A stretch of DNA of 64,000 nucleotides from Blastococcus litoris (GTDB lineage: Bacteria > Actinomycetota > Actinomycetes > Mycobacteriales > Geodermatophilaceae), in assembly GCF_003075095.1 (NCBI RefSeq), contig NZ_QCZF01000001.1, positions 186,001 through 250,000 on the forward strand, in the 5' to 3' direction. A model generated the notes under the pieces. That model worked only from the letters and a program-made list of their open reading frames with translations, did not search any database and was not told the DNA's origin. Of the stretch, positions 1 to 64,000 are shown piece after piece (the first letter of the stretch is position 1; each line of letters begins with the position of its first letter). The translations under genes were made by a program, and so were the position numbers.

Positions 1-526
1 CGGTGGCCTGGATCAGCCGCCAGCGGCCGTCGGCGTGCCGGACCCGCGCGGTGCGGACGGCGTGCTCGTCGGGCCGGATGCGGTCGGCGGCCAGGGCGCC
101 GGTGAGCTCGGACCGGTCGTCGGGGTGGACGCAGGTGACCACCGGCAGGCCGGCGACGGTCGCGGGATCGACGCCGAGCAGGTCGGCGATGCCCTGGGAG
201 GCGAAGGTGATGCGCAGCCGGTCGTCGAGGATGACGACGGGGTCGACGCTGCCCTTCACCAGGATCCGGAACGAGGACTGGCTGCGCGCCAGCGCCCCGG
301 TGAGCCGGCGCTGGCGGGTCCACAGGGTGGCCTGGAAGCCCACGAGGACGGCGAGACCGGCGCCGGCCACGACCGGGCCCAGGCTGGAGGGCACCGCGAG
401 CAGGCCGCCCACGACGGCGGCGACGGCGACCACGGCCACGGGGACGGCGAGCAGCCCGGTGCGTCCGCTGCGGGACGCGACCGGGAGCGCAGGCCCTGGC
501 TGCCCCAGGACGGGGGCGGTGGTCAC
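1..526 (-). CDS. Membrane-anchored PAS-domain protein, N-terminal part (runs off the window)
   Basis: The gene reads leftward from a GTG at 526 and is cut by the window edge after about 175 codons. The N-terminus has two hydrophobic stretches (about residues 24-43 and 47-66). A basic linker follows, then a PAS-type sensor domain from about residue 83 with the typical 'DPVVILDDRLRITFAS' opening and a 'VHPDDR' segment. PAS domains sense small ligands, redox state or partner proteins. Proteins with two membrane helices followed by PAS usually end in GGDEF/EAL or histidine kinase modules, but the output domain lies outside the window and cannot be named. No good ribosome binding site is visible before the GTG, so the exact start is uncertain. 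The plus-strand open frames over this stretch are shadows. Confidence 0.8.
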   Translation of the reverse strand, partial: MTTAPVLGQPGPALPVASRSGRTGLLAVPVAVVAVAAVVGGLLAVPSSLGPVVAGAGLAVLVGFQATLWTRQRRLTGALARSQSSFRILVKGSVDPVVILDDRLRITFASQGIADLLGVDPATVAGLPVVTCVHPDDRSELTGALAADRIRPDEHAVRTARVRHADGRWRLIQAT

Positions 527-642
527 ACGGTCTGATCGGGATCTCGCGCCGGCTGCTGCAGCGTCGTTACCGATCTGTCACCCGGACGGGGGACGGCCCG
601 GAGGGGTCATCGTGGCCACGACGGCTGCTCGGGGACCGGGCC

Positions 643-846
643 GTGTGGCACCCTGCGCCCGTGGGCAAGCTGTTGGCCGTCCTCCTGGCGGCGGTCGTGA
701 TCGTCGAGCTGGTGCTCGTCATCGGGATCGCGGCGTCGCTGTTCTGGATCGGCGGGACGGCGACGAGCGTCGTCGCGGGCGGGATGCTGGTCGTGTCGCT
801 GGTCGCCGGAGTGCTCGCGCTGAGGGCCATGCGGCCCCGTCGGTGA
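643..846 (+). CDS. Small two-helix membrane protein
   Basis: A 67-residue protein made almost wholly of two hydrophobic helices (about residues 10-33 and 38-60) ending in a short Arg-rich tail, which suggests a cytoplasmic C-terminus. A GGGGA tract lies about 8 nt before the GTG at 643; a second in-frame GTG at 661 would give 61 residues. I do not recognise a family. The skew to G/C at third codon positions and the clean hydrophobic pattern support it being real. It stands alone, divergent from the PAS gene on its left. Confidence 0.5.
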   Translation: MWHPAPVGKLLAVLLAAVVIVELVLVIGIAASLFWIGGTATSVVAGGMLVVSLVAGVLALRAMRPRR

Positions 847-966
847 GCGCCGTCACGCGTTCTGCGTGACCTCGGCGACACCGTGTCACCCGACCGGCGT
901 CGGTTCACCGATTGTTCATCTCCGAGGTGCTTGCCGGTCATCCCGCGGCAGCGGAAGCTTCGGCCC

Positions 967-1164
967 GTGATCGGTGACGCCGAGGTGTTGGACCGGGTTC
1001 AGCGCGACGCCGACCGCGTCGTCCTCTGCCGCTGCGGCGGCGCGGGACGCGTGGTCCACGTGCCCGTCGAGGGCGATACCGAGCACTACGTGCGCTCCAC
1101 CTTCACCTGCACGTGGGACCGCCCCGGTCCGCACGAGCCGCTGCTCCCGCCGCGCCGCCGCTGA
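967..1164 (+). CDS. Small hypothetical protein with CxC and Cys residues
   Basis: A 65-residue soluble protein starting at GTG 967, preceded by GGAAG at a suitable distance. It has a short Cys-x-Cys pair near residue 21 followed by 'GGAGRVVHVPVEG' and one further Cys near residue 48, so metal or thiol chemistry is possible but the usual four-ligand zinc pattern is incomplete. It ends in a Pro/Arg-rich tail. No family recognised. An in-frame upstream start at 883 exists but lacks a ribosome binding site. Confidence 0.5.
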   Translation: MIGDAEVLDRVQRDADRVVLCRCGGAGRVVHVPVEGDTEHYVRSTFTCTWDRPGPHEPLLPPRRR

Positions 1165-1315
1165 CGCGGGCGGCCACCAGTCATCGGCACTGGTGGACCC
1201 GTAGATAACGGATCCCTGACGATCGGGTCCCAATCGTCCCGCCCGTCACATCCGTGGTGCTCCCGGCGGGCTCCGTCGCTAGCTTTCGTGGCCTACGACG
1301 ACGAGAGAGGGAGCC

Positions 1316-1450
1316 ATGACGAGCACTTGGCGCGCGGAACACCACCACGTCGATGCGGTTCGCAAGTGCTTCACCGTCGGGTTCTGGCTGCTCGCAGCCG
1401 GCGCCTCCGCCGTCCTCGGCCTGGAGCTGGAGATGGACGGCCGGGTCTGA
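1316..1450 (+). CDS. 44-residue single-pass membrane peptide
   Basis: A short frame opens at ATG 1316 directly after a strong ribosome binding site (GAGAGGGAGCC). It encodes 44 residues: a His-rich start ('AEHHHVD'), one hydrophobic helix (about residues 22-38, rich in Ala, Leu and Gly) and an acidic end. Its third codon positions are strongly G/C. The strong binding site is the main evidence. No family is recognised. An 8-bp inverted repeat (1322-1329 and 1363-1370) lies inside the coding region. Confidence 0.6.
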   Translation: MTSTWRAEHHHVDAVRKCFTVGFWLLAAGASAVLGLELEMDGRV

Positions 1451-1513
1451 GCGCCGCGCGGCGATGAGTCCTGGCCGTCGCCGCGGGCCCGGTGCCGGCG
1501 GGGGTTGACGCCG

Positions 1514-1532
1514 CACTTTCATTTTGCAAGTG
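1514..1532. promoter_or_regulatory. Possible HxlR operator upstream of the VOC gene
   Basis: CACTT (1514-1518) and AAGTG (1528-1532) form an inverted repeat with an AT-rich centre in an otherwise very GC-rich region, 7 nt before the ATG of the VOC gene. A TTGACG at 1505-1510 could be a -35 element. HxlR-type regulators are known to bind such inverted repeats next to the gene they control, and the HxlR gene follows. The assignment is inference. Confidence 0.4.
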
Positions 1533-1539
1533 TCGCGGC

Positions 1540-1944
1540 ATGAGCCTCTTCATCACCTGCCCGGTCGAGGACGTCGAGCGCGCGACCGCCTTCTACACCG
1601 CCCTGGGCTGGACCCTCAACGCCGAGATGTCCGATCACAACGTGTCGTGCTTCGCGATCGCGCCCGAGCAGTACGTCATGCTCGGCAGCCGCGACATGTA
1701 CGCGAGCGTCGGCGGGAGCGAGGAGCTGGTCGGCGGACCCGGCACGCCCTCCAAGGTCACCGTCTCGTTCGACCTGGGCAGCCGCGAGGCGGTCGACGAG
1801 CTCGCCGAGCGCGCCGCCGCCGCCGGCGGGCGCATCGGTGACACCGACGACTACCCCTTCATGTACCAGCGCCAGTTCGACGACCTCGACGGCTACCACT
1901 ACTCGCCGTTCTGGATGAAGCCGGACGCCGCACCGACCGCGTGA
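1540..1944 (+). CDS. VOC-family (glyoxalase/bleomycin-resistance fold) protein
   Basis: A 134-residue single-domain protein. It starts 'MSLFITCPVEDVERATAFYTALGW', the typical first beta-alpha unit of the vicinal oxygen chelate fold, and ends 'DLDGYHYSPFWMKP', which matches the usual C-terminal 'D.DGH.w....m' element. Proteins of this group bind a metal and an aromatic or thiol substrate, but the specific activity cannot be read from the sequence; many are annotated only as glyoxalase-like. ATG 1540 is chosen because the conserved fold begins there. No Shine-Dalgarno is visible, so the message may be leaderless. The stop overlaps the start of the HxlR gene, so the two are translated together. 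Confidence 0.85.
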   Translation: MSLFITCPVEDVERATAFYTALGWTLNAEMSDHNVSCFAIAPEQYVMLGSRDMYASVGGSEELVGGPGTPSKVTVSFDLGSREAVDELAERAAAAGGRIGDTDDYPFMYQRQFDDLDGYHYSPFWMKPDAAPTA

Positions 1945-2222
1945 GCGACCTCGCCGCGGCCCTCGACGTCGTCGGAGCCCGGTGGGCCCTGCTGATCGTG
2001 GAGCGGCTGCTCGACGGGCCGCAGCGCTACGGCGATCTGCAGCGCGACCTCGGCGTGCCGACGAACATGCTCGCGACCCGCCTGCGCGAGCTCGAGGCGG
2101 CCGGTGTCCTGACCCGCCTGCCGCTGCGGCACAACACCCGGGCCTACGCGCTGACCGACCGCGGGTTCGCGCTGCGCGAGGCGATCGTCGCGCTCGGCAC
2201 CTGGGGCGCCGGGAAGGCCTAG
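1941..2222 (+). CDS. HxlR-family winged-helix transcriptional regulator
   Basis: A 93-residue protein beginning at GTG 1941 inside the GTGA overlap with the VOC stop. It shows the HxlR pattern: 'ALDVVGARWALLIVERLLDGPQRYGDLQRDL', then a recognition region 'PTNMLATRLRELEAAGVLTR' and a wing ending 'YALTDRG'. HxlR proteins are dimeric DNA-binding regulators that often respond to reactive electrophiles through a Cys; no Cys is present here, so another signal is more likely. It probably regulates its own two-gene operon through the inverted repeat at 1514-1532. The gene ends in TAG. Confidence 0.9.
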   Translation: MSDLAAALDVVGARWALLIVERLLDGPQRYGDLQRDLGVPTNMLATRLRELEAAGVLTRLPLRHNTRAYALTDRGFALREAIVALGTWGAGKA

Positions 2223-2365
2223 GTGCTGGACGACCGTCCCTCGCGTGCCTGACCCCGCCGGGGGGCATGGACGGGCAGAGGGGTGCCGGTGCCGGGTGGT
2301 GCTCCGTAGCGTGCTCGGGGCATCGCCGCCGACGACGCGGGGCGGGCACGGCACGCGGAGGATCG

Positions 2366-3217
2366 ATGGGCACCCCGATGCGCCGGCCAGGATCCGGCCG
2401 GCCGAAGCGGCGCAGGTCCGACCGGCTGCAGCGCTGGGTGCGCCGGGCGACCAGCTCGCTGCCCACCGAGAGCTACCTCGCCCGCCGGTTCCCCGACGAC
2501 GGCCGCACCCTGGCGCTCGTCGCCGTCTACCGGCACAAGAACGCCGGGCACCTCGCGCGGCTGCTCGCGGACGCCGTCCCGCAGGTCGCGCTCTGGGCCC
2601 TGGACGAGGTGCACCCCGACCTGGCCCACGTCACCGTCGGCTCGGGCCCCGGGGGCCGGTTCGAGCTGCTGGGGCGGTGCCTCGACACCCTGACCCTGGA
2701 CGAGTCGGCCTGGCTGGTCATCGCCGACGACGACGTCCGCTTCAGCCGCGGCGACCTGCGCTCGCTCGCTCGGATCGCCGGTGCGGTCGGGCTGGACATC
2801 TGCCAGCCGGCGCACGAGTGGAACAGCCACTCGAGCCGCCGGGTGAACCGCTCGCGGCCGCTGATGCTGGCCCGCGACACGGGCTTCGTCGAGATCGGCC
2901 CGATCGTCCTGATGGACGACCGTGCTCGCCGGCTGGCGCTGCCCCTGCCCACCCGCACGCTGATGGGCTGGGGCGTCGACGTGGAGTGGACGACCCTGCA
3001 GCGCCAGGGCATCCGGCTGGGCGTCGTCGACGCCGTCCGCGTCGAGCACCTGGGCGCCGTCGCGGCCGACTACGGCACGGCCGCGGAGCGGCAGGCGCTG
3101 GACGACAGCCTCGCGGCCGCCGGCCTCACCAGCATCGACGAGGCGATCGCGACCACGCGCCGGTGGACCCTGACCTACCCGCTCAGACGGCGAGCGGTCC
3201 GGCCCGCTCGGTGGTGA
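2366..3217 (+). CDS. Glycosyltransferase-like protein (DUF707-type)
   Basis: A 283-residue protein starting at ATG 2366 just after a GGAGG. After a basic N-terminus it has 'LALVAVYRHKNAGHLARLLAD' and 'WLVIADDDVRFSRGDLRSLARI', where the acidic IADDDV resembles the DxD nucleotide-sugar/metal motif of GT-A enzymes. 'LPTRTLMGWGVDVEW' and 'RVEHLG' follow, as in the uncharacterised DUF707 group and related transferases. Predicted to be cytoplasmic. The acceptor and sugar are unknown. The last 35 bases overlap the end of the convergent gene at 3183, so both share a tail-to-tail junction with no separate terminator. Confidence 0.7.
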   Translation: MGTPMRRPGSGRPKRRRSDRLQRWVRRATSSLPTESYLARRFPDDGRTLALVAVYRHKNAGHLARLLADAVPQVALWALDEVHPDLAHVTVGSGPGGRFELLGRCLDTLTLDESAWLVIADDDVRFSRGDLRSLARIAGAVGLDICQPAHEWNSHSSRRVNRSRPLMLARDTGFVEIGPIVLMDDRARRLALPLPTRTLMGWGVDVEWTTLQRQGIRLGVVDAVRVEHLGAVAADYGTAAERQALDDSLAAAGLTSIDEAIATTRRWTLTYPLRRRAVRPARW

Positions 3218-3734
3218 CGCGGCGGGCCCGCCGCACGACCAGCACGCCGACCGCGCCCGCGAGCAGGAGCAGCACCACGATCGCGCCGCCGTTGGCGTAG
3301 GCGGGCAGCTGGGCGGAGGTGCAGATCGGGATGCTGCCGGCGTTCCACGTGTTCAGGGTGTTGCCGTCGAGGTACCAGCTGACGGTGCCGGCGTAGAGGT
3401 CGCTCTGGGAGACCGTGAGCTTCGCGGCGCCGCGCTGCAGGCCGGGCTTGAAGACCGTGGGCAGCTGCGCGGTGTACGTCGACGGGGTGGCGTAGTTGTT
3501 CCAGCCCCGGGAGATGGTGCGCGTCGTGGTGTACGGGCTGTTGTACCCGAGGACGACGGTGAAGGTCCCGTTGCTGTTCTGCGCGTAGCACTCCGCCATC
3601 GGGACGATCCCCGCGGCCGACGCGGTGCCGGGCAGGGCGGAGACGAACAGCGTCATCAGGACGGCGACCAGCGCGAACCGGGTCGACCGGCGGCGGGGCC
3701 GCGCGGGAGCGCGGGTGGTCGGGCTGGCGTTCAT
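3183..3734 (-). CDS. Secreted protein with C-terminal helix and Arg-rich tail; candidate exosortase substrate
   Basis: A 183-residue protein with an N-terminal signal peptide (basic start, hydrophobic core about residues 20-37, likely cleavage after 'TASA'). The mature part is rich in Asn, Thr and Tyr and carries two Cys (in 'AECYAQN' and 'PICTSAQ') that may form a disulfide. A single hydrophobic helix follows (about residues 148-167), then 'RRARR'. This tripartite end (short motif, helix, Arg cluster) is the general plan of exosortase sorting signals, and an exosortase lies in the same operon. No PEP or LPxTG motif is visible just before the helix, so the link is inference. Last gene of the minus-strand operon; its ATG overlaps the HAD stop. 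Confidence 0.8.
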   Translation of the reverse strand: MNASPTTRAPARPRRRSTRFALVAVLMTLFVSALPGTASAAGIVPMAECYAQNSNGTFTVVLGYNSPYTTTRTISRGWNNYATPSTYTAQLPTVFKPGLQRGAAKLTVSQSDLYAGTVSWYLDGNTLNTWNAGSIPICTSAQLPAYANGGAIVVLLLLAGAVGVLVVRRARRVTTERAGPLAV

Positions 3735-4525
3735 CGCACACTTCCTCGAGGCAGCGACGGTGCAGGTGCCGTCAGGACGTCGTCGGCAGGTCGGCGGGGT
3801 TCCTGGAGCGGATTCACCCGGTCAGGTGGTGCCGCGAGTGCGCGCAGCGCGATGGCCGCGGCCTCCGGGAACGTGCCGGCGACCGCCCACGGGAGGGGGA
3901 CGTCGGGGGCGTCGGCGTACTCGCCCTGCCGGATCCGGATGGCCCGCGCGCCGACGGCGGCGGCGACGGCGACGTCCTTGCCGGGGCGGTCGCCGATGAC
4001 CAGGAGCCGCTGCGCGGGCACCCCCAGGCGCTCGGCGACCGCGAGCAGCCCGGCGGGGTGCGGCTTGCGGGTGCCGCGGCCGTCCAGCCGGTCGGTGACG
4101 ACGACGACCGGCAGCAGGGGGCCGAGGCCGGTGGCCGCCAGCTTGGCGTCCTGGATTGTCGGGTTGCCGTCGGTGAGGCAGGCCAGCGGGGCCGCCGCGG
4201 CGAGCGACCGCAGCGCCTCCTCGACCCCGGGGTACGGGGTCAGGCGGGCGGGGGCGTGGCGGGTGAACGCGACGACGAGCGGCGGGACCAGGGCGGGCAG
4301 GTCCGCGACGGGCACGCCGGTCGCGAGCAGGGCGCGGTCGATGGTGCCCCCGGCGTCGGACCCGGCCGCGAGCTCGGCGACCAGCGCGGCGTGCACGGCG
4401 TCGCCGTCGAGCCCGCGGGCGGTCGCGGCCGCACCCACCGCGACGGCGGCGCCGGCGAGGTAGTCGGACTGCGGGTAGAGGGTGTCGTCGAGGTCGACGA
4501 CGACGCCGAGCGGGGCGTTCACCAC
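3731..4525 (-). CDS. HAD-superfamily phosphatase
   Basis: A 264-residue haloacid dehalogenase-type hydrolase. Motif I is 'VVDLDDTLYP' (nucleophile Asp 11, acid/base Asp 13), motif II 'LTDGNP', motif III the Lys of 'RKPHP', and motif IV 'VIGDRPGKDVAVAAAVG'. The fold matches phosphoglycolate-phosphatase-like enzymes with a helical cap. The substrate is likely a sugar phosphate given the neighbours (UDP-GlcNAc 2-epimerase and GT2), but this is inference. It starts at GTG 4525, overlapping the end of the epimerase gene by 7 bases. The C-terminal 30 residues after the HAD core are Pro-rich and not conserved-looking. Confidence 0.88.
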   Translation of the reverse strand: MVNAPLGVVVDLDDTLYPQSDYLAGAAVAVGAAATARGLDGDAVHAALVAELAAGSDAGGTIDRALLATGVPVADLPALVPPLVVAFTRHAPARLTPYPGVEEALRSLAAAAPLACLTDGNPTIQDAKLAATGLGPLLPVVVVTDRLDGRGTRKPHPAGLLAVAERLGVPAQRLLVIGDRPGKDVAVAAAVGARAIRIRQGEYADAPDVPLPWAVAGTFPEAAAIALRALAAPPDRVNPLQEPRRPADDVLTAPAPSLPRGSVR

Positions 4526-5667
4526 GGCAGGTGCCCGTCGGTGTGGTCGGGCTCGGTCAGCGCGAGCAGGGCGTCGGTGCGCTCGTCGGCCAGGATCGCC
4601 GCGACCTGCGCGCCGGTGGTGCCGTCGCCGTAGGGGCAGGGGGCGGAGGCCGCGCGCTCCTGGCCGGCGGGGGAGGCGTGGGCGAGGGCGGCGGTGAGCA
4701 CCGCGGCCCCCGCGGCGTCGTCGGCGAGGCCGGCGAGCGTGGTGGTGCCGGCCTCGACGCCCTCCCAGCGCGGGGTGGAGGAGCGCAGGACCACGACCGG
4801 CACGCCGAGGTAGGCGGCCTCCTCCTGGATGCCGCCGGAGTCGGTGACCGCCAGGCGCGAGGAGGCGAGCGTGACGAGCAGCTTGTCGTAGTCCATCGGG
4901 CCGGTGAGGGTGATCGCGGGGTGGTCCAGCTCGCGGTCCAGGCCGCTGGCCGAGAGCCGGGCGGCGGTGCGCGGGTGCACCGGGAAGGTCACCGCGCCGA
5001 CCCGCTCGGCCAGCGAGCGGACGACGGCGACGAGGCGGGCCAGGCGCGCCGGGTCGTCGACGTTGGTCGGGCGGTGCGCGGTGACCAGCACGCCGTCGCG
5101 CTCGTCGACCGGCGTCGGCGTGACACCCCGGGCGACGAGGGTGTCGACGACGGGGTTGCCGACGACGAACACCCGCTCGGGCTCGACCCCCTCGGCGGCG
5201 AGGAAGGCGGCCGCACGGCGGGTGGGCGCGAAGTGGAGCTGGGCGGCGGCCGCGGCCACGCGCCGGTTGACCTCCTCGACGCTGCGCATGTTCAGGCTGC
5301 GCAGCCCGGCCTCGACGTGCGCGAACGGGACGCCGGCGCCGCGGGCGGCCAGCGCGTAGGCGGGCACGGTGTTGGTGTCGCCGAGCGCCAGCACGAGGTC
5401 GGGTGCGAACCGCGCGACGGCGTCGGCCGCGTCGGCGTGGAGGGCGCCGGTGCGGGCGGGCTGCTCGGCGGGCAGCCGGTAGCGGTGGGTCGGCACCAGG
5501 CCGAGGGCCTCCTGCAGCGAGGAGGCCAGCGCCGGGTCGGTGTGCTGGCCGGTGTCCACGGTGGTGACCCGGTGGCCGGCCGCGAGCATGGCGGCGACCA
5601 CCGGGGCGAGCTTGACCACCTCCGGGCGCGTGCCGAAGGGGACGAGCACGTGCCGGCTGCGGCTCAT
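4519..5667 (-). CDS. wecB: UDP-N-acetylglucosamine 2-epimerase (non-hydrolysing)
   Basis: A 382-residue enzyme interconverting UDP-GlcNAc and UDP-ManNAc in the cytoplasm. It has the family's N-terminal 'GTRPEVVKLAPVV' (residues 12-24), 'TGQHTD', 'GDTNTV', 'HVEAGLRS' (117-124) and the C-terminal UDP-binding 'VTDSGGIQEEA'. The length matches WecB/MnaA. The ATG at 5667 lies in an ATGA overlap with the ATP-grasp gene. Genes of this type supply ManNAc or ManNAcA for cell-surface glycans, so the operon probably decorates or builds an envelope polymer. The frame stays open far upstream, but that stretch is the shadow of the ATP-grasp gene. Confidence 0.95.
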   Translation of the reverse strand: MSRSRHVLVPFGTRPEVVKLAPVVAAMLAAGHRVTTVDTGQHTDPALASSLQEALGLVPTHRYRLPAEQPARTGALHADAADAVARFAPDLVLALGDTNTVPAYALAARGAGVPFAHVEAGLRSLNMRSVEEVNRRVAAAAAQLHFAPTRRAAAFLAAEGVEPERVFVVGNPVVDTLVARGVTPTPVDERDGVLVTAHRPTNVDDPARLARLVAVVRSLAERVGAVTFPVHPRTAARLSASGLDRELDHPAITLTGPMDYDKLLVTLASSRLAVTDSGGIQEEAAYLGVPVVVLRSSTPRWEGVEAGTTTLAGLADDAAGAAVLTAALAHASPAGQERAASAPCPYGDGTTGAQVAAILADERTDALLALTEPDHTDGHLPW

Positions 5668-6719
5668 GCGAGGACCGCCGCGGCGCACGGGTCGGCGACC
5701 GGCAGGCCGTAGGCGTCGGTGTAGGTCTCGGCGAAGAAGCGGCTCATCCGGACGCCGGGGGTGAACCAGAGCTGCGGCAGCGCCGCGTGCGGGTCGCGGA
5801 CGCCGGCGAGGTAGGTGCTGACGACGTCGGCGCCGGCCGCCAGCGTCAGCGGCAGGCCGCCGGAGAAGCGCGGGTTGATCTCCACGACCGTGACGGCGCC
5901 GTCGTCGCCGACGAAGCCCTGCACGTTGGCCGGCCCGGTGAGGCCGACGGCGTCGAGGGCGGCGCGCACCAGCTCGGTGACCGGCTCGGACTCGAAGGTC
6001 TCGCCCTTCACCGAGATGCCGGCCCTGGTCTCGGTCCGCCAGCGGGGGACGACGGTCAGCACGTCGCCGGAGCGGTCGACGAGCGCGTCGGCGGTGAACT
6101 CGCGGCCGCCGAGGCGGGTCTGCGCGATGAGGTCGGGGTCGGCGAACAGGGCGGCCTCGACGGCGGCGGGGTCGTCGAGGAGCTGGACCCCGCGGCTGCC
6201 GCGGCCGGTGCGCGGCTTGACCACCCACGGGCCGGGCACCTCGGGCAGGCCGGTCACGGTCGTCGTCGTGGTCGGGTGGGGGATGCCGGCCCACGCCATG
6301 CGGCGGGCGAAGGCGGCCTTGTCGCAGCACAGCTCGACGGCGGCCGGGTCGGGGAGCCACGTGCCCACGCCGGCGTCGGCCAGCCGGTGCGCGCCGACGG
6401 CGAGCGCGGGCAGCTCCTCGGCGACCGTGCTGACGAGGGCGTCGACGCCGAACGCCGCGGCGGCGCCGAGGACGGCGTCGACGAAGCGCGGGTGGTCGCC
6501 GCGGGGCAGGGTGACCGACCGGGCGGCGAGGTACGCGCCGGCCGCGGAGCCGTCGGCGTCGGCGGCCACCACGCGGTGGCCCAGGGCGACCAGCCGGCGG
6601 ATCACCGCGATGCCCGCGGGCCCTCCGGCGCCGGTGACGAGCACGGCGCCGTCGCCGGCGGGGGAGGGCCACAGGTCCACCGGGAGGCGGGGGACGGGCA
6701 GCTGCGGGACGACGGTCAT
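5664..6719 (-). CDS. ATP-grasp enzyme (carbamoyl-phosphate-synthase-like)
   Basis: A 351-residue protein with an N-terminal Rossmann-type start ('VLVTGAGGPAGIAVIRRL', about residues 26-43) and an ATP-grasp domain. The latter is marked by 'PWVVKPRTGRGSRGVQ' (glycine-rich ATP loop), 'TRLGGREFTADALVD' and the metal-binding 'VVEINPRFSGGLPLT'. ATP-grasp enzymes join a carboxylate to an amine or thiol through an acyl phosphate. Members next to glycosyltransferase genes often modify surface sugars or peptides, but the substrates here are unknown. It is translationally coupled on both sides by 4-base overlaps, so it belongs to the exosortase/WecB operon. Confidence 0.88.
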   Translation of the reverse strand: MTVVPQLPVPRLPVDLWPSPAGDGAVLVTGAGGPAGIAVIRRLVALGHRVVAADADGSAAGAYLAARSVTLPRGDHPRFVDAVLGAAAAFGVDALVSTVAEELPALAVGAHRLADAGVGTWLPDPAAVELCCDKAAFARRMAWAGIPHPTTTTTVTGLPEVPGPWVVKPRTGRGSRGVQLLDDPAAVEAALFADPDLIAQTRLGGREFTADALVDRSGDVLTVVPRWRTETRAGISVKGETFESEPVTELVRAALDAVGLTGPANVQGFVGDDGAVTVVEINPRFSGGLPLTLAAGADVVSTYLAGVRDPHAALPQLWFTPGVRMSRFFAETYTDAYGLPVADPCAAAVLA

Positions 6720-7831
6720 CGCGGGTCCTCGGAGGTGGGGCGGGCGAAGGAGCGGGGCTGGGGGCGGCGCGGGGGCACGGCGGCCGGCACCGGCGGGCGT
6801 CCGCCGGCGAGGGCGACCACCGGCTCCTCCTCGTCCTCGCGGACGTCGATCTCGGGGACGTCGTCCGGGGCGGGCGTCTCGCCGCCGAGCCGGCGGCCGG
6901 CGAGCCAACCGCGGGCCCACAGGCGCAGGGCGGCGATGCGGTCGTTGGTGACCGGCTCCCACTGCCGGGCCGCGATGGCCTCGGCGAGGGCGTCGACGAC
7001 CTCGACGTCGTCCTCGTAGGTGGCGACGGCGAGCAGCGTGGCCGTGTGGGCGCCGAGGCCGTCGGCGACCAGGTCCTGGATCTGGGCGATCCGGTGGGCG
7101 GGCGGGAGGTGCCCGAGGCGGTAGTCGATGCGGCCGGCCTCGCGCCGGGCGGCCATGCGCCGCGACAGGGCGCGGGGGAGGACGCGGCGGTGGAGGAAGC
7201 CGGCGAACGACCAGTACTTCTGCAGCGGGGTGTCCGGCTGCATGGCGCGGTAGCCCAGGCCCGGGCGGGCCCAGCTGCTGGGACGGCGGGCGGTGTGCCG
7301 GCCGGCGACGTCCTGCTCGGCGCGCTGGGCGGCCGGCAGCGTGACGGCGACCATGACGAGGAAGCCTCCGAGGGTCGTGGCGAGGGCCCAGAGGGTCCCG
7401 ATCCAGTCGTGGAAGAGGGTCATGGCGGGGGCGCCCCACCACAGCCCGGCGAGCGCCGAGAGCGTGAGCCGGATGTTGTTGGCAATCACCACGGCGACGA
7501 CGGCGGCGAGCAGCCCGAGCACCGCGTGCCCGCGGCGGGAGCGCATGACGGCGACGTTGAGGGCGGTCAGGCCCATGACGGTCAGCAGCGAGGAGCAGGA
7601 CGTGGTGACGACGCCGTCGAGCACCTCGCCGTTCCCGCGGAACATGAGGATGTGCCCCGGCAGGATCGAGGAGACCTCGTCGACGCCGAACAGGCGCAGG
7701 ACGTGGACGGCGAGCGCGCCCTCCTGCTCGCGGAACCAGGTGGACGCCCAGAAGTAGCCGGTCAGGCAGATGGCGACGGCGACGAGGAGCTCGACGAGGA
7801 CCACCCACCGCCGCTGCGCGGACGCGGTCAT
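6716..7831 (-). CDS. Exosortase/archaeosortase-family transpeptidase
   Basis: A 371-residue protein. Residues 1-180 form the multi-spanning exosortase core with the three family residues in place: Cys 79 in 'TTSCSSLL', Arg 121 in 'ANNIRLT' and His 141 in 'LFHDWIG'. Exosortases are membrane Cys proteases that cut a C-terminal sorting signal, normally in bacteria that export an extracellular polysaccharide. The second half (about 190-371) is soluble, probably cytoplasmic, charged and Pro-rich at the end, and is unusual for the family. The start at 7831 overlaps the GT2 stop. The secreted protein at 3183-3734, in the same operon, is the obvious candidate client. Confidence 0.88.
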   Translation of the reverse strand: MTASAQRRWVVLVELLVAVAICLTGYFWASTWFREQEGALAVHVLRLFGVDEVSSILPGHILMFRGNGEVLDGVVTTSCSSLLTVMGLTALNVAVMRSRRGHAVLGLLAAVVAVVIANNIRLTLSALAGLWWGAPAMTLFHDWIGTLWALATTLGGFLVMVAVTLPAAQRAEQDVAGRHTARRPSSWARPGLGYRAMQPDTPLQKYWSFAGFLHRRVLPRALSRRMAARREAGRIDYRLGHLPPAHRIAQIQDLVADGLGAHTATLLAVATYEDDVEVVDALAEAIAARQWEPVTNDRIAALRLWARGWLAGRRLGGETPAPDDVPEIDVREDEEEPVVALAGGRPPVPAAVPPRRPQPRSFARPTSEDPR

Positions 7832-9195
7832 CGCGCGGCCGCCGTGACGGTCGACGTGGCGCCGGTGCGCGAGGTCTTCACCCACGAGTACTGCCGGCCG
7901 AGCATGCCGTCGAGGTAGGCGCGCGAGGTGATCCAGATCGAGAGGGCGAACGCCGGGATGAAGCCGATCAGGCTCCACGCGGCGCGCCGCTCGACCCGGC
8001 CGACCAGCAGGCCGACGGTGAGCTCGGCGAGCGGGCCGACGAACAGCAGCATCGACAGCGGCAGGATGCCCACGGCCGGCTCGTCGCCGATGTCGAAGGC
8101 GCGCAGGACGGCGAGGAGCACGCCGAGGCCGCTGAGCACCGGCACGTGGTAGCTGAGGAGGAAGAGGACCGACTCGCACTTCTCGACCAGCGAGAGGTGC
8201 GTCGAGCGCAGGGTCGGGCCGACGTAGTCGCGGAAGCACTTCTGGTGGCCGCGGGCCCAGCGGTAGCGCTGGGTCCAGAAGCGGCGCGCGGTGACGACGG
8301 CTTCCTCGTAGTCGATGGCCGACACGTCGTAGCGCACGCGCTGGCCGGAGAGCAGCACGCGCAGGGTCAGGTCGGTGTCCTCGGTGACGGTCTCGGGGTT
8401 CCACCCGCCCAGCGCCCGCAGCGTCGACATGCGCACGGCGCAGTTGGCGCCGCCGTAGGCCGGCAGCTCGAACAGGGCCTGGCGGCCGTACTCGTTGACC
8501 AGGTAGCCGGAGAGGAAGTCGACGAAGACCGTGGTGGCCATCGTCGATTCCTCGCCGTTGCGGATGACGCAGCGGCCCATGACGGCCCCGACCTCGGGGT
8601 CGCGGAAGTGGCGGACCAGCCGCATCAGGGCGTTGGGCTCGGGCTCGTGGTCGGCGTCGAAGACCAGGACGATCTCGGCGTCGACGGTCTCGAGGGCCTC
8701 GTTGAGCGCGCCGGACTTGCCGCCGCCGGCGTTCGGCGGGCGGTGCAGCACGCGCAGCCGCGGCTCGGCTGCCGCGCGGGCGTCGAGGATGGCGCCGGTG
8801 GCGTCGTCCGAGCCGTCGTCCACGACGACGACCGACAGCTTGTCGGCGGGGTAGTGCATGCCCAGCAGGGCGGTGAGCATCGCGTCGACGACGAGCTCCT
8901 CGTTCTTGCACCCCACGAGGACGGCGACCGACGGCGTATAGCCGTCGAGGTCGACGTCGGGGGCGAGGAGGTCGGTGCCGGCCCAGCGGGCGGCGCTGAC
9001 CGCGAAGGCCAGGTGCCGGAAGAAGTAGACGGCGAAGACCATGTTCAGGGCGCCGGAGATCCAGCCGAGCACCGGGTCGGCGCCGAACGCCCAGATCGTG
9101 ACGGCGAGCAGGGCGACGTAGAGGAACAGCACGGGACGCCGGCCGTCGGGACGGCCGGCGTGCACGGTGCCGGTGGGTTCGAGCGTGGTGGTCAT
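7828..9195 (-). CDS. Processive membrane glycosyltransferase, family GT2
   Basis: A 455-residue membrane glycosyltransferase. Two N-terminal helices (about residues 20-65) precede the GT-A domain, which has 'DDGSD' (126-130), 'DAD' (180-182), 'TED' (271-273) and 'QRYRW' (309-313). This is the D,D,D,QxxRW set of cellulose-synthase/NodC/hyaluronan-type processive enzymes. About four more helices follow. Such enzymes polymerise a sugar from UDP- or GDP-sugar and may push the chain across the membrane. With a PIG-L deacetylase beside it, a partly de-N-acetylated amino-sugar polymer is a reasonable guess. Coupled by 4-base overlaps at both ends. Confidence 0.93.
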   Translation of the reverse strand: MTTTLEPTGTVHAGRPDGRRPVLFLYVALLAVTIWAFGADPVLGWISGALNMVFAVYFFRHLAFAVSAARWAGTDLLAPDVDLDGYTPSVAVLVGCKNEELVVDAMLTALLGMHYPADKLSVVVVDDGSDDATGAILDARAAAEPRLRVLHRPPNAGGGKSGALNEALETVDAEIVLVFDADHEPEPNALMRLVRHFRDPEVGAVMGRCVIRNGEESTMATTVFVDFLSGYLVNEYGRQALFELPAYGGANCAVRMSTLRALGGWNPETVTEDTDLTLRVLLSGQRVRYDVSAIDYEEAVVTARRFWTQRYRWARGHQKCFRDYVGPTLRSTHLSLVEKCESVLFLLSYHVPVLSGLGVLLAVLRAFDIGDEPAVGILPLSMLLFVGPLAELTVGLLVGRVERRAAWSLIGFIPAFALSIWITSRAYLDGMLGRQYSWVKTSRTGATSTVTAAAR

Positions 9196-9908
9196 CGGGC
9201 GGCGGCGGTGCGACGAGGGGCGGGGACCTTGGCGGGGCGGTCGGCGCGCCGGGTCCGGTCGGTGCGCCGGGTGGGGACGGCGGTCCGCGGCACGGGGGCG
9301 AGGTCGAGCACCATCCGCGTGGGCACGAAGGCCTCGGCGAACCCGATGCGCGCCTGGGCGCCCCAGTGGCGGGCGGAGGCGACGACGGCGTCGGGCTCGA
9401 CCATCGCCGACTGCTCGACCTGCGAGGCGTGGGCGCGGAGGGCGGCCAGCTTGCCGGTGAGGTGGTGCGTGACGTCGACGAAGACGGTCGGGTTGAAGGT
9501 GAGCGTCGACGGGCTCTGGTAGTGCAGCACGCGCGGGTGCCGGCGGGCCGCGGACAAGGTGGCGGCCGAGACGGCGCGGTGGTCCTGGTGGCTGTCGTCG
9601 GGGGCGTGCACGTAGACGAGGTCGGCCTTCGTCTCCTCGAGCACCTGCTCGATCACCTGCACGGTGGCGGCGTCGGGGGAGAGGGTGCAGTCGCGGAAGC
9701 CGCCCCAGCGCAGCCGGGCGCCGAGGGCGCCCGCGGCGGCGGCCTGCTCACCGCGGCGGTGGGTGACGCCGGGGCCGTTCTCGCCGCCGGTCATCACCAG
9801 CATGGTGACGACGTCGCCGGCGCCGCTGTGCGCCAGCAGCGCGCCGCCGCAGCCGAGCTCGACGTCGTCGGGGTGCGCCCCGATCGCGAGCACCGACCTG
9901 CCGGCCAC
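9192..9908 (-). CDS. PIG-L-family deacetylase
   Basis: A 238-residue zinc-dependent N-deacetylase. The two family motifs are present: 'AHPDD' (residues 11-15) and 'HQDH' (107-110), which hold the metal and catalytic Asp. Known members deacetylate GlcNAc-containing molecules (GlcNAc-PI, MshB, BshB) or antibiotics. Next to a GT2 polymerase and WecB it probably acts on an amino sugar of the operon's glycan. The last 45 residues are an Arg/Thr/Pro-rich extension not expected in the fold. It is the first gene of the operon. The GTG start at 9908 has GGAG 6 nt upstream, inside a repeat that could sequester it. Confidence 0.9.
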   Translation of the reverse strand: MAGRSVLAIGAHPDDVELGCGGALLAHSGAGDVVTMLVMTGGENGPGVTHRRGEQAAAAGALGARLRWGGFRDCTLSPDAATVQVIEQVLEETKADLVYVHAPDDSHQDHRAVSAATLSAARRHPRVLHYQSPSTLTFNPTVFVDVTHHLTGKLAALRAHASQVEQSAMVEPDAVVASARHWGAQARIGFAEAFVPTRMVLDLAPVPRTAVPTRRTDRTRRADRPAKVPAPRRTAAAR

Positions 9909-9914
9909 CGACCA

Positions 9915-9953
9915 CTCCTGTCACGTCCGTCGACAGGAGGGATCTCCTGTCAC
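9915..9953 (-). promoter_or_regulatory. Leader with duplicated Shine-Dalgarno and an anti-copy (possible translational switch)
   Basis: Read on the minus strand, GTGACAGGAG occurs at 9953-9944 and again at 9924-9915, the second being the ribosome binding site of the PIG-L gene. Between them CTCCTGTC (9939-9932) is complementary to both. It can pair with the upstream copy (8 bp, 4-nt loop), leaving the binding site free, or with the downstream copy (8 bp, 9-nt loop), hiding it. The layout is seen directly. A regulatory function is inference, and the same repeats could instead be a DNA operator. Confidence 0.45.
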
Positions 9954-10216
9954 TCGGACCGGTGATCGGCACTCGGGAGCGATAGCTGTAGCGATTCTTC
10001 CCAACCGCCCCGAGCCGGCCCGACAGAGCCAGACCAGCGCCATCGTGGGGGAAGGCCGGTGCGGCCTCTGCGGAGGCGCCCTGATGCTCGTGACCAGCCG
10101 TGAGTCAGGGCCGGCGCAGCCTGGCTCAACCCGCTGTGGGTCACGGAGGTCGAGGTGCACGAGGTGTGCACCTGGCGCCGAGCCCGGCTGCCGCTCCACG
10201 AGACGGACGTCCGACG
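9954..10216. other. Intergenic stretch with a possible frameshifted zinc-ribbon remnant
   Basis: No intact gene is visible. A plus-strand frame from GTG 10045 has a zinc-ribbon-like opening 'RCGLCGGALMLVTS' and then loses coding character. Another frame carries a plausible protein end ('LNPLWVTEVEVHEVCTWRR') and stops at TAG 10218-10220, overlapping the stop of the convergent gene. A small gene broken by a frameshift would explain both, but the evidence is weak. The promoter of the minus-strand operon must lie in the left part. Confidence 0.3.
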
Positions 10217-10708
10217 CTAGTCACCCGTCAGACCGGCGGGCCATACGACGGTGAGTGTCAGCACCAGCAGGTGGGCCAGTCCGATCAGCACCAGGCCGGT
10301 CTGCCAGACGGCATAGCTCTTGCTCTTGGTCAGACGTGTGGCGCCGGCGTACTCGTCGGCCGCGTCCCCGTAGGCGTGCGTCGACAGGCCGGAGAGCCGC
10401 GAATCGCCCTCGAGCTCCCGCAGCTTCCACTCGTCGAGGCGGCGCAGGTACCGGTGCTTGGCCATCAACTGGCAGGTCATGTACGCGACCACGACGCCGA
10501 GGACGCTGGCGATCCCCCGAGCGAAGCGAGCGGTGTCGGGATCCAGCCCGATCGTGAGCAGGAACGCCTGCGCGGTCACGGCGAGCGCCGGCGTCTGCCA
10601 CACCAGCGCGTCCTTCTCCATGCTGCGCAGGAACAGCAGCTCGTAGGCGAACTCGTCGCCCTGCCTGCGCGAGGTCGTCCGTCGCGCTCGGCGTGCTCCA
10701 GCGATCAC
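10217..10708 (-). CDS. Membrane protein with two helix pairs, unknown function
   Basis: A 163-residue protein beginning at GTG 10708. After a basic, charged segment it has hydrophobic stretches around residues 40-55 and 60-82. A soluble charged loop with 'HRYRLRRLDEWKLRELEGDSRL' follows, and then a C-terminal hydrophobic stretch (about 133-157). The loop is probably cytoplasmic. No family is recognised. The frame stays open leftward into the next gene's antisense, so the long open frame up to 12022 is an artefact. It is divergent from the surface-protein gene at 10937. Confidence 0.65.
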   Translation of the reverse strand: MIAGARRARRTTSRRQGDEFAYELLFLRSMEKDALVWQTPALAVTAQAFLLTIGLDPDTARFARGIASVLGVVVAYMTCQLMAKHRYLRRLDEWKLRELEGDSRLSGLSTHAYGDAADEYAGATRLTKSKSYAVWQTGLVLIGLAHLLVLTLTVVWPAGLTGD

Positions 10709-10936
10709 GCGCCCATGCTGTCGTGTCGGGTCGGCCGAGATCGGCTGCGGCGCGCCCTCCCGCCGGCGGTTTCGCAACCGCGTGCCGCTACGCGTTGCGC
10801 GCGCTCTGTTATTGGTGAGACGGAACGGTTCCCATCGCACGATCCGGCAGTTACGGTACCGCGACGCATCGGCCGCTTCGGGCCGGTTCGAGCTGCCGAT
10901 CGCCGTCGCGGCGTCGGGTTCAACGGGGAGTTTCGT

Positions 10937-12199
10937 GTGAGAAGTCGACTGGGCCGTGCCCTGCTCGTGGCCGCCATCAGTGTCACGGCGTGGGGCGCCG
11001 GTACTGCCGTCGCCCAGGCGGCGGTGGAGACCACCGCCAAGGCCGGCATCGCCTGCGACGACTGGCCGTCCGGTCTGATCCGGGCCACTGGCCTGGAGCC
11101 CGGCAGCGAAGTTCAGGCGCAGTACGACGGCCGAACTGCGAACTCCAGCCCGGCCGACGCGTCGGGCAACGCCCAGTTCGCCATCTCCTACCAGCAGGGG
11201 GAGCTCGAGGTCGGCGACGTGATCGCCTACGACATCGTCTCCGGCGGGCAGACGGTTGCGAGCGACAGCGTCGAGGTCGAGGACCTCTGCGGGGCGAGCG
11301 GCACGTTCTCCATCACCCGGAGCTGCGCCACCCCGGGCTCGATGAGTGCGGCGGTGAGCCTGACCGGCGCGCCGGCGGGGGAGACGCTCGACCTGTTCCT
11401 GATCGGCGACGGCTTCTACTTCACCGAGTCCGGCCACAAGGGCAACCCGGGCTTCCACCAGTTCTTCGTCGCCGAGGACGGCACCTTCGACGGCGTCCTC
11501 GAACTGGAGCCTGATGAGTCCTACATCGCTGCCCAGCAGACGGCGTTCGAGGCCGAGCTGTACATCGGGGCCGTCGACTACAACTACGCCTTCATCATCG
11601 AGGCGGAGCCGATCACCGTCCCGGCCTGCGCCGCGGCCACGCCGGAGGACCCCGAGGACCCGGACAACCCGGAGACGCCGGGCAGCCCGGGCACGCCGCA
11701 GACGCCGGGCAACCCCGGCACCCCGCAGAACCCGGGGAACCCGCAGACCCCCGCGGCGCAGCCCGTCGACTACCCGGCCGGTGCCGGGAGCGCCACGGTC
11801 GCCCCCGGCGCCGAGCAGACGCTCACCGTGCCCGGCTTCCAGCCGGGTGAGTCGGTGCAGGTGACGCTGTTCTCGACGCCCGTCGACCTCGGTGTCCACC
11901 CGGCCGGCGCCGACGGTGTGCTGCGCCTGGCCTTCACCGTCCCGGCGGGCCTCGAGCTGGGCGCGCATCGCGTCGAGCTGGAGGGCCTGACCAGCGGCAG
12001 GGTCGTCAACGTGCCCTTCCACGTGGCGTCGGCCGCGGGCGCGACGGCATCCGCTCCGGTCGCCACCTCGGTGAACGCGAAGTCGCTGGCCTACACCGGC
12101 ACCGACGTGGCCCCGCTGCTCGGCCTCGGTCTGCTGACGCTCGCGGGAGGGGCCGCGCTGATCCGCACGGGCGTGCGGCGTCGGGCCGCTTCTCGCTGA
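10937..12199 (+). CDS. LAxTG-type cell-wall surface protein with Pro-rich stalk
   Basis: A 420-residue exported protein. The signal peptide ends about residue 30 ('AVAQAA'). Two beta-rich repeats follow, each opening with a Cys-containing strand. A stalk rich in Pro, Gly, Asn and Thr covers about residues 236-275. A second beta domain ('PGFQPGESVQVTLFSTP') is typical of actinobacterial surface proteins. The C-terminus is a sortase signal: 'LAYTG', a hydrophobic helix and 'RRRAASR'. LAxTG is the motif used by class E sortases in high-GC Gram-positives, so the protein is probably fixed to peptidoglycan. The GTG at 10937 follows GGGGAG by 6 nt; upstream open sequence is not part of the gene. The sortase is not in the window. 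Confidence 0.88.
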   Translation: MRSRLGRALLVAAISVTAWGAGTAVAQAAVETTAKAGIACDDWPSGLIRATGLEPGSEVQAQYDGRTANSSPADASGNAQFAISYQQGELEVGDVIAYDIVSGGQTVASDSVEVEDLCGASGTFSITRSCATPGSMSAAVSLTGAPAGETLDLFLIGDGFYFTESGHKGNPGFHQFFVAEDGTFDGVLELEPDESYIAAQQTAFEAELYIGAVDYNYAFIIEAEPITVPACAAATPEDPEDPDNPETPGSPGTPQTPGNPGTPQNPGNPQTPAAQPVDYPAGAGSATVAPGAEQTLTVPGFQPGESVQVTLFSTPVDLGVHPAGADGVLRLAFTVPAGLELGAHRVELEGLTSGRVVNVPFHVASAAGATASAPVATSVNAKSLAYTGTDVAPLLGLGLLTLAGGAALIRTGVRRRAASR

Positions 12200-12202
12200 C
12201 CC

Positions 12203-12385
12203 TCACGGCGTGGGGGCGCCCTCCACCACCTGACGGACGACCGGCTCAATGCGGTCGGCCGAGAGGGCGTGCCCCGCGTCGGTGGGACTGATCAGGTCGG
12301 CGGCGACGAGGTCTCCGCCCCCGGCGAACCACTCTGCGGCCAGGGAATCGACGAACGTGGCGCCCGCTGCTTCCGCCGGCGCAGC
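12203..12385 (-). pseudogene. C-terminal remnant of an SGNH/GDSL hydrolase
   Basis: A minus-strand frame of 60 codons from 12385 to the TGA at 12203-12205 has no start codon and follows directly after an in-frame TGA (12388-12386). It translates to 'ATFVDSLAAEWF', then 'LVAADLISPTDAGHALSADRI'. The 'PTDAGH' with preceding Asp matches block V of SGNH esterases, where Asp and His complete the catalytic triad. The rest of the enzyme is missing; the sequence upstream is the start region of the GalE-like gene. It is best read as the stump of an acetyl-esterase gene lost by deletion. Confidence 0.6.
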
Positions 12386-12419
12386 TCAGAAACAGCTGCG
12401 GCACCGTACGGTTCCCTGC

Positions 12420-13397
12420 GTGACCTGGCTGGTGACCGGCGGCGCCGGCTACATCGGTTCCCACGTGGTCGGCGCGATGCAGGCGGCCGGCCACGAGGTC
12501 GTCGTGCTGGACGACCTGTCCTCGGGCGTGGAGGCGCGACTCGCGGGCGTGCCGCTGGTGGTCGGCAGCGTGCTCGACCAGGCAGGCGTCGAACGGGCGT
12601 TGCGCGACCACTCGGTGCGCGGAGTCGTCCACCTCGCGGGCAAGAAGCAGGTCGAGGAGTCGGTGCGCCGTCCTCTGCACTACTACGAGCAGAACGTCGA
12701 GGGACTGCGGCGGCTGCTCGACGCGATCACCGCCGCCGGCGTCGAGCACTTCGTCTTCTCGTCGAGCGCCGCCGTGTACGGCGCGCCCGACGAGGAGCAG
12801 GTCACCGAGGAGCTCTTCTGTCGGCCGGTCAACCCGTACGGGGAGACCAAGCTGATCGGCGAGTGGATGGTGGCCGCGGTGGCGCGGGCGACGGGCCTCC
12901 GCTACGCGAACCTCCGCTACTTCAACGTGGCCGGGGCCGCCGTCCCCACGCTCGCGGACACCGGGGAGTCGAACCTCGTGCCGATGGTCTTCCGGCGGCT
13001 CAGCGACCGCAGGCCGCCCCTCATCTTCGGCGACACCTACCCGACGCCCGACGGCACGTGCGTCCGCGACTTCGTCCACGTCGCCGACATCGCCTCCGCG
13101 CACGTGAGCGCCGCCCAGGCCCTGACCGCGGGCCGGGTGCGCGACCTGACGGCGAACATCGGCACAGGCCAGGGGGTCTCCGTGCGGGACGTCGTGGAGA
13201 CCATCCGGAGCGTCACCGGCACAGCGGACGAGTCGTGGTCGGAGCCCGTCGTCGTCGGCGCCAGGGCGGGGGACCCGCCGCGCGTGGTCGCCTCGGCCGA
13301 ACGCATCCGTGCGGAGCTCGGCTGGAAGGCCCAGCACGACGTCCGCGACATGGTGGCGTCGGCGTGGGAGGGCTGGGTGGCGCACAGCGGGCGGTGA
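12420..13397 (+). CDS. galE: UDP-glucose 4-epimerase-like SDR enzyme
   Basis: A 325-residue extended short-chain dehydrogenase. The N-terminus 'VTGGAGYIGSHVV' binds NAD. The catalytic set is Ser in 'SSSAAVYG' (about 114-121) plus Tyr 140 and Lys 144 in 'YGETK'. The later 'RYFNVAGA' and 'DGTCVRDFVHVADIASAH' are typical of GalE. The reaction is UDP-Glc to UDP-Gal or a related 4-epimerisation in the cytoplasm. It is slightly shorter than E. coli GalE. The GTG at 12420 fits the conserved N-terminus; no clear ribosome binding site is visible. It is a lone gene, next to a hydrolase remnant, in a window rich in sugar-nucleotide enzymes. Confidence 0.88.
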   Translation: MTWLVTGGAGYIGSHVVGAMQAAGHEVVVLDDLSSGVEARLAGVPLVVGSVLDQAGVERALRDHSVRGVVHLAGKKQVEESVRRPLHYYEQNVEGLRRLLDAITAAGVEHFVFSSSAAVYGAPDEEQVTEELFCRPVNPYGETKLIGEWMVAAVARATGLRYANLRYFNVAGAAVPTLADTGESNLVPMVFRRLSDRRPPLIFGDTYPTPDGTCVRDFVHVADIASAHVSAAQALTAGRVRDLTANIGTGQGVSVRDVVETIRSVTGTADESWSEPVVVGARAGDPPRVVASAERIRAELGWKAQHDVRDMVASAWEGWVAHSGR

Positions 13398-13452
13398 CGC
13401 CGTGCACGAATGGCTACCCGTCGGACACCGTTCGCCGCCAGGATGACCGGCC

Positions 13453-13665
13453 ATGGAGGTGCGGCAGCGGAGGGCCACCGATCTCGGACCGAGCACCGAG
13501 CCGTGCGGCATCTGCGGCAGCCGCAACGTCGTCGCCCGGCGGTCGGAGGTGGTTCGCCGGGGGAGCGCGTGGATCAACCCCCGGTTCGACCCGGCGCCGC
13601 GCACCCACGACCTGTGCCGCGACTGCGGCGCCAAGCACCGGACCGAGGACGGCCGGCGCATCTGA
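13453..13665 (+). CDS. Small zinc-ribbon-like protein
   Basis: A 70-residue basic protein with two CxxC pairs: Cys 18/21 in 'PCGICGSRN' and Cys 55/58 in 'LCRDCGAKH'. The spacing suits a single zinc ribbon. 'GSAWINPRFDPAPRTHDLCRDCG' between them is distinctive, but I do not know the family. A nucleic-acid or protein-binding role is possible. It starts at ATG 13453, lies between galE and the formate dehydrogenase operon in the same direction, and is separated from the latter by about 190 bases, so it is probably its own unit. Confidence 0.6.
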   Translation: MEVRQRRATDLGPSTEPCGICGSRNVVARRSEVVRRGSAWINPRFDPAPRTHDLCRDCGAKHRTEDGRRI

Positions 13666-13855
13666 GCGAAGGTGGCCGGTCGGCGCCGGCGGTCGACAGG
13701 GTGCGCTGATGCGCACGTCGAAGCCCGAGAGTTGCGCATGTGCGCCCGACGTTCCCGCTGCATGGCCCCCCGCCCGCCTGTCGACGTCGCCCCGTGAGGA
13801 CACGCGCGGAAACTCCGTCGTGCCGTACCGGGTTACGGATGGCAGAGTTCCGGGA

Positions 13856-16800
13856 GTGAAGACCTGGCTCGACAGCTGGCCGGTGTACCGGCAGCTCACC
13901 GGCCCCGATCCGTTCGGTCGGGGCAAGGCCGCCCGCAGCAAGGGCACCGAGGCGACGGTGTCGCGCACCGCGACCGCCGACCGCGTCGTGAAGAGCGTCT
14001 GCCCGTACTGCGCCGTCGGCTGCGCGCAGAACGTCTACGTGAAGGACGAGAAGATCGTCCAGATCGAGGGCAACCCGGACTCGCCCATCAACCGGGGCCG
14101 GCTGTGCCCCAAGGGCAGCGCGAGCAAGCAGCTGGTCACGAGCCCGACCCGCGTCACCACGGTCAAGTACCGCCGTCCGTACGGGACGGACTGGGAGGAC
14201 CTCGACCTCGACACGGCGATGGAGATGATCGCCGACCGCGTGCTCGAGGCCCGCCGCAAGGGCTGGCAGGACGAGGACAAGGGCAAGCGCGTCAACCGCA
14301 CCATGGGGATAGCGAGCCTCGGAGGGGCGACCCTCGACAACGAGGAGAACTACCTCATGAAGAAGCTTTACAGCGCCATGGGCGCGATCCAGATCGAGAA
14401 CCAGGCGCGCATATAGCACTCCGCCACGGTGCCCGGTCTGGGTGCCTCGTTCGGCCGTGGTGGCGCAACCAACTTCCTGGAAGACCTCGCGAACTCCGAC
14501 TGCATCGTCATCGAGGGTTCGAACATGGCCGAGTGCCACCCGGTGGGCTTCCAGTGGGTGGGTGAGGCCAAGGCGCGCGGCGCCAAGATCGTGCACATCG
14601 ACCCGCGGTTCACGCGGACCAGCGCGATCGCGGACCTGCACGTGCCGCTGCGCATCGGCACCGACATCGCGTTCCTCGGCGGGCTCATCAACTACGTGCT
14701 GAGCAACGACCTGTACTTCGAGGAGTACGTCAAGGCCTACACGAACGCGGCGGCGATCGTCGGGGACGACTACGTCGACGCCGAGGACGGCGACGGGCTG
14801 TTCTCCGGCTTCGACCCGGAGAACCGCACCTACGACGAGAGCAGCTGGCAGTACGAGCCGCGGGAGCAGGACTCCTCGACCGACAACCCGGCCGAGGCCG
14901 CGGAGCAGGACCGCGAGGAGCAGCACCCCGACGTCAAGAAGTCCGACCGGGCCCAGGCCGCCGGCAGCGGTGGCCCGCCGATCGCGAGCAAGCCGTTCCG
15001 CGACGAGACGCTGCAGCACCCGCGCTCGGTGTTCCAGATCCTCAAGCGGCACTACGCCCGGTACACGCCGGAGATGGTGGCCGAGGTCTGCGGCATCGAG
15101 CCGGCGGTGTTCGAGCAGGTCGCGAAGTGGGTCACCGAGAACAGCAACCGCGACCGGACGACGGCCTGGGTGTACTCGGTGGGCTGGACGCAGCACAGCG
15201 TGGGCGCGCAGTACATCCGCACCTGCTCGATCCTGCAGACGCTGCTGGGCAACATCGGCCGCCCCGGCGGCGGGATCCTGGCGCTGCGCGGGCACGCGAG
15301 CATCCAGGGGTCGACCGACGTCCCGACGCTGTTCAACCTGCTGCCCGGCTACCTGCCGATGCCGCACGCGATGCAGCACTCCTCGCTCGAGGAGTACGTG
15401 GCCGACGCGGCCGGCAAGGCCGGCTTCTGGGGCAACAAGCGCAACTACATGGTCAGCCTGCTCAAGGCCTGGTGGGGCGACGCGGCGACGGCGGAGAACG
15501 ACTTCTGCTTCGACTACCTGCCCAAGATCAACGGCGACCACAGCTCCTACCGGACGATCGCCGACATGATCGAGGGGAAGGTCTCGGGCTACTTCCTCGT
15601 CGGCGAGAACCCGGTGGTCGGGCACCCGAACGGTCGGATGAACCGGTTCGGCCTGGCCAACCTCGACTGGCTCGTCGTCCGCGACCTCCAGATGATCGAG
15701 TCGGCGACCTTCTGGAAGGAGTCGCCGGAGATGGAGACCGGCGAGCTCTCGCCGGACACCATCGCGACCGAGGTCTTCTTCATGCCCGCGGCGACGCACG
15801 TGGAGAAGGACGGCACGTTCACCCAGACGCAGCGGCTGCTGCAGTGGCGGGACAAGGCGGTCGAGCCGCCGGACGACGCCCGCAGCGATCTCTGGTTCTA
15901 CTTCCACCTCGGCCGGATCCTGCGCGACCGGTTGAAGGACTCCAGCGACCCGCGCGACCGCCCGCTGCTCGACCTCACCTGGGACTACCCGACGCACGGG
16001 GAGACGGCCGACCCCGACGCCGACGCCGTCCTGCGGGAGATCAACGGGACCGGCCCGGACGGGAAGGCCCTGTCCTCCTACATGCAGATGAAGGACGACG
16101 GCTCGACCACCGGTGGCTGCTGGATCTACTGCGGCGTCTACGCCGACGAGGTGAACCAGGCACGACGCCGGAAGCCAGGCAGGGAGCAGGGCCCCGTCGC
16201 GAGCGAGTGGGGCTGGGCCTGGCCGCTGAACCGGCGGATGCTCTACAACCGCGCCTCGGCCGACCCCGACGGCAAGCCGTGGAGCGAGCGGAAGAAGTAC
16301 GTCTACTGGGACGAGGACGCCGGCGAGTGGACCGGTCTCGACGTCTCCGACTTCGAGAAGACCAAGCGGCCGGACTACGTGCCACCGGAGGGGGCCAAGG
16401 CCCAGGACGCGCTGGCCGGCAACGACCCGTTCGTCATGCAGGGCGACGGCAAGGCGTGGCTGTTCGCGCCGTCCGGCGTGGTCGACGGCCCGCTGCCGAC
16501 GCACTACGAGCCGGTCGAGTCGGTGGTGGAGAACTCGCTGTACAAGCAGCAGGCCAACCCGACCGTCGAGCGCATCCCGGGGCCGTGGAACCGGGAGAAC
16601 CCGTCGCTCAGCGACGTCTTCCCGTTCCAGGTGACGACGTACCGGCTGACCGAGCACCACACGGCCGGCGGGATGAGCCGCACGCTGCCCTACCTGGCCG
16701 AGCTCCAGCCGGAGTTCTTCGTGGAGGTCTCGCCGGAGCTGGCGGCGCTGCGCGGGCTCACCAACGGTGAGTTCGCCACGCTGGTCAGCGCCCGGACGGC

Positions 16801-17143
16801 GATCGAGGCCAAGGTGCTGGTGACCGAGCGGATGCGGCCGATCCGGCTGCGCACCGGGCAGGTGGTGCACCAGATCGGCATGCCGTACCACTGGTCCTAC
16901 AGCGGAATCTCCACCGGCGACTCGGCCAACGACCTGCTGGGCATCGTGCTCGACCCGAACACCCACATCCAGGAGGACAAGGTCAGCACCGCCGACATCG
17001 TGCCCGGGCGGCGCCCGCGCGGGCCGGAGCTGCTGGAGTTCGTGGAGGGCTACCGCCGCCGGGCCGGGGTGGAGTCCGGCCGGGTGGGCGTCAACGGCCG
17101 GGATCCGGTCGACGCGGAGGCCGGGGAGGGCTCGAAGCTGTGA
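13856..17143 (+). CDS. fdhA: Formate dehydrogenase alpha subunit, selenocysteine encoded by UAG
   Basis: A 1,095-residue molybdopterin (bis-MGD) enzyme oxidising formate to CO2, if the in-frame TAG at 14414-14416 is read as selenocysteine 187. Cys 49, 52, 56 and 84 hold the [4Fe-4S] cluster ('CPYCAVGC...GRLCPKG'). The active site reads 'ENQARI-[TAG]-HSATVPGLGASFGRGG', matching the ENQARI-U-HS motif of FdnG/FdhF. The frame is then open for 908 codons through 'GSNMAECHPVGFQWV', the Mo-bisMGD body and the C-terminal 'HQIGMPYHWSY' region. Start at GTG 13856 because the family N-terminus begins there. No twin-arginine signal is seen, so the enzyme is probably cytoplasm-facing. It overlaps the beta-subunit gene by 4 bases. 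Automated calling would split it into a 186-residue piece and a piece from about 14429. Confidence 0.93.
14414..14416 (+). other. In-frame UAG read as selenocysteine (Sec187)
   Basis: TAG lies exactly where formate dehydrogenases carry Sec (UGA) or Cys, between 'NQARI' and 'HSATVPG'. Both flanks are in the same frame. UAG-decoding tRNA-Sec has been reported in Geodermatophilus and Blastococcus, with selenoprotein synthesis shown by labelling. No selC, selA, selB or selD lies in this window. Several genes here still end with UAG (for example at 2220, 36800 and 62499), so the codon is context-dependent. Confidence 0.9.
14417..14463 (+). promoter_or_regulatory. Bacterial SECIS hairpin following the UAG codon
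   Basis: Right after the UAG, GGUGCCC (14428-14434) pairs with GGGUGCC (14440-14446) to give a 7-bp stem, two of the pairs G-U, with loop GGUCU (14435-14439). A lower stem can form between CCGCCAC (14421-14427) and GUGGUGG (14457-14463). The loop begins 18 nt after the UAG. That is the same distance, with the same GGUCU loop sequence, as in the E. coli fdhF element that binds SelB. The helices are derived by hand; the exact lower-stem register is uncertain. Confidence 0.8.
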
Positions 17144-18201
17144 CGACGATCAGCTCGGCGAGCGCGGCGTTCACCGGCCGGGACCCCGGGAACCGGCTCT
17201 ACGGTCCGGTGCCGGACGTGACGGAGCAGGCGGGCTACGTCGAGGAGCACCCGAAGCGGGTCGGGTTCTTCACCGACACCTCGGTGTGCATCGGCTGCAA
17301 GGCCTGCGAGGTGGCGTGCAAGGAGTGGAACACGCTGCCGATGGACGACTCGCACGGCAACCGGGACGCCCTCGGTCTGTCGGGGATGTCCTACGACAAC
17401 ACCGGGCAGCTGGGCGCCAACTCGTGGCGGCACGTGGCGTTCATCGAGCAGTCGCGGGCCGTCGACCTGCCGATGCCGACGTTCGGCCGGCCGGGGGACG
17501 ACCGGGGCGACATGCCGGCGCCGGACACCGGTGACCTGGACACCACCGCGAAGGCGCAGGCGAGCGTGCTCAACGCGGAGGCGCTGAGCGAGTTCGACCC
17601 GCAGACGGGGCAGACGGGGGCGGACAAGCAGGTCCGCTGGCTGATGAGCTCCGACGTCTGCAAGCACTGCACGCACGCCGGCTGCCTGGACGTCTGCCCG
17701 ACCGGGGCGCTGTTCCGCACCGAGTTCGGCACCGTCGTCGTCCAGGGCGACATCTGCAACGGCTGCGGCTACTGCGTGGCCTCCTGCCCCTATGGCGTCA
17801 TCGACCAGCGCAAGGACGACGGCCGGGTCTTCAAGTGCACGATGTGCTACGACCGGCTGACCGACGGGCTGCAGCCGGCGTGCGCCACCGCGTGCCCCAC
17901 GCAGTCGATCCAGTTCGGCGACCTCGACGAGCTGCAGGCCCGCGCCGACGCACGGCTCGAGACCCTCAAGTCGCAGGGTGTGGAGACGGCGCGGCTGTAC
18001 GGGCGCGACGAGGAGGACGGCGTCGGGGGAGCGGGGGCGTTCTTCCTGCTGCTCGACGAGCCGGAGGTCTACGGCCTGCCGCCGGACCCGATCGTGACCA
18101 CCCGCGACCTGCCCGCCATGTGGAAGGCCGCGGGCAAGGCGGCCGTGATGATGGTCGGGGTCGCCCTCACGGCGGTCCTCGGCTCGCGGCGGTCCCGGTG
18201 A
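17140..18201 (+). CDS. fdhB: Formate dehydrogenase iron-sulfur (beta) subunit
   Basis: A 353-residue electron-transfer subunit. Four ferredoxin-type Cys sets are visible: 'CIGCKACEVAC' (Cys 50, 53, 56, 60), 'CKHCTHAGCLDVC', 'CNGCGYCVASC' and 'CTMCYDRL...CATAC', giving four [4Fe-4S] clusters as in FdnH/HybA-type proteins. A 60-residue insert between the first and second sets ('GRPGDDRGDMPAPDTG') is longer than in E. coli. A single hydrophobic helix near the C-terminus (about 330-346) would dock it to the membrane, followed by 'RRSR'. It passes electrons from FdhA to the NrfD-like subunit. The GTG start overlaps the fdhA stop and its own stop overlaps the next start. Confidence 0.94.
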   Translation: MTTISSASAAFTGRDPGNRLYGPVPDVTEQAGYVEEHPKRVGFFTDTSVCIGCKACEVACKEWNTLPMDDSHGNRDALGLSGMSYDNTGQLGANSWRHVAFIEQSRAVDLPMPTFGRPGDDRGDMPAPDTGDLDTTAKAQASVLNAEALSEFDPQTGQTGADKQVRWLMSSDVCKHCTHAGCLDVCPTGALFRTEFGTVVVQGDICNGCGYCVASCPYGVIDQRKDDGRVFKCTMCYDRLTDGLQPACATACPTQSIQFGDLDELQARADARLETLKSQGVETARLYGRDEEDGVGGAGAFFLLLDEPEVYGLPPDPIVTTRDLPAMWKAAGKAAVMMVGVALTAVLGSRRSR

Positions 18202-19235
18202 CCGGCGGGATCACCAGCCCGGACCACGGGTGGCGGCAGGCCGACCACGGCCCGGCCACGCAGCGGACGACGAAGCGCCGTCGTCGTGGCGGCGGACGCG
18301 GCCGTGGCGAGGTCGCGATGGTCGACGACGTCGAGTTCACCTCGTACTACGGCCGGCAGATCGTCAAGACGCCGGTGTGGAAGTCGCCGGACGTGCCGCT
18401 GTACCTCTTCCTCGGCGGGGCTGCGGGCTCGTCGTCGATCCTGGCGGCGATCGCGGACCTCACCGACCGGCCGACGCTGACGCGGGTCGGGCGGATCACC
18501 GCCGGTGGCGGGGCGATCCTGTCGGTGGTCGCCCTGGTGCACGACCTGGGGCGGCCGGAGCGCTTCCTGCACATGCTGCGGGTGTTCAAGGTGACCTCGC
18601 CGCTGTCGGTCGGCACCTACATCCTGTCGCCGTTCAGCGCCGCGGCCGGGGCGACCGCGGCCGTGGAGATCCTCGGCTGGTTCCCGCGGCTCAAGCGCTT
18701 CGGGGGAGTGGTGTCCGCCCTGTTCGGCGGGCCGCTGGCGACCTACACCGGGGTGCTGCTGGCCAACACGGCCGTGCCGTCGTGGCACGCGGCGCACACC
18801 CAGCTGCCGTTCGTCTTCGGCGGCTCGGGCATGGCGGCCGGTGGCGGGATCTCGATGATCTTCACGCCGGTCGACGAGGCGGGACCGGCGCGGAAGATGG
18901 CGGTCGCCGGTGCGGCGATCGAGCTGGCCGTGGTGCACAAGGTGGAGAACGACCACGGCATCCTCAGCGAGCCGTACCACGAGGGCCGCCCAGGGAAGTT
19001 CATGCGCGCGGCGAAGGCGTGCACCGCGGCCGGAGCCGGGCTGACCGTGCTGGCCGGGCGCAGGCGCTGGGGGGCCGTTGCGTCAGGAACGCTACTGGCG
19101 GCCGGCTCGCTGCTGACGCGGTTCGGCGTCTTCGAGGCCGGCATCGCCAGCACCAAGGACCCGAAGTACGTCGTCATCCCGCAGCGCGAGCGCATGGCGG
19201 CCGCGAACGGCCAGGCCCGCTCCGTCACTCGCTGA
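18198..19235 (+). CDS. NrfD/PsrC-like membrane subunit of the formate dehydrogenase
   Basis: A 345-residue polytopic protein. After about 40 hydrophilic residues with a strongly basic run (residues 25-36, Arg and Gly) comes 'FTSYYGRQIVKTPVWKSPDVPLYLFLGGAAGSSS', the usual start of the NrfD fold, then about eight hydrophobic segments. NrfD proteins bind quinone and take electrons from the four-cluster subunit, so the complex should link formate oxidation to menaquinone reduction. GTG 18198 overlaps the beta-subunit stop; ATG 18318 is an alternative start. It replaces the cytochrome b FdnI of enteric bacteria. The selenocysteine genes often found after such operons are absent; low-GC sequence begins here instead. 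Confidence 0.9.
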   Translation: MTGGITSPDHGWRQADHGPATQRTTKRRRRGGGRGRGEVAMVDDVEFTSYYGRQIVKTPVWKSPDVPLYLFLGGAAGSSSILAAIADLTDRPTLTRVGRITAGGGAILSVVALVHDLGRPERFLHMLRVFKVTSPLSVGTYILSPFSAAAGATAAVEILGWFPRLKRFGGVVSALFGGPLATYTGVLLANTAVPSWHAAHTQLPFVFGGSGMAAGGGISMIFTPVDEAGPARKMAVAGAAIELAVVHKVENDHGILSEPYHEGRPGKFMRAAKACTAAGAGLTVLAGRRRWGAVASGTLLAAGSLLTRFGVFEAGIASTKDPKYVVIPQRERMAAANGQARSVTR

Positions 19236-19241
19236 GACAGT

Positions 19242-19263
19242 TCGGAATTGAGTCGGAATTGAG
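19242..19263. repeat. Tandem 11-bp direct repeat
   Basis: TCGGAATTGAG occurs twice without a gap, 7 bases after the stop of the NrfD-like gene. It sits where the sequence changes from strongly GC-rich to the more A/T-containing polysaccharide locus, so it could be a trace of a recombination or insertion event. No function is known. Confidence 0.6.
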
Positions 19264-19341
19264 CCTGCGTCGGGCAGGCACTCGGCGGGGCAGGACGGTG
19301 AAGACGCCACCACCAGCCCGCCGCACCGGCGGCCAATTGTG

Positions 19342-19357
19342 GAGGGGTTCGCCCCTC
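19342..19357. terminator. Hairpin with TTCG tetraloop downstream of the fdh operon
   Basis: GAGGGG (19342-19347), loop TTCG, CCCCTC (19352-19357): a perfect 6-bp stem with a stable tetraloop, about 105 bases after the last fdh gene. No T-run follows, as is common in actinobacteria. Probable terminator. Confidence 0.5.
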
Positions 19358-19492
19358 GCGTGGCCGCGAGACTCGGCCGCACAAGAGCATGGATAAGCTC
19401 GGCCAGACACGATGACGGCCTCCCCTAGAAGCTGTTGGTACGCCGACATTGAACTCCTATCCGTTGTTAACCAGTTCCCGAGGTGCGCATCC

Positions 19493-20692
19493 ATGCAACG
19501 TTCTGATATGGACCAGGAATCACAAGCCGCCTTTGCGGCCGGTCGGCTGTTCGACGCCTCAACGGAGAAGATCGCCATCGTGGTTAACAATGACTATTCC
19601 CTGCTCGACCATCGCAGGAACTGGGTAGAAGCCTTCCTCGGGGCGCAAGCAACCGTTCTCGTCTATGCCGAGGCAACCGGCCCTCACGAGCAACTGATCG
19701 ACCGAGGCGTGAAATTCACGAACACGGCAATCGGTCGTGAAGATGTATCTCTGATTCGGGAACTCGCTCGATTGTTGCGGTTGACGATCGTGCTACTTCG
19801 GGAGAGACCCCATATCGTCTTCTTGATACAGACCCGCGCCAATGTTCTCGGTTGCGCCCTTCCCTTGGTGCTACGACGGACCAGATTTGTGCGGGTCTTC
19901 GGGGGGCGCGGTCGAGTCTTCGGCGACACATCCGGCGGCAGTAGGTTGGTGAAGCTGGCAACGCGTATTTGCCTTAGCCTGTCCGCGCATTGCAAGAACA
20001 CGACGAGCATATTTCAGACGCCGAGCGATCTAGACTACTTCGCCAAGCGCCAGATGGCCGTGCGTGAGCGCTCTCGTGTGATCGTCGGCACCGGAGTGAG
20101 CGTCGACAAGTGGTCCGAGCAATCGCAGGCTCCCCGCACTGACGAACCCGTGGTCGTCATGATCGCCAGACTGTTCAAGGAGAAGGGTGTCTACGACTAC
20201 GTAGATGCAATCCGCCTTCTGCGCAAACGGGATGTTCGCGCAAGGTTCGAACTCGTCGGGCCGATCGACGAAGGCCTGTCGACGAGTGTCTCCGCGCAGG
20301 AGATTGCTGACTGGGAGCGCGAAGGCTTGGTTCGGTATCTTGGTCGACAAGAGAATATCGCCGCAATCTTGCGCGAGTGCCACACTTTGGTCCTCCCGTC
20401 ATACCATCCAGAAGGAACCCCGCGAGTGCTCCTTGAGAGCGCGGCGGCCGGCGTGGTTCGCATCGCCAGTGACATCCCGGGCTGCGCTGCGACGATCGAA
20501 TCCGAAGTCGACGGCATACTTGTTCCGGTCCGCGACCCGGAGTCACTTGCCAGGGCGATAGAACGCTCGGTCACACAGCCCGACTTGGCGAACCGTCTCG
20601 GCATGGCCGCACAGGCGCGCGCGCGGAGGGAGTTCCCGGTCGAAAGGGTCGTGGCGCAGGTCTTGGATGCGGGCGGCGTGCGGCGGCGGTAG
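19493..20692 (+). CDS. Glycosyltransferase family 4 protein
   Basis: A 399-residue retaining GT-B transferase. The N-terminal half has 'EKIAIVVNNDYSLLDHRRNWVEAF' and the UDP-sugar half has 'VVVMIARLFKEKGVYDYVDAI', 'RARFELVGP' and 'HTLVLPSYHPEGTPRVLLESAAAGVVRIASDIPGC'. The last is the E-x7-E region plus 'PGC' typical of GT4 enzymes in O-antigen and capsule clusters (WbpX/WfbA-like). ATG 19493 is preceded by AGGTG; ATG 19508 and 19412 are alternatives. Codon use is noticeably less GC-biased than in the fdh genes. First gene of the polysaccharide locus; its acceptor and donor are unknown. Confidence 0.88.
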   Translation: MQRSDMDQESQAAFAAGRLFDASTEKIAIVVNNDYSLLDHRRNWVEAFLGAQATVLVYAEATGPHEQLIDRGVKFTNTAIGREDVSLIRELARLLRLTIVLLRERPHIVFLIQTRANVLGCALPLVLRRTRFVRVFGGRGRVFGDTSGGSRLVKLATRICLSLSAHCKNTTSIFQTPSDLDYFAKRQMAVRERSRVIVGTGVSVDKWSEQSQAPRTDEPVVVMIARLFKEKGVYDYVDAIRLLRKRDVRARFELVGPIDEGLSTSVSAQEIADWEREGLVRYLGRQENIAAILRECHTLVLPSYHPEGTPRVLLESAAAGVVRIASDIPGCAATIESEVDGILVPVRDPESLARAIERSVTQPDLANRLGMAAQARARREFPVERVVAQVLDAGGVRRR

Positions 20693-21137
20693 CTCGAAGA
20701 CATCCGTCCCTCTCCCAGCACACATGAAAAGCGCCGGTCGGTGACCCGAGCGGCGGAGTCTCCATTGCAACGAGCCGGGGGTGCGCCTCACTGGCGCCCA
20801 CCGCGCCCCTGCACTGGACCATCGTCGAGAACGGCATTCTGATGCGCCTGAGTCCGGCCTGCATTCAGTTCAGAAACCGCACCTGCAGGGACCCGCAGAG
20901 CTCACCGACTCTTCCTCGACTGTGGGGGAGGCTGACCCTGGTGAACCGTGGGGTGGAGGCCTCGTTACGTCGCACATCCGGTCAGCCAGCAGCGAGGGGA
21001 GTGCTCGCCGAAACGCGGATCATGTAGAAGCCGGAGAGTCCGTCCTGTGTCCGAGGCAGATCGGATGACACGCAGTCTTGGCGTCTGGCTGCGCCGGCCC
21101 GCAGCTGGCCACCACGATGGAAGCGCGGGTATCTCAG
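20693..21137. other. 445-base gap without a recognisable gene
   Basis: Lies between the convergent GT4 and Wzz-like genes. Open frames exist on both strands, but their translations are rich in Ser, Arg and Pro, match nothing I know, and lack convincing start signals. No strong terminator hairpin is visible. The length is unusual for a convergent junction in this otherwise compact genome and may be decayed sequence. Confidence 0.5.
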
Positions 21138-22247
21138 TCAGCCGCGAGAGCTTTCGAAGGCAGAGCGAGACGTCCCACCGTCTTCCATGGGCGATGAATC
21201 CGTCTCTCCCTGCACACTCGTCGGCAACACCTTCATAGCCTCATCGCGGACTTCGAGTGGATGCGCCCCCGCATCGCCCCGATGGAGCGGAGAAGCCGCA
21301 GTTACGTGATCTTGCGGCGACTGACGGGCGTCAGACGCAGGAGGGGATCCGACCGCCGCGTCGCTTGGCCCTCCCTCCAATGCCGAACTCGGGAGGCCAG
21401 TTGGCACCATGCGTCGCCTGTCCCTCGAGATGAAGATGCGCGCCGCAAGAAGCCCGAGAAGCAGGATCGCGATGGGGCCGTAGATAGCCGGATTCGGGGT
21501 AGCCAGCTCGGCTACCGTGGCCTCCTCGACAAGCTCGGACGTCGGAGTGAGCGGGGCATTGCTCAAGGAGGTGACGAGCACTGCCTGTCGCTGCTGTTGG
21601 AGGGCGGAGATCTCCGACTGGGCAATCGACAAGTTCGCTAGGGCGAGCGACCGGGCATTCGCGTCGCTCGTGGTGCTCGCGATCTGGTTAGCGGCGTCTG
21701 CGCGAGATCGAGCGTCGTCAAGAGCGGCATCGATGGGCTCGAGGCTGCTTTCCGACTGCTCCTCGTATGAGCCCATGGCCGCTTTGACCCTCTCCGCCAC
21801 AGCCGATACAAGGGTGGCAGCGACCGCATTCGCCGCCGCCTGAGCATCTCGGGACTCCGGTAGAGAGACGGTGATGCGGATGAGGTTCTGATTGACATTG
21901 ACCGCGGCTTCGACTCGGTCGATCAACTGCTCGGGTTCGAAGCCGATGGAGGATGCGGCTGCGCTGGTGATGGATGCCGTTTCAGCTAACGCCGCATACT
22001 GGATCGCCAGCTCGTTCGAGGCACTGACACCGTCGCGCGCTGACGCGCGCGCACTAGAATCAACCGTCACCGACACGACTGCCGTCGATGAGTAGGCCGA
22101 GGGAGCCAACGCTGCGAGCAGGGCAGTGGCGCATGCAACAGCAACACACACCCCGAGCAGATGCCATCGTCGCGCCCATGCCAAGGACCAGGCATCTTGC
22201 TGAGGCGAACCCCGGTGAGATGAATTTCTATCCGTACTCAAGTGCAC
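21138..22247 (-). CDS. Wzz-like polysaccharide chain-length/export co-protein
   Basis: A 369-residue protein with a transmembrane helix near the N-terminus (about 29-52), an extracytoplasmic region with Ala-rich coiled-coil helices (about 120-230), and a second helix (about 252-270, 'IYGPIAILLLGLLAARIFI') followed by 'SRDRRR'. This hairpin topology is that of Wzz/GNBP-type chain-length regulators and actinobacterial CapA-like proteins. The last 95 residues are cytoplasmic, Ser/Pro-rich and disordered, without a kinase domain. GTG 22247 gives the listed start; TTG 22241 has better spacing to the GGGGAG. It faces away from the Wzy-like gene and probably controls polymer length together with it. 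Confidence 0.75.
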   Translation of the reverse strand: MHLSTDRNSSHRGSPQQDAWSLAWARRWHLLGVCVAVACATALLAALAPSAYSSTAVVSVTVDSSARASARDGVSASNELAIQYAALAETASITSAAASSIGFEPEQLIDRVEAAVNVNQNLIRITVSLPESRDAQAAANAVAATLVSAVAERVKAAMGSYEEQSESSLEPIDAALDDARSRADAANQIASTTSDANARSLALANLSIAQSEISALQQQRQAVLVTSLSNAPLTPTSELVEEATVAELATPNPAIYGPIAILLLGLLAARIFISRDRRRMVPTGLPSSALEGGPSDAAVGSPPASDARQSPQDHVTAASPLHRGDAGAHPLEVRDEAMKVLPTSVQGETDSSPMEDGGTSRSAFESSRG

Positions 22248-23006
22248 TCCCCGCGCTAGTAACAGCTCTCACCGGTGAACCTTCGCAACGTCGCGACCAA
22301 GGTTGGCAGTCTGACTCGAGCCGCGCACGGTCTTTGCCGCGAGTGAGGTGAGTCGTTCCGCGCCGTTGCGCACAGACGAGGAGGCGGCGTTGCAAGCGAA
22401 TGCTGCATCATGGTTTCGATCCATGGCACCGCTGGACGTGCTCGTCACTCGTCCGTGCACAGCTTCCCTACTATCTGTTAGTCCACTTCGCCTCATAGTG
22501 ACGGCTCTCCGACAACTTGGCGGCCCCAGATCGAACGATCTCCGGTGCAGTTTAGGCTTCACGCCCCTCCGTGCCAGCGGGAGGCGCCCACTGCCTGAAG
22601 ACACTGGATCCCGTGTCCAGGCTAGCGGGTGCGGTTATCAGAAACGTCGTCCTCGCGCTGTGGAGATCCGCATGCCGCGGATGCATCAGATTGTGTGCAC
22701 CCGTCTGCGGAATGGTCGCAGGCCAGCGATCTCCATCGGAGGTGACCCACGTTCAAACTTCGTGATCGACGGGGGATGCTTGCGCGCATCGACCGTGACC
22801 TATCTGACGACCAGCTGCGGGGGATGTCACCCGAGGGCCCGCCAGCTCGCCAACGGTGTCGACAGACTGGTCCGCAACTGCTGCATCGCACCGGACCGCC
22901 TGAGCCGATCGCAGCGGCCGGCCACCCTCGGATAACCTGACTTGGTCGCAACAATTCAGACACTCAAGCGGTCACCGCTTCGACGGGGCAAAGGAAGCCA
23001 CTCATC
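22248..23006. other. 759-base divergent intergenic region, no clear gene
   Basis: Lies between the divergent Wzz-like and Wzy-like genes and must hold both promoters. The only short frame with a fair ribosome binding site is ATG 22776 to TGA 22940 (54 residues, starting 'MLARIDRDLSDDQLRGMSPEG'), which I do not recognise. The other open frames have Arg/Ser/Cys-rich translations typical of chance. Base composition is lower in GC than the flanking housekeeping regions. A decayed gene is possible. Confidence 0.5.
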
Positions 23007-24284
23007 GTGACCAGTCCTACCCTTCCGGTGGTCCTCCAGATCGCCCTTCTGGCGGTCGTACTGCGGCTGGGCAAGCACAATAACGCCGATCCGACATTTT
23101 ACAAGTACTTCAACCCGCACGCGTTCTTTGGATTGTTCGTCACCCTCTTCTTCATCATCCCCGAGATCTACGGCTTGACCCACTACTACTATCTCGACGG
23201 TTTCCCATTCGCGGTTACCGAACGGTTGTTCATTGACGGCGCTTGGCTCTTCACCGTGTTCCTTGGGTTCGTATGCGTCGGCATGCTGCTGGCGCGACCG
23301 GCGAGGGTCGAAGCACCGATCACTGACAGATCCAAGATGATTCTCGAGTCGATCGAGACTCGACATCTTAAGCTCTTGACCGTCTTTCTGGCCAGTGGAG
23401 TCTTCGCGAACCTCTACTTGGCGATGCAGTTGAGTGGCTCGACCGGATTCCGCTCGCAGCTCGTCAAATCGGCGTCGGGTCAAGCTCTAACAATCATCGT
23501 CTACTTCGGGTCCTTCGCAGCGGCCTTGCTCACGGCGTACTTCATCAGCGTCAAGCGCTACTGGCTCGGGGCCGCTGTTCTCGTCACGTTCTCCGCTTCG
23601 GTGCTCTTGACGGAGTCGCGAGGGCGCATTCTGTGGCCAGCCGCGATAACGGTTATCCTCCTGATCAGCCGTCGCGCCAAGCCGCCTTTTGCCAGACTTG
23701 CCGTAATCGGCGTTCTGACACTCGTCGTCTTGCTCTTGCTAGACCCGGTCAACAAGTACCTGGCGTCGGGCACGCCGATCCAGCTATCTGACATCTTCAA
23801 CATCGACGCCCCGTTCCAGCGACGCAACTTCGACGGTATGTCGAACTTCGTTCTCATCTCGCAGTCAGGTCTTACGGAACCAGACTGGTCTAGATGGTTG
23901 AGTGGAGGGAATGTCGACTTTATGACCAAGTTTTTCCCTGACGTCCTGGCGTCAGGGGTTGCCTTCGGAGTTACGATTCCTGGCTGGCTTTACATGGCAG
24001 GCGGCGTCTTCGGCGTATGCGCCGGAGGGATCTTTTATGGGATGTTGCTCGGGCAGATAAACCGATTGGTGCGTCGAACGATCGCTCCGGAGCTCTTGGT
24101 CGGCTATCTCTTCGCCATGACTTGGCTCGGCGCTGTCGGCGGTGACTTCGTAGGAAGCCTCGACAAAGCGGCGGCCAGCTTCGCGCCGGCCGTCGTCTAC
24201 TGGTTGGTATGCAATCGCGCCAAGACCGGAAGGCATGCGGTCGATCGACCGCATATGCAGCAACTGTCAATGAACGAAGTCTGA
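23007..24284 (+). CDS. Wzy-like oligosaccharide repeat-unit polymerase
   Basis: A 425-residue membrane protein with about ten hydrophobic segments and a large loop around residues 245-320. 'TESRGRILWPAAITVILLISR' and the 'FNIDAPFQRRNFDGM' loop are the kind of features seen in Wzy/EpsG-type polymerases, which join lipid-linked repeat units outside the membrane. Sequence identity in this family is always low, so the call rests on topology and on the Wzx- and Wzz-like neighbours. GTG 23007 follows AAAGGAAG by a good distance. Codon use is mixed, with many TTG, CTT and ATC codons, unlike the surrounding 70+ % GC genes. It heads a two-gene unit with the flippase. Confidence 0.8.
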   Translation: MTSPTLPVVLQIALLAVVLRLGKHNNADPTFYKYFNPHAFFGLFVTLFFIIPEIYGLTHYYYLDGFPFAVTERLFIDGAWLFTVFLGFVCVGMLLARPARVEAPITDRSKMILESIETRHLKLLTVFLASGVFANLYLAMQLSGSTGFRSQLVKSASGQALTIIVYFGSFAAALLTAYFISVKRYWLGAAVLVTFSASVLLTESRGRILWPAAITVILLISRRAKPPFARLAVIGVLTLVVLLLLDPVNKYLASGTPIQLSDIFNIDAPFQRRNFDGMSNFVLISQSGLTEPDWSRWLSGGNVDFMTKFFPDVLASGVAFGVTIPGWLYMAGGVFGVCAGGIFYGMLLGQINRLVRRTIAPELLVGYLFAMTWLGAVGGDFVGSLDKAAASFAPAVVYWLVCNRAKTGRHAVDRPHMQQLSMNEV

Positions 24285-24368
24285 TCGAAAGTGGAAACGA
24301 AGTCGGCCGTCCTCGCGCACCCAAGCACGCGACTTCAATGGCGCTCAGTGGGAAGGGCCCGATAGAGA

Positions 24369-25646
24369 ATGCCCTCAAACCGAAACTCGTTCGCGTTGGT
24401 CATGATCGCGAACGCCGCCCGAGCAGGCAGCCTTGCTACTGCAACCTTCCTACTCGCCAGGGAACTCGGGCCCGCTGGTCGGGGCGAAGTTGCGGCTGCA
24501 TTGGCGCCGATGACTGCCGCGGCCGCAATCTTCGCAGGCGGTCTGCCGGATGCTGTCTCTCACTTCGTAGCTCGCTTCCCCCAGTCGGCAAGGAAGGTCC
24601 TCATCCGAGGCCTCTGGGCAGCCGTGCTCCTTGGCGTGCTGGGCGCAGTATCGGTCGCTTCGATGGCCGTTCCTCTGTCGGGTGGGCAGAACTCCTTGGC
24701 TGTGCTCATCGCTGTCACAGGCATCGCCACAATCCCGTCGATCGCGGTGGTCGTTCTGCGCTCCTTTGCGTCTGGCGCGCAGCTGTGGTGGCGCGTGTCG
24801 ACCGAGGCTGCGATTGCGGGGGTATTCCAGATCGTCGGTCTCGTCACTCTGTGGACATTGAACCGGCTGACGCCGAGTAGTGCCCTAGTCGTCATGACGA
24901 CGAGCATCGCCGCGGGTGCCCTGGCGTACGTCGGCGCCGCTCATCTCTTCAAGGGCCGCAAGATCGAAGATGACGAAGTCCCGACATCGCAGTTACTGCG
25001 CTTCAGCGCAGGCGCCTGGTTGGGTGCGGTAAGCAGCGTTGCGCTAACTTATGTCGCTCAGATCCTAATGGTGCCGCTGGCGTCAGTTGAGCAACTCGGA
25101 ATCTATGCCCTCGCAATCAACATCGCTTCCCTCTTGACGCTTGTTACTGTGTCCGTTCGCAGTGTTGTATTGGTCGATCAATCAAGCAGCTTCGACTTTG
25201 ACCGGTTAGCGCGCCATGCTCGCTACTCACTGATCGTGAGTCTGACGCTTACTGCGGCGCTGGCGGCTCTGGTGCCGACGTTGATCCCGGTCGTATTCGG
25301 TGAAGCTTTCTCTGCCGCAATCCTGCCAACCATAATTCTACTGCCTCCGCTTATCGTCTCTGCGAGCGGATCGGTGGCTACGGCCGGCCTGCTGGCGTTA
25401 GGAAGGCCTTGGCTGCGAAGTGTTGCGCTCATGAGTGGCTTGGTCCTCAATGTCGGGCTGATAGTCCTGCTGGTACCGCCATTGGGAGCGAATGGCGCGG
25501 CTCTCGCAATGCTTGCCAGCGCACTGCCACCATTCATGAGCATACTCTTCTTGCGGTACTACTATGACCAGCGCATCAAGGACTACATGATGCCGCGTCG
25601 GGGAGATGTGAAGAAGTTGGTGTCAGCCGTGAGCAGGCGGATCTGA
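24369..25646 (+). CDS. Wzx-like polysaccharide flippase (MOP superfamily)
   Basis: A 425-residue protein with 12 likely membrane helices and the MOP/PST opening 'FALVMIANAARAGSLATATFLLARELGPAGRGEVAA'. Such flippases move undecaprenyl-linked repeat units from the inner to the outer face of the membrane. Ala 'AGAWLGAVSSVALTYVAQILMVPLASVEQLGIYALA' in the middle is the second bundle start. It lies 84 bases after the Wzy-like gene in the same direction, and the two are probably cotranscribed. Weak AAGG upstream. The convergent acetyltransferase gene begins 5 bases after its stop. Confidence 0.88.
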   Translation: MPSNRNSFALVMIANAARAGSLATATFLLARELGPAGRGEVAAALAPMTAAAAIFAGGLPDAVSHFVARFPQSARKVLIRGLWAAVLLGVLGAVSVASMAVPLSGGQNSLAVLIAVTGIATIPSIAVVVLRSFASGAQLWWRVSTEAAIAGVFQIVGLVTLWTLNRLTPSSALVVMTTSIAAGALAYVGAAHLFKGRKIEDDEVPTSQLLRFSAGAWLGAVSSVALTYVAQILMVPLASVEQLGIYALAINIASLLTLVTVSVRSVVLVDQSSSFDFDRLARHARYSLIVSLTLTAALAALVPTLIPVVFGEAFSAAILPTIILLPPLIVSASGSVATAGLLALGRPWLRSVALMSGLVLNVGLIVLLVPPLGANGAALAMLASALPPFMSILFLRYYYDQRIKDYMMPRRGDVKKLVSAVSRRI

Positions 25647-25650
25647 CCGA

Positions 25651-26130
25651 CTACAGGTACGGCCATCCGCGGGAATGATCGTGGCGTTGCTTCAGAGGGG
25701 CGATGCGACTGTTAGCAGTGGGGAGCAACACGTGATCATCCGGCACGCTCTGCGTCACCACCGCGTGGGCTCCTATCACCGCGTTCCTGCCGACGGTGAC
25801 GCCACCGATGATGATGGCTCCCGGCATGATGCATGCACCGTCTTCGATTACAGGGTATTCTCCTCGGCGGTCGCGACCCAGCGTGACGTCATGATATATC
25901 GTGACATCGCGGCCGATTCTTACACCTTCGCCGATGACAATCCCAATCGGGTGCGGAACGTGCAGATCGGGCTGGATGGCGAACTTCGTCGAGACGTCGC
26001 AACCGTGAAGGCTCATAAGCAGATTGCGCCAAATGTACGCTGTCCAGCCGCCACGGCTGGCCGCTCGTATCAGTGCGGCACCCCGCAGGCGAGGGGTGGC
26101 GATCAACTTGATCAAAGAGAGCGTTCGCAC
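25651..26130 (-). CDS. Serine-acetyltransferase-like hexapeptide-repeat protein
   Basis: A 159-residue left-handed beta-helix acetyltransferase. A short helical N-terminus is followed by hexapeptide repeats ('IGIVIGEGVRIGRDVTIYHDVTLGRD', 'GACIMPGAIIIGGVTVGRNAVIGAHAVVTQSVP'). His in 'HDVTLG' and the 'IGANAVV'-like loop match CysE-type enzymes that use acetyl-CoA. It is much shorter than true CysE (about 270), so O-acetylation of a polysaccharide sugar is more likely than cysteine synthesis. It starts with GTG at 26130; no strong ribosome binding site. Located between the flippase and the epimerase. Confidence 0.88.
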   Translation of the reverse strand: MRTLSLIKLIATPRLRGAALIRAASRGGWTAYIWRNLLMSLHGCDVSTKFAIQPDLHVPHPIGIVIGEGVRIGRDVTIYHDVTLGRDRRGEYPVIEDGACIMPGAIIIGGVTVGRNAVIGAHAVVTQSVPDDHVLLPTANSRIAPLKQRHDHSRGWPYL

Positions 26131-26139
26131 AGGTACATT

Positions 26140-26250
26140 CTACGCCGAAGCGATATGGAGGTCCGACGAGTCCAACGAGTCGACGTGGAACGCTTCTGGG
26201 TGCCCAGGGATGCCTTCACAGTGGGGCAAGGGGCCGTACCAGGCGGCCAT
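26140..26250 (-). other. Short open frame, possible gene remnant
   Basis: A 36-codon minus-strand frame from ATG 26250 to TAG 26140. Its translation ('AAWYGPLPHCEGIPGHPEAF', then 'HVDSLDSSDLHIASA') looks like the end of a real protein, with coding-like codon use, while the surrounding 130 bases do not. It ends 10 bases before the acetyltransferase start. It may be the tail of a lost polysaccharide gene; I cannot name it. Confidence 0.3.
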
Positions 26251-26370
26251 CGGGCTGCCCCGACCAGGAGGAGCAGCCCGATGAGCGCCGGTTCACAGGC
26301 GAGGCGACTCACTAGGTCCATGCCGTTCGTTGCATCCGGCGGGATCTTCTCGGTCGGGCCAGCCGGCGGC

Positions 26371-27327
26371 CTAGTTGCTCGACCGCATTGCCCAGTCGTA
26401 CTGGGACTTCAGCCCCTCCTGCAGCTGGATCTCGGGGCGCCAGCCGAGCAACTTCCCAGCTAGCTCAGTGCTGCCGCCGGTTCGTTTGACGTCGCCCGGC
26501 AGGGAGTCGCGATACCGAAGGTTCAAGGGCGATCCGTGGATGCTCTGGACCACGTCAATCACTTCGGTCAGAGAGACCGACGAGCCGCCCGATAGATTGA
26601 TCACCCTTCCGGGCGGGAGACCTGCGGTCGCCGCCAGTATGTTCGCCCGAACGATGTCCGAAACATGCGTGAACTCGCGGATCTGGGATCCGTCACCGTA
26701 GACGTCGAATGGCCGCCCTTCTATTGCGCTCCTGACCAGTCGCGTGAAGGCCATGTCAGGTCGCTGCCTGGGGCCATAGACGGTGAAGTAGCGCAGCGAC
26801 ACCGTCGGTACGCCGAAATTTGCGGCGTAGAGCGAGCACAGATGTTCCGCCGCCAGCTTGGTTGCGCCATAAGGACTAAGGGGCGAGGGGACGTCCGTCT
26901 CTCGCGTTGGATAAGCGCGGGCATCCCCGTAGATGGAGGAAGATGAGGCATAGACGAATGACTTCAACTCCGCGGACCGGCTCGCTTCCAGCAACTTCTG
27001 TGTCGCGGAGATGTTGCTGTCGATGTAGATATCGAACTCAGTGCCCCACGAGCTTCTCACGCCCGGCTGGCCGGCCTGATGGAAGACGTGGTCTACCGAC
27101 TGCACGAGTCCCGCAAGATCGATCCGATTGAGATCGGCGTGCACAAATGAGAACCTGTCAGACTTCTGTGCCGTCTCGAGATTGCGCCTCTTCAACTCCG
27201 GGGAGTAGTAGTCAGTCAGTGAGTCGAGTCCAATAACTTCCCAGTCGGTGGCTGCGAGGAGTTGCTCCACCAGCGTGCTCCCGACAAATCCAGCACACCC
27301 CGTAACGAGGGCCCTACCCTTTGTCAC
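26371..27327 (-). CDS. NAD-dependent nucleoside-sugar epimerase (UDP-glucuronate 4-epimerase-like)
   Basis: A 318-residue extended SDR enzyme. 'ALVTGCAGFVGSTLVEQLL' binds NAD, 'YASSSSIYGDA' and 'YGATKLAAEHLC' give the Ser-Tyr-Lys catalytic set, and 'LRYFTVYGPRQRPDMAF' is the UDP-sugar loop typical of UDP-glucuronate 4-epimerases and related enzymes. A UDP-galacturonate product would fit with the UDP-glucose dehydrogenase at 34308. GTG 27327 is chosen because GGAGA lies 7 nt upstream and the fold begins there; the longer upstream frame is not coding. It probably forms a minus-strand unit with the acetyltransferase. Confidence 0.88.
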   Translation of the reverse strand: MTKGRALVTGCAGFVGSTLVEQLLAATDWEVIGLDSLTDYYSPELKRRNLETAQKSDRFSFVHADLNRIDLAGLVQSVDHVFHQAGQPGVRSSWGTEFDIYIDSNISATQKLLEASRSAELKSFVYASSSSIYGDARAYPTRETDVPSPLSPYGATKLAAEHLCSLYAANFGVPTVSLRYFTVYGPRQRPDMAFTRLVRSAIEGRPFDVYGDGSQIREFTHVSDIVRANILAATAGLPPGRVINLSGGSSVSLTEVIDVVQSIHGSPLNLRYRDSLPGDVKRTGGSTELAGKLLGWRPEIQLQEGLKSQYDWAMRSSN

Positions 27328-28209
27328 CTGCGATTCTCCCGTCGTCGAGCTATTCGGCGCCACGGTATCCCGGATGGCGAGGAGGTCCCAATCCTGCCCT
27401 CCTAAGGTGCAGGAGAGGTGTCGAACTACGTACTTGTCATCTTTTGAATCGTGCGGTGAGCGCCGGATATCCGAGGGTCCGCGCCTTGAACGAGAGGGGG
27501 TGCGGACATGCCTTCGATGATTCTCCTGCGGTCTCAGCGGCTTCTCTGCGAGTCGCATCTGGTGCGTTCGACAAGGCGAAAGAGGGCAACCGAAACCAGT
27601 CGCGCCTTCTTGTCCGACGCGGGCGATGTGCTGGCGGCTCGCCATCGGGTCGTAGGCGGTGGCAGTCTGGCGTTGCTCGCGTGACCGCTGCGGACCAGTC
27701 TGGAGCCATGTAAGCGCTTGCAGCTATGTAGCCGAGCGTGCGGGGTTGTGCGGCGGTTGGTTGATCGCAACCAGCGGTAGCGCTCCTCGCGCGGGGTGTC
27801 CATCTGGCGAGGACCGCGGCCGCCGTCGTGCCAAGCGGTACGCGCACCGATGGCTGCCACCGGGCCCAGCGTGCTGCGACGGCGCATGGCAGCCCAGCGG
27901 GGAGTGCTGGGCTCCCGCATCGACGGGCTTGACGTCCCGCGCGCGACTCATGAATTGAGCTCTAGGCGCATGGCGTGACCAAACTCACGCCTGCGATAGC
28001 GATGTCGCTCCAGGGGGTGAGCGGCGCGTCATAACGGTTGGTAAGGCACTCAGAGCCGTGAGTACACCAACGGAGTGCCGGGCTCTGACTGGCCGCGATT
28101 CGAGAAGATTTGGCTATCAACCATCTTCCGCGAAACGGCTTCGACTGCATACTTTGTTGGTCGGTCGACGGCGCTCCCGTCGAGTAGCACGTAGTTCCGG
28201 CCAAGGCCG
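27328..28209. other. 882-base gap between divergent genes, no clear gene
   Basis: This should contain promoters for the epimerase (left) and the sugar transferase (right). One short plus-strand frame, ATG 27508 to TGA 27684 (58 residues), has a good GAGAGGGGG binding site but an unrecognised product. Other frames on both strands read as Arg/Ser/Pro-rich noise. An imperfect inverted repeat (GGCACTC at 28045-28051, GAGTGCC at 28073-28079) lies about 130 bases before the sugar transferase start. No transposon ends or RNA gene recognised. Confidence 0.5.
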
Positions 28210-29754
28210 ATGCGCACGGGGGTGCCTAAGGTGTCGTTGATCGATGTCCGTGACGGAACGACTCGTCACATTCCGCAGCAGCGCGGTCGCCGATCGTCAT
28301 GGTCTGTGGCCCGGCTTCGCGGCGAGGGCACGAAAGCCCGCCGCGCCTGGCGCGGTGCCTACGTCCGCCGGCTCGTCGTCCTGGACGTGGTCGCCGCGCT
28401 CGTCGCTGGCTTCGTGGGCATGGTGGCCGAGACGGGGCCGGTCACCCAGCGCTTCAGCGACGCCGGCAGCCTCGCGCTCGTCCTGCTGGTGCTCCCCACG
28501 CTGTGGGTCGGCGCCATGCTCGCGCTGCGGGCGTACGAGGAGCGCTTCCTCTGGATCGGCTCCGAGGAATTCCGCCGGGTCTTCTTCGCCTCCGCCACCC
28601 TGCTCGCCAGCCTGGGCACGCTGTCCTGGGCGTTCCGGCTCGAGCTCGCCCGCGGCTTCGTCATCGTCGCGCTGCCACTCGCCGCGCTCTTCACCATGGG
28701 GCATCGGCTCATCCAGCGTCGTTGGGTGCACCGCCAGCGCGAGAACGGCCAGTTCCAGCAGACCGCGATCGTGGTCGGTCACCGCGGCGGGGTGCAGGCG
28801 CTGCACGCGCAGATCAACCGTGAGGCATACCACGGCTACCGCGTCATCGGCTGCTGCGTGCCCGACGACCACCGCGGTGACGTCACCGCCACGTTCGACG
28901 GCCTGCCCGTACTGGGCGCGCTCGACCAGGTGGTCGACGTGGTGAAGCAGTACCAGGTCGACACCGTCGCTGTCCTGCCGTCGCCGGAACTCGACGGGCC
29001 CGCGCTGCGACAGCTCGGCTGGGACCTCGAGACCACCGAGGCCGAACTGCTGCTCGCGCCGGCCGTGACCGAGGTGGCCGGCCCCCGCGTGCGCATCCGT
29101 CCGATCGCCGGCCTCCCGCTCATGCACGTCGAGCGCCCCGAGTTCCGGGGTGTGCGCCGCCTGCTCAAGACGACCTTCGACAAGACCGCCGCCTCGTTCG
29201 GCATCCTGCTGATCGCGCCGCTGCTGATCGGGCTCGCTCTCGCGGTGAAGCTCACGAGCCGTGGCCCGGTCTTCTACATGCACGAGCGCATCGGCCTGGG
29301 CGGCAAGGCGTTCAAGGTCTACAAGTTCCGCAGCATGGTCCCCGACGCGGACAAGATCGTGGACGCCCTCTTCGAGCAGAGCAACGAGGGCAACGACGTC
29401 CAGTTCAAGATGAAGCGCGACCCCCGGGTCACCCGGATCGGCGCGATCATGCGCCGTTACTCGCTCGACGAGCTGCCGCAGCTGTTCAACGTTCTGAACG
29501 GGACCATGTCGCTCGTGGGCCCGCGGCCGCACGTCACCCGCGAGGTCGAGCAGTACGGCTTCGACATGCGCCGCCGGCTCCTGGTGAAGCCCGGTATCAC
29601 GGGCCTGTGGCAGGTCAGCGGACGTTCCGACCTCTCGTGGGACGACTCGGTGCGCATCGACGTCCGGTACGTCGAGAACTGGACGCTGACGTTCGACCTG
29701 ATGATCCTGTGGAAGACCTTCGGCGCGGTCGTCCGCGGGTCGGGCGCCTACTGA
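28210..29754 (+). CDS. WbaP-like polyprenyl-phosphate sugar-1-phosphate transferase
   Basis: A 514-residue membrane enzyme that starts repeat-unit assembly by placing a sugar-1-phosphate on undecaprenyl phosphate. Four N-terminal helices (about 50-165) are followed by a Rossmann-like CoA-binding-type domain ('TAIVVGHRGGVQALHAQI'). The catalytic domain has one re-entrant helix after 'KTTFDKTAASFGILLIAPLL', then 'HERIGLGGKAFKVYKFRSM', 'RRYSLDELPQLFNVL', 'SLVGPRPH' and 'KPGITGLWQVSGRSD'. Glucose-1-P or galactose-1-P is the usual substrate. The start is uncertain: ATG 28210, GTG 28222 or GTG 28231. It should supply the first sugar for the Wzx/Wzy system to its left. Confidence 0.93.
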   Translation: MRTGVPKVSLIDVRDGTTRHIPQQRGRRSSWSVARLRGEGTKARRAWRGAYVRRLVVLDVVAALVAGFVGMVAETGPVTQRFSDAGSLALVLLVLPTLWVGAMLALRAYEERFLWIGSEEFRRVFFASATLLASLGTLSWAFRLELARGFVIVALPLAALFTMGHRLIQRRWVHRQRENGQFQQTAIVVGHRGGVQALHAQINREAYHGYRVIGCCVPDDHRGDVTATFDGLPVLGALDQVVDVVKQYQVDTVAVLPSPELDGPALRQLGWDLETTEAELLLAPAVTEVAGPRVRIRPIAGLPLMHVERPEFRGVRRLLKTTFDKTAASFGILLIAPLLIGLALAVKLTSRGPVFYMHERIGLGGKAFKVYKFRSMVPDADKIVDALFEQSNEGNDVQFKMKRDPRVTRIGAIMRRYSLDELPQLFNVLNGTMSLVGPRPHVTREVEQYGFDMRRRLLVKPGITGLWQVSGRSDLSWDDSVRIDVRYVENWTLTFDLMILWKTFGAVVRGSGAY

Positions 29755-29763
29755 CCTTCCCGG

Positions 29764-29937
29764 TCAGCGCGGGGGAGCGGCGACCAGCAGGTCGTCCGGA
29801 ACGTAGTCGGGCACGAGCGGGTGCCCGGTCGCCTCGCGCTCGTCCGCCAGCCGCAGCCCGCGGCCGAGAAGGCAGGCCAGGGGCAGCGAACAGGCAGCCC
29901 ACGCGACTCCGCCCAGCAGCACCCACGTCATGCACAT
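29764..29937 (-). CDS. Small single-pass membrane protein with GRGxRxAD motif
   Basis: A 57-residue protein: one hydrophobic helix (about residues 4-25), then 'LGRGLRLADERE' and a short acidic, Pro-rich tail. The juxtamembrane 'GRGLRLAD' is shared with two other proteins in the next 4 kb. Two possible ATGs (29937 and 29931); neither has a strong ribosome binding site. Convergent with the sugar transferase, 9 bases from its stop. No known family. Confidence 0.6.
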   Translation of the reverse strand: MCMTWVLLGGVAWAACSLPLACLLGRGLRLADEREATGHPLVPDYVPDDLLVAAPPR

Positions 29938-30042
29938 AGTTCTACGGAGCGAGATCGCTCCATCACCGAACGCCACGCAGGCAGAACCTGCCGAACGGAC
30001 CGGCTCGTCACTGGTCACCCTGGCGGGTAGGTCGACCGAACC

Positions 30043-30717
30043 ATGAGCGGAGCTCTCACCGACACTGGTCAGGTGTCCGCTGCCCCTGCGGATCCGTTCC
30101 GGGTCCTGGTCGTCTGCACCGGCAACATCTGCCGGTCGGCGTTCGCCGAGCGGCTGGGTCGGGCGTGGATCGGCGAGGCGTTGGGCGACGACGCCAGCGA
30201 GCTGGTCGTCGAGAGCGCAGGCACCCGGGCCGTCGTGGGTTCGGCCATGCACCCGGACAGCGCTCTCGTCCTCCGCGGCTACGGCGTCGAGGCCGACGGC
30301 TTCCGCGCCCGCCAGCTGGCGGAGGAGCACCCTGCCCAGGCCGACCTGGTCCTGACGATGACCCGGGCTCACCGGAACCAGGTGCTCGGTCTGGCTCCTC
30401 GCGCCCTCGCACGCACGTTCACCCTCCGCGAGGCAGCTGCTCTGCTCTCCGCACTCGACGACCTCGAGCCCGAAGGCGACGACTTTGTGGCGCGGGCGCG
30501 AGCGCTGGTCAGGGCGATGGCTGATGCCCGGCCCGGACGGAGCGCGACGCGCACCGACGACGACGTGTGGGATCCGATCAACCAGCCGATCGAGGCGCAC
30601 GAGGAAGCGGGCGAGCTGATCGTCGAGACCTTCCTGCCGCTGCTCCGCAGGCTCGCCGACCTCCGGTCGGCTGAGGCGTGCGGGACCGCTGCGGCGGAGG
30701 AGCCGGCCGCTCGCTGA
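30043..30717 (+). CDS. Low-molecular-weight protein-tyrosine phosphatase
   Basis: A 224-residue LMW-PTP. The P-loop 'VVCTGNICRS' (nucleophile Cys 25, Arg 31) and a C-terminal 'DDDVWDPINQP' holding the general-acid Asp are present. It is longer than the usual 150-160 residues, with about 18 extra N-terminal residues and a 40-residue insert before the acid loop ('FTLREAAALLSALDDLEPEGDD'), as seen in several actinobacterial members. Near capsule genes such phosphatases (Wzb, CpsB) dephosphorylate the tyrosine kinase that sets export; no such kinase is visible in this window. Starts at ATG 30043. Confidence 0.92.
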   Translation: MSGALTDTGQVSAAPADPFRVLVVCTGNICRSAFAERLGRAWIGEALGDDASELVVESAGTRAVVGSAMHPDSALVLRGYGVEADGFRARQLAEEHPAQADLVLTMTRAHRNQVLGLAPRALARTFTLREAAALLSALDDLEPEGDDFVARARALVRAMADARPGRSATRTDDDVWDPINQPIEAHEEAGELIVETFLPLLRRLADLRSAEACGTAAAEEPAAR

Positions 30718-30768
30718 TCATCCGGCGCGTCGCGGAGTTTCTGCCCAATTCGGGGGAACTGTGACCGT

Positions 30769-31695
30769 GTGGTCACAGTCGTCGCTCGGGCTGCCGATGA
30801 GGAGAGCGTGTGGTGGCTCTGGGTGCTGGGCGGTCTCGTCGCGTGGATGGCGATCGCTGTCGTCGTCGGCACGGTGCTCGGCCGTGGGATCCGGCAGGCC
30901 GACCTGCGTGCAGCCGGAGCGGCCGCCCCTGACCTCCGGGTGGCCGCCGAGCGGCGCGCGCCTGTCGTCCGCGAACGTCGCCGCGCAATCCCCGTTCCGC
31001 CGATCGGCGTGGCCCTGTTCGGCGTGGCCGTCGCGCTGGAGATTGTTGGCTACGTCGGCCGCCTGACCGGGGCGAGCGGTCCGACTGCAGATCTGCTGTC
31101 CATGGACGCGCCCTGGTCGCTGCCGCGCCTGTTCGTCGCCGCCCTCTTCGCCGCAGCCGCGCTCGCTGCCGTTGCCGGCGCCGGCAGCATCCCTGGCCGC
31201 CGCACGTGGTGGCTCGCCATCGGCCTCGTCGCCGGCGGTATCGCCGCCGTCAAAGCAGGCAGCACCGTCCACTCCGACGTCATGGCGTTGCTGTCGGATG
31301 CCGTGAGCGACACCGGAGCTCTGCTGGTCAGCGCCGGAGCCGCGGTCGCCGTCCTCGCCGGGCTGGCGTTCCTGAGCCGCACCGAGCGCCGTGACCGGCG
31401 CCGCATGCTCGGCGTCCTCGCCCTCTACGCCGCCGCCTCGGTCGGGCTGTCGGCGGTGTCCTCCGCCGTCGCGGGCGCCGTCGGTTCTGCCAGCAACTGG
31501 GCCGCGGCGGCGACGTTCGTCGAGGAATCGGGCGAGGCGCTGGCCGGCGTCTCGTTCCTCGTCGCCGTCCTCGTCGGTGTCGCGCCGCGCCTGGTGCTGC
31601 CCGCCGAATGGGCGCTGCGCCGCTCCGCAGATGAGCACACGCTCGACCTGCCCGAGCAGCTCCCTTCCCGCGCCGAGGGCACCGCCCACTCCTGA
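30769..31695 (+). CDS. Polytopic membrane protein with N-terminal GRGxRxAD motif
   Basis: A 308-residue protein. One N-terminal helix (about 17-40) is followed by 'LGRGIRQADLRAAG' and a basic cytoplasmic linker. About six more hydrophobic segments follow from residue 78 on, and the tail is acidic and cytoplasmic. I do not recognise the six-helix part. It follows the phosphatase by 51 bases in the same direction and may be in the same transcript. GTG 30769 fits a GGGGGAA about 10 nt upstream; a later GTG at 30808 would remove 13 residues but keep the helix. Confidence 0.75.
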   Translation: MVTVVARAADEESVWWLWVLGGLVAWMAIAVVVGTVLGRGIRQADLRAAGAAAPDLRVAAERRAPVVRERRRAIPVPPIGVALFGVAVALEIVGYVGRLTGASGPTADLLSMDAPWSLPRLFVAALFAAAALAAVAGAGSIPGRRTWWLAIGLVAGGIAAVKAGSTVHSDVMALLSDAVSDTGALLVSAGAAVAVLAGLAFLSRTERRDRRRMLGVLALYAAASVGLSAVSSAVAGAVGSASNWAAAATFVEESGEALAGVSFLVAVLVGVAPRLVLPAEWALRRSADEHTLDLPEQLPSRAEGTAHS

Positions 31696-31734
31696 GTGGC
31701 TCAGGTCGGCCGGCGATCCAGCCGATAGGACGCT

Positions 31735-32532
31735 GTGCGCTCCATCCAGATCCGGCGCGAATGGCCGCTGGGAGATCGGCGGGCGAGCCGTCGCCGACGC
31801 CGAGGCTCGTGGTTGGACCGCGAGCTGCGGGTCGCTCGCCGGCGCCTGCTGCAGAGTCGTTGGCGCGATATGGCCGCCGCCCTCGGCGCGTTCGCCGTGT
31901 CGGGGGGGCTGCTGGCGATCCTGGTGTCCAGCTGGCCGTTCGCAGCAGGGCTAGTGGTGGGCGCCTATCTCGGAGTGCTCACCGTAATGCTGCTCGTGCT
32001 GCTCGCGATCGCCGACGGCAGCGTTCTTCCCCGCCTGGGTCGCGCTTTCGAAGGGATGGTCGGCGATGAGCTGGACAAGGCGCCCGGAGTTCTCGCCGTG
32101 GTCAGTGGAGTCTCCTTCGCCCATAGGGACGTCGACCACGTGGTGCTGGCCCGAGGGGGCTGCTTCGCCGTAGAGGTCAAGGCCTCGTTCGGTCGCCGCA
32201 ACGGACGAGGTGAGGTTCCCGACCTGGACAGCAAGCTGGCCCAGACTCGCAACGGTGCGCGGCAGATCGAGCTTCTGCTCGCCAGCAGAGGGGTACCGCT
32301 GCCGGTCAGCCCGCTACTGATCCTTGCCGGGTCGGGGGCGCCCGACATGGCGGCCATCGGGCGGTACGGCGACGTGCTCGTCGGCACCCTGCGCAACAGT
32401 GACGCTTGGCGTTCAGCGCTGATGGGTCTCGACAGCCACCACCTGGACGAGGTCACCGCGCGCACTGCAGCCGCCGAGCTTTCGGCGTTCTGCCAGGAGC
32501 GGACCGGCTACGAGCTCGCCAACCCCCGCTAG
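31735..32532 (+). CDS. NERD-type nuclease-related membrane protein
   Basis: A 265-residue protein. A very basic N-terminus (residues 1-42) is followed by two hydrophobic helices (about 46-66 and 71-93). The cytoplasmic domain starts 'GRAFEGMVGDELDKAPGVLAVV' and contains 'DVDHVVLARGGCFAVEVKASFG'. The Asp and the E-x-K of 'FAVEVKA' match the PD-(D/E)xK core of NERD domains, which are predicted to process DNA or RNA. The substrate is unknown. It lies 40 bases after the preceding membrane-protein gene and converges with the LCP gene. Ends in TAG. Confidence 0.78.
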   Translation: MRSIQIRREWPLGDRRASRRRRRGSWLDRELRVARRRLLQSRWRDMAAALGAFAVSGGLLAILVSSWPFAAGLVVGAYLGVLTVMLLVLLAIADGSVLPRLGRAFEGMVGDELDKAPGVLAVVSGVSFAHRDVDHVVLARGGCFAVEVKASFGRRNGRGEVPDLDSKLAQTRNGARQIELLLASRGVPLPVSPLLILAGSGAPDMAAIGRYGDVLVGTLRNSDAWRSALMGLDSHHLDEVTARTAAAELSAFCQERTGYELANPR

Positions 32533-32564
32533 GCGCCTGCTCGCCCGGCGACGGACTTCGATCG

Positions 32565-33623
32565 TCAGCGGGGGACGTCGGGGAGGGCCTGCTGCTCGAA
32601 CTCGGCCGCGTTCTGGGCCAGCGAGTCGGTCTGCAGGTAGGTCCACATCCGATCGCCGGTGACGGCGTCCAGGTAGACGACGCTCGCCGCGCCCTCCATG
32701 CCCGTGCCGAGGACCGGCGCGGTGAAGAACTCGACGCTCGAGGGCCGCACGTTCCGCAGTGAGTAGGCCAGCGCCAGCAGGTCGGTGTTGCCGAGGGTGT
32801 CGTCGACCGTCGTCGCACCCGTCACCGCTCGTAGTGCGGCGTCCAGCCGGCCGGGGTCGGTGAAGGTGTCCGAGCTGAAGAGCTTGCTGAACATCGACCG
32901 CAGGTACTGCTGCTGGCGCCGCACCCGGTCGAAGTCGCCGCCGGGCAGACCCTTGCGCTGCGCCAGGTACCAGCGCGCCTGCTCGCCGTCGAGATGGTTC
33001 TCGCCGGCCTGGAACGTGTACGGGCCGTTCGTGCTGGTCTCCGCGACCACGACGTCCACCCCGCCCAAGTCGTCGGTGACCTGGATGAGCCCGTCGAAGT
33101 CGATGGTCACGTAGTGGTCGATGCGCACCTCGGTGAGCTGCTCGACCGTCTGGATCAGCAGCGTCGGCCCGCCGAAGGCATAGCTCGCGTTGATCTTGTT
33201 CATCCCGTGGCCGGGGATGTCGACCCACGAGTCGCGGGGGATCGAGATCAGCTGGGCGTGCTGCCGGTCCGCGGTGAAGCGGGCGATCATGATGGCGTCC
33301 GAGCGGCCGTCCGGCGTCTCGCCCGGCTCGAGCTCGGCGCGGGTGTCCGAGCCGACCAGCAGGAAGGTGACCGGGTCGTCGCCGGCCGGCTGCGCGGGTG
33401 TCGCGGGCGCCGGGCGCGAGTCCTCGTCCAGGCCAGAGAAGACGTCCGCGACGCGGTCGATGTTGCCGGCGTACCGGTTGGTGAGGAACCAGAGCCCGCC
33501 ACCGACGACGAGGGCGAGCACCAGCGCGAGGACCCCCAGGCTGATCAGTACCCGGCGCAGGGGTCGGTGCCTGACCGGTTCCGCGGAGTCGAACTCCTGC
33601 TCGCCGGTCTCGTCCCTGTCCAT
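32565..33623 (-). CDS. LytR-CpsA-Psr (LCP) family glycopolymer ligase
   Basis: A 352-residue type II membrane protein: an acidic cytoplasmic start, one helix (about 25-47) and an extracytoplasmic LCP domain. Motifs are 'FLLVGSDTRAE', 'RSDAIMIARFTADRQHAQLISIPRDSWVDIPGHGMNKINASYAFGG' in part, and 'DFDGLIQVTDDLGGVDV'. The Arg and Asp residues bind the polyprenyl pyrophosphate and magnesium. LCP enzymes move teichoic acid, capsule or arabinogalactan from the lipid carrier to peptidoglycan, so this protein may attach the polymer built by the neighbouring Wzx/Wzy genes. ATG 33623 starts the gene. Confidence 0.93.
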   Translation of the reverse strand: MDRDETGEQEFDSAEPVRHRPLRRVLISLGVLALVLALVVGGGLWFLTNRYAGNIDRVADVFSGLDEDSRPAPATPAQPAGDDPVTFLLVGSDTRAELEPGETPDGRSDAIMIARFTADRQHAQLISIPRDSWVDIPGHGMNKINASYAFGGPTLLIQTVEQLTEVRIDHYVTIDFDGLIQVTDDLGGVDVVVAETSTNGPYTFQAGENHLDGEQARWYLAQRKGLPGGDFDRVRRQQQYLRSMFSKLFSSDTFTDPGRLDAALRAVTGATTVDDTLGNTDLLALAYSLRNVRPSSVEFFTAPVLGTGMEGAASVVYLDAVTGDRMWTYLQTDSLAQNAAEFEQQALPDVPR

Positions 33624-33712
33624 GCCAGCCCCCGTACGCCGAACGTCCGCACGAGCGTACGGCGAGAGACAGGCGGCTCAGCCGTGCCGCTCACCCGGCG
33701 GGGTGAGCGCTG

Positions 33713-33982
33713 TCAGCTGCGGCGAGAGGGACGGCCCGGTCCGACAGTCTCGGAGAACGGGCTGCGGGGGCGGCTCAGCGGCCGGCGGGCGCTGGGTAGC
33801 TCGTGCCGGGTGCGAGCGGCGGGCCTCGCGTTGATTGGCTCGTCGGCCGACACCTCGGTGTCGGGCGTCCGTCCGATCCTCGCGGCCTCGACGTCGGCGC
33901 GGCGCACCCCGCGGCCGATCAGGATCGCGAGCAAGACGGCGATGAGTACCCATGCCGCGACGATCACCAGGAGCCAGCTCAT
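33713..33982 (-). CDS. Small membrane protein with GRGxRxAD motif
   Basis: An 89-residue protein: an N-terminal helix (residues 2-22, 'SWLLVIVAAWVLIAVLLAIL'), then 'IGRGVRRADVEAARIGRTPD' and a Pro/Arg/Ser-rich tail, probably cytoplasmic and disordered. ATG 33982 has AAGGAA 5 nt upstream. The motif after the helix matches those of the proteins at 29764 and 30769. No known function. Confidence 0.65.
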   Translation of the reverse strand: MSWLLVIVAAWVLIAVLLAILIGRGVRRADVEAARIGRTPDTEVSADEPINARPAARTRHELPSARRPLSRPRSPFSETVGPGRPSRRS

Positions 33983-34307
33983 CGCCGTTCCTTCTGACGA
34001 ATAGGCCTGCGCCCTTGCTCGACGCCGGCGTTGGACAGGACTCCCCGTCGTCCACGTTCCGTCGGTCACTTCCCCCGGTGCTCACCAGTCAACCGCCACC
34101 ACGTCCCCGACCGGGTGACGGTTCGATGACGATCCCCCGAGTCCGCTTCCTCCCTCGTCGGGAGGAGACACGGGCCCTTGGCGGATGAAGCACGTCTCAC
34201 GAGGTGGTTCCAGGGCAGAGCCAGCCCTTACGGTCCTCTGTGACATGGCGCGTCATGCGCTCGCGGGGGAGAGGTGGCCCGGCCACCCGACGGGAAGCGG
34301 AGCACTC
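33983..34307. other. 325-base leader region of the UDP-glucose dehydrogenase gene
   Basis: A divergent promoter region between the small membrane protein and ugd. It contains the imperfect hairpin CTCC/GGAG around 34152-34167. Upstream in-frame starts (from 34185) exist, but the translation there is not conserved-looking. No RNA element recognised. Confidence 0.45.
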
Positions 34308-35627
34308 ATGAAGATCTCGGTCATCGGCTGCGGCTACCTCGGTGCCGTGCACGCGGCCTCGATGGCGGAGCTGGGCCACGAGGTCGTCGGCATCGACGTC
34401 GACGCGCCCAAGATCGAGGCCCTGTCCCAGGCCCGTGCGCCGTTCTACGAGCCGGGCTTCGAGGAGCTGCTCGCCCGCACGCTCGAGACCGGCCGCCTCC
34501 GTTTCTCCACCGACTTCGCCGACGCCGCCGGCTCCCAGGTGCACTTCGTCTGCGTCGGGACCCCGCAGAAGCGCGGCGAGTACGCCGCCGACATGCGCTA
34601 CGTCCAGGGCGCCGTCGAGTCGCTGCTCGACGTCCTTACCCCCGGCGAGCTCGTCGTCGGCAAGTCCACGGTCCCGGTCGGGACGGCGGCCGGCCTGGCC
34701 GAGGTCGTCTCGTCCAAGGTGCCCGGCGCGCTGCTGGCCTGGAACCCGGAGTTCCTCCGCGAGGGCTTCGCCGTCCAGGACACGCTGCACCCCGACCGCC
34801 TGGTCTACGGCCTGCCGGCCGGTCAGGACGGCGACACCGCGCGTGCCCTCCTCGACGAGGTCTACGCGACGATCGTCGAGCGCGGCACCCCCAAGGTCGA
34901 GAGCGACTACGCCACCGCCGAGATGGTGAAGACGGCGGCCAACTCGTTCCTCGCCACCAAGATCTCCTTCATCAACGCCATGGCCGAGCTGTGCGAGGCC
35001 ACCGGCGCCGACGTGAAGCTGCTGGCCGACGCGATCGGGTACGACGACCGCATCGGCCGCAAGTTCCTCAACGCCGGCCTCGGCTTCGGTGGCGGCTGCC
35101 TGCCCAAGGACATCCGCGCGTTCATGGCCCGCGCCGGCGAGCTGGGTGCCGACCAGGCGCTGACCTTCCTCAAGGAGGTCGACAACATCAACATGCGGCG
35201 CCGGATCCGCATGGTCGAGCTCGCCCGCGAGGTCTGCGACGGCTCGCTGCTCGGCAAGCGGGTCGCCGTCCTGGGTGCGGCCTTCAAGCCCGACAGCGAC
35301 GACATCCGCGACAGCCCGGCGCTCAACGTCGCCGCCCAGCTGCAGCTGCAGGGCGCGGTCGTCCGGGTCACCGACCCGGCCGCGGTGGAGAACAGCCGCC
35401 GCCAGTGGCCGCAGCTCGACTACGCCGACACCGCCGAGGAGGCTGCGCAGGGCGCCGACGCCGTCCTCGTGCTGACGGAGTGGAAGGACTACCGGAGCCT
35501 CGACCCGGTCGCCTTCGGCGAGATCGTCAAGCAGAAGCGCGTGCTCGACGGCCGCAACGCCCTCGACCGCGAGGCGTGGGTCGCCGCCGGCTGGACGTAC
35601 CGCGCGCTGGGTCGCCGCGCCGGCTGA
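34308..35627 (+). CDS. ugd: UDP-glucose 6-dehydrogenase
   Basis: A 439-residue cytoplasmic enzyme making UDP-glucuronate from UDP-glucose with two NAD+. The Rossmann motif 'VIGCGYLGAVHAASM' opens the protein. The catalytic Cys is 264 in 'GFGGGCLPKD', with Lys in 'EMVKTAANSFLATKISFINAMAELCE'; the C-terminal UDP domain has 'LGAAFKPDSDDIRDSP'. The length matches the family. ATG 34308 has GCGGAG 7 nt before it. UDP-GlcA would feed the UDP-GlcA 4-epimerase-like enzyme at 26371. The stop overlaps the start of the next gene (TGATG). Confidence 0.96.
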   Translation: MKISVIGCGYLGAVHAASMAELGHEVVGIDVDAPKIEALSQARAPFYEPGFEELLARTLETGRLRFSTDFADAAGSQVHFVCVGTPQKRGEYAADMRYVQGAVESLLDVLTPGELVVGKSTVPVGTAAGLAEVVSSKVPGALLAWNPEFLREGFAVQDTLHPDRLVYGLPAGQDGDTARALLDEVYATIVERGTPKVESDYATAEMVKTAANSFLATKISFINAMAELCEATGADVKLLADAIGYDDRIGRKFLNAGLGFGGGCLPKDIRAFMARAGELGADQALTFLKEVDNINMRRRIRMVELAREVCDGSLLGKRVAVLGAAFKPDSDDIRDSPALNVAAQLQLQGAVVRVTDPAAVENSRRQWPQLDYADTAEEAAQGADAVLVLTEWKDYRSLDPVAFGEIVKQKRVLDGRNALDREAWVAAGWTYRALGRRAG

Positions 35628-36802
35628 TGTCCGTCCTCGAGTCCGCCCGGGCGCGCGCCGCCGCGCTCTGGGCGGTCGCCGCGGCCACCAGCCTGCTGGC
35701 GGTGGCGTCCGTCGCCGTCAGCGGCCGCCGCGCGCTGTCGGACGCCCGGGAGTTCGGCAGCAAGGACTTCCAGTGGAGCCCGACCCGGCTCTTCCTCGAC
35801 GGCGTCGACCCGTACCAGGCGCGCCTCGACGGCTCCGACGACATCATCCTCACGCAGTCGCCGAACTACCTGCACCTGCTCTACGAGGTGCTCAGCCCCG
35901 TGGGCCTGCTGCCCTTCACCACCGCGCGCGCTGTGTGGCTGGTGCTCAGCGTCGCCCTCGCCATCGCGCTGGGGGTCTTCTACGCCCGGACGGCGCACCT
36001 CGGCCGGGCCGGCACGGTGATCCTGGTCGGCGCGCTGCTCGCCTCCACCCCGGTGCGGCTCGGGCTGTCGGTCGGGCAGCACGGCGTCTTCCTGCTCGCC
36101 TGCGCCACCGTGGCCTTCGCCTTCGCCGCCCGGCCGTGGGCGGGTATACCGCTGGCGGTGGCGCTCACCAAGTACTCGTTCGCCCCGCTCGGCCTCGTCC
36201 TGCTCGTGGCCGGACGCATCCGGACGATCGTCGTCGCCGGCGCCGTCCTCGCGGGCGGTGCGCTGCTCTTCGCCGTCGTCACCTCGACCGGCCTCGTCGA
36301 CGCCGTCCTGGGGCCGTTCCGCGTCGCGGGCAACGCCGTCGGCTCGGGGGCGGCCGACCTGATGACCGTCCTCGGCCTGACGCCGTGGTTCGACGGCAAC
36401 GAGCCGGTGGTCAGCGCGCTGGCCGTCGTCGGGGCGGTGGCGCTGGCGGTGATCGCCCGCCGGCAGATCCGCTCCGGCGACTGGGTGTTCCAGCTCGGCA
36501 TCGCGTCGGTCGTCTCGCTGATCTGCTTCAAGCACCTCGCGCACGACCTGGTCTTCCTGCTGCCGGTCGTCGTCCTCGCGCTGCGCATGACGGGGGCGCG
36601 GGCCGCCGTCGCCTGGGCGGGACTGGCCTGGCACGGGTTCGTGGTCGGCGTCCTCAGCCAGCTCGGGACGCCGTACGACACCCCGGCCGTGGTCGTGGCG
36701 TCGTTCCTGGTGCTGGCCGCGATGTTCGCCGTCCTGGCGACCGATCCGGACGCCGAGCGCTCGCGCGACGCCCGGGGGCTCGCCGACGCCGGCCTGCACT
36801 AG
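35627..36802 (+). CDS. GT87-type (DUF2029) membrane glycosyltransferase
   Basis: A 391-residue polytopic protein with about ten helices. Near the first extracytoplasmic loop it has 'SKDFQWSPTRLFLDGVDPYQ', the acidic 'DFQ...G.DPY' pattern of GT-C alpha-mannosyltransferases of family GT87, such as PimE-like enzymes. These use polyprenyl-phosphate-mannose as donor on the outer face. The specific acceptor is unknown. It is coupled to ugd by a 1-base overlap. 'LKHLAHDLVFLLPVVVLALR' near the end is characteristic of the family in actinobacteria. Ends in TAG. Confidence 0.82.
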   Translation: MSVLESARARAAALWAVAAATSLLAVASVAVSGRRALSDAREFGSKDFQWSPTRLFLDGVDPYQARLDGSDDIILTQSPNYLHLLYEVLSPVGLLPFTTARAVWLVLSVALAIALGVFYARTAHLGRAGTVILVGALLASTPVRLGLSVGQHGVFLLACATVAFAFAARPWAGIPLAVALTKYSFAPLGLVLLVAGRIRTIVVAGAVLAGGALLFAVVTSTGLVDAVLGPFRVAGNAVGSGAADLMTVLGLTPWFDGNEPVVSALAVVGAVALAVIARRQIRSGDWVFQLGIASVVSLICFKHLAHDLVFLLPVVVLALRMTGARAAVAWAGLAWHGFVVGVLSQLGTPYDTPAVVVASFLVLAAMFAVLATDPDAERSRDARGLADAGLH

Positions 36803-36815
36803 GCCGCGGCGGGGG

Positions 36816-37010
36816 TCAGCTGCCCGGGGGGAGCGGATGCCGTGCCGCATGGGCCCGCGGCCAGACCCACTGCGGGTTCACCTCGGGCGGCCTGGCCATT
36901 GGGCGTGCCGCCGGCGGGGTGAGCGGCACGTAGCCCTGGGTGCGCAGATTCGCCGCGACCTGGGCGGCGGCCCGGCGCCGGGCGGACGGGCCTCTCCTCC
37001 ACAGCCTCAC
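36816..37010 (-). CDS. Small basic hypothetical protein
   Basis: A 64-residue frame from GTG 37010: 'RRRAAAQVAANLRTQGYVPLTPP' followed by a Pro/His/Arg-rich tail. The helical first half resembles small actinobacterial ORFs of unknown role. The longer frame to 37235 is not supported. It converges with the GT87 gene. Weak evidence: codon bias and the helix only. Confidence 0.4.
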   Translation of the reverse strand: MRLWRRGPSARRRAAAQVAANLRTQGYVPLTPPAARPMARPPEVNPQWVWPRAHAARHPLPPGS

Positions 37011-37249
37011 CGCGCGGCCGCCACGACCACGGCCACCGACTCGGCGACCTTCCTCAGCAGTTCCCGGCGCACGGCGCGATCCTGGCGTCCACCGGTGACC
37101 ACCCGTGATGCTTCTGCGGGAGCGCCACCCGTCCCGGGGACCACGCCCACCCGAACGGCGGACGGCCGCGGTCACCGACCGTCGCAGCGCCGGCGTCCGC
37201 ACGGGCGCTGACCGGCTGCACGGGCGGCCCCGCACCGCCGTCCAGCTAG

Positions 37250-39119
<1,870 letters not shown>

Positions 39120-39123
<4 letters not shown>

Positions 39124-39761
39124 CTCCCCGGAGGGACGAGGACCTCGGCGCCGAGCCCTGTGAGGACGTCCGCGACGGGCAGGCCCTGCCAGTGCGTCTG
39201 GTATCGCGCCTTGTCCATCAACGTGCGGGGAGTCATGCGCTCCGTGTACAGGACCCCGTTCACGTGGTCCGTCTCGTGCTGCAGGATGCGTGCGTGCCAG
39301 CCGTCGGCCTGGAACGTCGTCGGCTCGCCGGCCGGGGTGAGAGCCCGGACGACGACCGCGTTCCACCGGGCGACCAGCGCGGTGTAGCCGGGCACGCTCA
39401 GGCACCCTTCGAACCAGGCCGACCACCCGGCGTCCAGCACGGGTTCGAGCACGGGATCGAGCAGGCCGTAGGTCTCGAACGGGTACCGCCCCTGGCGGCC
39501 GTAGAGCCCCGGGTCCACGCCCGGCGGAGCGACGGCGCGGTCGCCCAGGACGATCATCCTCAGGTCCACGCCGATCTGATTGGCCGCGATGCCGACACCC
39601 CGCGAGGTCGTCATCGTGAGGCTGAGGATGTCGCGCAGGCGACCCAGTCGGTCCGGGGGCCAGATCTCCTGGTCGTACGAACGGCAGACCCGGTGCAGGA
39701 CCGGCGTGCCGGCCAGTGCGAGCTGGCTGGGCAGGACGGTCGGGTCATCGGGCTGACTCAT
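39120..39761 (-). CDS. def: Peptide deformylase
   Basis: A 213-residue metalloenzyme removing the formyl group from nascent proteins. The three motifs are intact: 'GVGIAANQIG' (residues 55-64, usually G-x-G-x-AA-x-Q), 'EGCLS' (118-122, metal Cys) and 'QHETDH' (161-166, metal His and catalytic Glu). Asn in place of Pro in 'AANQ' is a minor variation. It has an N-terminal extension ('DDPTVLPSQLALAGTPVLHRVCRSYDQE') like some actinobacterial paralogues. It overlaps by 4 bases with the upstream unknown gene, which is unusual: def is normally next to fmt. It may therefore be a second, specialised copy. Confidence 0.93.
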
Positions 39762-40786
39762 GCCTCGTCCCCTTCCCGGTCGGTCCACGCGAGACCGTAG
39801 GTCCGGTCGCGCTTGAGGTCGGTGAACCGGTGGGCCGCGTTGCCGAGGCGGTCCACCTCCGTCTCGACCGCGTGCTCGCGCAGGATCGGGCGGATGTCGT
39901 CGCCGCGCAGGAGACCCGGTGGGAAGTCCTCGATCAGCCACGTGGGGCGCTGAACCCGGTCGGCGTACCAGACCCGCACATTCATCTCGTCCATGTCGTG
40001 ATGTCCGGTCGCCGTCCACATCGGCGCCATCCCGACGGTGTCGTGGAGCACCGTGAAGCGGTGCGTCTCGCCTGGAGGAATGGGTTCCGGCATGCACAGC
40101 AGTTCCAGCAGCCAATGCGCGTTCGGTTGCTCGACCTCCAGCAGTTCTGCGCCTTCGAGGACCTCCGTCTGAACGCGTGACGTCTTGTAGGGGAGCGTCT
40201 TCCCGACCACGTAGTACTGGGCGTCGGGAGATTGCGACAGCACCTCGATGACTTCGTGCACCTGAACGTGCTCGGCGAAGACGCGCACCGTCACATCCCA
40301 GCGGACGACCTTCAACTCGCCGCGACGGTCGACGATCCGCTTGAGGCGCGCGAGCGCGACCTTCTCGTGCTTCGCGTCCTCGATCACCGGGGCGTTGGAG
40401 GCGGCCAGGCGCGCAGCCAGCATCGTGAAGGCGGCGTTCACCTTTCTGATCACGGTCCTGGCGTGCACCAGGTCCGAGTCGGCGCGCGCGTTGACCCGAT
40501 CGGTCCACTGCTGGCTGCTGCCGCCCAGGTTGAGCCCCAACCGCGCGTAACTCGTCATCGCGACGTGCTCGTGGCCCATGCGGTTCAGCTCGCGGGAGAC
40601 GAGGCTGATGAATTGGTGGATCCGGCGCTCCGCGGGGAGGTCCGGGTCGATGCGCAGTTGGTCGAGTACGGTCGACGGGAGATCGGGCAGCGAGTCGGGG
40701 CGCGCCAACCCCAAGCCCTTTCTGACCTCTTTGAGGAAGGCGACCAACTCCTCGTCGTGGGCGACCGCCGCGGCCCCTGGGCTCAC
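39758..40786 (-). CDS. Unknown protein translationally coupled to peptide deformylase
   Basis: A 342-residue soluble protein I cannot place. The N-terminus ('ELVAFLKEVRKGLGLARPDSLPDLPSTVLDQL') is helical and looks like a small DNA- or protein-binding module. The middle has a basic helical segment ('KHEKVALARLKRIVDRR') and 'WDVTVRVFAEHVQVHEVIEVL'. The C-terminal half is beta-rich and charged ('TGHHDMDEMNVRVWYADRVQRPTWLIED'). No membrane helix or signal. The ATGA overlap with def implies coordinated expression, so it may act on the same process. Start at ATG 40786 or an upstream start is possible. Confidence 0.7.
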   Translation of the reverse strand: MSPGAAAVAHDEELVAFLKEVRKGLGLARPDSLPDLPSTVLDQLRIDPDLPAERRIHQFISLVSRELNRMGHEHVAMTSYARLGLNLGGSSQQWTDRVNARADSDLVHARTVIRKVNAAFTMLAARLAASNAPVIEDAKHEKVALARLKRIVDRRGELKVVRWDVTVRVFAEHVQVHEVIEVLSQSPDAQYYVVGKTLPYKTSRVQTEVLEGAELLEVEQPNAHWLLELLCMPEPIPPGETHRFTVLHDTVGMAPMWTATGHHDMDEMNVRVWYADRVQRPTWLIEDFPPGLLRGDDIRPILREHAVETEVDRLGNAAHRFTDLKRDRTYGLAWTDREGDEA

Positions 40787-40916
40787 CGCGGCAGGCTACC
40801 TGTCCGCCCCTGTCCACCGCGCTGTCCAGTGGACATCCATTGGCCCCCGCTGTCGCTTACGCAGGCCCGGCGCCGCGTGATTCGCTTTTCGGGCGATCAA
40901 TTCTCGAGGAGCAGCC

Positions 40917-41123
40917 ATGACGACCTTGCTCGGTGAGGCGCTGAAGTCCGGGGCCACGTGGTGGCTCGTCGTGGTGGGCGCCCTCGCGTACGTGGTGCTC
41001 CGATCGCTGCTCCGCTGGTGGCGCGAGCGCTCCGCGCTCCGACTGGCGCCCAAGGTGTACGAGTCGGGCGGCGATGCCGCAGACGTGCTCCGCGCGCTCA
41101 GCGGGAAGAGCGCCGAGGAGTAG
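40917..41123 (+). CDS. Small single-pass membrane protein
   Basis: A 68-residue protein with one helix (about 15-36, 'WWLVVVGALAYVVLRSLL'), then a basic 'RWWRERSALR' and a soluble tail 'DAADVLRALSGKSAEE'. ATG 40917 is preceded by CGAGGAGCAGCC, a strong ribosome binding site. It lies alone, divergent from the deformylase pair. No family recognised. Ends in TAG, 5 bases from the convergent gene. Confidence 0.7.
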   Translation: MTTLLGEALKSGATWWLVVVGALAYVVLRSLLRWWRERSALRLAPKVYESGGDAADVLRALSGKSAEE

Positions 41124-41128
41124 GCGCG

Positions 41129-41353
41129 CTAGGAGACTCCCACGACGACCAGGACGACCCCGACCACCAGGATCAGCGCTCCGACGCCGACGACGTAGCG
41201 CGGTGCTCCGTCGTTGGGCCCGGTCACCCGGCGGACGTGCTCGCTCTTCATCGCGTCCGCGCCCCGGGCGTTCCACGCCGTGATCGGGCCGCGGAAGACC
41301 ACCAGAGCTCCGCCGAGCAGGATCGCGACGACACCCACCCAGAGCAGCGTCAC
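41129..41353 (-). CDS. Small two-helix membrane protein
   Basis: A 74-residue protein with two hydrophobic helices (about 3-22 and 52-73) joined by a polar loop ('WNARGADAMKSEHVRRV'). The start is 4 bases from the PHP-gene stop in the same direction, so it is probably the last gene of the DoxX-PHP operon. No known function. Ends in TAG. Confidence 0.7.
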   Translation of the reverse strand: MTLLWVGVVAILLGGALVVFRGPITAWNARGADAMKSEHVRRVTGPNDGAPRYVVGVGALILVVGVVLVVVGVS

Positions 41354-41357
41354 CGGT

Positions 41358-42407
41358 TCACCGGGCGGTCCAGGCGAGCAGGTCGTCCGCCGTCCTCGTG
41401 TTGATGACGCGCTCGACCGGCACGCCGCACTCGATCGCCCGCTCGACGCCGTTGTACTGCCAGTCCAGCTGACCGGGCGCGTGCGCGTCGGTGTCGATGG
41501 CGAACTCGCAGCCCATCTCCACCGCCAGCGACAGCAGCCGCTTCGGCGGGTCCAGCCGCTCGGGCCGGGAGTTGATCTCGACGGCCGTGCCGAACTCGAC
41601 GCACGCGCCGAACACCGCCTCGGCGTCGAACTGGCTCTCCGGCCGCGGCTTCTGCGTGCCGTCGCGCTGCCGGCGGCCGATCACCAGCCGCCCGGTGCAG
41701 TGCCCGAGGACGTCGGTGTGCGGGTTGGCGACGGCGGTCAGCATCCGCGCCGTCATCTGCGCGCTGGGCGCGCGGAGCTCGGAGTGCACGCTGGCGACCA
41801 CGACGTCGAGCCGGCCGAGCAGCTCGTCGGTCTGGTCGAGGCTGCCGTCGACGTTGATGTCGCACTCGATGCCGGTGAGGATCCGGAACGGCGCGAGCTC
41901 CTCGTTCAGCGCGGCGACGACGTCCAGCTGCTGCTCGAGCCGCTGCGGTGAGAGGCCGTTGGCCACCGTCAGCCGGGGGGAGTGGTCGGTCAGCGCCATG
42001 TACTCGTGGCCCAGCGCCATCGCGGCCTCGGCCATCTCGCGGATCGGGCTGCCGCCGTCCGACCAGTCGGAGTGCAGGTGCAGGTCGCCGCGCAGGGCCG
42101 CCCGGAACTCGGCGACGTCGTCGGCCATCGGGACCAGCTCGGCGAGGTCCTGCTCGAGCTTCGTCAGGTACTCGGGCACCTGCCCCTTGTGCGCCTGCAC
42201 GACGACCGCCGCCGTCTTCGGGCCCACGCCCTTGAGGTCCTTGAGCGTGTTCGTGCGGATCTTGAGGTCGAGCTGGTCGTCGCCCAGCCCGTCGACGACG
42301 GCCGCGGCCGTGCGGAAGGCCTGCACCCGGTAGCTGGGCTCGCGGGCGCGCTCCAGGAGGAAGGCGATCCTCCGGAGCGCGGCCGCGGGCGGGAGCGGAG
42401 TGGTCAG
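41358..42407 (-). CDS. PHP-domain phosphoesterase with N-terminal DNA-polymerase-X-like helix-hairpin-helix
   Basis: A 349-residue protein with two parts. Residues 1-95 contain an HhH-like region ('LKDLKGVGPKTAAVVVQAHKG'), as in PolX-type enzymes. From about 105 on is a PHP hydrolase: 'GDLHLHSDWSDGGSPIREM', 'YMALTDHSPR', 'GIECDIN', 'ASVHS' and 'DTDAHAPGQL' give the His/Asp/Glu metal ligands. It is the stand-alone PHP form, without a polymerase domain. No ATG, GTG or TTG fits the N-terminus. The best start is CTG 42407 in a CTGA overlap with the DoxX-like gene stop. DNA repair or phosphoester hydrolysis is likely. Confidence 0.85.
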   Translation of the reverse strand: MTTPLPPAAALRRIAFLLERAREPSYRVQAFRTAAAVVDGLGDDQLDLKIRTNTLKDLKGVGPKTAAVVVQAHKGQVPEYLTKLEQDLAELVPMADDVAEFRAALRGDLHLHSDWSDGGSPIREMAEAAMALGHEYMALTDHSPRLTVANGLSPQRLEQQLDVVAALNEELAPFRILTGIECDINVDGSLDQTDELLGRLDVVVASVHSELRAPSAQMTARMLTAVANPHTDVLGHCTGRLVIGRRQRDGTQKPRPESQFDAEAVFGACVEFGTAVEINSRPERLDPPKRLLSLAVEMGCEFAIDTDAHAPGQLDWQYNGVERAIECGVPVERVINTRTADDLLAWTAR

Positions 42408-42943
42408 CTCTTGACCTTCTTCGCGGCCTTCTTCTGCGCCTTGGCGGCGCGCTTCTGGGCCTTCTCGAAGCTCTTCTCGGTGCTGTTCGCCGCCTTCTTC
42501 GCCGCCCGGCGTGCCCGGTAGCCGACCGACGGCTTGCCCTCGGTGTCGACGGCGGCCAGCAGCAGCCCGCCGAGCAGGCCGGTGTTCTTCAGGAAGTTCG
42601 AGATCTGCCCGAACTGCTCCGTCGGGTCGTCGTGCTCCCAGAAGCGGTGCCCGGCCAGCGTCGTCGGCACGATCGACGCCGAGAGGATCAGCGCGGTCAG
42701 CCGCGGGAACTTGCCGAGGGCGAACAGCGAGCCGGCGGCCACCTTGATGGCGGCGTCGGCCTGCACCCACTGCTGGACGTCGCGGGGCACCTGGACCGGG
42801 AGCTGCTTGTCGGCGGTCTCCGCGATCTTCTCCACGACCGGGGCGGCCCCGGGCACGCGGTCCTGCGGCTTGCGCAGGGTGCTGATGCCGCCGTAGATGA
42901 ACGGTGCGGCGAGCAGGGGCCGGGCGATCCGGCGAACCAGCAT
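42404..42943 (-). CDS. DoxX-family membrane protein
   Basis: A 179-residue protein. It opens 'RRIARPLLAAPFIYGGISTLRKP', the usual DoxX start, followed by a soluble stretch and about three further hydrophobic segments with 'GHRFWEHDDPTEQFGQISNFLKNTGLLGG', also typical. The C-terminal 40 residues are Lys/Ala-rich and helical, a histone-H1-like tail that is unusual but seen in actinobacteria. The function of DoxX proteins is not settled (redox or membrane-integrity roles proposed). ATG 42943 follows GAGGGACACC. It leads a three-gene operon with the PHP and small membrane proteins. Confidence 0.85.
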   Translation of the reverse strand: MLVRRIARPLLAAPFIYGGISTLRKPQDRVPGAAPVVEKIAETADKQLPVQVPRDVQQWVQADAAIKVAAGSLFALGKFPRLTALILSASIVPTTLAGHRFWEHDDPTEQFGQISNFLKNTGLLGGLLLAAVDTEGKPSVGYRARRAAKKAANSTEKSFEKAQKRAAKAQKKAAKKVKS

Positions 42944-43061
42944 GGTGTCCCTCTTTCCCTCGGTACCTGGGTGCGTCGAGGCGTGCACTGCCCACAAGAT
43001 CGCTGGGGCAATCCCGGGTGCCGACCGTATCGACCTGGGCCGACACCTGCCCAGCCGAAGC

Positions 43062-43289
43062 TCACGGCTCAGGTGGGCCCACACGGCGCCCATTTCGGAC
43101 AAGGACGCCGAGGGCGACGATCGCCATCACCCATCCCGCGAGGACGAACAGGTCTCCCGCGTGCAGGCCATGGTCGACGGTGAGTACGACGAGTACGGGG
43201 CCGTCGTTTATATAACGCCCGGTCAGGAGTAGGAACGCGAAACCGGAGAGCACGGCCCCGACCGTCAGGGCGCACAGCCAGCGGAGCAT
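43062..43289 (-). CDS. Small two-helix membrane protein
   Basis: A 75-residue protein, helices about 3-23 and 45-63 with a polar loop ('YINDGPVLVVLTVDHG') between. ATG 43289. No family recognised. It lies between the DoxX-like operon and GtrA in the same direction. The gap to the next gene is about 120 bases, so it may be separately transcribed. Confidence 0.6.
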   Translation of the reverse strand: MLRWLCALTVGAVLSGFAFLLLTGRYINDGPVLVVLTVDHGLHAGDLFVLAGWVMAIVALGVLVRNGRRVGPPEP

Positions 43290-43319
43290 GGCGTCACGCT
43301 AGCCGGGCTGCCGGCGACG

Positions 43320-43727
43320 TCAGCGGCGGAAGACCACCAGGCGCAGCATCACGAAGTTGACCGCCGTACCGAAGCCCTGCGAGAACACCCAGGCGAGGGT
43401 GATCTCCCATGAGCTCTCCGGCAGCAGCGCCAGCGCCAGCGCGTTCACCCCGATGATCACGAAGAACGTCGTCCCGTAGAGCAGCGCGAAGCCGGCGGCG
43501 CGGCGCGCGCCGCCCTCGACGCCGAACGTCCAGCGCCGGTTGATGGCGTAGACGGTCGCGGTCCCGCAGATGAAGCTCAGCGTGCGCGCGGCGGTGACCC
43601 ACAGGCCGACGTGCAGCGACAGCGAGTAGACGCCGTAGTCGACAGCCGCACCGAGCACACCGACCAGGGCGAAGCGCACGAGCTGGCCGAGGAGACCGCG
43701 GCGGTCGCTGCTCCCCTCGACGACCAC
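43320..43727 (-). CDS. GtrA-family membrane protein
   Basis: A 135-residue protein with four helices. It opens 'LLGQLVRFALVGVLGAAVDYGVYSLSL' and has 'TATVYAINRRWTF' after the second helix and 'GTAVNFVMLRLVVF' at the end, the signature of GtrA/DPMS3-type small flippases. They help move polyprenyl-phosphate-linked sugars (glucose, arabinose, galactose) across the membrane. Its substrate here is unknown. ATG or GTG at 43727. It lies 24 bases after the PAP2-kinase gene in the same direction, so the two may be cotranscribed. Confidence 0.92.
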   Translation of the reverse strand: MVVEGSSDRRGLLGQLVRFALVGVLGAAVDYGVYSLSLHVGLWVTAARTLSFICGTATVYAINRRWTFGVEGGARRAAGFALLYGTTFFVIIGVNALALALLPESSWEITLAWVFSQGFGTAVNFVMLRLVVFRR

Positions 43728-43750
43728 GCCGTCACTCTAGGAGGACCGGT

Positions 43751-45187
43751 TCAGTCGGTGCGGCAGCAGTAGACGGTCAGCGGGGCGCGCTTGCCGAAGT
43801 GGAACACCTCGGCCTTGTCGCCCATCTCGCCGTCGTAGGCGACCTGCTGCGCCCCGGACCGTGACTCGATGCGCACCTTGGTCGCGGTGAAGTGCCCGTA
43901 GCTGCGGGTGTGGTCGCTGACCCCGAGCAGCGTGGCCAGGACGGCGCGGGTGCGCCCGAAGCGCAGGTCGGCCCGCAGGTACTGGACGTCGAGCAGCCCG
44001 TCCTCCAGCCGCGGCCGCCAGGCCGGGGAGAGCCCGCGCGGGGTGTACAGGCAGTTGCCGATGAAGACGATCCAGACCGACAGCGGCCGGCCGTTCACCA
44101 CCAGCTCGACCGGGGACTGGCGTCGGAGCGTCTGACCGACGGCGACCGTCAGCGCCAGCCACTTGCCCATCCGGCCGCTGAGGCGGTCGCGGCGGCGCAC
44201 CATCTCCGGGTAGGCGCCGATGCTCGAGGTGTTGAGGAACGGCGTCCCGTTGACGTCGGCGACGTCGACCTTCACCGCCTGCCCGCTGACGACGGCGTCG
44301 GCGGTGTCCTGCGGGGTCTCCAGGCCGACGTCCCGGGCGAAGTGGTTGAGCGTGCCCGCGGCGATGACCGCCAGCGGCAGCCCGTGCTCGATCGCGACCG
44401 CCGCGGCCGAGGCGACGCTGCCGTCGCCGCCCGCGACACCGAGGGCGCGGGCCCGACCCGACGCCGCCGCCTCGCCGAGCAGCTCGTCCACCCCTCGCTC
44501 CTCCGTCGTCTCCAGCACCTCGGCGCGGGGCAGGATGGCTCGGATGTCGGCGGCCGGGTCGTAGTCGTCGGGTCCCGAGCGGGGATTGACCGCGACGACC
44601 AGTCCCTCGCCGTCGGGCAGCGCCGGGGCCTCGTGGGCGTCGCGCACGCGGGCCGGCTCCTTGGGGCGTACCCGCCACCAGTGCTGGGTGGCCGCGGCGA
44701 CCGCACCGCCCACGGCGAGCCCCGCCACGACGTCCCCGGGGTAGTGCACGCCCACGTGGACCCGCGAGTAGCCCACGCCCAGCGCGAGCGGCGCCAGCGC
44801 GGCCCCGGCCAGCGGGCTCTCCATGGCCACGCCGGTCGCGAAGGCGGCGGCCGACGACGAGTGCCCGCTCGGGAAGGACAGGGTCACGGGGGAGCGCCGC
44901 AGCCGCCGCTCGGCGCGCAGGTTCTCCAGGTCGGGCCGGACCCGCCCGAAGATCCGCTTGAGGACGACGTTGACCAGCGCGCTGGAGAACGCCATCGACC
45001 CGATGCCGCGGACGGCACCCCGGCGCAGCGGGCCCTTCTTCGCGCCGAGGACGACGGCGATCGCCAGCCACAGCCGGCCGTGGTTGGCCGCGGTCGATAT
45101 CCGGCGCAGCCACCGGTCGGCGGGGGTCGTCGGCAGTCCGCCGATGAACGCGTGCAGGCGTCGGTCGAGCTGCCGGGGTGAGGCCAC
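43751..45187 (-). CDS. PAP2 phosphatase-diacylglycerol kinase fusion
   Basis: A 478-residue bifunctional lipid enzyme. Residues about 1-190 are a PAP2/undecaprenyl-diphosphatase-like membrane domain with 'SFPSGHSSSAAAFA' and 'YSRVHVGVHYPGDVVAG', the catalytic His and Asp. From about 205 a DagK/YegS-like domain follows: 'VVAVNPRSGPDDYD', 'GVAGGDGSVASAAAVA' (GGDGS) and 'AAGTLNHFARDVG'. The two domains are separate proteins in most bacteria. The fusion is common in actinobacteria and suggests a lipid phosphate cycle of phosphatidate and diacylglycerol or of polyprenyl phosphates. Ends at 43751. Confidence 0.92.
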   Translation of the reverse strand: MASPRQLDRRLHAFIGGLPTTPADRWLRRISTAANHGRLWLAIAVVLGAKKGPLRRGAVRGIGSMAFSSALVNVVLKRIFGRVRPDLENLRAERRLRRSPVTLSFPSGHSSSAAAFATGVAMESPLAGAALAPLALGVGYSRVHVGVHYPGDVVAGLAVGGAVAAATQHWWRVRPKEPARVRDAHEAPALPDGEGLVVAVNPRSGPDDYDPAADIRAILPRAEVLETTEERGVDELLGEAAASGRARALGVAGGDGSVASAAAVAIEHGLPLAVIAAGTLNHFARDVGLETPQDTADAVVSGQAVKVDVADVNGTPFLNTSSIGAYPEMVRRRDRLSGRMGKWLALTVAVGQTLRRQSPVELVVNGRPLSVWIVFIGNCLYTPRGLSPAWRPRLEDGLLDVQYLRADLRFGRTRAVLATLLGVSDHTRSYGHFTATKVRIESRSGAQQVAYDGEMGDKAEVFHFGKRAPLTVYCCRTD

Positions 45188-45218
45188 GCTCGGACGCTAG
45201 TCCTGACTGGGCCGTGAT

Positions 45219-45299
45219 GATCAGCTGAGCTGATCGTTCCGGGTCCTGGCTCACCACCAGTGGTGAGCCAGGACCCGTTTCGATCAGGCCACCTGATCG
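45219..45299. terminator. Three consecutive palindromes
   Basis: Three inverted repeats in a row: GATCAGCT-G-AGCTGATC (45219-45235); a 17-bp perfect stem (45241-45257 with 45260-45276); and CGATCAGG-CCA-CCTGATCG (45281-45299). The middle one is unusually long and perfect. They lie between the stop of the CGNR gene and the start of the PAP2 gene, so they probably terminate the CGNR transcript. The two outer copies share the CTGATC core. Confidence 0.75.
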
Positions 45300-45313
45300 T
45301 CAGGGAGCGGCGC

Positions 45314-45844
45314 TCAGGCCTTCTGGCGGGCGCGGTAGGCGGCGACGGTCGACCGGCTGGCGCAGGTGTTGGAGCAGTAGCGCCGGCTGGCGTTGCGGGA
45401 GGTGTCGACGTAGACGTCGTCGCAGCTCTCCGCCGAGCACACGCCCAGCCGCTGCCACCCGTGCTGGACGACGACCTGCGACAAGCCCATCGCGACCGTC
45501 GTCGTCAGCTGCTCGAGCACTGGGGCGTCGGGGCGGGCGTAGTGCAGGTGCAGCTCCCCGTCGTGGTCGGTGGCGTAGGGGCGCGGCCGGGCCAGCGCCA
45601 GCAGCTCGTTGAGCCGGGTGAGGACGTCGTCCTGCGTCTGCGCCAGTGCGACGGCGCGGACGAGGTCGGCGGTGGCGCCGGCCTTGTGCGTCTCGCCGGG
45701 GGAGAGCTCGAGCGGCGTCCCCGGGGTGAACCAGTCGTCGTGGGAGCTCAGGAACTCGTGCGCCCAGCCCGGATCGCCGCGGTCGGTGTTCGCCAGCTCG
45801 ATGGCCAGCTCGACCGCCGTCGACCCGTAGGTGTCGTAATCCAT
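45314..45844 (-). CDS. CGNR zinc-finger / ABATE-domain regulator
   Basis: A 176-residue protein. The N-terminal ABATE domain opens 'AVELAIELANT'. The C-terminal treble-clef finger has Cys in 'GVCSAESCDDVYVDTSRNASRRYCSNTCASR', followed by 'YRARQ'. The motif here reads CASR instead of CGNR. Such proteins are predicted stress-responsive transcription factors. ATG 45844. It is divergent from the MFS gene with a repeat-rich region between, which suggests it controls that transporter. Confidence 0.9.
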   Translation of the reverse strand: MDYDTYGSTAVELAIELANTDRGDPGWAHEFLSSHDDWFTPGTPLELSPGETHKAGATADLVRAVALAQTQDDVLTRLNELLALARPRPYATDHDGELHLHYARPDAPVLEQLTTTVAMGLSQVVVQHGWQRLGVCSAESCDDVYVDTSRNASRRYCSNTCASRSTVAAYRARQKA

Positions 45845-45850
45845 ATGACT

Positions 45851-45912
45851 CCCTACCCCTGGGTGATAGCGTTCGGGACTGCGTAGGGGATAAAACAGTG
45901 TTAGTCCCCTAC
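45851..45912. promoter_or_regulatory. Candidate operator between CGNR regulator and MFS transporter
   Basis: GTAGGGG (45883-45889) and CCCCTAC (45906-45912) form an inverted repeat, and CCCTAC (45851-45856) is another copy of the same half-site. The sequence between the last pair is AT-rich for this genome ('ATAAAACAGTGTTAGT'). A dimeric regulator with several sites would fit. Inference only. Confidence 0.5.
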
Positions 45913-45948
45913 GGATTCCTTCCCCGCAAGTCTGAAACGAGTTCTGTC

Positions 45949-47157
45949 GTGCGTGCGTACCTGTCCGTGTGGCGGCTTCCCTCCGCCCCGGTGCTCCTCC
46001 TTGCCGGCTTCGCCGGTCGTCTGCCGTCGGCCATGGTGCCGCTGGCGCTGCTGCTGATGGTGCAGCAGCAGACCGGTTCCTACGCGGTGGCGGGCCTCGC
46101 TTCCGCCACATTGGGTGTGGCCTCCGCCGTCATGGCGCCGGTCCTCGGCCGCGTCGCCGACCGTCGCGGCCCCCGTCCGGTGCTCTTCTCCCAGGCGGCG
46201 GCCTACCCGCTGCTGCTGGCGCTGCTCGTCGCCGTCGTCCTCGGCGGCGCGGCCGACGTCCTCGTGATCGGCGCCGCCGCGCTGGCCGGCATGGCCACCC
46301 CGCTGGTCTCCGGCACCGTCCGCGCCCTGTGGTCGCGGGTCGACGTCCGCGTCCGCTCGACCGCCTACGCGCTCGACGCGACGGCGACCGAGCTGGTCTT
46401 CGTCGTCGGCCCGTCGCTGGTCGCGGCCCTGGCCGTGTTCGTGTCCCCCGCGGCGGCCGTCGGGCTGGCCGGCGTGCTCGGCGTGATCGGCGCCCTCGGC
46501 ATCGCGACGTCGGCGGCGACCCGCGCCTACGTGCCGGTCGTCGGCGCCCGGGCCGGCCTCTTCTCGACCGTGCTCACCCCGGGCATGCCGCGGCTGCTGC
46601 TCAGCGGTGCCGCGCTGATGCTCGGCTTCGGCGCGCTCGAGGTCGCCATCCCGGCCTTCGCCGACTCCACCGGGTCGCCGGGGCTGTCGGGTCTGCTGCT
46701 GGCCCTGTGGGCGCTCGGCTCGGTTGCCGGTGGCCTCTGGTTCGGCGCCCGCGTGCTGAGCACCTCGCTGCCCCGCCAGTACCGGCTGCTGCTGCTCGGC
46801 GTGACCATCGGCCTGGCCCCGCTGGCCTGGATCTCCAGCCCGTGGGCGCTCGGCGTGCTGCTGTTCCTCGGCGGCACCGCGATCGCCCCGACGCTGACGG
46901 TGCAGAACACGCTCGTCGGCGCCATGGCCCCGGTGCACGCCACCACCGAGGCGTTCACCTGGCTGTCGACGATCACCGTCGGCGCCTCCGCGATCGGCGC
47001 GGCGCTCGGCGGTGCGCTGATCGAGGGCCCGTCCGGGGTGCCGGGGAGCCTGGTGCTCGCCACGCTCGGCGCGGCGCTGGCCGTCGTCGTCACCCTGGTG
47101 CCCGGCCGGCGGGCGGCCCTGCCGGTGGACGGCGCCCGGGAGCCGGTGACCGCCTGA
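45949..47157 (+). CDS. MFS transporter
   Basis: A 402-residue membrane protein with 12 helices. The loop 'LGRVADRRGPRPVLF' between helices 2 and 3 is the MFS A-motif. It resembles drug- or multidrug-efflux families of actinobacteria; the substrate is unknown. GTG 45949 fits the conserved start ('RAYLSVWRLPSAPVLLLAGFAGRLP'); GTG 45898 would place the start inside the operator repeat. The divergent CGNR regulator probably controls it. Confidence 0.87.
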   Translation: MRAYLSVWRLPSAPVLLLAGFAGRLPSAMVPLALLLMVQQQTGSYAVAGLASATLGVASAVMAPVLGRVADRRGPRPVLFSQAAAYPLLLALLVAVVLGGAADVLVIGAAALAGMATPLVSGTVRALWSRVDVRVRSTAYALDATATELVFVVGPSLVAALAVFVSPAAAVGLAGVLGVIGALGIATSAATRAYVPVVGARAGLFSTVLTPGMPRLLLSGAALMLGFGALEVAIPAFADSTGSPGLSGLLLALWALGSVAGGLWFGARVLSTSLPRQYRLLLLGVTIGLAPLAWISSPWALGVLLFLGGTAIAPTLTVQNTLVGAMAPVHATTEAFTWLSTITVGASAIGAALGGALIEGPSGVPGSLVLATLGAALAVVVTLVPGRRAALPVDGAREPVTA

Positions 47158-47168
47158 CCTGCCCGGAC

Positions 47169-47224
47169 GAGATCTGCACTCTCGCCCCCATCGCGGGAGT
47201 CATGCGGGCGAGTGTGCAGATCTC
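47169..47224. terminator. Long near-perfect inverted repeat after the MFS gene
   Basis: A 19-nt arm (47169-47187) pairs with 47206-47224 with one mismatch; the loop is 18 nt. It begins 11 bases after the MFS stop, so it is a probable terminator. The arms contain AGATCTGCAC and look like a mobile or dispersed repeat rather than a simple terminator. Confidence 0.7.
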
Positions 47225-47310
47225 GCCGGGGGTCGGGACCCGGGCTGGGAGACGCCTCCGGGCCGCTGGTAGTCTCTCTCCTCGGTGGTTACGAGGTGAC
47301 TCGGACCCCG

Positions 47311-47399
47311 GGAGGCTTCGCCTAGTCCGGTCTATGGCGCCGCACTGCTAATGCGGTTTGGGTTAATCCCCATCCCGGGTTCAAATCCCGGAGCCTCCG
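47311..47399 (+). tRNA. tRNA-Ser (anticodon GCU)
   Basis: An 89-nt tRNA. The acceptor stem GGAGGCT pairs with AGCCTCC, followed by discriminator G99; CCA is not encoded. The anticodon loop CTGCTAA holds GCT (47347-47349), reading AGC/AGU serine codons. A long variable arm is present, as expected for class II tRNA-Ser. T-loop TTCAAAT. Confidence 0.96.
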
Positions 47400-47419
47400 C
47401 GCACGACAACTGAACACAC

Positions 47420-47492
47420 GCACCCGTAGCTCAACGGATAGAGCATCTGACTACGGATCAGAAGGTTAGGGGTTCGAATCCCTTCGGGTGCA
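47420..47492 (+). tRNA. tRNA-Arg (anticodon ACG)
   Basis: A 73-nt tRNA. Acceptor GCACCCG pairs with CGGGTGC, discriminator A. Anticodon loop CTACGGA has ACG (47453-47455); A34 is modified to inosine in bacteria. T-arm loop TTCGAAT. No encoded CCA. It lies 20 nt after the tRNA-Ser, and the two are probably cotranscribed. Confidence 0.97.
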
Positions 47493-47510
47493 CGTCTGGT
47501 TGAGACACCG

Positions 47511-47546
47511 AGCGGCCCCGCACTTCGACGGAAGTGCGGGGCCGCT
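47511..47546 (+). terminator. Terminator of the tRNA pair
   Basis: AGCGGCCCCGCACTTC (47511-47526) and its complement (47531-47546) form a perfect 16-bp stem with loop GACG, 18 nt after the tRNA-Arg gene; TTCGTCG follows. Intrinsic-type terminator. Confidence 0.88.
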
Positions 47547-47563
47547 TCGTCGTCCGGGACGGA

Positions 47564-47974
47564 TCAGCTCGGCAGCCAGGAGGGCCACCACGCCGGCTCG
47601 CCGGTCGGGCAGCCCGGTAGCGGGTAGTCGGGGAACGGCACCGTCGCGAGGAGGGCGAATGCCAGGGCGGCGAGGGCCAGCACGGTGACGACCACGGCGG
47701 CCAGGCCGCCCGGTAGGCCGTAGCGGCGCCCCAGCACCAGCCAGCTCAGGACGGCGACGGCGAGCCCCGCCCCGCCCAGCGCGACCAGCACCCCGTTCAG
47801 GCTGACGCCGGTGTGCGCGTCCCAGTCGTTGCAGTCGAGCGCAGCCGCCGCCCGCACCCGCACCACCGCGTACGCCGTGCCGATGGCCAACCCCACCAGG
47901 GCGACCAGCAGGACCCGTGACCATGCCGGGGTGCGCTGCCGCTCCGGCGCGGTCCGTTCGGGGGTCCAGGTCAC
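47564..47974 (-). CDS. Three- to four-helix membrane protein, unknown function
   Basis: A 136-residue protein. Hydrophobic helices are at about 20-43, 60-82 and 90-113; one Cys ('DCNDWDAH') lies in the first outside loop and another in the last loop ('LPGCPTGEPAWWPSWLPS'), so a disulfide is possible. No family is recognised. It starts at GTG 47974 in a 4-base overlap with the DinB-fold gene, so both are coexpressed. It may be a partner protein. Confidence 0.65.
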   Translation of the reverse strand: MTWTPERTAPERQRTPAWSRVLLVALVGLAIGTAYAVVRVRAAAALDCNDWDAHTGVSLNGVLVALGGAGLAVAVLSWLVLGRRYGLPGGLAAVVVTVLALAALAFALLATVPFPDYPLPGCPTGEPAWWPSWLPS

Positions 47975-48582
47975 CGGCGGCGCAGCGCCCGGCCGTCGGG
48001 CAGCGTCCGCCCGCCCAGGAGCGCGACCAGCTCCCCGCTCGACGCCCGCACGGGCTCGCCGTCGCCCCAGCTCCAGCCGGTGTCGGTCGCCTCGAGGCGG
48101 ACCCCGGTCAGGTCGATCCCGAAGATCGCGCCCTCCGCGGCGGTGAGCTGGTCGAGGACGGCGACCACGGCCTCGGCAGGTGCCACGGGCGGCAGGCCCA
48201 GCGCGACGGTGACGTCGAGGGAGTGGATGACGGAGTGGCTGAGCGCCCCGGCGGCGCCACCACCCGGCGGCTGCCACGCGTGCAGGGCCGGCGAGCGCAG
48301 TGCGTCCAGGAGCTCACCGGTGGGCAGGCCGGCGTCGCGGGCCGCCACGGTGTCGGACAGGACGCCGAAGTCGCCCCGGGCAGCCGCCATCTCGGCGCCG
48401 AACTGCTCCGTCGTGAGCCGCGCGGGCATCGTCACGTGCGCCACCACGTGCCGCGCCTGCCATCCCGCGCACAGCGAGGCGGCGTCCCACGTCCCGTCCG
48501 GGCTGCCGGCCAGCAGCTCGGCGAGGCCGTCGTAGGTCCGCCCCACCAGGGGCTGCAGGTCGGTGCCCACCTCGTCGCTCAT
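47971..48582 (-). CDS. Mycothiol-dependent maleylpyruvate-isomerase-type (DinB/MDMPI) protein
   Basis: A 203-residue four-helix-bundle protein. It has 'SLCAGWQARHVVAHVTMPARLT', the Trp-x-x-x-His-x-x-x-H-like pattern of MDMPI proteins, and a later 'SVIHSLDVTVALGLPP' with the third metal His. It belongs to the actinobacterial group that uses mycothiol and zinc; the substrate is not known. ATG 48582. It is coupled to the downstream membrane protein. Confidence 0.85.
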   Translation of the reverse strand: MSDEVGTDLQPLVGRTYDGLAELLAGSPDGTWDAASLCAGWQARHVVAHVTMPARLTTEQFGAEMAAARGDFGVLSDTVAARDAGLPTGELLDALRSPALHAWQPPGGGAAGALSHSVIHSLDVTVALGLPPVAPAEAVVAVLDQLTAAEGAIFGIDLTGVRLEATDTGWSWGDGEPVRASSGELVALLGGRTLPDGRALRRR

Positions 48583-48821
48583 GCGCTTCCCTTCGTCGGT
48601 CCCCGGGGGGAGACGCCTCCGGACCCTAGGACTCATCGGCTGCTGCGGGGAGCTCCCGCCGGCATCTGGTCCCGCGGGAGGCACATGACGGTCGCCGCAC
48701 GAGCGCTTTGCCATCGCGTGACACCTGGCGTTCTCGCGCACGGGACGCCTTGTGCCGGGGAAGGCAACAGGGCCGGGGTCGCGCGACGTGCGCGGCCCGT
48801 GCCCCGTCGTCGAGGAGTCGT

Positions 48822-51467
48822 GTGCCCCGCCCATCCGTTGACGGTCTGCCGCTGCCAGGCGTCGAGACCGGCCCGACCTGCCGCCGCCGCGCGCCGAGAG
48901 CGCTGCTGCACCTCTGCCTGGCCGTCGTCCTGGCCGGTCTGCTGCTCGCGGGGTTCGCCCTGCCCGCGGTCACCGGTGTGGCTGCTGGCACCAGCTACGC
49001 CGCTGAGGTGCTCAGCCCCGCCGAGCCCGACCTCATCGATCGGACGCCGGCCGGCAACACCCGCATCCTCGCGGCCGACGGCACGCTCATCACCGAGCTC
49101 TTCCGGCGCAACCGCACGCCGGTCGCCGGTGACGCGATCGCCCCGGTGATGAAGGACGCGCTGGTCGCCATCGAGGACTCGCGCTTCTTCGACCACGAGG
49201 GCGTCGACGGCAAGGGGCTCGGACGGGCGCTGCTGCACAACCTCGCAGCCGGTGAGGTGGTCGAGGGCGGGTCGACCCTCACCCAGCAGCTGGTCAAGCA
49301 GATCCGCCTGCAGAGCGCGCAGGATCCCGAGGAGAGGGCGGCGGCGACCGAGGAGAGCGTCGGCCGGAAGCTGCTCGAGGCCCGCATCGCCCTCGGGCTG
49401 GAGCAGCACTACGGCAAGGACGAGATCCTCACCCGCTACCTCAACCGCGTGTATTTCGGTGCCGGGGCCTACGGCGTGCACGCCGCGGCCGAGGCGTACT
49501 TCGGCGTCACTCCGGACGCGCTGACCCTCGCCCAGGCCGCCACCCTCGCCGGCCTGGTCCAGAGCCCGACGAGCTACGACCCGTTCGTCGCGCCCGACCG
49601 GGCCACCGCGCGGCGCGACGTCGTGATCGGCCGGATGCTGGAGCTCGGCATGGTCGACCAGCAGGCCGCCGACGAGGCCCGCAGCGCGCCGGTGGTGCTC
49701 ACCCCTGGGACGGGGCCGCCGCACGGGTGCACCGAGGCCCTGATCGGTGGCTTCTTCTGCGACTACGTCCTCCAGTACGCCACCGAGACCCTGGGCCTGG
49801 ACCGTCGCAGCCTGGAGACCGGGGGGCTGACCATCCGGACGACGCTCGACCCGGCGATGCAGCAGGCCGGGAACGCCGCCGTCCTCGAGACGCTGGCCAT
49901 GGGTGACCCGCGGGCAGGGATCTACACCGCGATCGAGCCCGGCACCGGCCGGGTGCTGGCCATGTCGGTCAACCGGGTCTACGGCCTGGACGCGGCCGAC
50001 CCCGCGCAGACGACGGTGAACCTCCACCTCGCCGCCGGCCAGGGCGCGGGGTCGACCTACAAGGTCTTCACCGCGGCCGCCGCCATGGAGGCCGGCTACG
50101 GCCTCGAGTACCGGATCACCACGTCGGATCCCTACGTCTCGACCGTCTACCGGGACGGCGGCCGGCCCTACGACGTCCAGAACGCCGGCCGCTACCCGCG
50201 CACGCTGGACATGGAGCGCGCGCTCTACATGTCCTCCAACACCTACTTCCTCGCGCTCGAGGACCGGCTGGGCAGCGTGGCCGGGCCGGTGGCGATGGCC
50301 CAGCGCATGGGGCTGACCTCGATCGACCCGGTGGCCGAGCAGATCGTGGCCGAGAACCGCGGGTCGTTCACGTTCGGCGCGGAGGCCACCAGCCCGCTCG
50401 CCCTCGCCAACGCCTACGCCACCCTCGCGGCCAGCGGGACCCGGTGCGCACCCAGCCCGATCGACGCGATCCTCGACCGGGACGGGCAGCCGCTCACCGA
50501 CGCGCACGGCGCGCCGATCGGCACCGGGCAGCAGTGCACCCCGCAGGCCGTTGCCCCCGGGATCGCCGACACGCTCAGCCAGGCGCTGCGCAAGGACGTC
50601 GAGCCCGGGCACCCCGGGCAGACGGCCCGGCGCGCCTACATCCCCGGCCACCAGATCGCCGGCAAGACGGGTACCAGCCAGGACAACTACTCGATCGCCT
50701 TCGTCGGGTACACCCCGCAGATCGCGGCGAGCGTGATGGTCTACGACCCCGTCGCCAACCGGGACGTCGGTGGCTTCGGTGGTGGCAAGGCGGCGGCGAT
50801 CTGGCACGACGCGCTGGCACCCGTCCTGAGCGGCAGGCCCGCCGTGCCCTTCCCGCCGGCCGACCCGGCCTTCGTGCGCGGTGACCGCCGCACCGTGCCG
50901 AGCGGCTGCGCCGGTGGCGGCAGCGACAGCTGCCTCGGCCTCCTGGCCGGACGGGGTCTGACGGCGACGCTCGAGCCGGTCGACAGCGCCCGCCCCGCGG
51001 GCGTCGTCCTCAGGCTGGAGCCCGGGGCCGGGTCCACGGTCCGTGCGGGGGACGTCGTCCGTGTCGTGGTCAGCAACGGGTCGGACTGGATCGAGCCCAC
51101 GCCCGAGCCCACGCCCGAGCCCGCGCCGGCCCCGGAACCCGTGCCTGCACCTGCGCCGGCCCCGGAACCCGCTCCTGAGCCCGCGCCGGCCCCCGAACCC
51201 ACGCCCGAGCCGACGCCCGAGCCGATGCCGGAGCCGCTGCCCGACCCGGAACCCCGTCCGGAAGGGGACCGGGACGACCGGCCGGGACCGACCGCTGCGC
51301 CGACCCCGGAACCGACCGCTGCGCCCACCCCGGCGTCCCCGACGACGAGTGATGCACCGCCGGCGGAACCCACGCAGGAGGAGCAGCCGGGCGCGACCGG
51401 GTCACCGGACCCGGTCACCGGCGACGACGAGCCGCCGGCCGACGACGGTCAGCTCGACGAGGGGTGA
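48822..51467 (+). CDS. Class A penicillin-binding protein with PASTA domain and Pro-rich tail
   Basis: An 881-residue peptidoglycan synthase. One N-terminal helix (about 28-54), then a GT51 transglycosylase with catalytic Glu 118 in 'AIEDSRFFDHEGVD' and 'EGGSTLTQQLVKQ' (148-160). The transpeptidase has the active Ser in 'GSTYK' (411-414), 'SSN' and 'KTGT' (615-618). A PASTA domain (about 706-747) and an acidic, Pro-rich, 125-residue tail follow. It resembles PonA1/PonA2-type enzymes. GTG 48822 has GAGGAG 6 nt upstream. Beta-lactams are its inhibitors. The tail is repetitive (Pro-Glu-Pro repeats 51100-51260). Confidence 0.95.
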   Translation: MPRPSVDGLPLPGVETGPTCRRRAPRALLHLCLAVVLAGLLLAGFALPAVTGVAAGTSYAAEVLSPAEPDLIDRTPAGNTRILAADGTLITELFRRNRTPVAGDAIAPVMKDALVAIEDSRFFDHEGVDGKGLGRALLHNLAAGEVVEGGSTLTQQLVKQIRLQSAQDPEERAAATEESVGRKLLEARIALGLEQHYGKDEILTRYLNRVYFGAGAYGVHAAAEAYFGVTPDALTLAQAATLAGLVQSPTSYDPFVAPDRATARRDVVIGRMLELGMVDQQAADEARSAPVVLTPGTGPPHGCTEALIGGFFCDYVLQYATETLGLDRRSLETGGLTIRTTLDPAMQQAGNAAVLETLAMGDPRAGIYTAIEPGTGRVLAMSVNRVYGLDAADPAQTTVNLHLAAGQGAGSTYKVFTAAAAMEAGYGLEYRITTSDPYVSTVYRDGGRPYDVQNAGRYPRTLDMERALYMSSNTYFLALEDRLGSVAGPVAMAQRMGLTSIDPVAEQIVAENRGSFTFGAEATSPLALANAYATLAASGTRCAPSPIDAILDRDGQPLTDAHGAPIGTGQQCTPQAVAPGIADTLSQALRKDVEPGHPGQTARRAYIPGHQIAGKTGTSQDNYSIAFVGYTPQIAASVMVYDPVANRDVGGFGGGKAAAIWHDALAPVLSGRPAVPFPPADPAFVRGDRRTVPSGCAGGGSDSCLGLLAGRGLTATLEPVDSARPAGVVLRLEPGAGSTVRAGDVVRVVVSNGSDWIEPTPEPTPEPAPAPEPVPAPAPAPEPAPEPAPAPEPTPEPTPEPMPEPLPDPEPRPEGDRDDRPGPTAAPTPEPTAAPTPASPTTSDAPPAEPTQEEQPGATGSPDPVTGDDEPPADDGQLDEG

Positions 51468-51686
51468 GCTGTGGGGGCGGGAGGCCGGGCCTGACGGTCT
51501 GGCCGCGTTGGTCGGTCCACCCAGCAGTGGGTGGCCACTCGATTGCCGGCTCTCCCGCCCCGCGACAACTGTGAGCTGCGCCACAACGATCCGTCAACCC
51601 GGGTCCGGAGTGTCGCGCCCGGCGTGTCCCACCGTCCGCGGCGCGGAGTGCGTGCGCGCGTGGACCACGCAGTCGCCCGCCGCGAC

Positions 51687-51706
51687 GGCTCTCGGTACCG
51701 AGAGCC
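51687..51706. terminator. 20-bp perfect palindrome between convergent genes
   Basis: GGCTCTCG-GTAC-CGAGAGCC (51687-51706): an 8-bp stem with loop GTAC, 10 bases from the stop of the FMN dehydrogenase and about 220 bases after the PBP stop. Probably a terminator for the minus-strand gene. The rest of the gap 51468-51716 holds nothing else recognisable. Confidence 0.7.
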
Positions 51707-51716
51707 GGGACGGGAG

Positions 51717-52997
51717 TCAGCCGACGCGGCGCAGGACGTCCGGGGAGAGCTGGTCGACGGCGGTGTGCCCGGTGAGCCCCAGCGTCAGGTCGAACTCGCC
51801 GAGGACGTCGGAGATCACCTGCTTCACGCCCTCCTCGCCGCCGAGCGCGAGCCCCCACGCGAACGGCCGGCCCAGCAGGACCGCCGTCGCCCCCAGCGCG
51901 ACGGCCGTGAAGACGTCGCCGCCGGTGCGGACCCCGCTGTCCAGGAGCACCGGCGCGCGGCCGGCGACGGCGCCGAGCACCTCCGGCAGCGCGTCGAGCG
52001 CGGAGATCGAGCGGTCGACCTGCCGGCCGCCGTGGGTGCTGACCACCAGGCCGTCCACGCCCTCGTCGAGCGCGCGCCGGGCGTCGTCGGGGTGCAGGAC
52101 GCCCTTGAGCAGGATCGGCAGCCGCGTCTTCGACCGCAGCCAGGCCAGGTCGTCCCAGGTGATGGAGGGCCGGGAGTAGATGCCGAGGAAGGTCTCGACG
52201 GCGGCCCGGGGGAGCGGCGACCTCAGGTTGTCGCGGAAGGACCCGGGCCACGCCTTGGCCATGCTCACCAGCGCCTTGACCGCGGCCGGCGTCGGCCGCG
52301 GCTGCGGCTGCCTGGGTCCGCCGGCGGCGACCTTCTCCTCGACCAGCCGGCGGAACACCGGGTCGGAGGTGTACTGCGCGATGCCCTTGCCGAGGGCGAA
52401 GGGCAGGTGGCCCAGGTCCAGGTCGCGCGGACGCCAGCCCAGCATCGTGGTGTCCAGGGTGACGACGATCGCGTCGCAGCCGGCTTTCGCGGCCCGCCCG
52501 ACCAGGCTCTCCACCAGCTCGTCCGACGTCGACCAGTAGAGCTGGAACCAGCGGGGGGAGTCGCCCATGACAGCGGCGCACTCCTCCATGGAGAAGGACC
52601 CCTGGTTGGAGAACACCATCGGGACGCCGGTGGCCGCGGCCGCGCGTGCGACGGCGCGGTCGGCCTCGTCGTGCACCAGCTCGAGGGCGCCCACCGGCCC
52701 GAGCAGCACCGGTGCGGGGATCCGCCGGCCGAAGATCTCGACCGAGGTGTCGCGGCTGCTCACGTCGCGCAGCACCCGGGGCACGACCGCCCACGTGTCG
52801 AACGCCGCCCGGTTGGCGCGCTGGGTGACCTCGTCGCCGGCGCCGCCCGCGACGTAGGCGTAGGCCCGGGGGTTCAGCGCCTTCTTCGCGGCCTGCTGCA
52901 GCTTGCGGGCCGCCACCGGCACGCGCGGGGTGTGGCCGTACACGCCGGCCCGGTAGACCTCGTTCTGCCGACGGCGGCCGGCGCCTGCTTCATCCAC
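51717..52997 (-). CDS. FMN-dependent alpha-hydroxyacid dehydrogenase/oxidase
   Basis: A 426-residue TIM-barrel flavoenzyme. It shows 'YAYVAGGAGDEVTQRANRAAF' at the start, 'LLKGVLHPDDARRALDEGVDGLVVSTHGGRQVDRSISALDALPEV' with the catalytic His in 'STHGGRQ', and 'LLDSGVRTGGDVFTAVALGATAVLLGRP' for FMN phosphate. Substrates in the family are lactate, glycolate, mandelate and long-chain 2-hydroxy acids; which applies is unclear. It resembles the LldD2/MftD branch of actinobacteria. ATG 52997. Confidence 0.9.
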   Translation of the reverse strand: MDEAGAGRRRQNEVYRAGVYGHTPRVPVAARKLQQAAKKALNPRAYAYVAGGAGDEVTQRANRAAFDTWAVVPRVLRDVSSRDTSVEIFGRRIPAPVLLGPVGALELVHDEADRAVARAAAATGVPMVFSNQGSFSMEECAAVMGDSPRWFQLYWSTSDELVESLVGRAAKAGCDAIVVTLDTTMLGWRPRDLDLGHLPFALGKGIAQYTSDPVFRRLVEEKVAAGGPRQPQPRPTPAAVKALVSMAKAWPGSFRDNLRSPLPRAAVETFLGIYSRPSITWDDLAWLRSKTRLPILLKGVLHPDDARRALDEGVDGLVVSTHGGRQVDRSISALDALPEVLGAVAGRAPVLLDSGVRTGGDVFTAVALGATAVLLGRPFAWGLALGGEEGVKQVISDVLGEFDLTLGLTGHTAVDQLSPDVLRRVG

Positions 52998-53163
52998 GCG
53001 GACACCGTAGTGACCGGTCTCTCACCGGCGGCGGGCGACCGCCGCACCGGGAAAGTTCCCGACACGCCGCACGACACGCCCGACGCGTCCGTAACGGGCT
53101 AGCAACGAAGCGTCACTTCCGTCATAGTCGCTGCGAAGTTGCACCACGCTTGGGGGAGCACGT

Positions 53164-54213
53164 ATCACCACCACTCTGCGGCCCGTCGTCGACCAGCGCC
53201 CGACGCCCCGCCTCGCTCGACCGGTCGCCTCCGCAGGTCTGCTCACCGGTTTCCTCGTCGCACTCCTCGGCGCCGCTCTCGCCGCCGCCGCGCCGGCCGC
53301 CGCCATCGACGACCCGACCCGCCCCGACGCCCGCGTGACCCACGGCCCGAGCTGCAGGCCCGGTGGTCTGGTGGTCGAGGTCGTGGCCGGGACGCTGCCC
53401 TACACCGTCCGCCTCGCGACCACCCGCACCCCGGCCGGCGAGGACGAGGCCCGGCTGCAGCCCGGTCAGACCGTGGTCCTGCGCAGCGGCGACGTCGCCT
53501 GGGGCGAGACCATCGACGGCCGGCTGGAGTTCACCGCCGGCGACGGCTCCGGCACGACGTACGTCGACGAGCTCGAGGAGTACAGCTTCACCCGCCCCAC
53601 CCGGGAGGACTGCGCCGCCGTCGCCCAGCCGACCGACCCCGACCCGGCCCCCCCGACGTCGGCGTCCCCCTCGGGCAGCGCCTCCGGCACGCCGGGCAGC
53701 CCCAGCACCGGGGCGGCGCCGACCACCGGTTCGACGTCCCCGGCGCCGGCTCCCACCGGGGTGCCGCGGACGACCGACCCGGCCGTCCCCGTGCCCGCCG
53801 AGGGTGCGGCCACGCCGCCCACGCGCGCGGTGAGCCCCGGCGAGACGGTCACCGTCGAGGCCAGCGGCTTCCTGCCGGGGGAGGAGGTCACCATCCAGCT
53901 GCACGAGGGCGGCGAGGTCCTCGGCAGGGCCACCGCCGGCTCCGACGGCACGGTCTCCGCCGACATCCGCATCCCCGACGGCGCCGCGGCCGGCCGGACG
54001 ACGGTCGACCTGGTCGGCGCCGACTCGGCCGTCGTCGCCGACGTGGAGCTGCGCATCGCCGGCTCCGAGCGCGTCGTGGCCTCCGAGGGCTGGGCCGACC
54101 TCGTCCCGCTGACCGCCGCGGCCATCGCGCTGGTGGGCAGCGTCTCCGGGCTGGTCTCGGTCGCCGGTGACCGGCGCGCCGCCCGGCGACACGCCCTCCC
54201 GCGGAGCGCCTGA
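53164..54213 (+). CDS. Secreted membrane-anchored protein, apparent ATC start
   Basis: A 349-residue exported protein with a signal peptide (hydrophobic core 'AGLLTGFLVALLGAALAAAAP', about residues 26-46). An N-terminal beta domain follows, then a Pro/Ser/Thr-rich linker (about 155-205), an Ig-like beta domain with 'PGETVTVEASGFLPGEEVTIQL', and a C-terminal helix (about 310-330) with a basic end. The function is unknown. No ATG, GTG or TTG lies in frame before the signal peptide back to the TAG at 53125. ATC 53164 is 5-6 nt after GGGGGAG, at the normal position. The GTG at 53335 would cut off the signal peptide. Confidence 0.8.
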   Translation: MTTTLRPVVDQRPTPRLARPVASAGLLTGFLVALLGAALAAAAPAAAIDDPTRPDARVTHGPSCRPGGLVVEVVAGTLPYTVRLATTRTPAGEDEARLQPGQTVVLRSGDVAWGETIDGRLEFTAGDGSGTTYVDELEEYSFTRPTREDCAAVAQPTDPDPAPPTSASPSGSASGTPGSPSTGAAPTTGSTSPAPAPTGVPRTTDPAVPVPAEGAATPPTRAVSPGETVTVEASGFLPGEEVTIQLHEGGEVLGRATAGSDGTVSADIRIPDGAAAGRTTVDLVGADSAVVADVELRIAGSERVVASEGWADLVPLTAAAIALVGSVSGLVSVAGDRRAARRHALPRSA

Positions 54214-54238
54214 GGCCGGCATCGGCGACGATGGTGGC

Positions 54239-54739
54239 GTGCCCCGCCCCGAGGACGCGCTCGCGCGCGGAGTTCCCCGGGATGCCGGGGCGGTGCCGGG
54301 GGCGGCGCCGCGGCCGGCCGAGACCTGGCTGCGCATCGTCCAGGTGCACGACCGCATCTCCCACCGGGTGGACTCCGCCCTGCACACCCAGCACGACCTC
54401 TCGCTGACCGGGTTCGAGGTGCTGCGGCGGCTGACCGAGTCACCGGGCGAGCGCACCAGCATGGGCCAGCTGGCCGAGGCGGTCGGGCTCTCCCGCGCGG
54501 GCGTCACCAGCACGGTGAACCGGCTGGTCGCGCAGGGGCTGGTGCTGCGCGAGCGCGGCGGCGAGGACCGCCGCCTGCTCCACGCCCGGCTCACCCCGGC
54601 CGGGCGGCAGCGCGTCGTCCAGGCGGCGGGCACGCACGACGACCTCGTGGCGCACCTGCTCGCCCTGCTCGGGGACGACGCCTCGCTGGTCACCGACGCC
54701 CTCGCGAGGGTGTCCGCGGCCACGCGCACCCGACGCTGA
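54239..54739 (+). CDS. MarR-family transcriptional regulator
   Basis: A 166-residue winged-helix regulator. It has 'TWLRIVQVHDRISHRVDSAL', 'LSLTGFEVLRRL', 'MGQLAEAVGLSRAGVTSTVNRLVAQGLVLRE' for the DNA-reading helix and 'GGEDRRLLHARLTPAGRQRV' for the wing. MarR dimers bind short palindromes and respond to aromatics or oxidants. About 30 residues precede the fold. Start GTG 54239. It lies 25 bases after the secreted protein gene. No target operator identified. Confidence 0.9.
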   Translation: MPRPEDALARGVPRDAGAVPGAAPRPAETWLRIVQVHDRISHRVDSALHTQHDLSLTGFEVLRRLTESPGERTSMGQLAEAVGLSRAGVTSTVNRLVAQGLVLRERGGEDRRLLHARLTPAGRQRVVQAAGTHDDLVAHLLALLGDDASLVTDALARVSAATRTRR

Positions 54740-54828
54740 GGAGTCCTCCCGGCCGACGGACGGCGACGGGCCGGGAAGCTTCAAGCCCGTAGTGTTTCAC
54801 CGGAACAAGATCGGGCACCGGCTCGTCC

Positions 54829-56328
54829 ATGTCGTCGGCGATCGCGAGCACCAGCGTCGTCGTCCCCACCATCGGACGGCCGTCGCTCGACGTGCTGCTC
54901 GACGCCCTCGCCGCCGCACGGGGCCCGCGGCCGGCCGAGCTGATCCTGGTCGACGACCGTCCCTCGGGAGCTCCGCTGCGGCCCGAGCGGCCCGGTCTCC
55001 CGCCCGTGCGCGTCGTGCGCACCGGCGGCGGGGGCCCCGCGCGGGCCCGCAACCTCGGCTGGCGGACGGCCCGCACGGAGTGGATCGCCTTCCTCGACGA
55101 CGACGTCGTCCCCGACCCCGACTGGTTCGAGCGCCTGGAGCAGGACCTCGCCGCGCTGCCGGCCGACGTCGCGGGCAGCCAGGGCCGCGTCCGCGTGCCG
55201 CTGCCGGAGGACCGTCGGCCCACCGACTGGGAGCGCGGCACGGCCGGCCTTGCGACCAGCAGCTGGATCACCGCCGACCTGGCCTACCGCCGCGCCGCGC
55301 TGGCCGCGGTGGGCGGCTTCGACGAGCGGTTCCCCCGCGCCTTCCGCGAGGACTCCGACCTGGCGCTGCGCGTGATGGACACCGGCGCGCGGCTGGTGCG
55401 CGGCGAGCGCTGGATCACCCACCCGGTGCGGCCCACCGACCGCTGGACCAGCGTGCGCGTGCAGGCCGGCAACGCCGACGACGTCCTCATGCGGCGCCTG
55501 CACGGACCGGACTGGCGCGAGCGGGCCGACGCCGCGCTCGGCCGCCGTCCGCAGCACACCGCGGTCACCGCCGCCGCCCTGGCCGCGGTCGGCCTCGCCG
55601 CGGCCCGCCGCCCGCGCGCGGCGGCACTGGCGGCGGTGGCCTGGCTCGCGGGCACCGCCGAGTTCGCCTGGGCGCGGATCGCACCCGGCCCGCGCACCCG
55701 CGACGAAGTCACCACCATGGCGCTCACCAGCGCCGCCATCCCGCCGCTGGCGACGTGGCACTGGCTGAAGGGCGTGGTCCGGCACCGCGGCGTCCCCGCC
55801 TGGCGCGGGCTGCCCGACCTGGTCCTGTTCGACCGCGACGGCACGCTCGTCCACGACGTCCCCTACAACGGCGACCCCGATCGGGTGCGCCCGGTCGACG
55901 GGGCGGAGGAGGCGCTGGACCGGCTGCGCGCCCGCGGCGTGCGCGTCGGCGTGGTCAGCAACCAGTCCGGCGTCGCCCGCGGGCTGATCACCCGCGAGCA
56001 GGTCGACGCCTGCATGACCCGACTCGAGGAGCTGCTCGGCCCCTTCGACACGGTGCAGTGCTGCCCGCACGGCCCCGACGACGGCTGCGCCTGCCGCAAG
56101 CCCGCGCCGGGCATGGTGAAGGCCGCCTGCGCCGAGCTGGACGTGGATCCCGCGCGCTGCGTCGTCATCGGCGACATCGGTGCCGACGTCGAGGCCGCGG
56201 CGGCCGCCGGCGCCGTCGGAATCATGGTGCCGACGCCGGTCACCCGCCGCGAGGAGGTCGCCGCCGCCGGCCGTCGCGCGGGCACGCTGACGGCGGCGGT
56301 CGACGACGTGCTGGCGGGGAGATGGTGA
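54829..56328 (+). CDS. GT2 glycosyltransferase fused to GmhB-type heptose-bisphosphate phosphatase
   Basis: A 499-residue fusion. Residues about 10-230 are a GT2 domain ('SVVVPTIGRPSLDVLL', 'ILVDDRP', 'IAFLDDDVVPDPDWFE', 'FREDSDLALRV'). From about 320 comes a HisB-N/GmhB HAD phosphatase: 'VLFDRDGTLVHDVPYNGDPD', 'VVSNQSGVARGLI', the zinc Cys set 'CCPHGPDDGCACRKP' and 'VVIGDIGADVEAA'. GmhB removes the 7-phosphate of D-glycero-manno-heptose 1,7-bisphosphate. A fusion with a transferase is unusual. First gene of the heptose operon; its stop overlaps the next start. Confidence 0.9.
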   Translation: MSSAIASTSVVVPTIGRPSLDVLLDALAAARGPRPAELILVDDRPSGAPLRPERPGLPPVRVVRTGGGGPARARNLGWRTARTEWIAFLDDDVVPDPDWFERLEQDLAALPADVAGSQGRVRVPLPEDRRPTDWERGTAGLATSSWITADLAYRRAALAAVGGFDERFPRAFREDSDLALRVMDTGARLVRGERWITHPVRPTDRWTSVRVQAGNADDVLMRRLHGPDWRERADAALGRRPQHTAVTAAALAAVGLAAARRPRAAALAAVAWLAGTAEFAWARIAPGPRTRDEVTTMALTSAAIPPLATWHWLKGVVRHRGVPAWRGLPDLVLFDRDGTLVHDVPYNGDPDRVRPVDGAEEALDRLRARGVRVGVVSNQSGVARGLITREQVDACMTRLEELLGPFDTVQCCPHGPDDGCACRKPAPGMVKAACAELDVDPARCVVIGDIGADVEAAAAAGAVGIMVPTPVTRREEVAAAGRRAGTLTAAVDDVLAGRW

Positions 56329-57326
56329 CCCGCACGGTGCTGGTCGCCCGGCTGGACAACGCCGGGGACGTGCTGCTGCAGGGCCCGATGGTCCGCGCGG
56401 TCGCCGCCGGCGCCGACCGGGTGGTGCTGCTGGCCGGGCCCGCCGGGGCGGAGGCCGCCCGGCTGCTGCCCGGGGTGGACGAGGTCTGGACCTGGGCCTG
56501 CCCGTGGATCCTCGGCGACCCCCCTCCCGTCGACGCCACGGACCTCGCGGGGCTCACCGAACGCATCCGCGCGCTGGCCCCCGACGAGGCGCTGATCAGC
56601 ACCTCCTTCCACCAGACCCCGCTGCCGCTGGCGATGCTCCTGCGCGCCGCCGGGGTCCCGCGGATCTCGGCGATCAGCGTCGACTACCCCGGATCGCTGC
56701 TCGACGTCCGCCACCGCGTGGACGAGGACCTGCCCGAACCCGAGCGGGCGCTGTCGCTCGCGCGCGCGGCCGGGTTCGAGCTGCTCGACGGGGACGACGG
56801 CCGGCTGGCCGTGCGGCGCCCGCTGCCCACTCCCCGGCACGAGCCCGGCTACGTCGTCGTGCACCCCGGGGCGTCGGTGCCCGCGCGGGCCTGGCCGGCG
56901 CAGCGGTGTGCGGAGGCCGTCGAGGCGCTGGCCGCCGCGGGGCACCGGGTGCTGGTCACCGGCGGTCCGGGGGAGCGGGAGCTCACCGCCGCTGTCGCCG
57001 GGTCGGCCGGACTCGACCTCGGCGGCGCCACCTCGCTGCCCGAGATGGCCGCGCTGCTCGACGGCGCCGCGGCCGTCGTCGTCGGCAACACCGGGCCGGC
57101 GCACCTCGCCGCCGCCGTCGGGACGCCCGTCGTCTCCCTGTTCGCGCCGGTCGTCCCGGCCGTGCGCTGGGCGCCCTACGGCGTCCCGGCCGTGCTGCTC
57201 GGCGACCAGACCGCCCCCTGCCGCGACACCCGGGCCCGCGAGTGCCCGGTGCCCGGCCACCCCTGCCTGACCTCGGTGACAGCGGACGACGTGGTCACCG
57301 CGGTGGAGAAGCTGGTGACGACGTGA
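56322..57326 (+). CDS. Family GT9 heptosyltransferase-like protein
   Basis: A 334-residue GT-B enzyme with the GT9 signature: 'RLDNAGDVLLQGPMVRAV', 'YVVVHPGASVPARAWPAQRC' and 'VVGNTGPAHLAAAVGTPVVSLFAPV'. Family members are WaaC/F/Q-type ADP-heptose transferases. It has the 'D.GD.l...p...l' start. ATG 56322 is just after GGGGAG, overlapping the previous stop by 7 bases. In an actinobacterium it will act on another acceptor than lipid A. A second GT9 lies at the end of the operon. Confidence 0.92.
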   Translation: MVTRTVLVARLDNAGDVLLQGPMVRAVAAGADRVVLLAGPAGAEAARLLPGVDEVWTWACPWILGDPPPVDATDLAGLTERIRALAPDEALISTSFHQTPLPLAMLLRAAGVPRISAISVDYPGSLLDVRHRVDEDLPEPERALSLARAAGFELLDGDDGRLAVRRPLPTPRHEPGYVVVHPGASVPARAWPAQRCAEAVEALAAAGHRVLVTGGPGERELTAAVAGSAGLDLGGATSLPEMAALLDGAAAVVVGNTGPAHLAAAVGTPVVSLFAPVVPAVRWAPYGVPAVLLGDQTAPCRDTRARECPVPGHPCLTSVTADDVVTAVEKLVTT

Positions 57327-57336
57327 AGGTCCGCTC

Positions 57337-58317
57337 ATGAAGGTGCTCGTCTGGCACGTGCACGGCTCCTGGACGACGGCGTTCGTCGAGGGCTCCCACG
57401 AGTACCTGATCCCGGTGACGGCCGAGCGGGGGCCCGACGGGCTGGGCCGGGCCCGCACCTGGGACTGGCCGGCGTCCGCCCGCGAGGTGACGCCGGAGCA
57501 GCTGCGCGAGGAGGACGTCGACGTCGTCGTCCTGCAGCGGACCCGCGACCTCGAGCTCGTGCGCGAGTGGCTGGGCCGCGAGCCCGGCCGCGACCTGCCC
57601 GCCGTCTTTCTGGAGCACAACGCGCCCGGGCTGGAGCCCGACGACGGGCCGGTGCCGCACACCCGGCACCCGCTGGCCGACCGCACCGACATCCCGATCG
57701 CGCACGTCACCCACTTCAACCGGCTCTTCTACGACAACGGCCGCGCGCCGACGACGGTCATCGAGCACGGCATCGTCGACCCGGGGGAGCGCTACACCGG
57801 CGAGCTGGCGCGGGCGGCCGTGGTCACCAACGAGCCGGTCCGCCGCGGCCGCACCGTCGGTGCCGACCTGCTGCCCGGGCTGGCCGAGGTCGCGCCGGTC
57901 GACGTCTTCGGCATGGGGCTGTCCGGCCTGCACGAGAGGTACGGCCTCGACCCCTCCCGCGTGGGCCTGTTCGACGACCCGCCGCAGGCGGCGATGCACG
58001 CCGAGCTCGCGCGGCGCCGCGTCTACGTGCACCCGGTGCGATGGACGTCGCTGGGCTTGTCGCTGCTCGAGGCGATGCACCTGGGCCTGCCCGTGGTCGC
58101 GCTGGCCACCACCGAGGCCGTCGAGGCGGTGCCGGCCGACGCCGGCGTGCTCTCGACCCGGCCCGAACGGCTGTGGGAGGCCGTCCGCACGTACCTGCAC
58201 GACGAGGACGCCGCCCGGCTGGCCGGCAAGGCGGCACGCGCCGCCGCGCTGGAGCGGTACGGGCTTCCCCGGTTCCTCCGCGATTGGGATGCGCTACTCG
58301 AGGAGGTGACCCGATGA
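57337..58317 (+). CDS. GT4-like glycosyltransferase
   Basis: A 326-residue GT-B type protein. It starts 'MKVLVWHVHGSWTTAFVEGSHEYLIP' and has 'IPIAHVTHFNRLFYDNGRAPTTVIEHGIVDPG' and 'VHPVRWTSLGLSLLEAMHLGLPVVALATTEAVEAVP'. The last segment includes the E-x-x-x-x-x-x-x-E-like region of GT4. It resembles transferases found near ADP-heptose genes. Sugar and acceptor are unknown. ATG 57337, 10 bases after the GT9 stop; overlaps the next gene by 4 bases. Confidence 0.85.
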   Translation: MKVLVWHVHGSWTTAFVEGSHEYLIPVTAERGPDGLGRARTWDWPASAREVTPEQLREEDVDVVVLQRTRDLELVREWLGREPGRDLPAVFLEHNAPGLEPDDGPVPHTRHPLADRTDIPIAHVTHFNRLFYDNGRAPTTVIEHGIVDPGERYTGELARAAVVTNEPVRRGRTVGADLLPGLAEVAPVDVFGMGLSGLHERYGLDPSRVGLFDDPPQAAMHAELARRRVYVHPVRWTSLGLSLLEAMHLGLPVVALATTEAVEAVPADAGVLSTRPERLWEAVRTYLHDEDAARLAGKAARAAALERYGLPRFLRDWDALLEEVTR

Positions 58318-59528
58318 GGATCGACCTGGTCAGCGAGCACGCGAGCCCGCTCGCGGCCATCGGCGGCGTGGACGCCGGCGGGCAGAACGTGCACGTGGCC
58401 GCGCTGGCGGCCGGGCTCGCCGCGCGCGGGCACGAGGTCACCGTGCACACCCGCCGCGACGACGCCGCGCTGCCGGAACGGGTGGTCGTGCAGGACGGCT
58501 ACAACGTCGTCCACGTGACCGCCGGCCCGCCCGAGCAGCTGCCCAAGGACGAGCTGCTCCAGCACATGCCCGCCTTCGCGCGGGTGCTGCGGCACGGCTG
58601 GGCGGCCGCGCGGCCCGATGTCGTCCACGCGCACTTCTGGATGAGCGGCCTGGCGTCGGTCGAGGCGTCGGCGAGCCTGCTCTCCCCGGTGCCGGTGCTG
58701 CAGACCTTCCACGCCCTCGGCTCGGTGAAGCGGCGCCACCAGGGCGACGCCGACACCTCGCCGGCCGAGCGGATCGACCTCGAGCGCGGGTTGTGCCGCG
58801 ACGTGAGCCACGTGGTCGCCACCTGCTCCGACGAGGTGTTCGAGCTGCGCCGGCTCGGACTGCCCAGCGACCGCGTCTCGATCGTGCCCTGCGGCGTCGA
58901 CACCTCGGTGTTCACGCCCCGGGGACCGGTGGCGCCCCGCGGGGAGCGCACGCGGCTGCTCGTCCTCGGCCGGCTGGTCGAGCGCAAGGGCCAGGACGAC
59001 GCGGTGCGGGCGCTGCGCGCGGTGCCCGACGCCGAGCTCGTCGTCGTGGGCGGCCCGCCGACCGACCGGCTGGCCGCCGACCCCGAGGTGCAGCGGCTGC
59101 GGGCCGTGGCCGCCGACGCAGGGGTGGCCGACCGGCTGGTGTTCACCGGCGCCGTCGCCCGGTCCGACGTCCCCGGCTGGATCCGCTCGGCCGACGTCGT
59201 CCTCGCCGTCCCCTGGTACGAGCCGTTCGGCATCACCCCGCTGGAGGCCATGGCGTGCGGGCGTCCCGTCGTCGCCACCGCCGTCGGCGGGCTGCAGGAC
59301 TCCGTGGCCGACGGCGTCACCGGCGACCTCGTGCCGCCGCGCGATCCGGAGCGCCTCGGCGAGGTGCTCGCCGCCCTGCTCGCCGACGACGAACGGCGGG
59401 CCGCGTACGGCGCCGCAGGCGTCCGCCGGGCGCGCGACCGCTACCGCTGGAGCCGTGTCGTCGCGGACACCGAAACCGTCTACCGGCAGGTGCTCGCCCG
59501 CCGCCGTCCCGTGGAGGTCGCCCGATGA
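58314..59528 (+). CDS. GT4 glycosyltransferase
   Basis: A 404-residue GT-B enzyme. 'SEHASPLAAIGGVDAGGQNVHVAALA' (GGQ-type donor loop), 'DVVHAHFWMSGLASV', 'GVDTSVF', 'LLVLGRLVERKGQDDAVRAL' and 'VPWYEPFGITPLEAMACGRPVVATAVGGLQDSV' give the complete GT4 set with both catalytic Glu residues. It is similar to MshA- and sucrose-synthase-like proteins. Probably transfers one sugar of the heptose-containing glycan. ATG 58314 in ATGA overlap, and again ATGA to the next gene. Confidence 0.92.
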   Translation: MRIDLVSEHASPLAAIGGVDAGGQNVHVAALAAGLAARGHEVTVHTRRDDAALPERVVVQDGYNVVHVTAGPPEQLPKDELLQHMPAFARVLRHGWAAARPDVVHAHFWMSGLASVEASASLLSPVPVLQTFHALGSVKRRHQGDADTSPAERIDLERGLCRDVSHVVATCSDEVFELRRLGLPSDRVSIVPCGVDTSVFTPRGPVAPRGERTRLLVLGRLVERKGQDDAVRALRAVPDAELVVVGGPPTDRLAADPEVQRLRAVAADAGVADRLVFTGAVARSDVPGWIRSADVVLAVPWYEPFGITPLEAMACGRPVVATAVGGLQDSVADGVTGDLVPPRDPERLGEVLAALLADDERRAAYGAAGVRRARDRYRWSRVVADTETVYRQVLARRRPVEVAR

Positions 59529-60199
59529 GCGTCACCCCGCACTCCTTCTTCGAGAACGTCGTCGCGTCGCCCGACACGTGCACCCACCTCACCGGGGCCG
59601 ACCACGTGCGCTCCCTGCAGGCGGCCCTGACCTCGCTGGACGGGCAGCTCGACGCCCTCGACCGCTGGGGCCGCGAGCTCGCGGGAGTGCTGTGCGGGGA
59701 GAGCCGCGGTCGGCTGCTGGCCGCCGGGAACGGGGGCAGCGCCGCCCAGGCCCAGCACCTCACGGCGGAGCTGGTGGGCCGCTACCGCGCCGACCGGCCG
59801 CCGTTCTCGGCGATCTGCCTCACCGCGGAGACGTCGTCGCTGACCGCGATCGCGAACGACTACCCGGCCGACGAGCTCTTCGCCCGGCAGGTCGAGGCGC
59901 ACGGCCGCGGGGGTGACGTGCTGATCCTCCTGTCGACGTCGGGTCGCTCGCCCAATGCCGTGGCCGCCGCCCGGCGGGCCCGGGAGTGCGGGATCACGGT
60001 GCTCGCGCTGACCGGTCCCGCGCCCAACCCGCTGGCGGCCGCCGCCGACGACGCGGTGTGCATCGAGTCGCCCTGGACGGCGACCGTGCAGGAGTGCCAC
60101 CTGGTGGCGCTGCACCTGATCTGCGCGGCCTTCGACGCCGCGGTGCTCGCCGAGCCCTCGCGCGTGCCCGCCGGCCCGTCGTTCGGGAGCGCGTCGTGA
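59525..60199 (+). CDS. gmhA: Sedoheptulose-7-phosphate isomerase
   Basis: A 224-residue SIS-domain enzyme. 'LLAAGNGGSAAQAQHLTAELVGRY' and 'TSGRSPNAVAAARRARECGITVLALTG' are GmhA signatures, and 'ECHLVALHLIC' has the zinc-binding residues at the C-terminus. It converts sedoheptulose 7-phosphate to D-glycero-manno-heptose 7-phosphate. About 25 extra N-terminal residues precede the fold. ATG 59525; ends in GTGA overlap with the kinase gene. Confidence 0.92.
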   Translation: MSVTPHSFFENVVASPDTCTHLTGADHVRSLQAALTSLDGQLDALDRWGRELAGVLCGESRGRLLAAGNGGSAAQAQHLTAELVGRYRADRPPFSAICLTAETSSLTAIANDYPADELFARQVEAHGRGGDVLILLSTSGRSPNAVAAARRARECGITVLALTGPAPNPLAAAADDAVCIESPWTATVQECHLVALHLICAAFDAAVLAEPSRVPAGPSFGSAS

Positions 60200-61560
60200 A
60201 GCCACCGCTCGTCGTCGTCGGCGACGCGCTGCTCGACGTCGACTTGGTGGGGACGGCGTCCCGGCTCACCCCGGACGCACCCGTGCCCGTCGTCGAGGAC
60301 GTCGATACGCGCGAGCGCCCCGGCGGTGCCGCGCTGGCCGCCGTCATCGCCGCGTCGGCCACCACCCGCGAGGTCGTGCTCGTGGCGCCGATCGACACCG
60401 ACGACGGGGCCCGGCGGCTGCGCGAGCTGCTGGAGGGCCGGGTGCGGCTGGTCGGCATCCCGTCGAGCGGCGGGACCGCGGTCAAGCAGCGGGTGCGGGT
60501 GGGCGACCACTCCGTCGTCCGCCTGGACAGCGGCGCGCCCACCGCGACGCTCGGCCCGCTGCCCGACGAGGCCGCCGCACTCATCCGCGACGCGGCCGCC
60601 GTGCTGGTCGCCGACTACGGGCGGGGGACCACCGCCGCGGCCGACGTGCGGGCCGCGCTGGCCGCCGCCCGGGGGCCGGTGGTCTGGGACCCGCACCCGC
60701 GCGGCGCCGACCCCGTGCCCACCGCCCGGCTGGTGACGCCGAACGCGGCCGAGGCCGCGCGCGTGGTGCCCGAGGTCGCGGGCGAGGGGCTCGCGGCCGT
60801 CGGCGCCCGCGCCGAGGCGCTGATCGCCACCTGGGGCGTGGGCGCCGTGGCCGTGACGATGGGCGCGCGCGGGGCGCTGCTCTCCTACGGCTCGGGTGCG
60901 CCGATGGTCGTGCCGGCGGTCCCGGTGACCGGCGGCGACCCGTGCGGGGCCGGCGACTCGTTCGCGGCCGCCGCGACGATCGCGCTGGCCGACGGCGCCG
61001 TGACCGGCGAGGCGGTGTCGGCCGCCGTCGCGTTCGCCGGAGCATTCGTGGCCGGCGGCGGGGCGTCGGCCTGGGACCGTGCAGAGCCCGCCGAGGGGAA
61101 CGTGGTCGCCGAGCCGGGTGCCGACGGCGTGATCGCGCGGGTCCGTGCCGCCGGGGGCACCGTCGTGGCGACCGGCGGGTGCTTCGACCTGCTGCACCCG
61201 GGGCACGTCGCGACGCTGCGGGCGGCGCGCGGGCTCGGTGACTGCCTGGTCGTCTGCATCAACTCCGACGAGTCGGTGCGCCGGCTGAAGGGCCCGACGC
61301 GGCCGCTGGTCACCGCGACCGACCGGGCACGGGTGCTGGAGGCGCTGGAGTTCGTCGACGCCGTCGTGGTGTTCGACGAGGACACCCCCGCCGAGGTGCT
61401 CGACCGGCTGCGCCCCGACGTCTGGGCGAAGGGCGGGGACTACGCGGGCGCGGACCTGCCCGAGGCCGCGGTGCTGCGCACGTGGGGCGGCCAGGCCGTC
61501 GTCCTGCCCTACCTCGACGGGCACTCCACGACGGCGCTGGTCGAGCGCTCCCGGGTGTGA
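60196..61560 (+). CDS. hldE: HldE-like bifunctional heptose-7-phosphate kinase / heptose-1-phosphate nucleotidyltransferase
   Basis: A 454-residue two-domain protein. Residues 1-about 310 are a PfkB/ribokinase fold with catalytic Asp 254 in 'GDPCGAGDSF'. From about 320 on is a nucleotidyltransferase with 'TGGCFDLLHPGHVATLRAAR' (HxGH at 334-337) and 'INSDESVRRLKGPTRPL'. It phosphorylates heptose 7-phosphate at C1 and, after dephosphorylation by GmhB, adds a nucleotide (ADP in enteric bacteria). The order matches E. coli HldE. GTG 60196; its stop overlaps the final GT9. Confidence 0.93.
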   Translation: MKPPLVVVGDALLDVDLVGTASRLTPDAPVPVVEDVDTRERPGGAALAAVIAASATTREVVLVAPIDTDDGARRLRELLEGRVRLVGIPSSGGTAVKQRVRVGDHSVVRLDSGAPTATLGPLPDEAAALIRDAAAVLVADYGRGTTAAADVRAALAAARGPVVWDPHPRGADPVPTARLVTPNAAEAARVVPEVAGEGLAAVGARAEALIATWGVGAVAVTMGARGALLSYGSGAPMVVPAVPVTGGDPCGAGDSFAAAATIALADGAVTGEAVSAAVAFAGAFVAGGGASAWDRAEPAEGNVVAEPGADGVIARVRAAGGTVVATGGCFDLLHPGHVATLRAARGLGDCLVVCINSDESVRRLKGPTRPLVTATDRARVLEALEFVDAVVVFDEDTPAEVLDRLRPDVWAKGGDYAGADLPEAAVLRTWGGQAVVLPYLDGHSTTALVERSRV

Positions 61561-62501
61561 TGGGACCGCCTGTACAGGAAGCCCCGTCCGCGTTGGTGCT
61601 GCGGCCGCTGGGACTGGGGGACCTGCTCACCGGGGTGCCGGCGATCCGCGCGGTCCGGGCGGCGGTCCCCGACCACCGGCTGGTGCTGGCCACCACCGAG
61701 GCGTTGCGGCCGCTGGCCGAGCTGATCGACGCCGTCGACGAGGTGCTGCCCGCCCGCGAGCTCGAGCCGCTCGACTGGACCGGGCCGCCGCCCGAGCTCG
61801 CGGTGGACCTCCACGGCAAGGGACCGGCGTCGCACGTGGTCGTCGCCGACCTGCACCCGCGGCGGCTGCTGACCTTCGACAGCCCCGGCTACCCGGGCCC
61901 CACCTGGTACGCCGACGAGCACGAGGTGCGGCGCTGGTGCCGACTGGTCTCCGAAGGCCTCGGCGTGGACGCCGACCCGGACGCGCTCGACCTGGCCGTG
62001 CCGGCCGTCCCCCCGCCGGTGACCGGTGCCTCCGTCGTCCACCCGGGCGCTGCCTTCCCCGGGCGCCGGTGGCCGCCCGACCGGTTCGCCGCCGTCGCCC
62101 GCCACCTCGCCGAGCGCGGGCACGACGTCCGCATCACCGGCGGGCCGAGCGAGGTCGAGCTGGCCGCCGAGGTGGCCCGGTCCGCAGGGCTGGGACCGGA
62201 GGCGGTGCTCGCCGGGCGGACGACGTCGCTCGAGCTGGCCGCCGTCGTCGCCGCCGCCCGGCTGGTGGTCTGCGGGGACACCGGCGTCGCGCACCTGGCC
62301 AGCGCCTACCGCCGTCCGTCGGTGGTGCTCTTCGGGCCGGTCTCGCCGGCGCTGTGGGGTCCGCCGCCGCGTGCCCAGCACGTGGTCCTCTGGCACGGGG
62401 ACGGGACCGGCGACCCGTGGGGCACCGGGCTCGACCCCGCCCTGGCGGAGGTCACCGTCGACGAGGTCACGGGGGCGCTGGACGCACTGCCGGAGAAGTA
62501 G
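61560..62501 (+). CDS. Second family GT9 heptosyltransferase-like protein
   Basis: A 313-residue GT9 enzyme: 'ALVLRPLGLGDLLTGVPAIRAVR', 'ASVVHPGAAFPGRRWPPDRFAAVARHLAERGHDVRITGGPSEVELA' and 'VVCGDTGVAHLASAYRRPSVVLFGPVSPALWGPP'. It differs from the GT9 at 56322 and probably adds a second heptose. Last gene of the operon; it overlaps the hldE stop by one base (TGATG), and is followed by a terminator. Ends in TAG. Confidence 0.92.
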   Translation: MGPPVQEAPSALVLRPLGLGDLLTGVPAIRAVRAAVPDHRLVLATTEALRPLAELIDAVDEVLPARELEPLDWTGPPPELAVDLHGKGPASHVVVADLHPRRLLTFDSPGYPGPTWYADEHEVRRWCRLVSEGLGVDADPDALDLAVPAVPPPVTGASVVHPGAAFPGRRWPPDRFAAVARHLAERGHDVRITGGPSEVELAAEVARSAGLGPEAVLAGRTTSLELAAVVAAARLVVCGDTGVAHLASAYRRPSVVLFGPVSPALWGPPPRAQHVVLWHGDGTGDPWGTGLDPALAEVTVDEVTGALDALPEK

Positions 62502-62514
62502 GTCCGCGACGCGT

Positions 62515-62544
62515 GTGCTCTGCCCACAGGAGTGGGCAGAGCAC
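62515..62544. terminator. Bidirectional terminator hairpin
   Basis: GTGCTCTGCCCAC (62515-62527) pairs perfectly with GTGGGCAGAGCAC (62532-62544), a 13-bp stem with loop AGGA, between the heptose operon and the convergent VWA gene. Confidence 0.85.
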
Positions 62545-62562
62545 GAGCGTGCCGAGAGGGAC

Positions 62563-64000
62563 TCAGCCGCGCTGGCGCAGGGCGTCGAACAGCACCGTCT
62601 GCAGGTCCGCCGGGTCGACGGCGGAGTACGCCGCACCGTCGGTGGCGTCGGCGATCTGCTGCAGGGCGGCGAGGTCGGCGTCCGGTCCGAGCGCCACGCC
62701 GATCACCTTGATCGGCCGCTCGGGGTTCGCCTCGGCGGCCAGCTGGATCATCAGGTTCGCCAGCGTGATGCCGCCCGCGTCGTCCTCGTTCGTGCCGTCG
62801 GTGACGACCAGGACGCTGTTGACCGCCGTCGGGTCGTAGTTGTCCCGGGCCGCGCGCACGGCCGCCAGCGTGGTGTCGTACAGCCCCGTCCCGCCCGGGG
62901 TCAGCCGGCCGGGGATGCTGTCGAGCTGGGTGTCGAGCACCTCGCGCTGCGGGCGGCCCTCGGCATCGGCGTCCAGTTCGCGGGTGGGCACCAGTTCGGC
63001 CCAGTCCTGGCCGTTCTCCAGCTGGTAGGCGAACACCCACAGGCCGATGGCGTAGTCGCCGGGCACCAGCGAGAGCGTCGCCTTGGCGGCGTCCCGGGCC
63101 AGCGTGGCCCGCGTCCCGTCGCCGACCGGCGCCTCCATGGACGTCGACACGTCGAACACCGCCAGGATCCGGGACGGCGAGGCGAGGCTCGACAGCCGCG
63201 ACAGCAGCGCCTGGATCGCGGTCGGGTCCAGCTCGAGGGCGGCGGGGGCCGCCTGCTGGATGCCGAAGTCGGCGGCGTCGGTGGGCCCGGCGCCGTCGCG
63301 GTCGCGGAAGCCCGCGTCCACCGCCGCCGTGCGGGCGGTGTCGGAGGTCAGCCGGCGCACCACGGCGTCGACCGCGGCAGCGGCGTCGTCCGACGGGGAG
63401 CCCACCTGGACGATCGGGTAGTCCAGCGACGGGCTGCCCTCGGTCGGGTACACCGCCACCAGGGACGAACCCTCGGCCGCCTGGTTGGTGGCGTAGACCT
63501 CGTGCTCGCTCACCGGGACCAGCGGCGCGTCGGCGCCGCCGGCCTCGCCCGCGGCCAGCCCGTCCGCGGCGGAGACCGACGGCCCGCGCTGGGCGGCGAG
63601 CACCGCCTGCACGACGGCGTTGTCGGCGTCCTCGTCGCTGCCGAGCGCCGTGCGCACCGCGCCGAGCGCGGCCAGGCCCTCGGCGCTGGTCGCCAGGTCC
63701 GGCACGGCCAGGGGCTGCTCGCCGGCGAGGGCCTGCCCCCAGCCGGGAGGAGCGGCAGCCCAGCCGAGCGCCTCCACGGCCTCGCTGCTGGTGCCGAGCA
63801 CCACCGGCGAGGACGCGAAGTTGCCGACGGGCTCCAGGGGCGCGGCGCCGGCCCGCGCGACCCACAGCGAGGAGTCGGGGAGCCAGACGTCGGGCAGCGC
63901 GTCGCCCTCCAGCGCGGAGAGGTCGCCGACGGTCTGCAGCGGCTCCTGCGCCGTCACCTCGGCCTCGGCGCACACCCCGCCGTCGAGCTCGATGGTGTCC
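62563..64000 (-). CDS. VWA-domain extracytoplasmic protein (N-terminus outside the window)
   Basis: The reading frame runs leftward from beyond the window to 62563; at least 478 codons are present. The first half resembles periplasmic solute-binding proteins ('DVWLPDSSLWVARAGAAPLEPVGNFASSPVVLGTSSEAVEALGWAAAPPGWGQAL'). The second half is a von Willebrand A domain with a complete MIDAS start 'AVFDVSTSMEAPVGDGTRATLA' (D-x-S-x-S) and 'VVTDGTNEDD'. Such fusions occur in actinobacteria, usually lipoproteins or membrane-anchored, with unknown role. The true start and any signal peptide lie to the right of the window; the GTG at 63975 is internal. Confidence 0.9.
   Translation of the reverse strand, partial: DTIELDGGVCAEAEVTAQEPLQTVGDLSALEGDALPDVWLPDSSLWVARAGAAPLEPVGNFASSPVVLGTSSEAVEALGWAAAPPGWGQALAGEQPLAVPDLATSAEGLAALGAVRTALGSDEDADNAVVQAVLAAQRGPSVSAADGLAAGEAGGADAPLVPVSEHEVYATNQAAEGSSLVAVYPTEGSPSLDYPIVQVGSPSDDAAAAVDAVVRRLTSDTARTAAVDAGFRDRDGAGPTDAADFGIQQAAPAALELDPTAIQALLSRLSSLASPSRILAVFDVSTSMEAPVGDGTRATLARDAAKATLSLVPGDYAIGLWVFAYQLENGQDWAELVPTRELDADAEGRPQREVLDTQLDSIPGRLTPGGTGLYDTTLAAVRAARDNYDPTAVNSVLVVTDGTNEDDAGGITLANLMIQLAAEANPERPIKVIGVALGPDADLAALQQIADATDGAAYSAVDPADLQTVLFDALRQRG

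Follow-up and report, generated by a model that had tools for sequence, protein, structure and literature searches.

UAG as the probable selenocysteine codon of a formate dehydrogenase operon in Blastococcus litoris

Some bacteria use UAG for selenocysteine (Sec), as is also stated in the accessible part of PMC8124441, and the closest described system belongs to the family Geodermatophilaceae. The text of PMC5330540 available to us reports three Geodermatophilaceae genomes with a tRNA-Sec carrying a CUA anticodon, cites Mukai 2016 for UAG-Sec formate dehydrogenase (FDH) and UGSC proteins, and adds AhpC in Blastococcus saxobsidens as a further UAG-Sec case. A UAG-decoding tRNA-Sec was indeed already on record for this family in that text, as an earlier sequence-only reading of the DNA studied here (the original prediction) had stated. 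The use of UAG for Sec is therefore already in print for Geodermatophilaceae, as far as these sources go, and what is new here is another genome in which it occurs.

A formate dehydrogenase gene with one in-frame UAG

The window analyzed here is a stretch of 64,000 nucleotides of B. litoris (contig NZ_QCZF01000001.1, positions 186,001 to 250,000), and it carries a formate dehydrogenase operon made up of fdhA, fdhB and the gene for an NrfD-type anchor, with the following features.

13856..17143, + strand: fdhA, catalytic subunit of formate dehydrogenase; start codon GTG, 1095 residues with the TAG at 187 read through; matches NF041513
14411..14413, + strand: ATA (rare Ile codon) immediately 5' of the TAG; kept in 79 of the 79 TAG loci read
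14414..14416, + strand: in-frame TAG at the selenocysteine position, U187; from the frame translation and the loci of relatives
14428..14446, + strand: SECIS hairpin, 7-bp stem with a GGUCU apical loop; from covariation and predicted fold
17140..18201, + strand: fdhB, 4Fe-4S electron-transfer subunit; from profile matches
18198..19235, + strand: fdhC-like NrfD-family membrane anchor subunit; from a profile match

The TAG at 14414-14416 is the single in-frame stop of the fdhA frame, and 908 residues lie downstream of U187. The original prediction had described the same frame as continuing for 908 codons with the full enzyme, and this is what the profile search returned: the read-through FdhA of 1095 residues scores 1909 bits against NCBIfam NF041513 (cut-off 1400) over residues 4-1069, comprises the Molybdop_Fe4S4, Molybdopterin and Molydop_binding domains, and is the sole NF041513 match above cut-off in a profile search of the genome. 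The proposed placement of the TAG exactly at the FDH selenocysteine site likewise stands, with a stop at that site in 80 of the 80 named relatives examined, and the pointer of that prediction to Geodermatophilaceae agrees with the nearest named FDH proteins, which are those of Blastococcus.

UAG also serves as an ordinary stop here—the dual use that had been proposed for the codon—in that four frames of the window with Pfam matches end in TAG.

1941-2222: HxlR frame ending in TAG; Pfam match
19412-20692: glycosyltransferase frame ending in TAG; Pfam match
26371-27645, minus strand: epimerase frame ending in TAG; Pfam match
61482-62501: Glyco_transf_9 frame ending in TAG; Pfam match

A rough gene caller assigned 28 TGA and 2 TAG stops to 30 frames, a tally that needs a third-position G+C above 0.85 and so misses several of the TAG frames listed above. 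As a separate observation, the part of the window from about 19400 to 28200 has a lower third-position G+C, as in an acquired polysaccharide cluster, which it resembles; the glycosyltransferase and epimerase genes ending in TAG lie in it.

Behind the TAG, after 11 nt, stands the hairpin GGTGCCC-GGTCT-GGGTGCC (14428-14446). The Sec site was read in 111 loci (the window, 30 from the family and 80 from named genomes, with species overlap possible), and covariation tests were run on the 73 distinct sequences among these 111, with column 0 placed at the T of the stop codon, so that the hairpin occupies columns 14-32. Pair 17-29 joins two third codon positions, is of a standard type in every one of the 73 distinct sequences and takes five forms (TG 4, GT 19, CG 30, GC 10, TA 10); its mutual information of 1.27 bits is the highest among all pairs in columns 3-59, the next being 0.52, and 0 of 10000 shuffles—which ignore relatedness—get to 73 (their mean is 33.9). 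At pair 20-26, 72 of these sequences have C-G and 1 has G-C. Counting against the hairpin, the outermost pair 14-32 is standard in only 61/73 and pair 16-30 in 72/73. The predicted fold in a 90-nt context gives the four inner pairs a probability of 0.73-0.75, and pairs 15-31 and 16-30 probabilities of 0.14 and 0.17, respectively. Folding energy was rejected as evidence for a SECIS element, the energy being ordinary for the composition: that of the 40-nt stretch is no better than shuffled (z -0.18, 82 of 200 shuffles as good). Support for the SECIS therefore comes from covariation, and it is on this ground, not on energy, that the bacterial-type hairpin proposed behind the TAG is borne out.

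Decoding genes and the reading of the UAG

The original prediction suggested searching the complete genome for a tRNA-Sec with anticodon CUA and for selA, selB and selD, and all of them are present side by side. The tRNA-Sec lies at G000:C4:347182-347273 (G000 being the genome of the window), scores 66.8 bits (gathering score 47) and has the anticodon CUA; the next-best match, at 49.7 bits, was discarded, being a tRNA-Ser according to ARAGORN and scoring better as an ordinary tRNA. The three sel genes, each above its NCBIfam cut-off, flank the CUA tRNA-Sec on both sides (in L008, selD at 6942-7949 on the minus strand, selA at 9308-10612 and selB at 10609-12387), and the four genes together lie within 5.4 kb. 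A second UAG selenoprotein candidate, a TAG-bearing gene of the UGSC family, lies at G000:C16:13980-14408. UGSC loci were found with NF041046; PF20696, tried as a model of the family, turned out to be UbiD_C.

ARAGORN labels the CUA tRNA "tRNA-Pyl" with anticodon cta, and on that label the UAG could be read as pyrrolysine by a pyrrolysine tRNA. We consider this extremely improbable, since the tRNA reaches 66.8 bits with the tRNA-Sec covariance model, above the gathering score, and sits between selD and selA-selB, since no pylS above cut-off was found in the genome (the best PylS match reaches 22.4 bits against a cut-off of 178.15), and since relatives have a Sec-type stop or Cys at the site.

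What the sequences show directly is the codon, the CUA tRNA, the sel genes, a hairpin that covaries and a match of codon to anticodon throughout the family. That fdhABC encodes a selenocysteine formate dehydrogenase with UAG as its Sec codon is, in our judgement, nearly certain, the presence of Sec in the enzyme itself being inferred from the known bacterial pathway. By analogy with that pathway, the CUA tRNA-Sec would first receive serine from SerRS, and SelA would then turn the serine into Sec, with SelD supplying the selenophosphate. By binding the hairpin 3' of the UAG, SelB would bring in the Sec-tRNA, which would compete with RF1 at the fdhA UAG; UAG codons outside Sec sites would stay stops.

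Some termination at Sec codons is to be expected from work on E. coli UGA, for which the accessible part of PMC4513850 gives a recoding efficiency of 30-40% in vivo, and it could be argued that the truncated protein is the main product here, with the UAG passed only by ordinary near-cognate suppression (inserting, e.g., Gln or Tyr). Such suppression accounts neither for a tRNA-Sec of its own that fits the codon throughout the family nor for the covariation of the hairpin, and we hold it to be very unlikely.

Codon and anticodon across Geodermatophilaceae and their relatives

We found tRNA-Sec in 108 of 112 family genomes, with 110 matches, and the anticodon was read in all 110: 102 have CUA and 8 have UCA, the latter comprising seven from the genera g5-g7 and one that is a second copy in genome G058. 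FDH (NF041513, E up to 1e-200) occurs in 100 of the 112 genomes, with 120 matches by hand count. Each of the 114 family matches across the Sec site contains exactly one stop, a TAG, and in all 31 of them in which the stop was located, the window genome included, the TAG is at the Sec site; the remaining 6 of the 120 either begin past that site (4) or are copies with deletions in G079 (2). A lone in-frame stop in an otherwise whole fdhA might be taken for a pseudogene lesion or a sequencing error. This explanation, which we regard as having a negligible chance of being correct, is opposed by the single TAG in 114 of 114 site-spanning family matches, by the same codon in the 31 loci read and in 48 named records, by the intact frame and by the covarying hairpin. 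A resequenced TGA had been named as an outcome that would overturn the original prediction; the same TAG recurs across the family and is no isolated sequencing error.

The genera g5-g7 form a comparison group within the family. All seven tRNA-Sec found there have UCA (L089-L095), so three genera keep UCA, and no FDH of the NF041513 type was found at E 1e-200 in the nine g5-g7 genomes. In two g7 genomes, G072 and G074, a distant FDH homologue (33-34% identity) was read; its Sec codon is TGA, and its hairpin has a GGTCT loop. Further matches, with one TGA each by stop count, occur in G071 and G073. The UGSC matches in G066 and G072 are without a stop. As far as the loci were read, the Sec codon follows the tRNA-Sec anticodon within Geodermatophilaceae.

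Several individual genomes deserve mention. In G079, both FDH paralogues (L087, L088) have lost the stretch with UAG and SECIS through different frame-breaking deletions, and the genome nevertheless has a CUA tRNA-Sec (L036); the deletions represent either a hairpin-induced assembly error or a real loss. The incomplete genome G036 (88%) has two different CUA tRNA-Sec matches, L274 (G036:C25:205-296) and L053, which reflect either duplication or contamination. On G070:C162, from a UCA genus, two short FDH-like pieces (L252, L260), separated by some 50 bases, match parts of the enzyme that are distant from each other; one of the pieces has an internal TAG, and they are perhaps a remnant.

Among named genomes, we examined the best 80 of 282 FDH relatives, and a stop occupies the Sec site in every one of the 80 (48 TAG, 32 TGA). 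The 32 TGA records among these best 80 all come from other families. The 48 TAG records are labelled Blastococcus, Geodermatophilus, Modestobacter, Trujillonella or Geodermatophilaceae, with two exceptions—a "Frankiales" MAG and a Bacillus record—both of which fall inside the TAG clade of the FDH tree. The latter record, L113, is labelled Bacillus sp. AZ43 (UNVERIFIED_ORG); its FDH falls inside the Blastococcus clade, and the label looks wrong.

In a class-wide census, 109 of 394 genomes matched, and TAG alone was found only in the two Geodermatophilaceae members drawn; one match, in G481, has one TGA and one TAG by stop count. The stop column of this census gives no position, as illustrated by L237, which is listed with "1 TGA" and has TGC at the Sec site. 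Thirty class relatives were read at the Sec site itself, of which 19 have TGC or TGT (Cys) and 11 have TGA. In a FastTree phylogeny of 111 FDH proteins, TAG forms one clade reached by one change (local support 100), and in an 11-row SelB tree with its root on two plasmid sequences, the 4 rows with CUA form one clade. Either tree is compatible with UGA having been exchanged for UAG once.

Sequence context of the switch and comparison with known systems

The codon 5' of the TAG in FDH is ATA in 79 of 79 loci, and that 5' of TGA is ATT in 23, GTT in 7 and ATA in 2 of 32. Over the rest of the same FDH genes in the 80 named loci, the TAG set uses ATA for 35 of its 1834 Ile codons and ATC for 1795, and the TGA set uses ATT for 6 of 1128. 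UGSC shows a comparable bias: GAT precedes the TAG in 13 of 22 loci and makes up 14 of the 244 other Asp codons (Fisher p 1.5e-9, uncorrected for relatedness); these 22 are the TAG-bearing loci among 30 NF041046 matches listed, one of 23 rows, an other-frame match of L199 (TGA), being left out. The base 5' of the TAG is C in 9 of the 22 UGSC loci, and A or U at this base is thus preferred, without exception only among the FDH loci read. An A/U bias 5' of the Sec codon, set against a strong codon bias, appears in two unrelated selenoprotein families (FDH, L055-L084 and L111-L190; UGSC, L199-L220), and in FDH the base differs by lineage, being A with TAG and mostly U with TGA.

Pairing of this base with the hairpin was considered as an explanation of the bias and dropped, because positions -3 to 1 show no predicted pairing above a probability of 0.15. 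A weaker release-factor context may lie behind the bias, although this is a guess. A limited literature search brought up no published account of the base 5' of bacterial Sec codons that we recognised, and we make no claim that it is unpublished. In the tRNA, the closing pair of the anticodon loop is C-G in 102 of 102 CUA tRNAs and U-A in 8 of 8 UCA tRNAs; because the switch looks like one event, this match amounts to a correlation of one.

Genome G058 combines both anticodons. Its CUA tRNA-Sec adjoins its selD, selA and selB, and a second tRNA-Sec, with UCA (L085:1173-1263, on G058:C17), is at 81.8 bits the best match of the family. The contig of this second tRNA carries transposase genes and has a G+C of 69.7% over the stretch read, vs 77.8%. 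A second sel/FDH set beside it was sought and dismissed, since tblastn at E 1e-3 gave no match to selA, selB, selD or FDH in the first 20 kb of the contig; the genome has a single selB at E 1e-60, and of its three FDH homologues one carries a TAG and the other two are free of stops. The search for a phage source of the stretch gave no match, and among plasmids five records matched, over 13-23% of the query. Arthrobacter and Tsukamurella plasmids (L267, L268) carry fdh-nrfD-selD-selA-selB cassettes with a UCA tRNA-Sec between selD and selA, and for this reason our preferred reading of the G058 UCA tRNA-Sec is a plasmid cassette remnant; contamination may also be the source of the contig. The Arthrobacter plasmid with the fdh-sel cassette is typed as conjugative.

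It is conceivable, if rather doubtful, that the codon switch went beyond the anticodon: the base 5' of the Sec codon would then be part of the recoding signal, the loop-closing pair would also have changed, and G058 might read both stops as Sec, either as a living intermediate or through a plasmid-driven return of UGA. Through the base 5' of the Sec codon and the two tRNA-Sec genes of G058, the route of the switch becomes testable. More generally, another genome confirms that Sec coding can pass from UGA to UAG with UAG kept as a stop elsewhere, and the census puts this switch inside one bacterial family, in which the UCA genera serve for comparison. Gene-calling programs for which UGA is the sole Sec codon are likely to split UAG-Sec genes.

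Among known systems, the UGA-Sec FDH of other actinobacteria (for example the Streptomyces and Nocardioides loci among L159-L190) belongs to the same enzyme family and has its hairpin at the same position, but uses TGA instead of TAG and is mostly preceded by ATT or GTT rather than ATA. The gene set is also found on two UGA-type plasmids, where fdh, the 4Fe-4S subunit gene, nrfD, selD, tRNA-Sec, selA and selB occur together. The Geodermatophilaceae UAG-Sec system, as described in the text of PMC5330540 available for comparison, comes from the same family and has the same CUA tRNA-Sec and the same UAG Sec site in FDH and UGSC proteins. Nothing essential differs between it and the B. litoris locus, which represents another genome; relative to that text, the family census, the genera with UCA, the base 5' of the codon and the double tRNA-Sec of G058 are additions.
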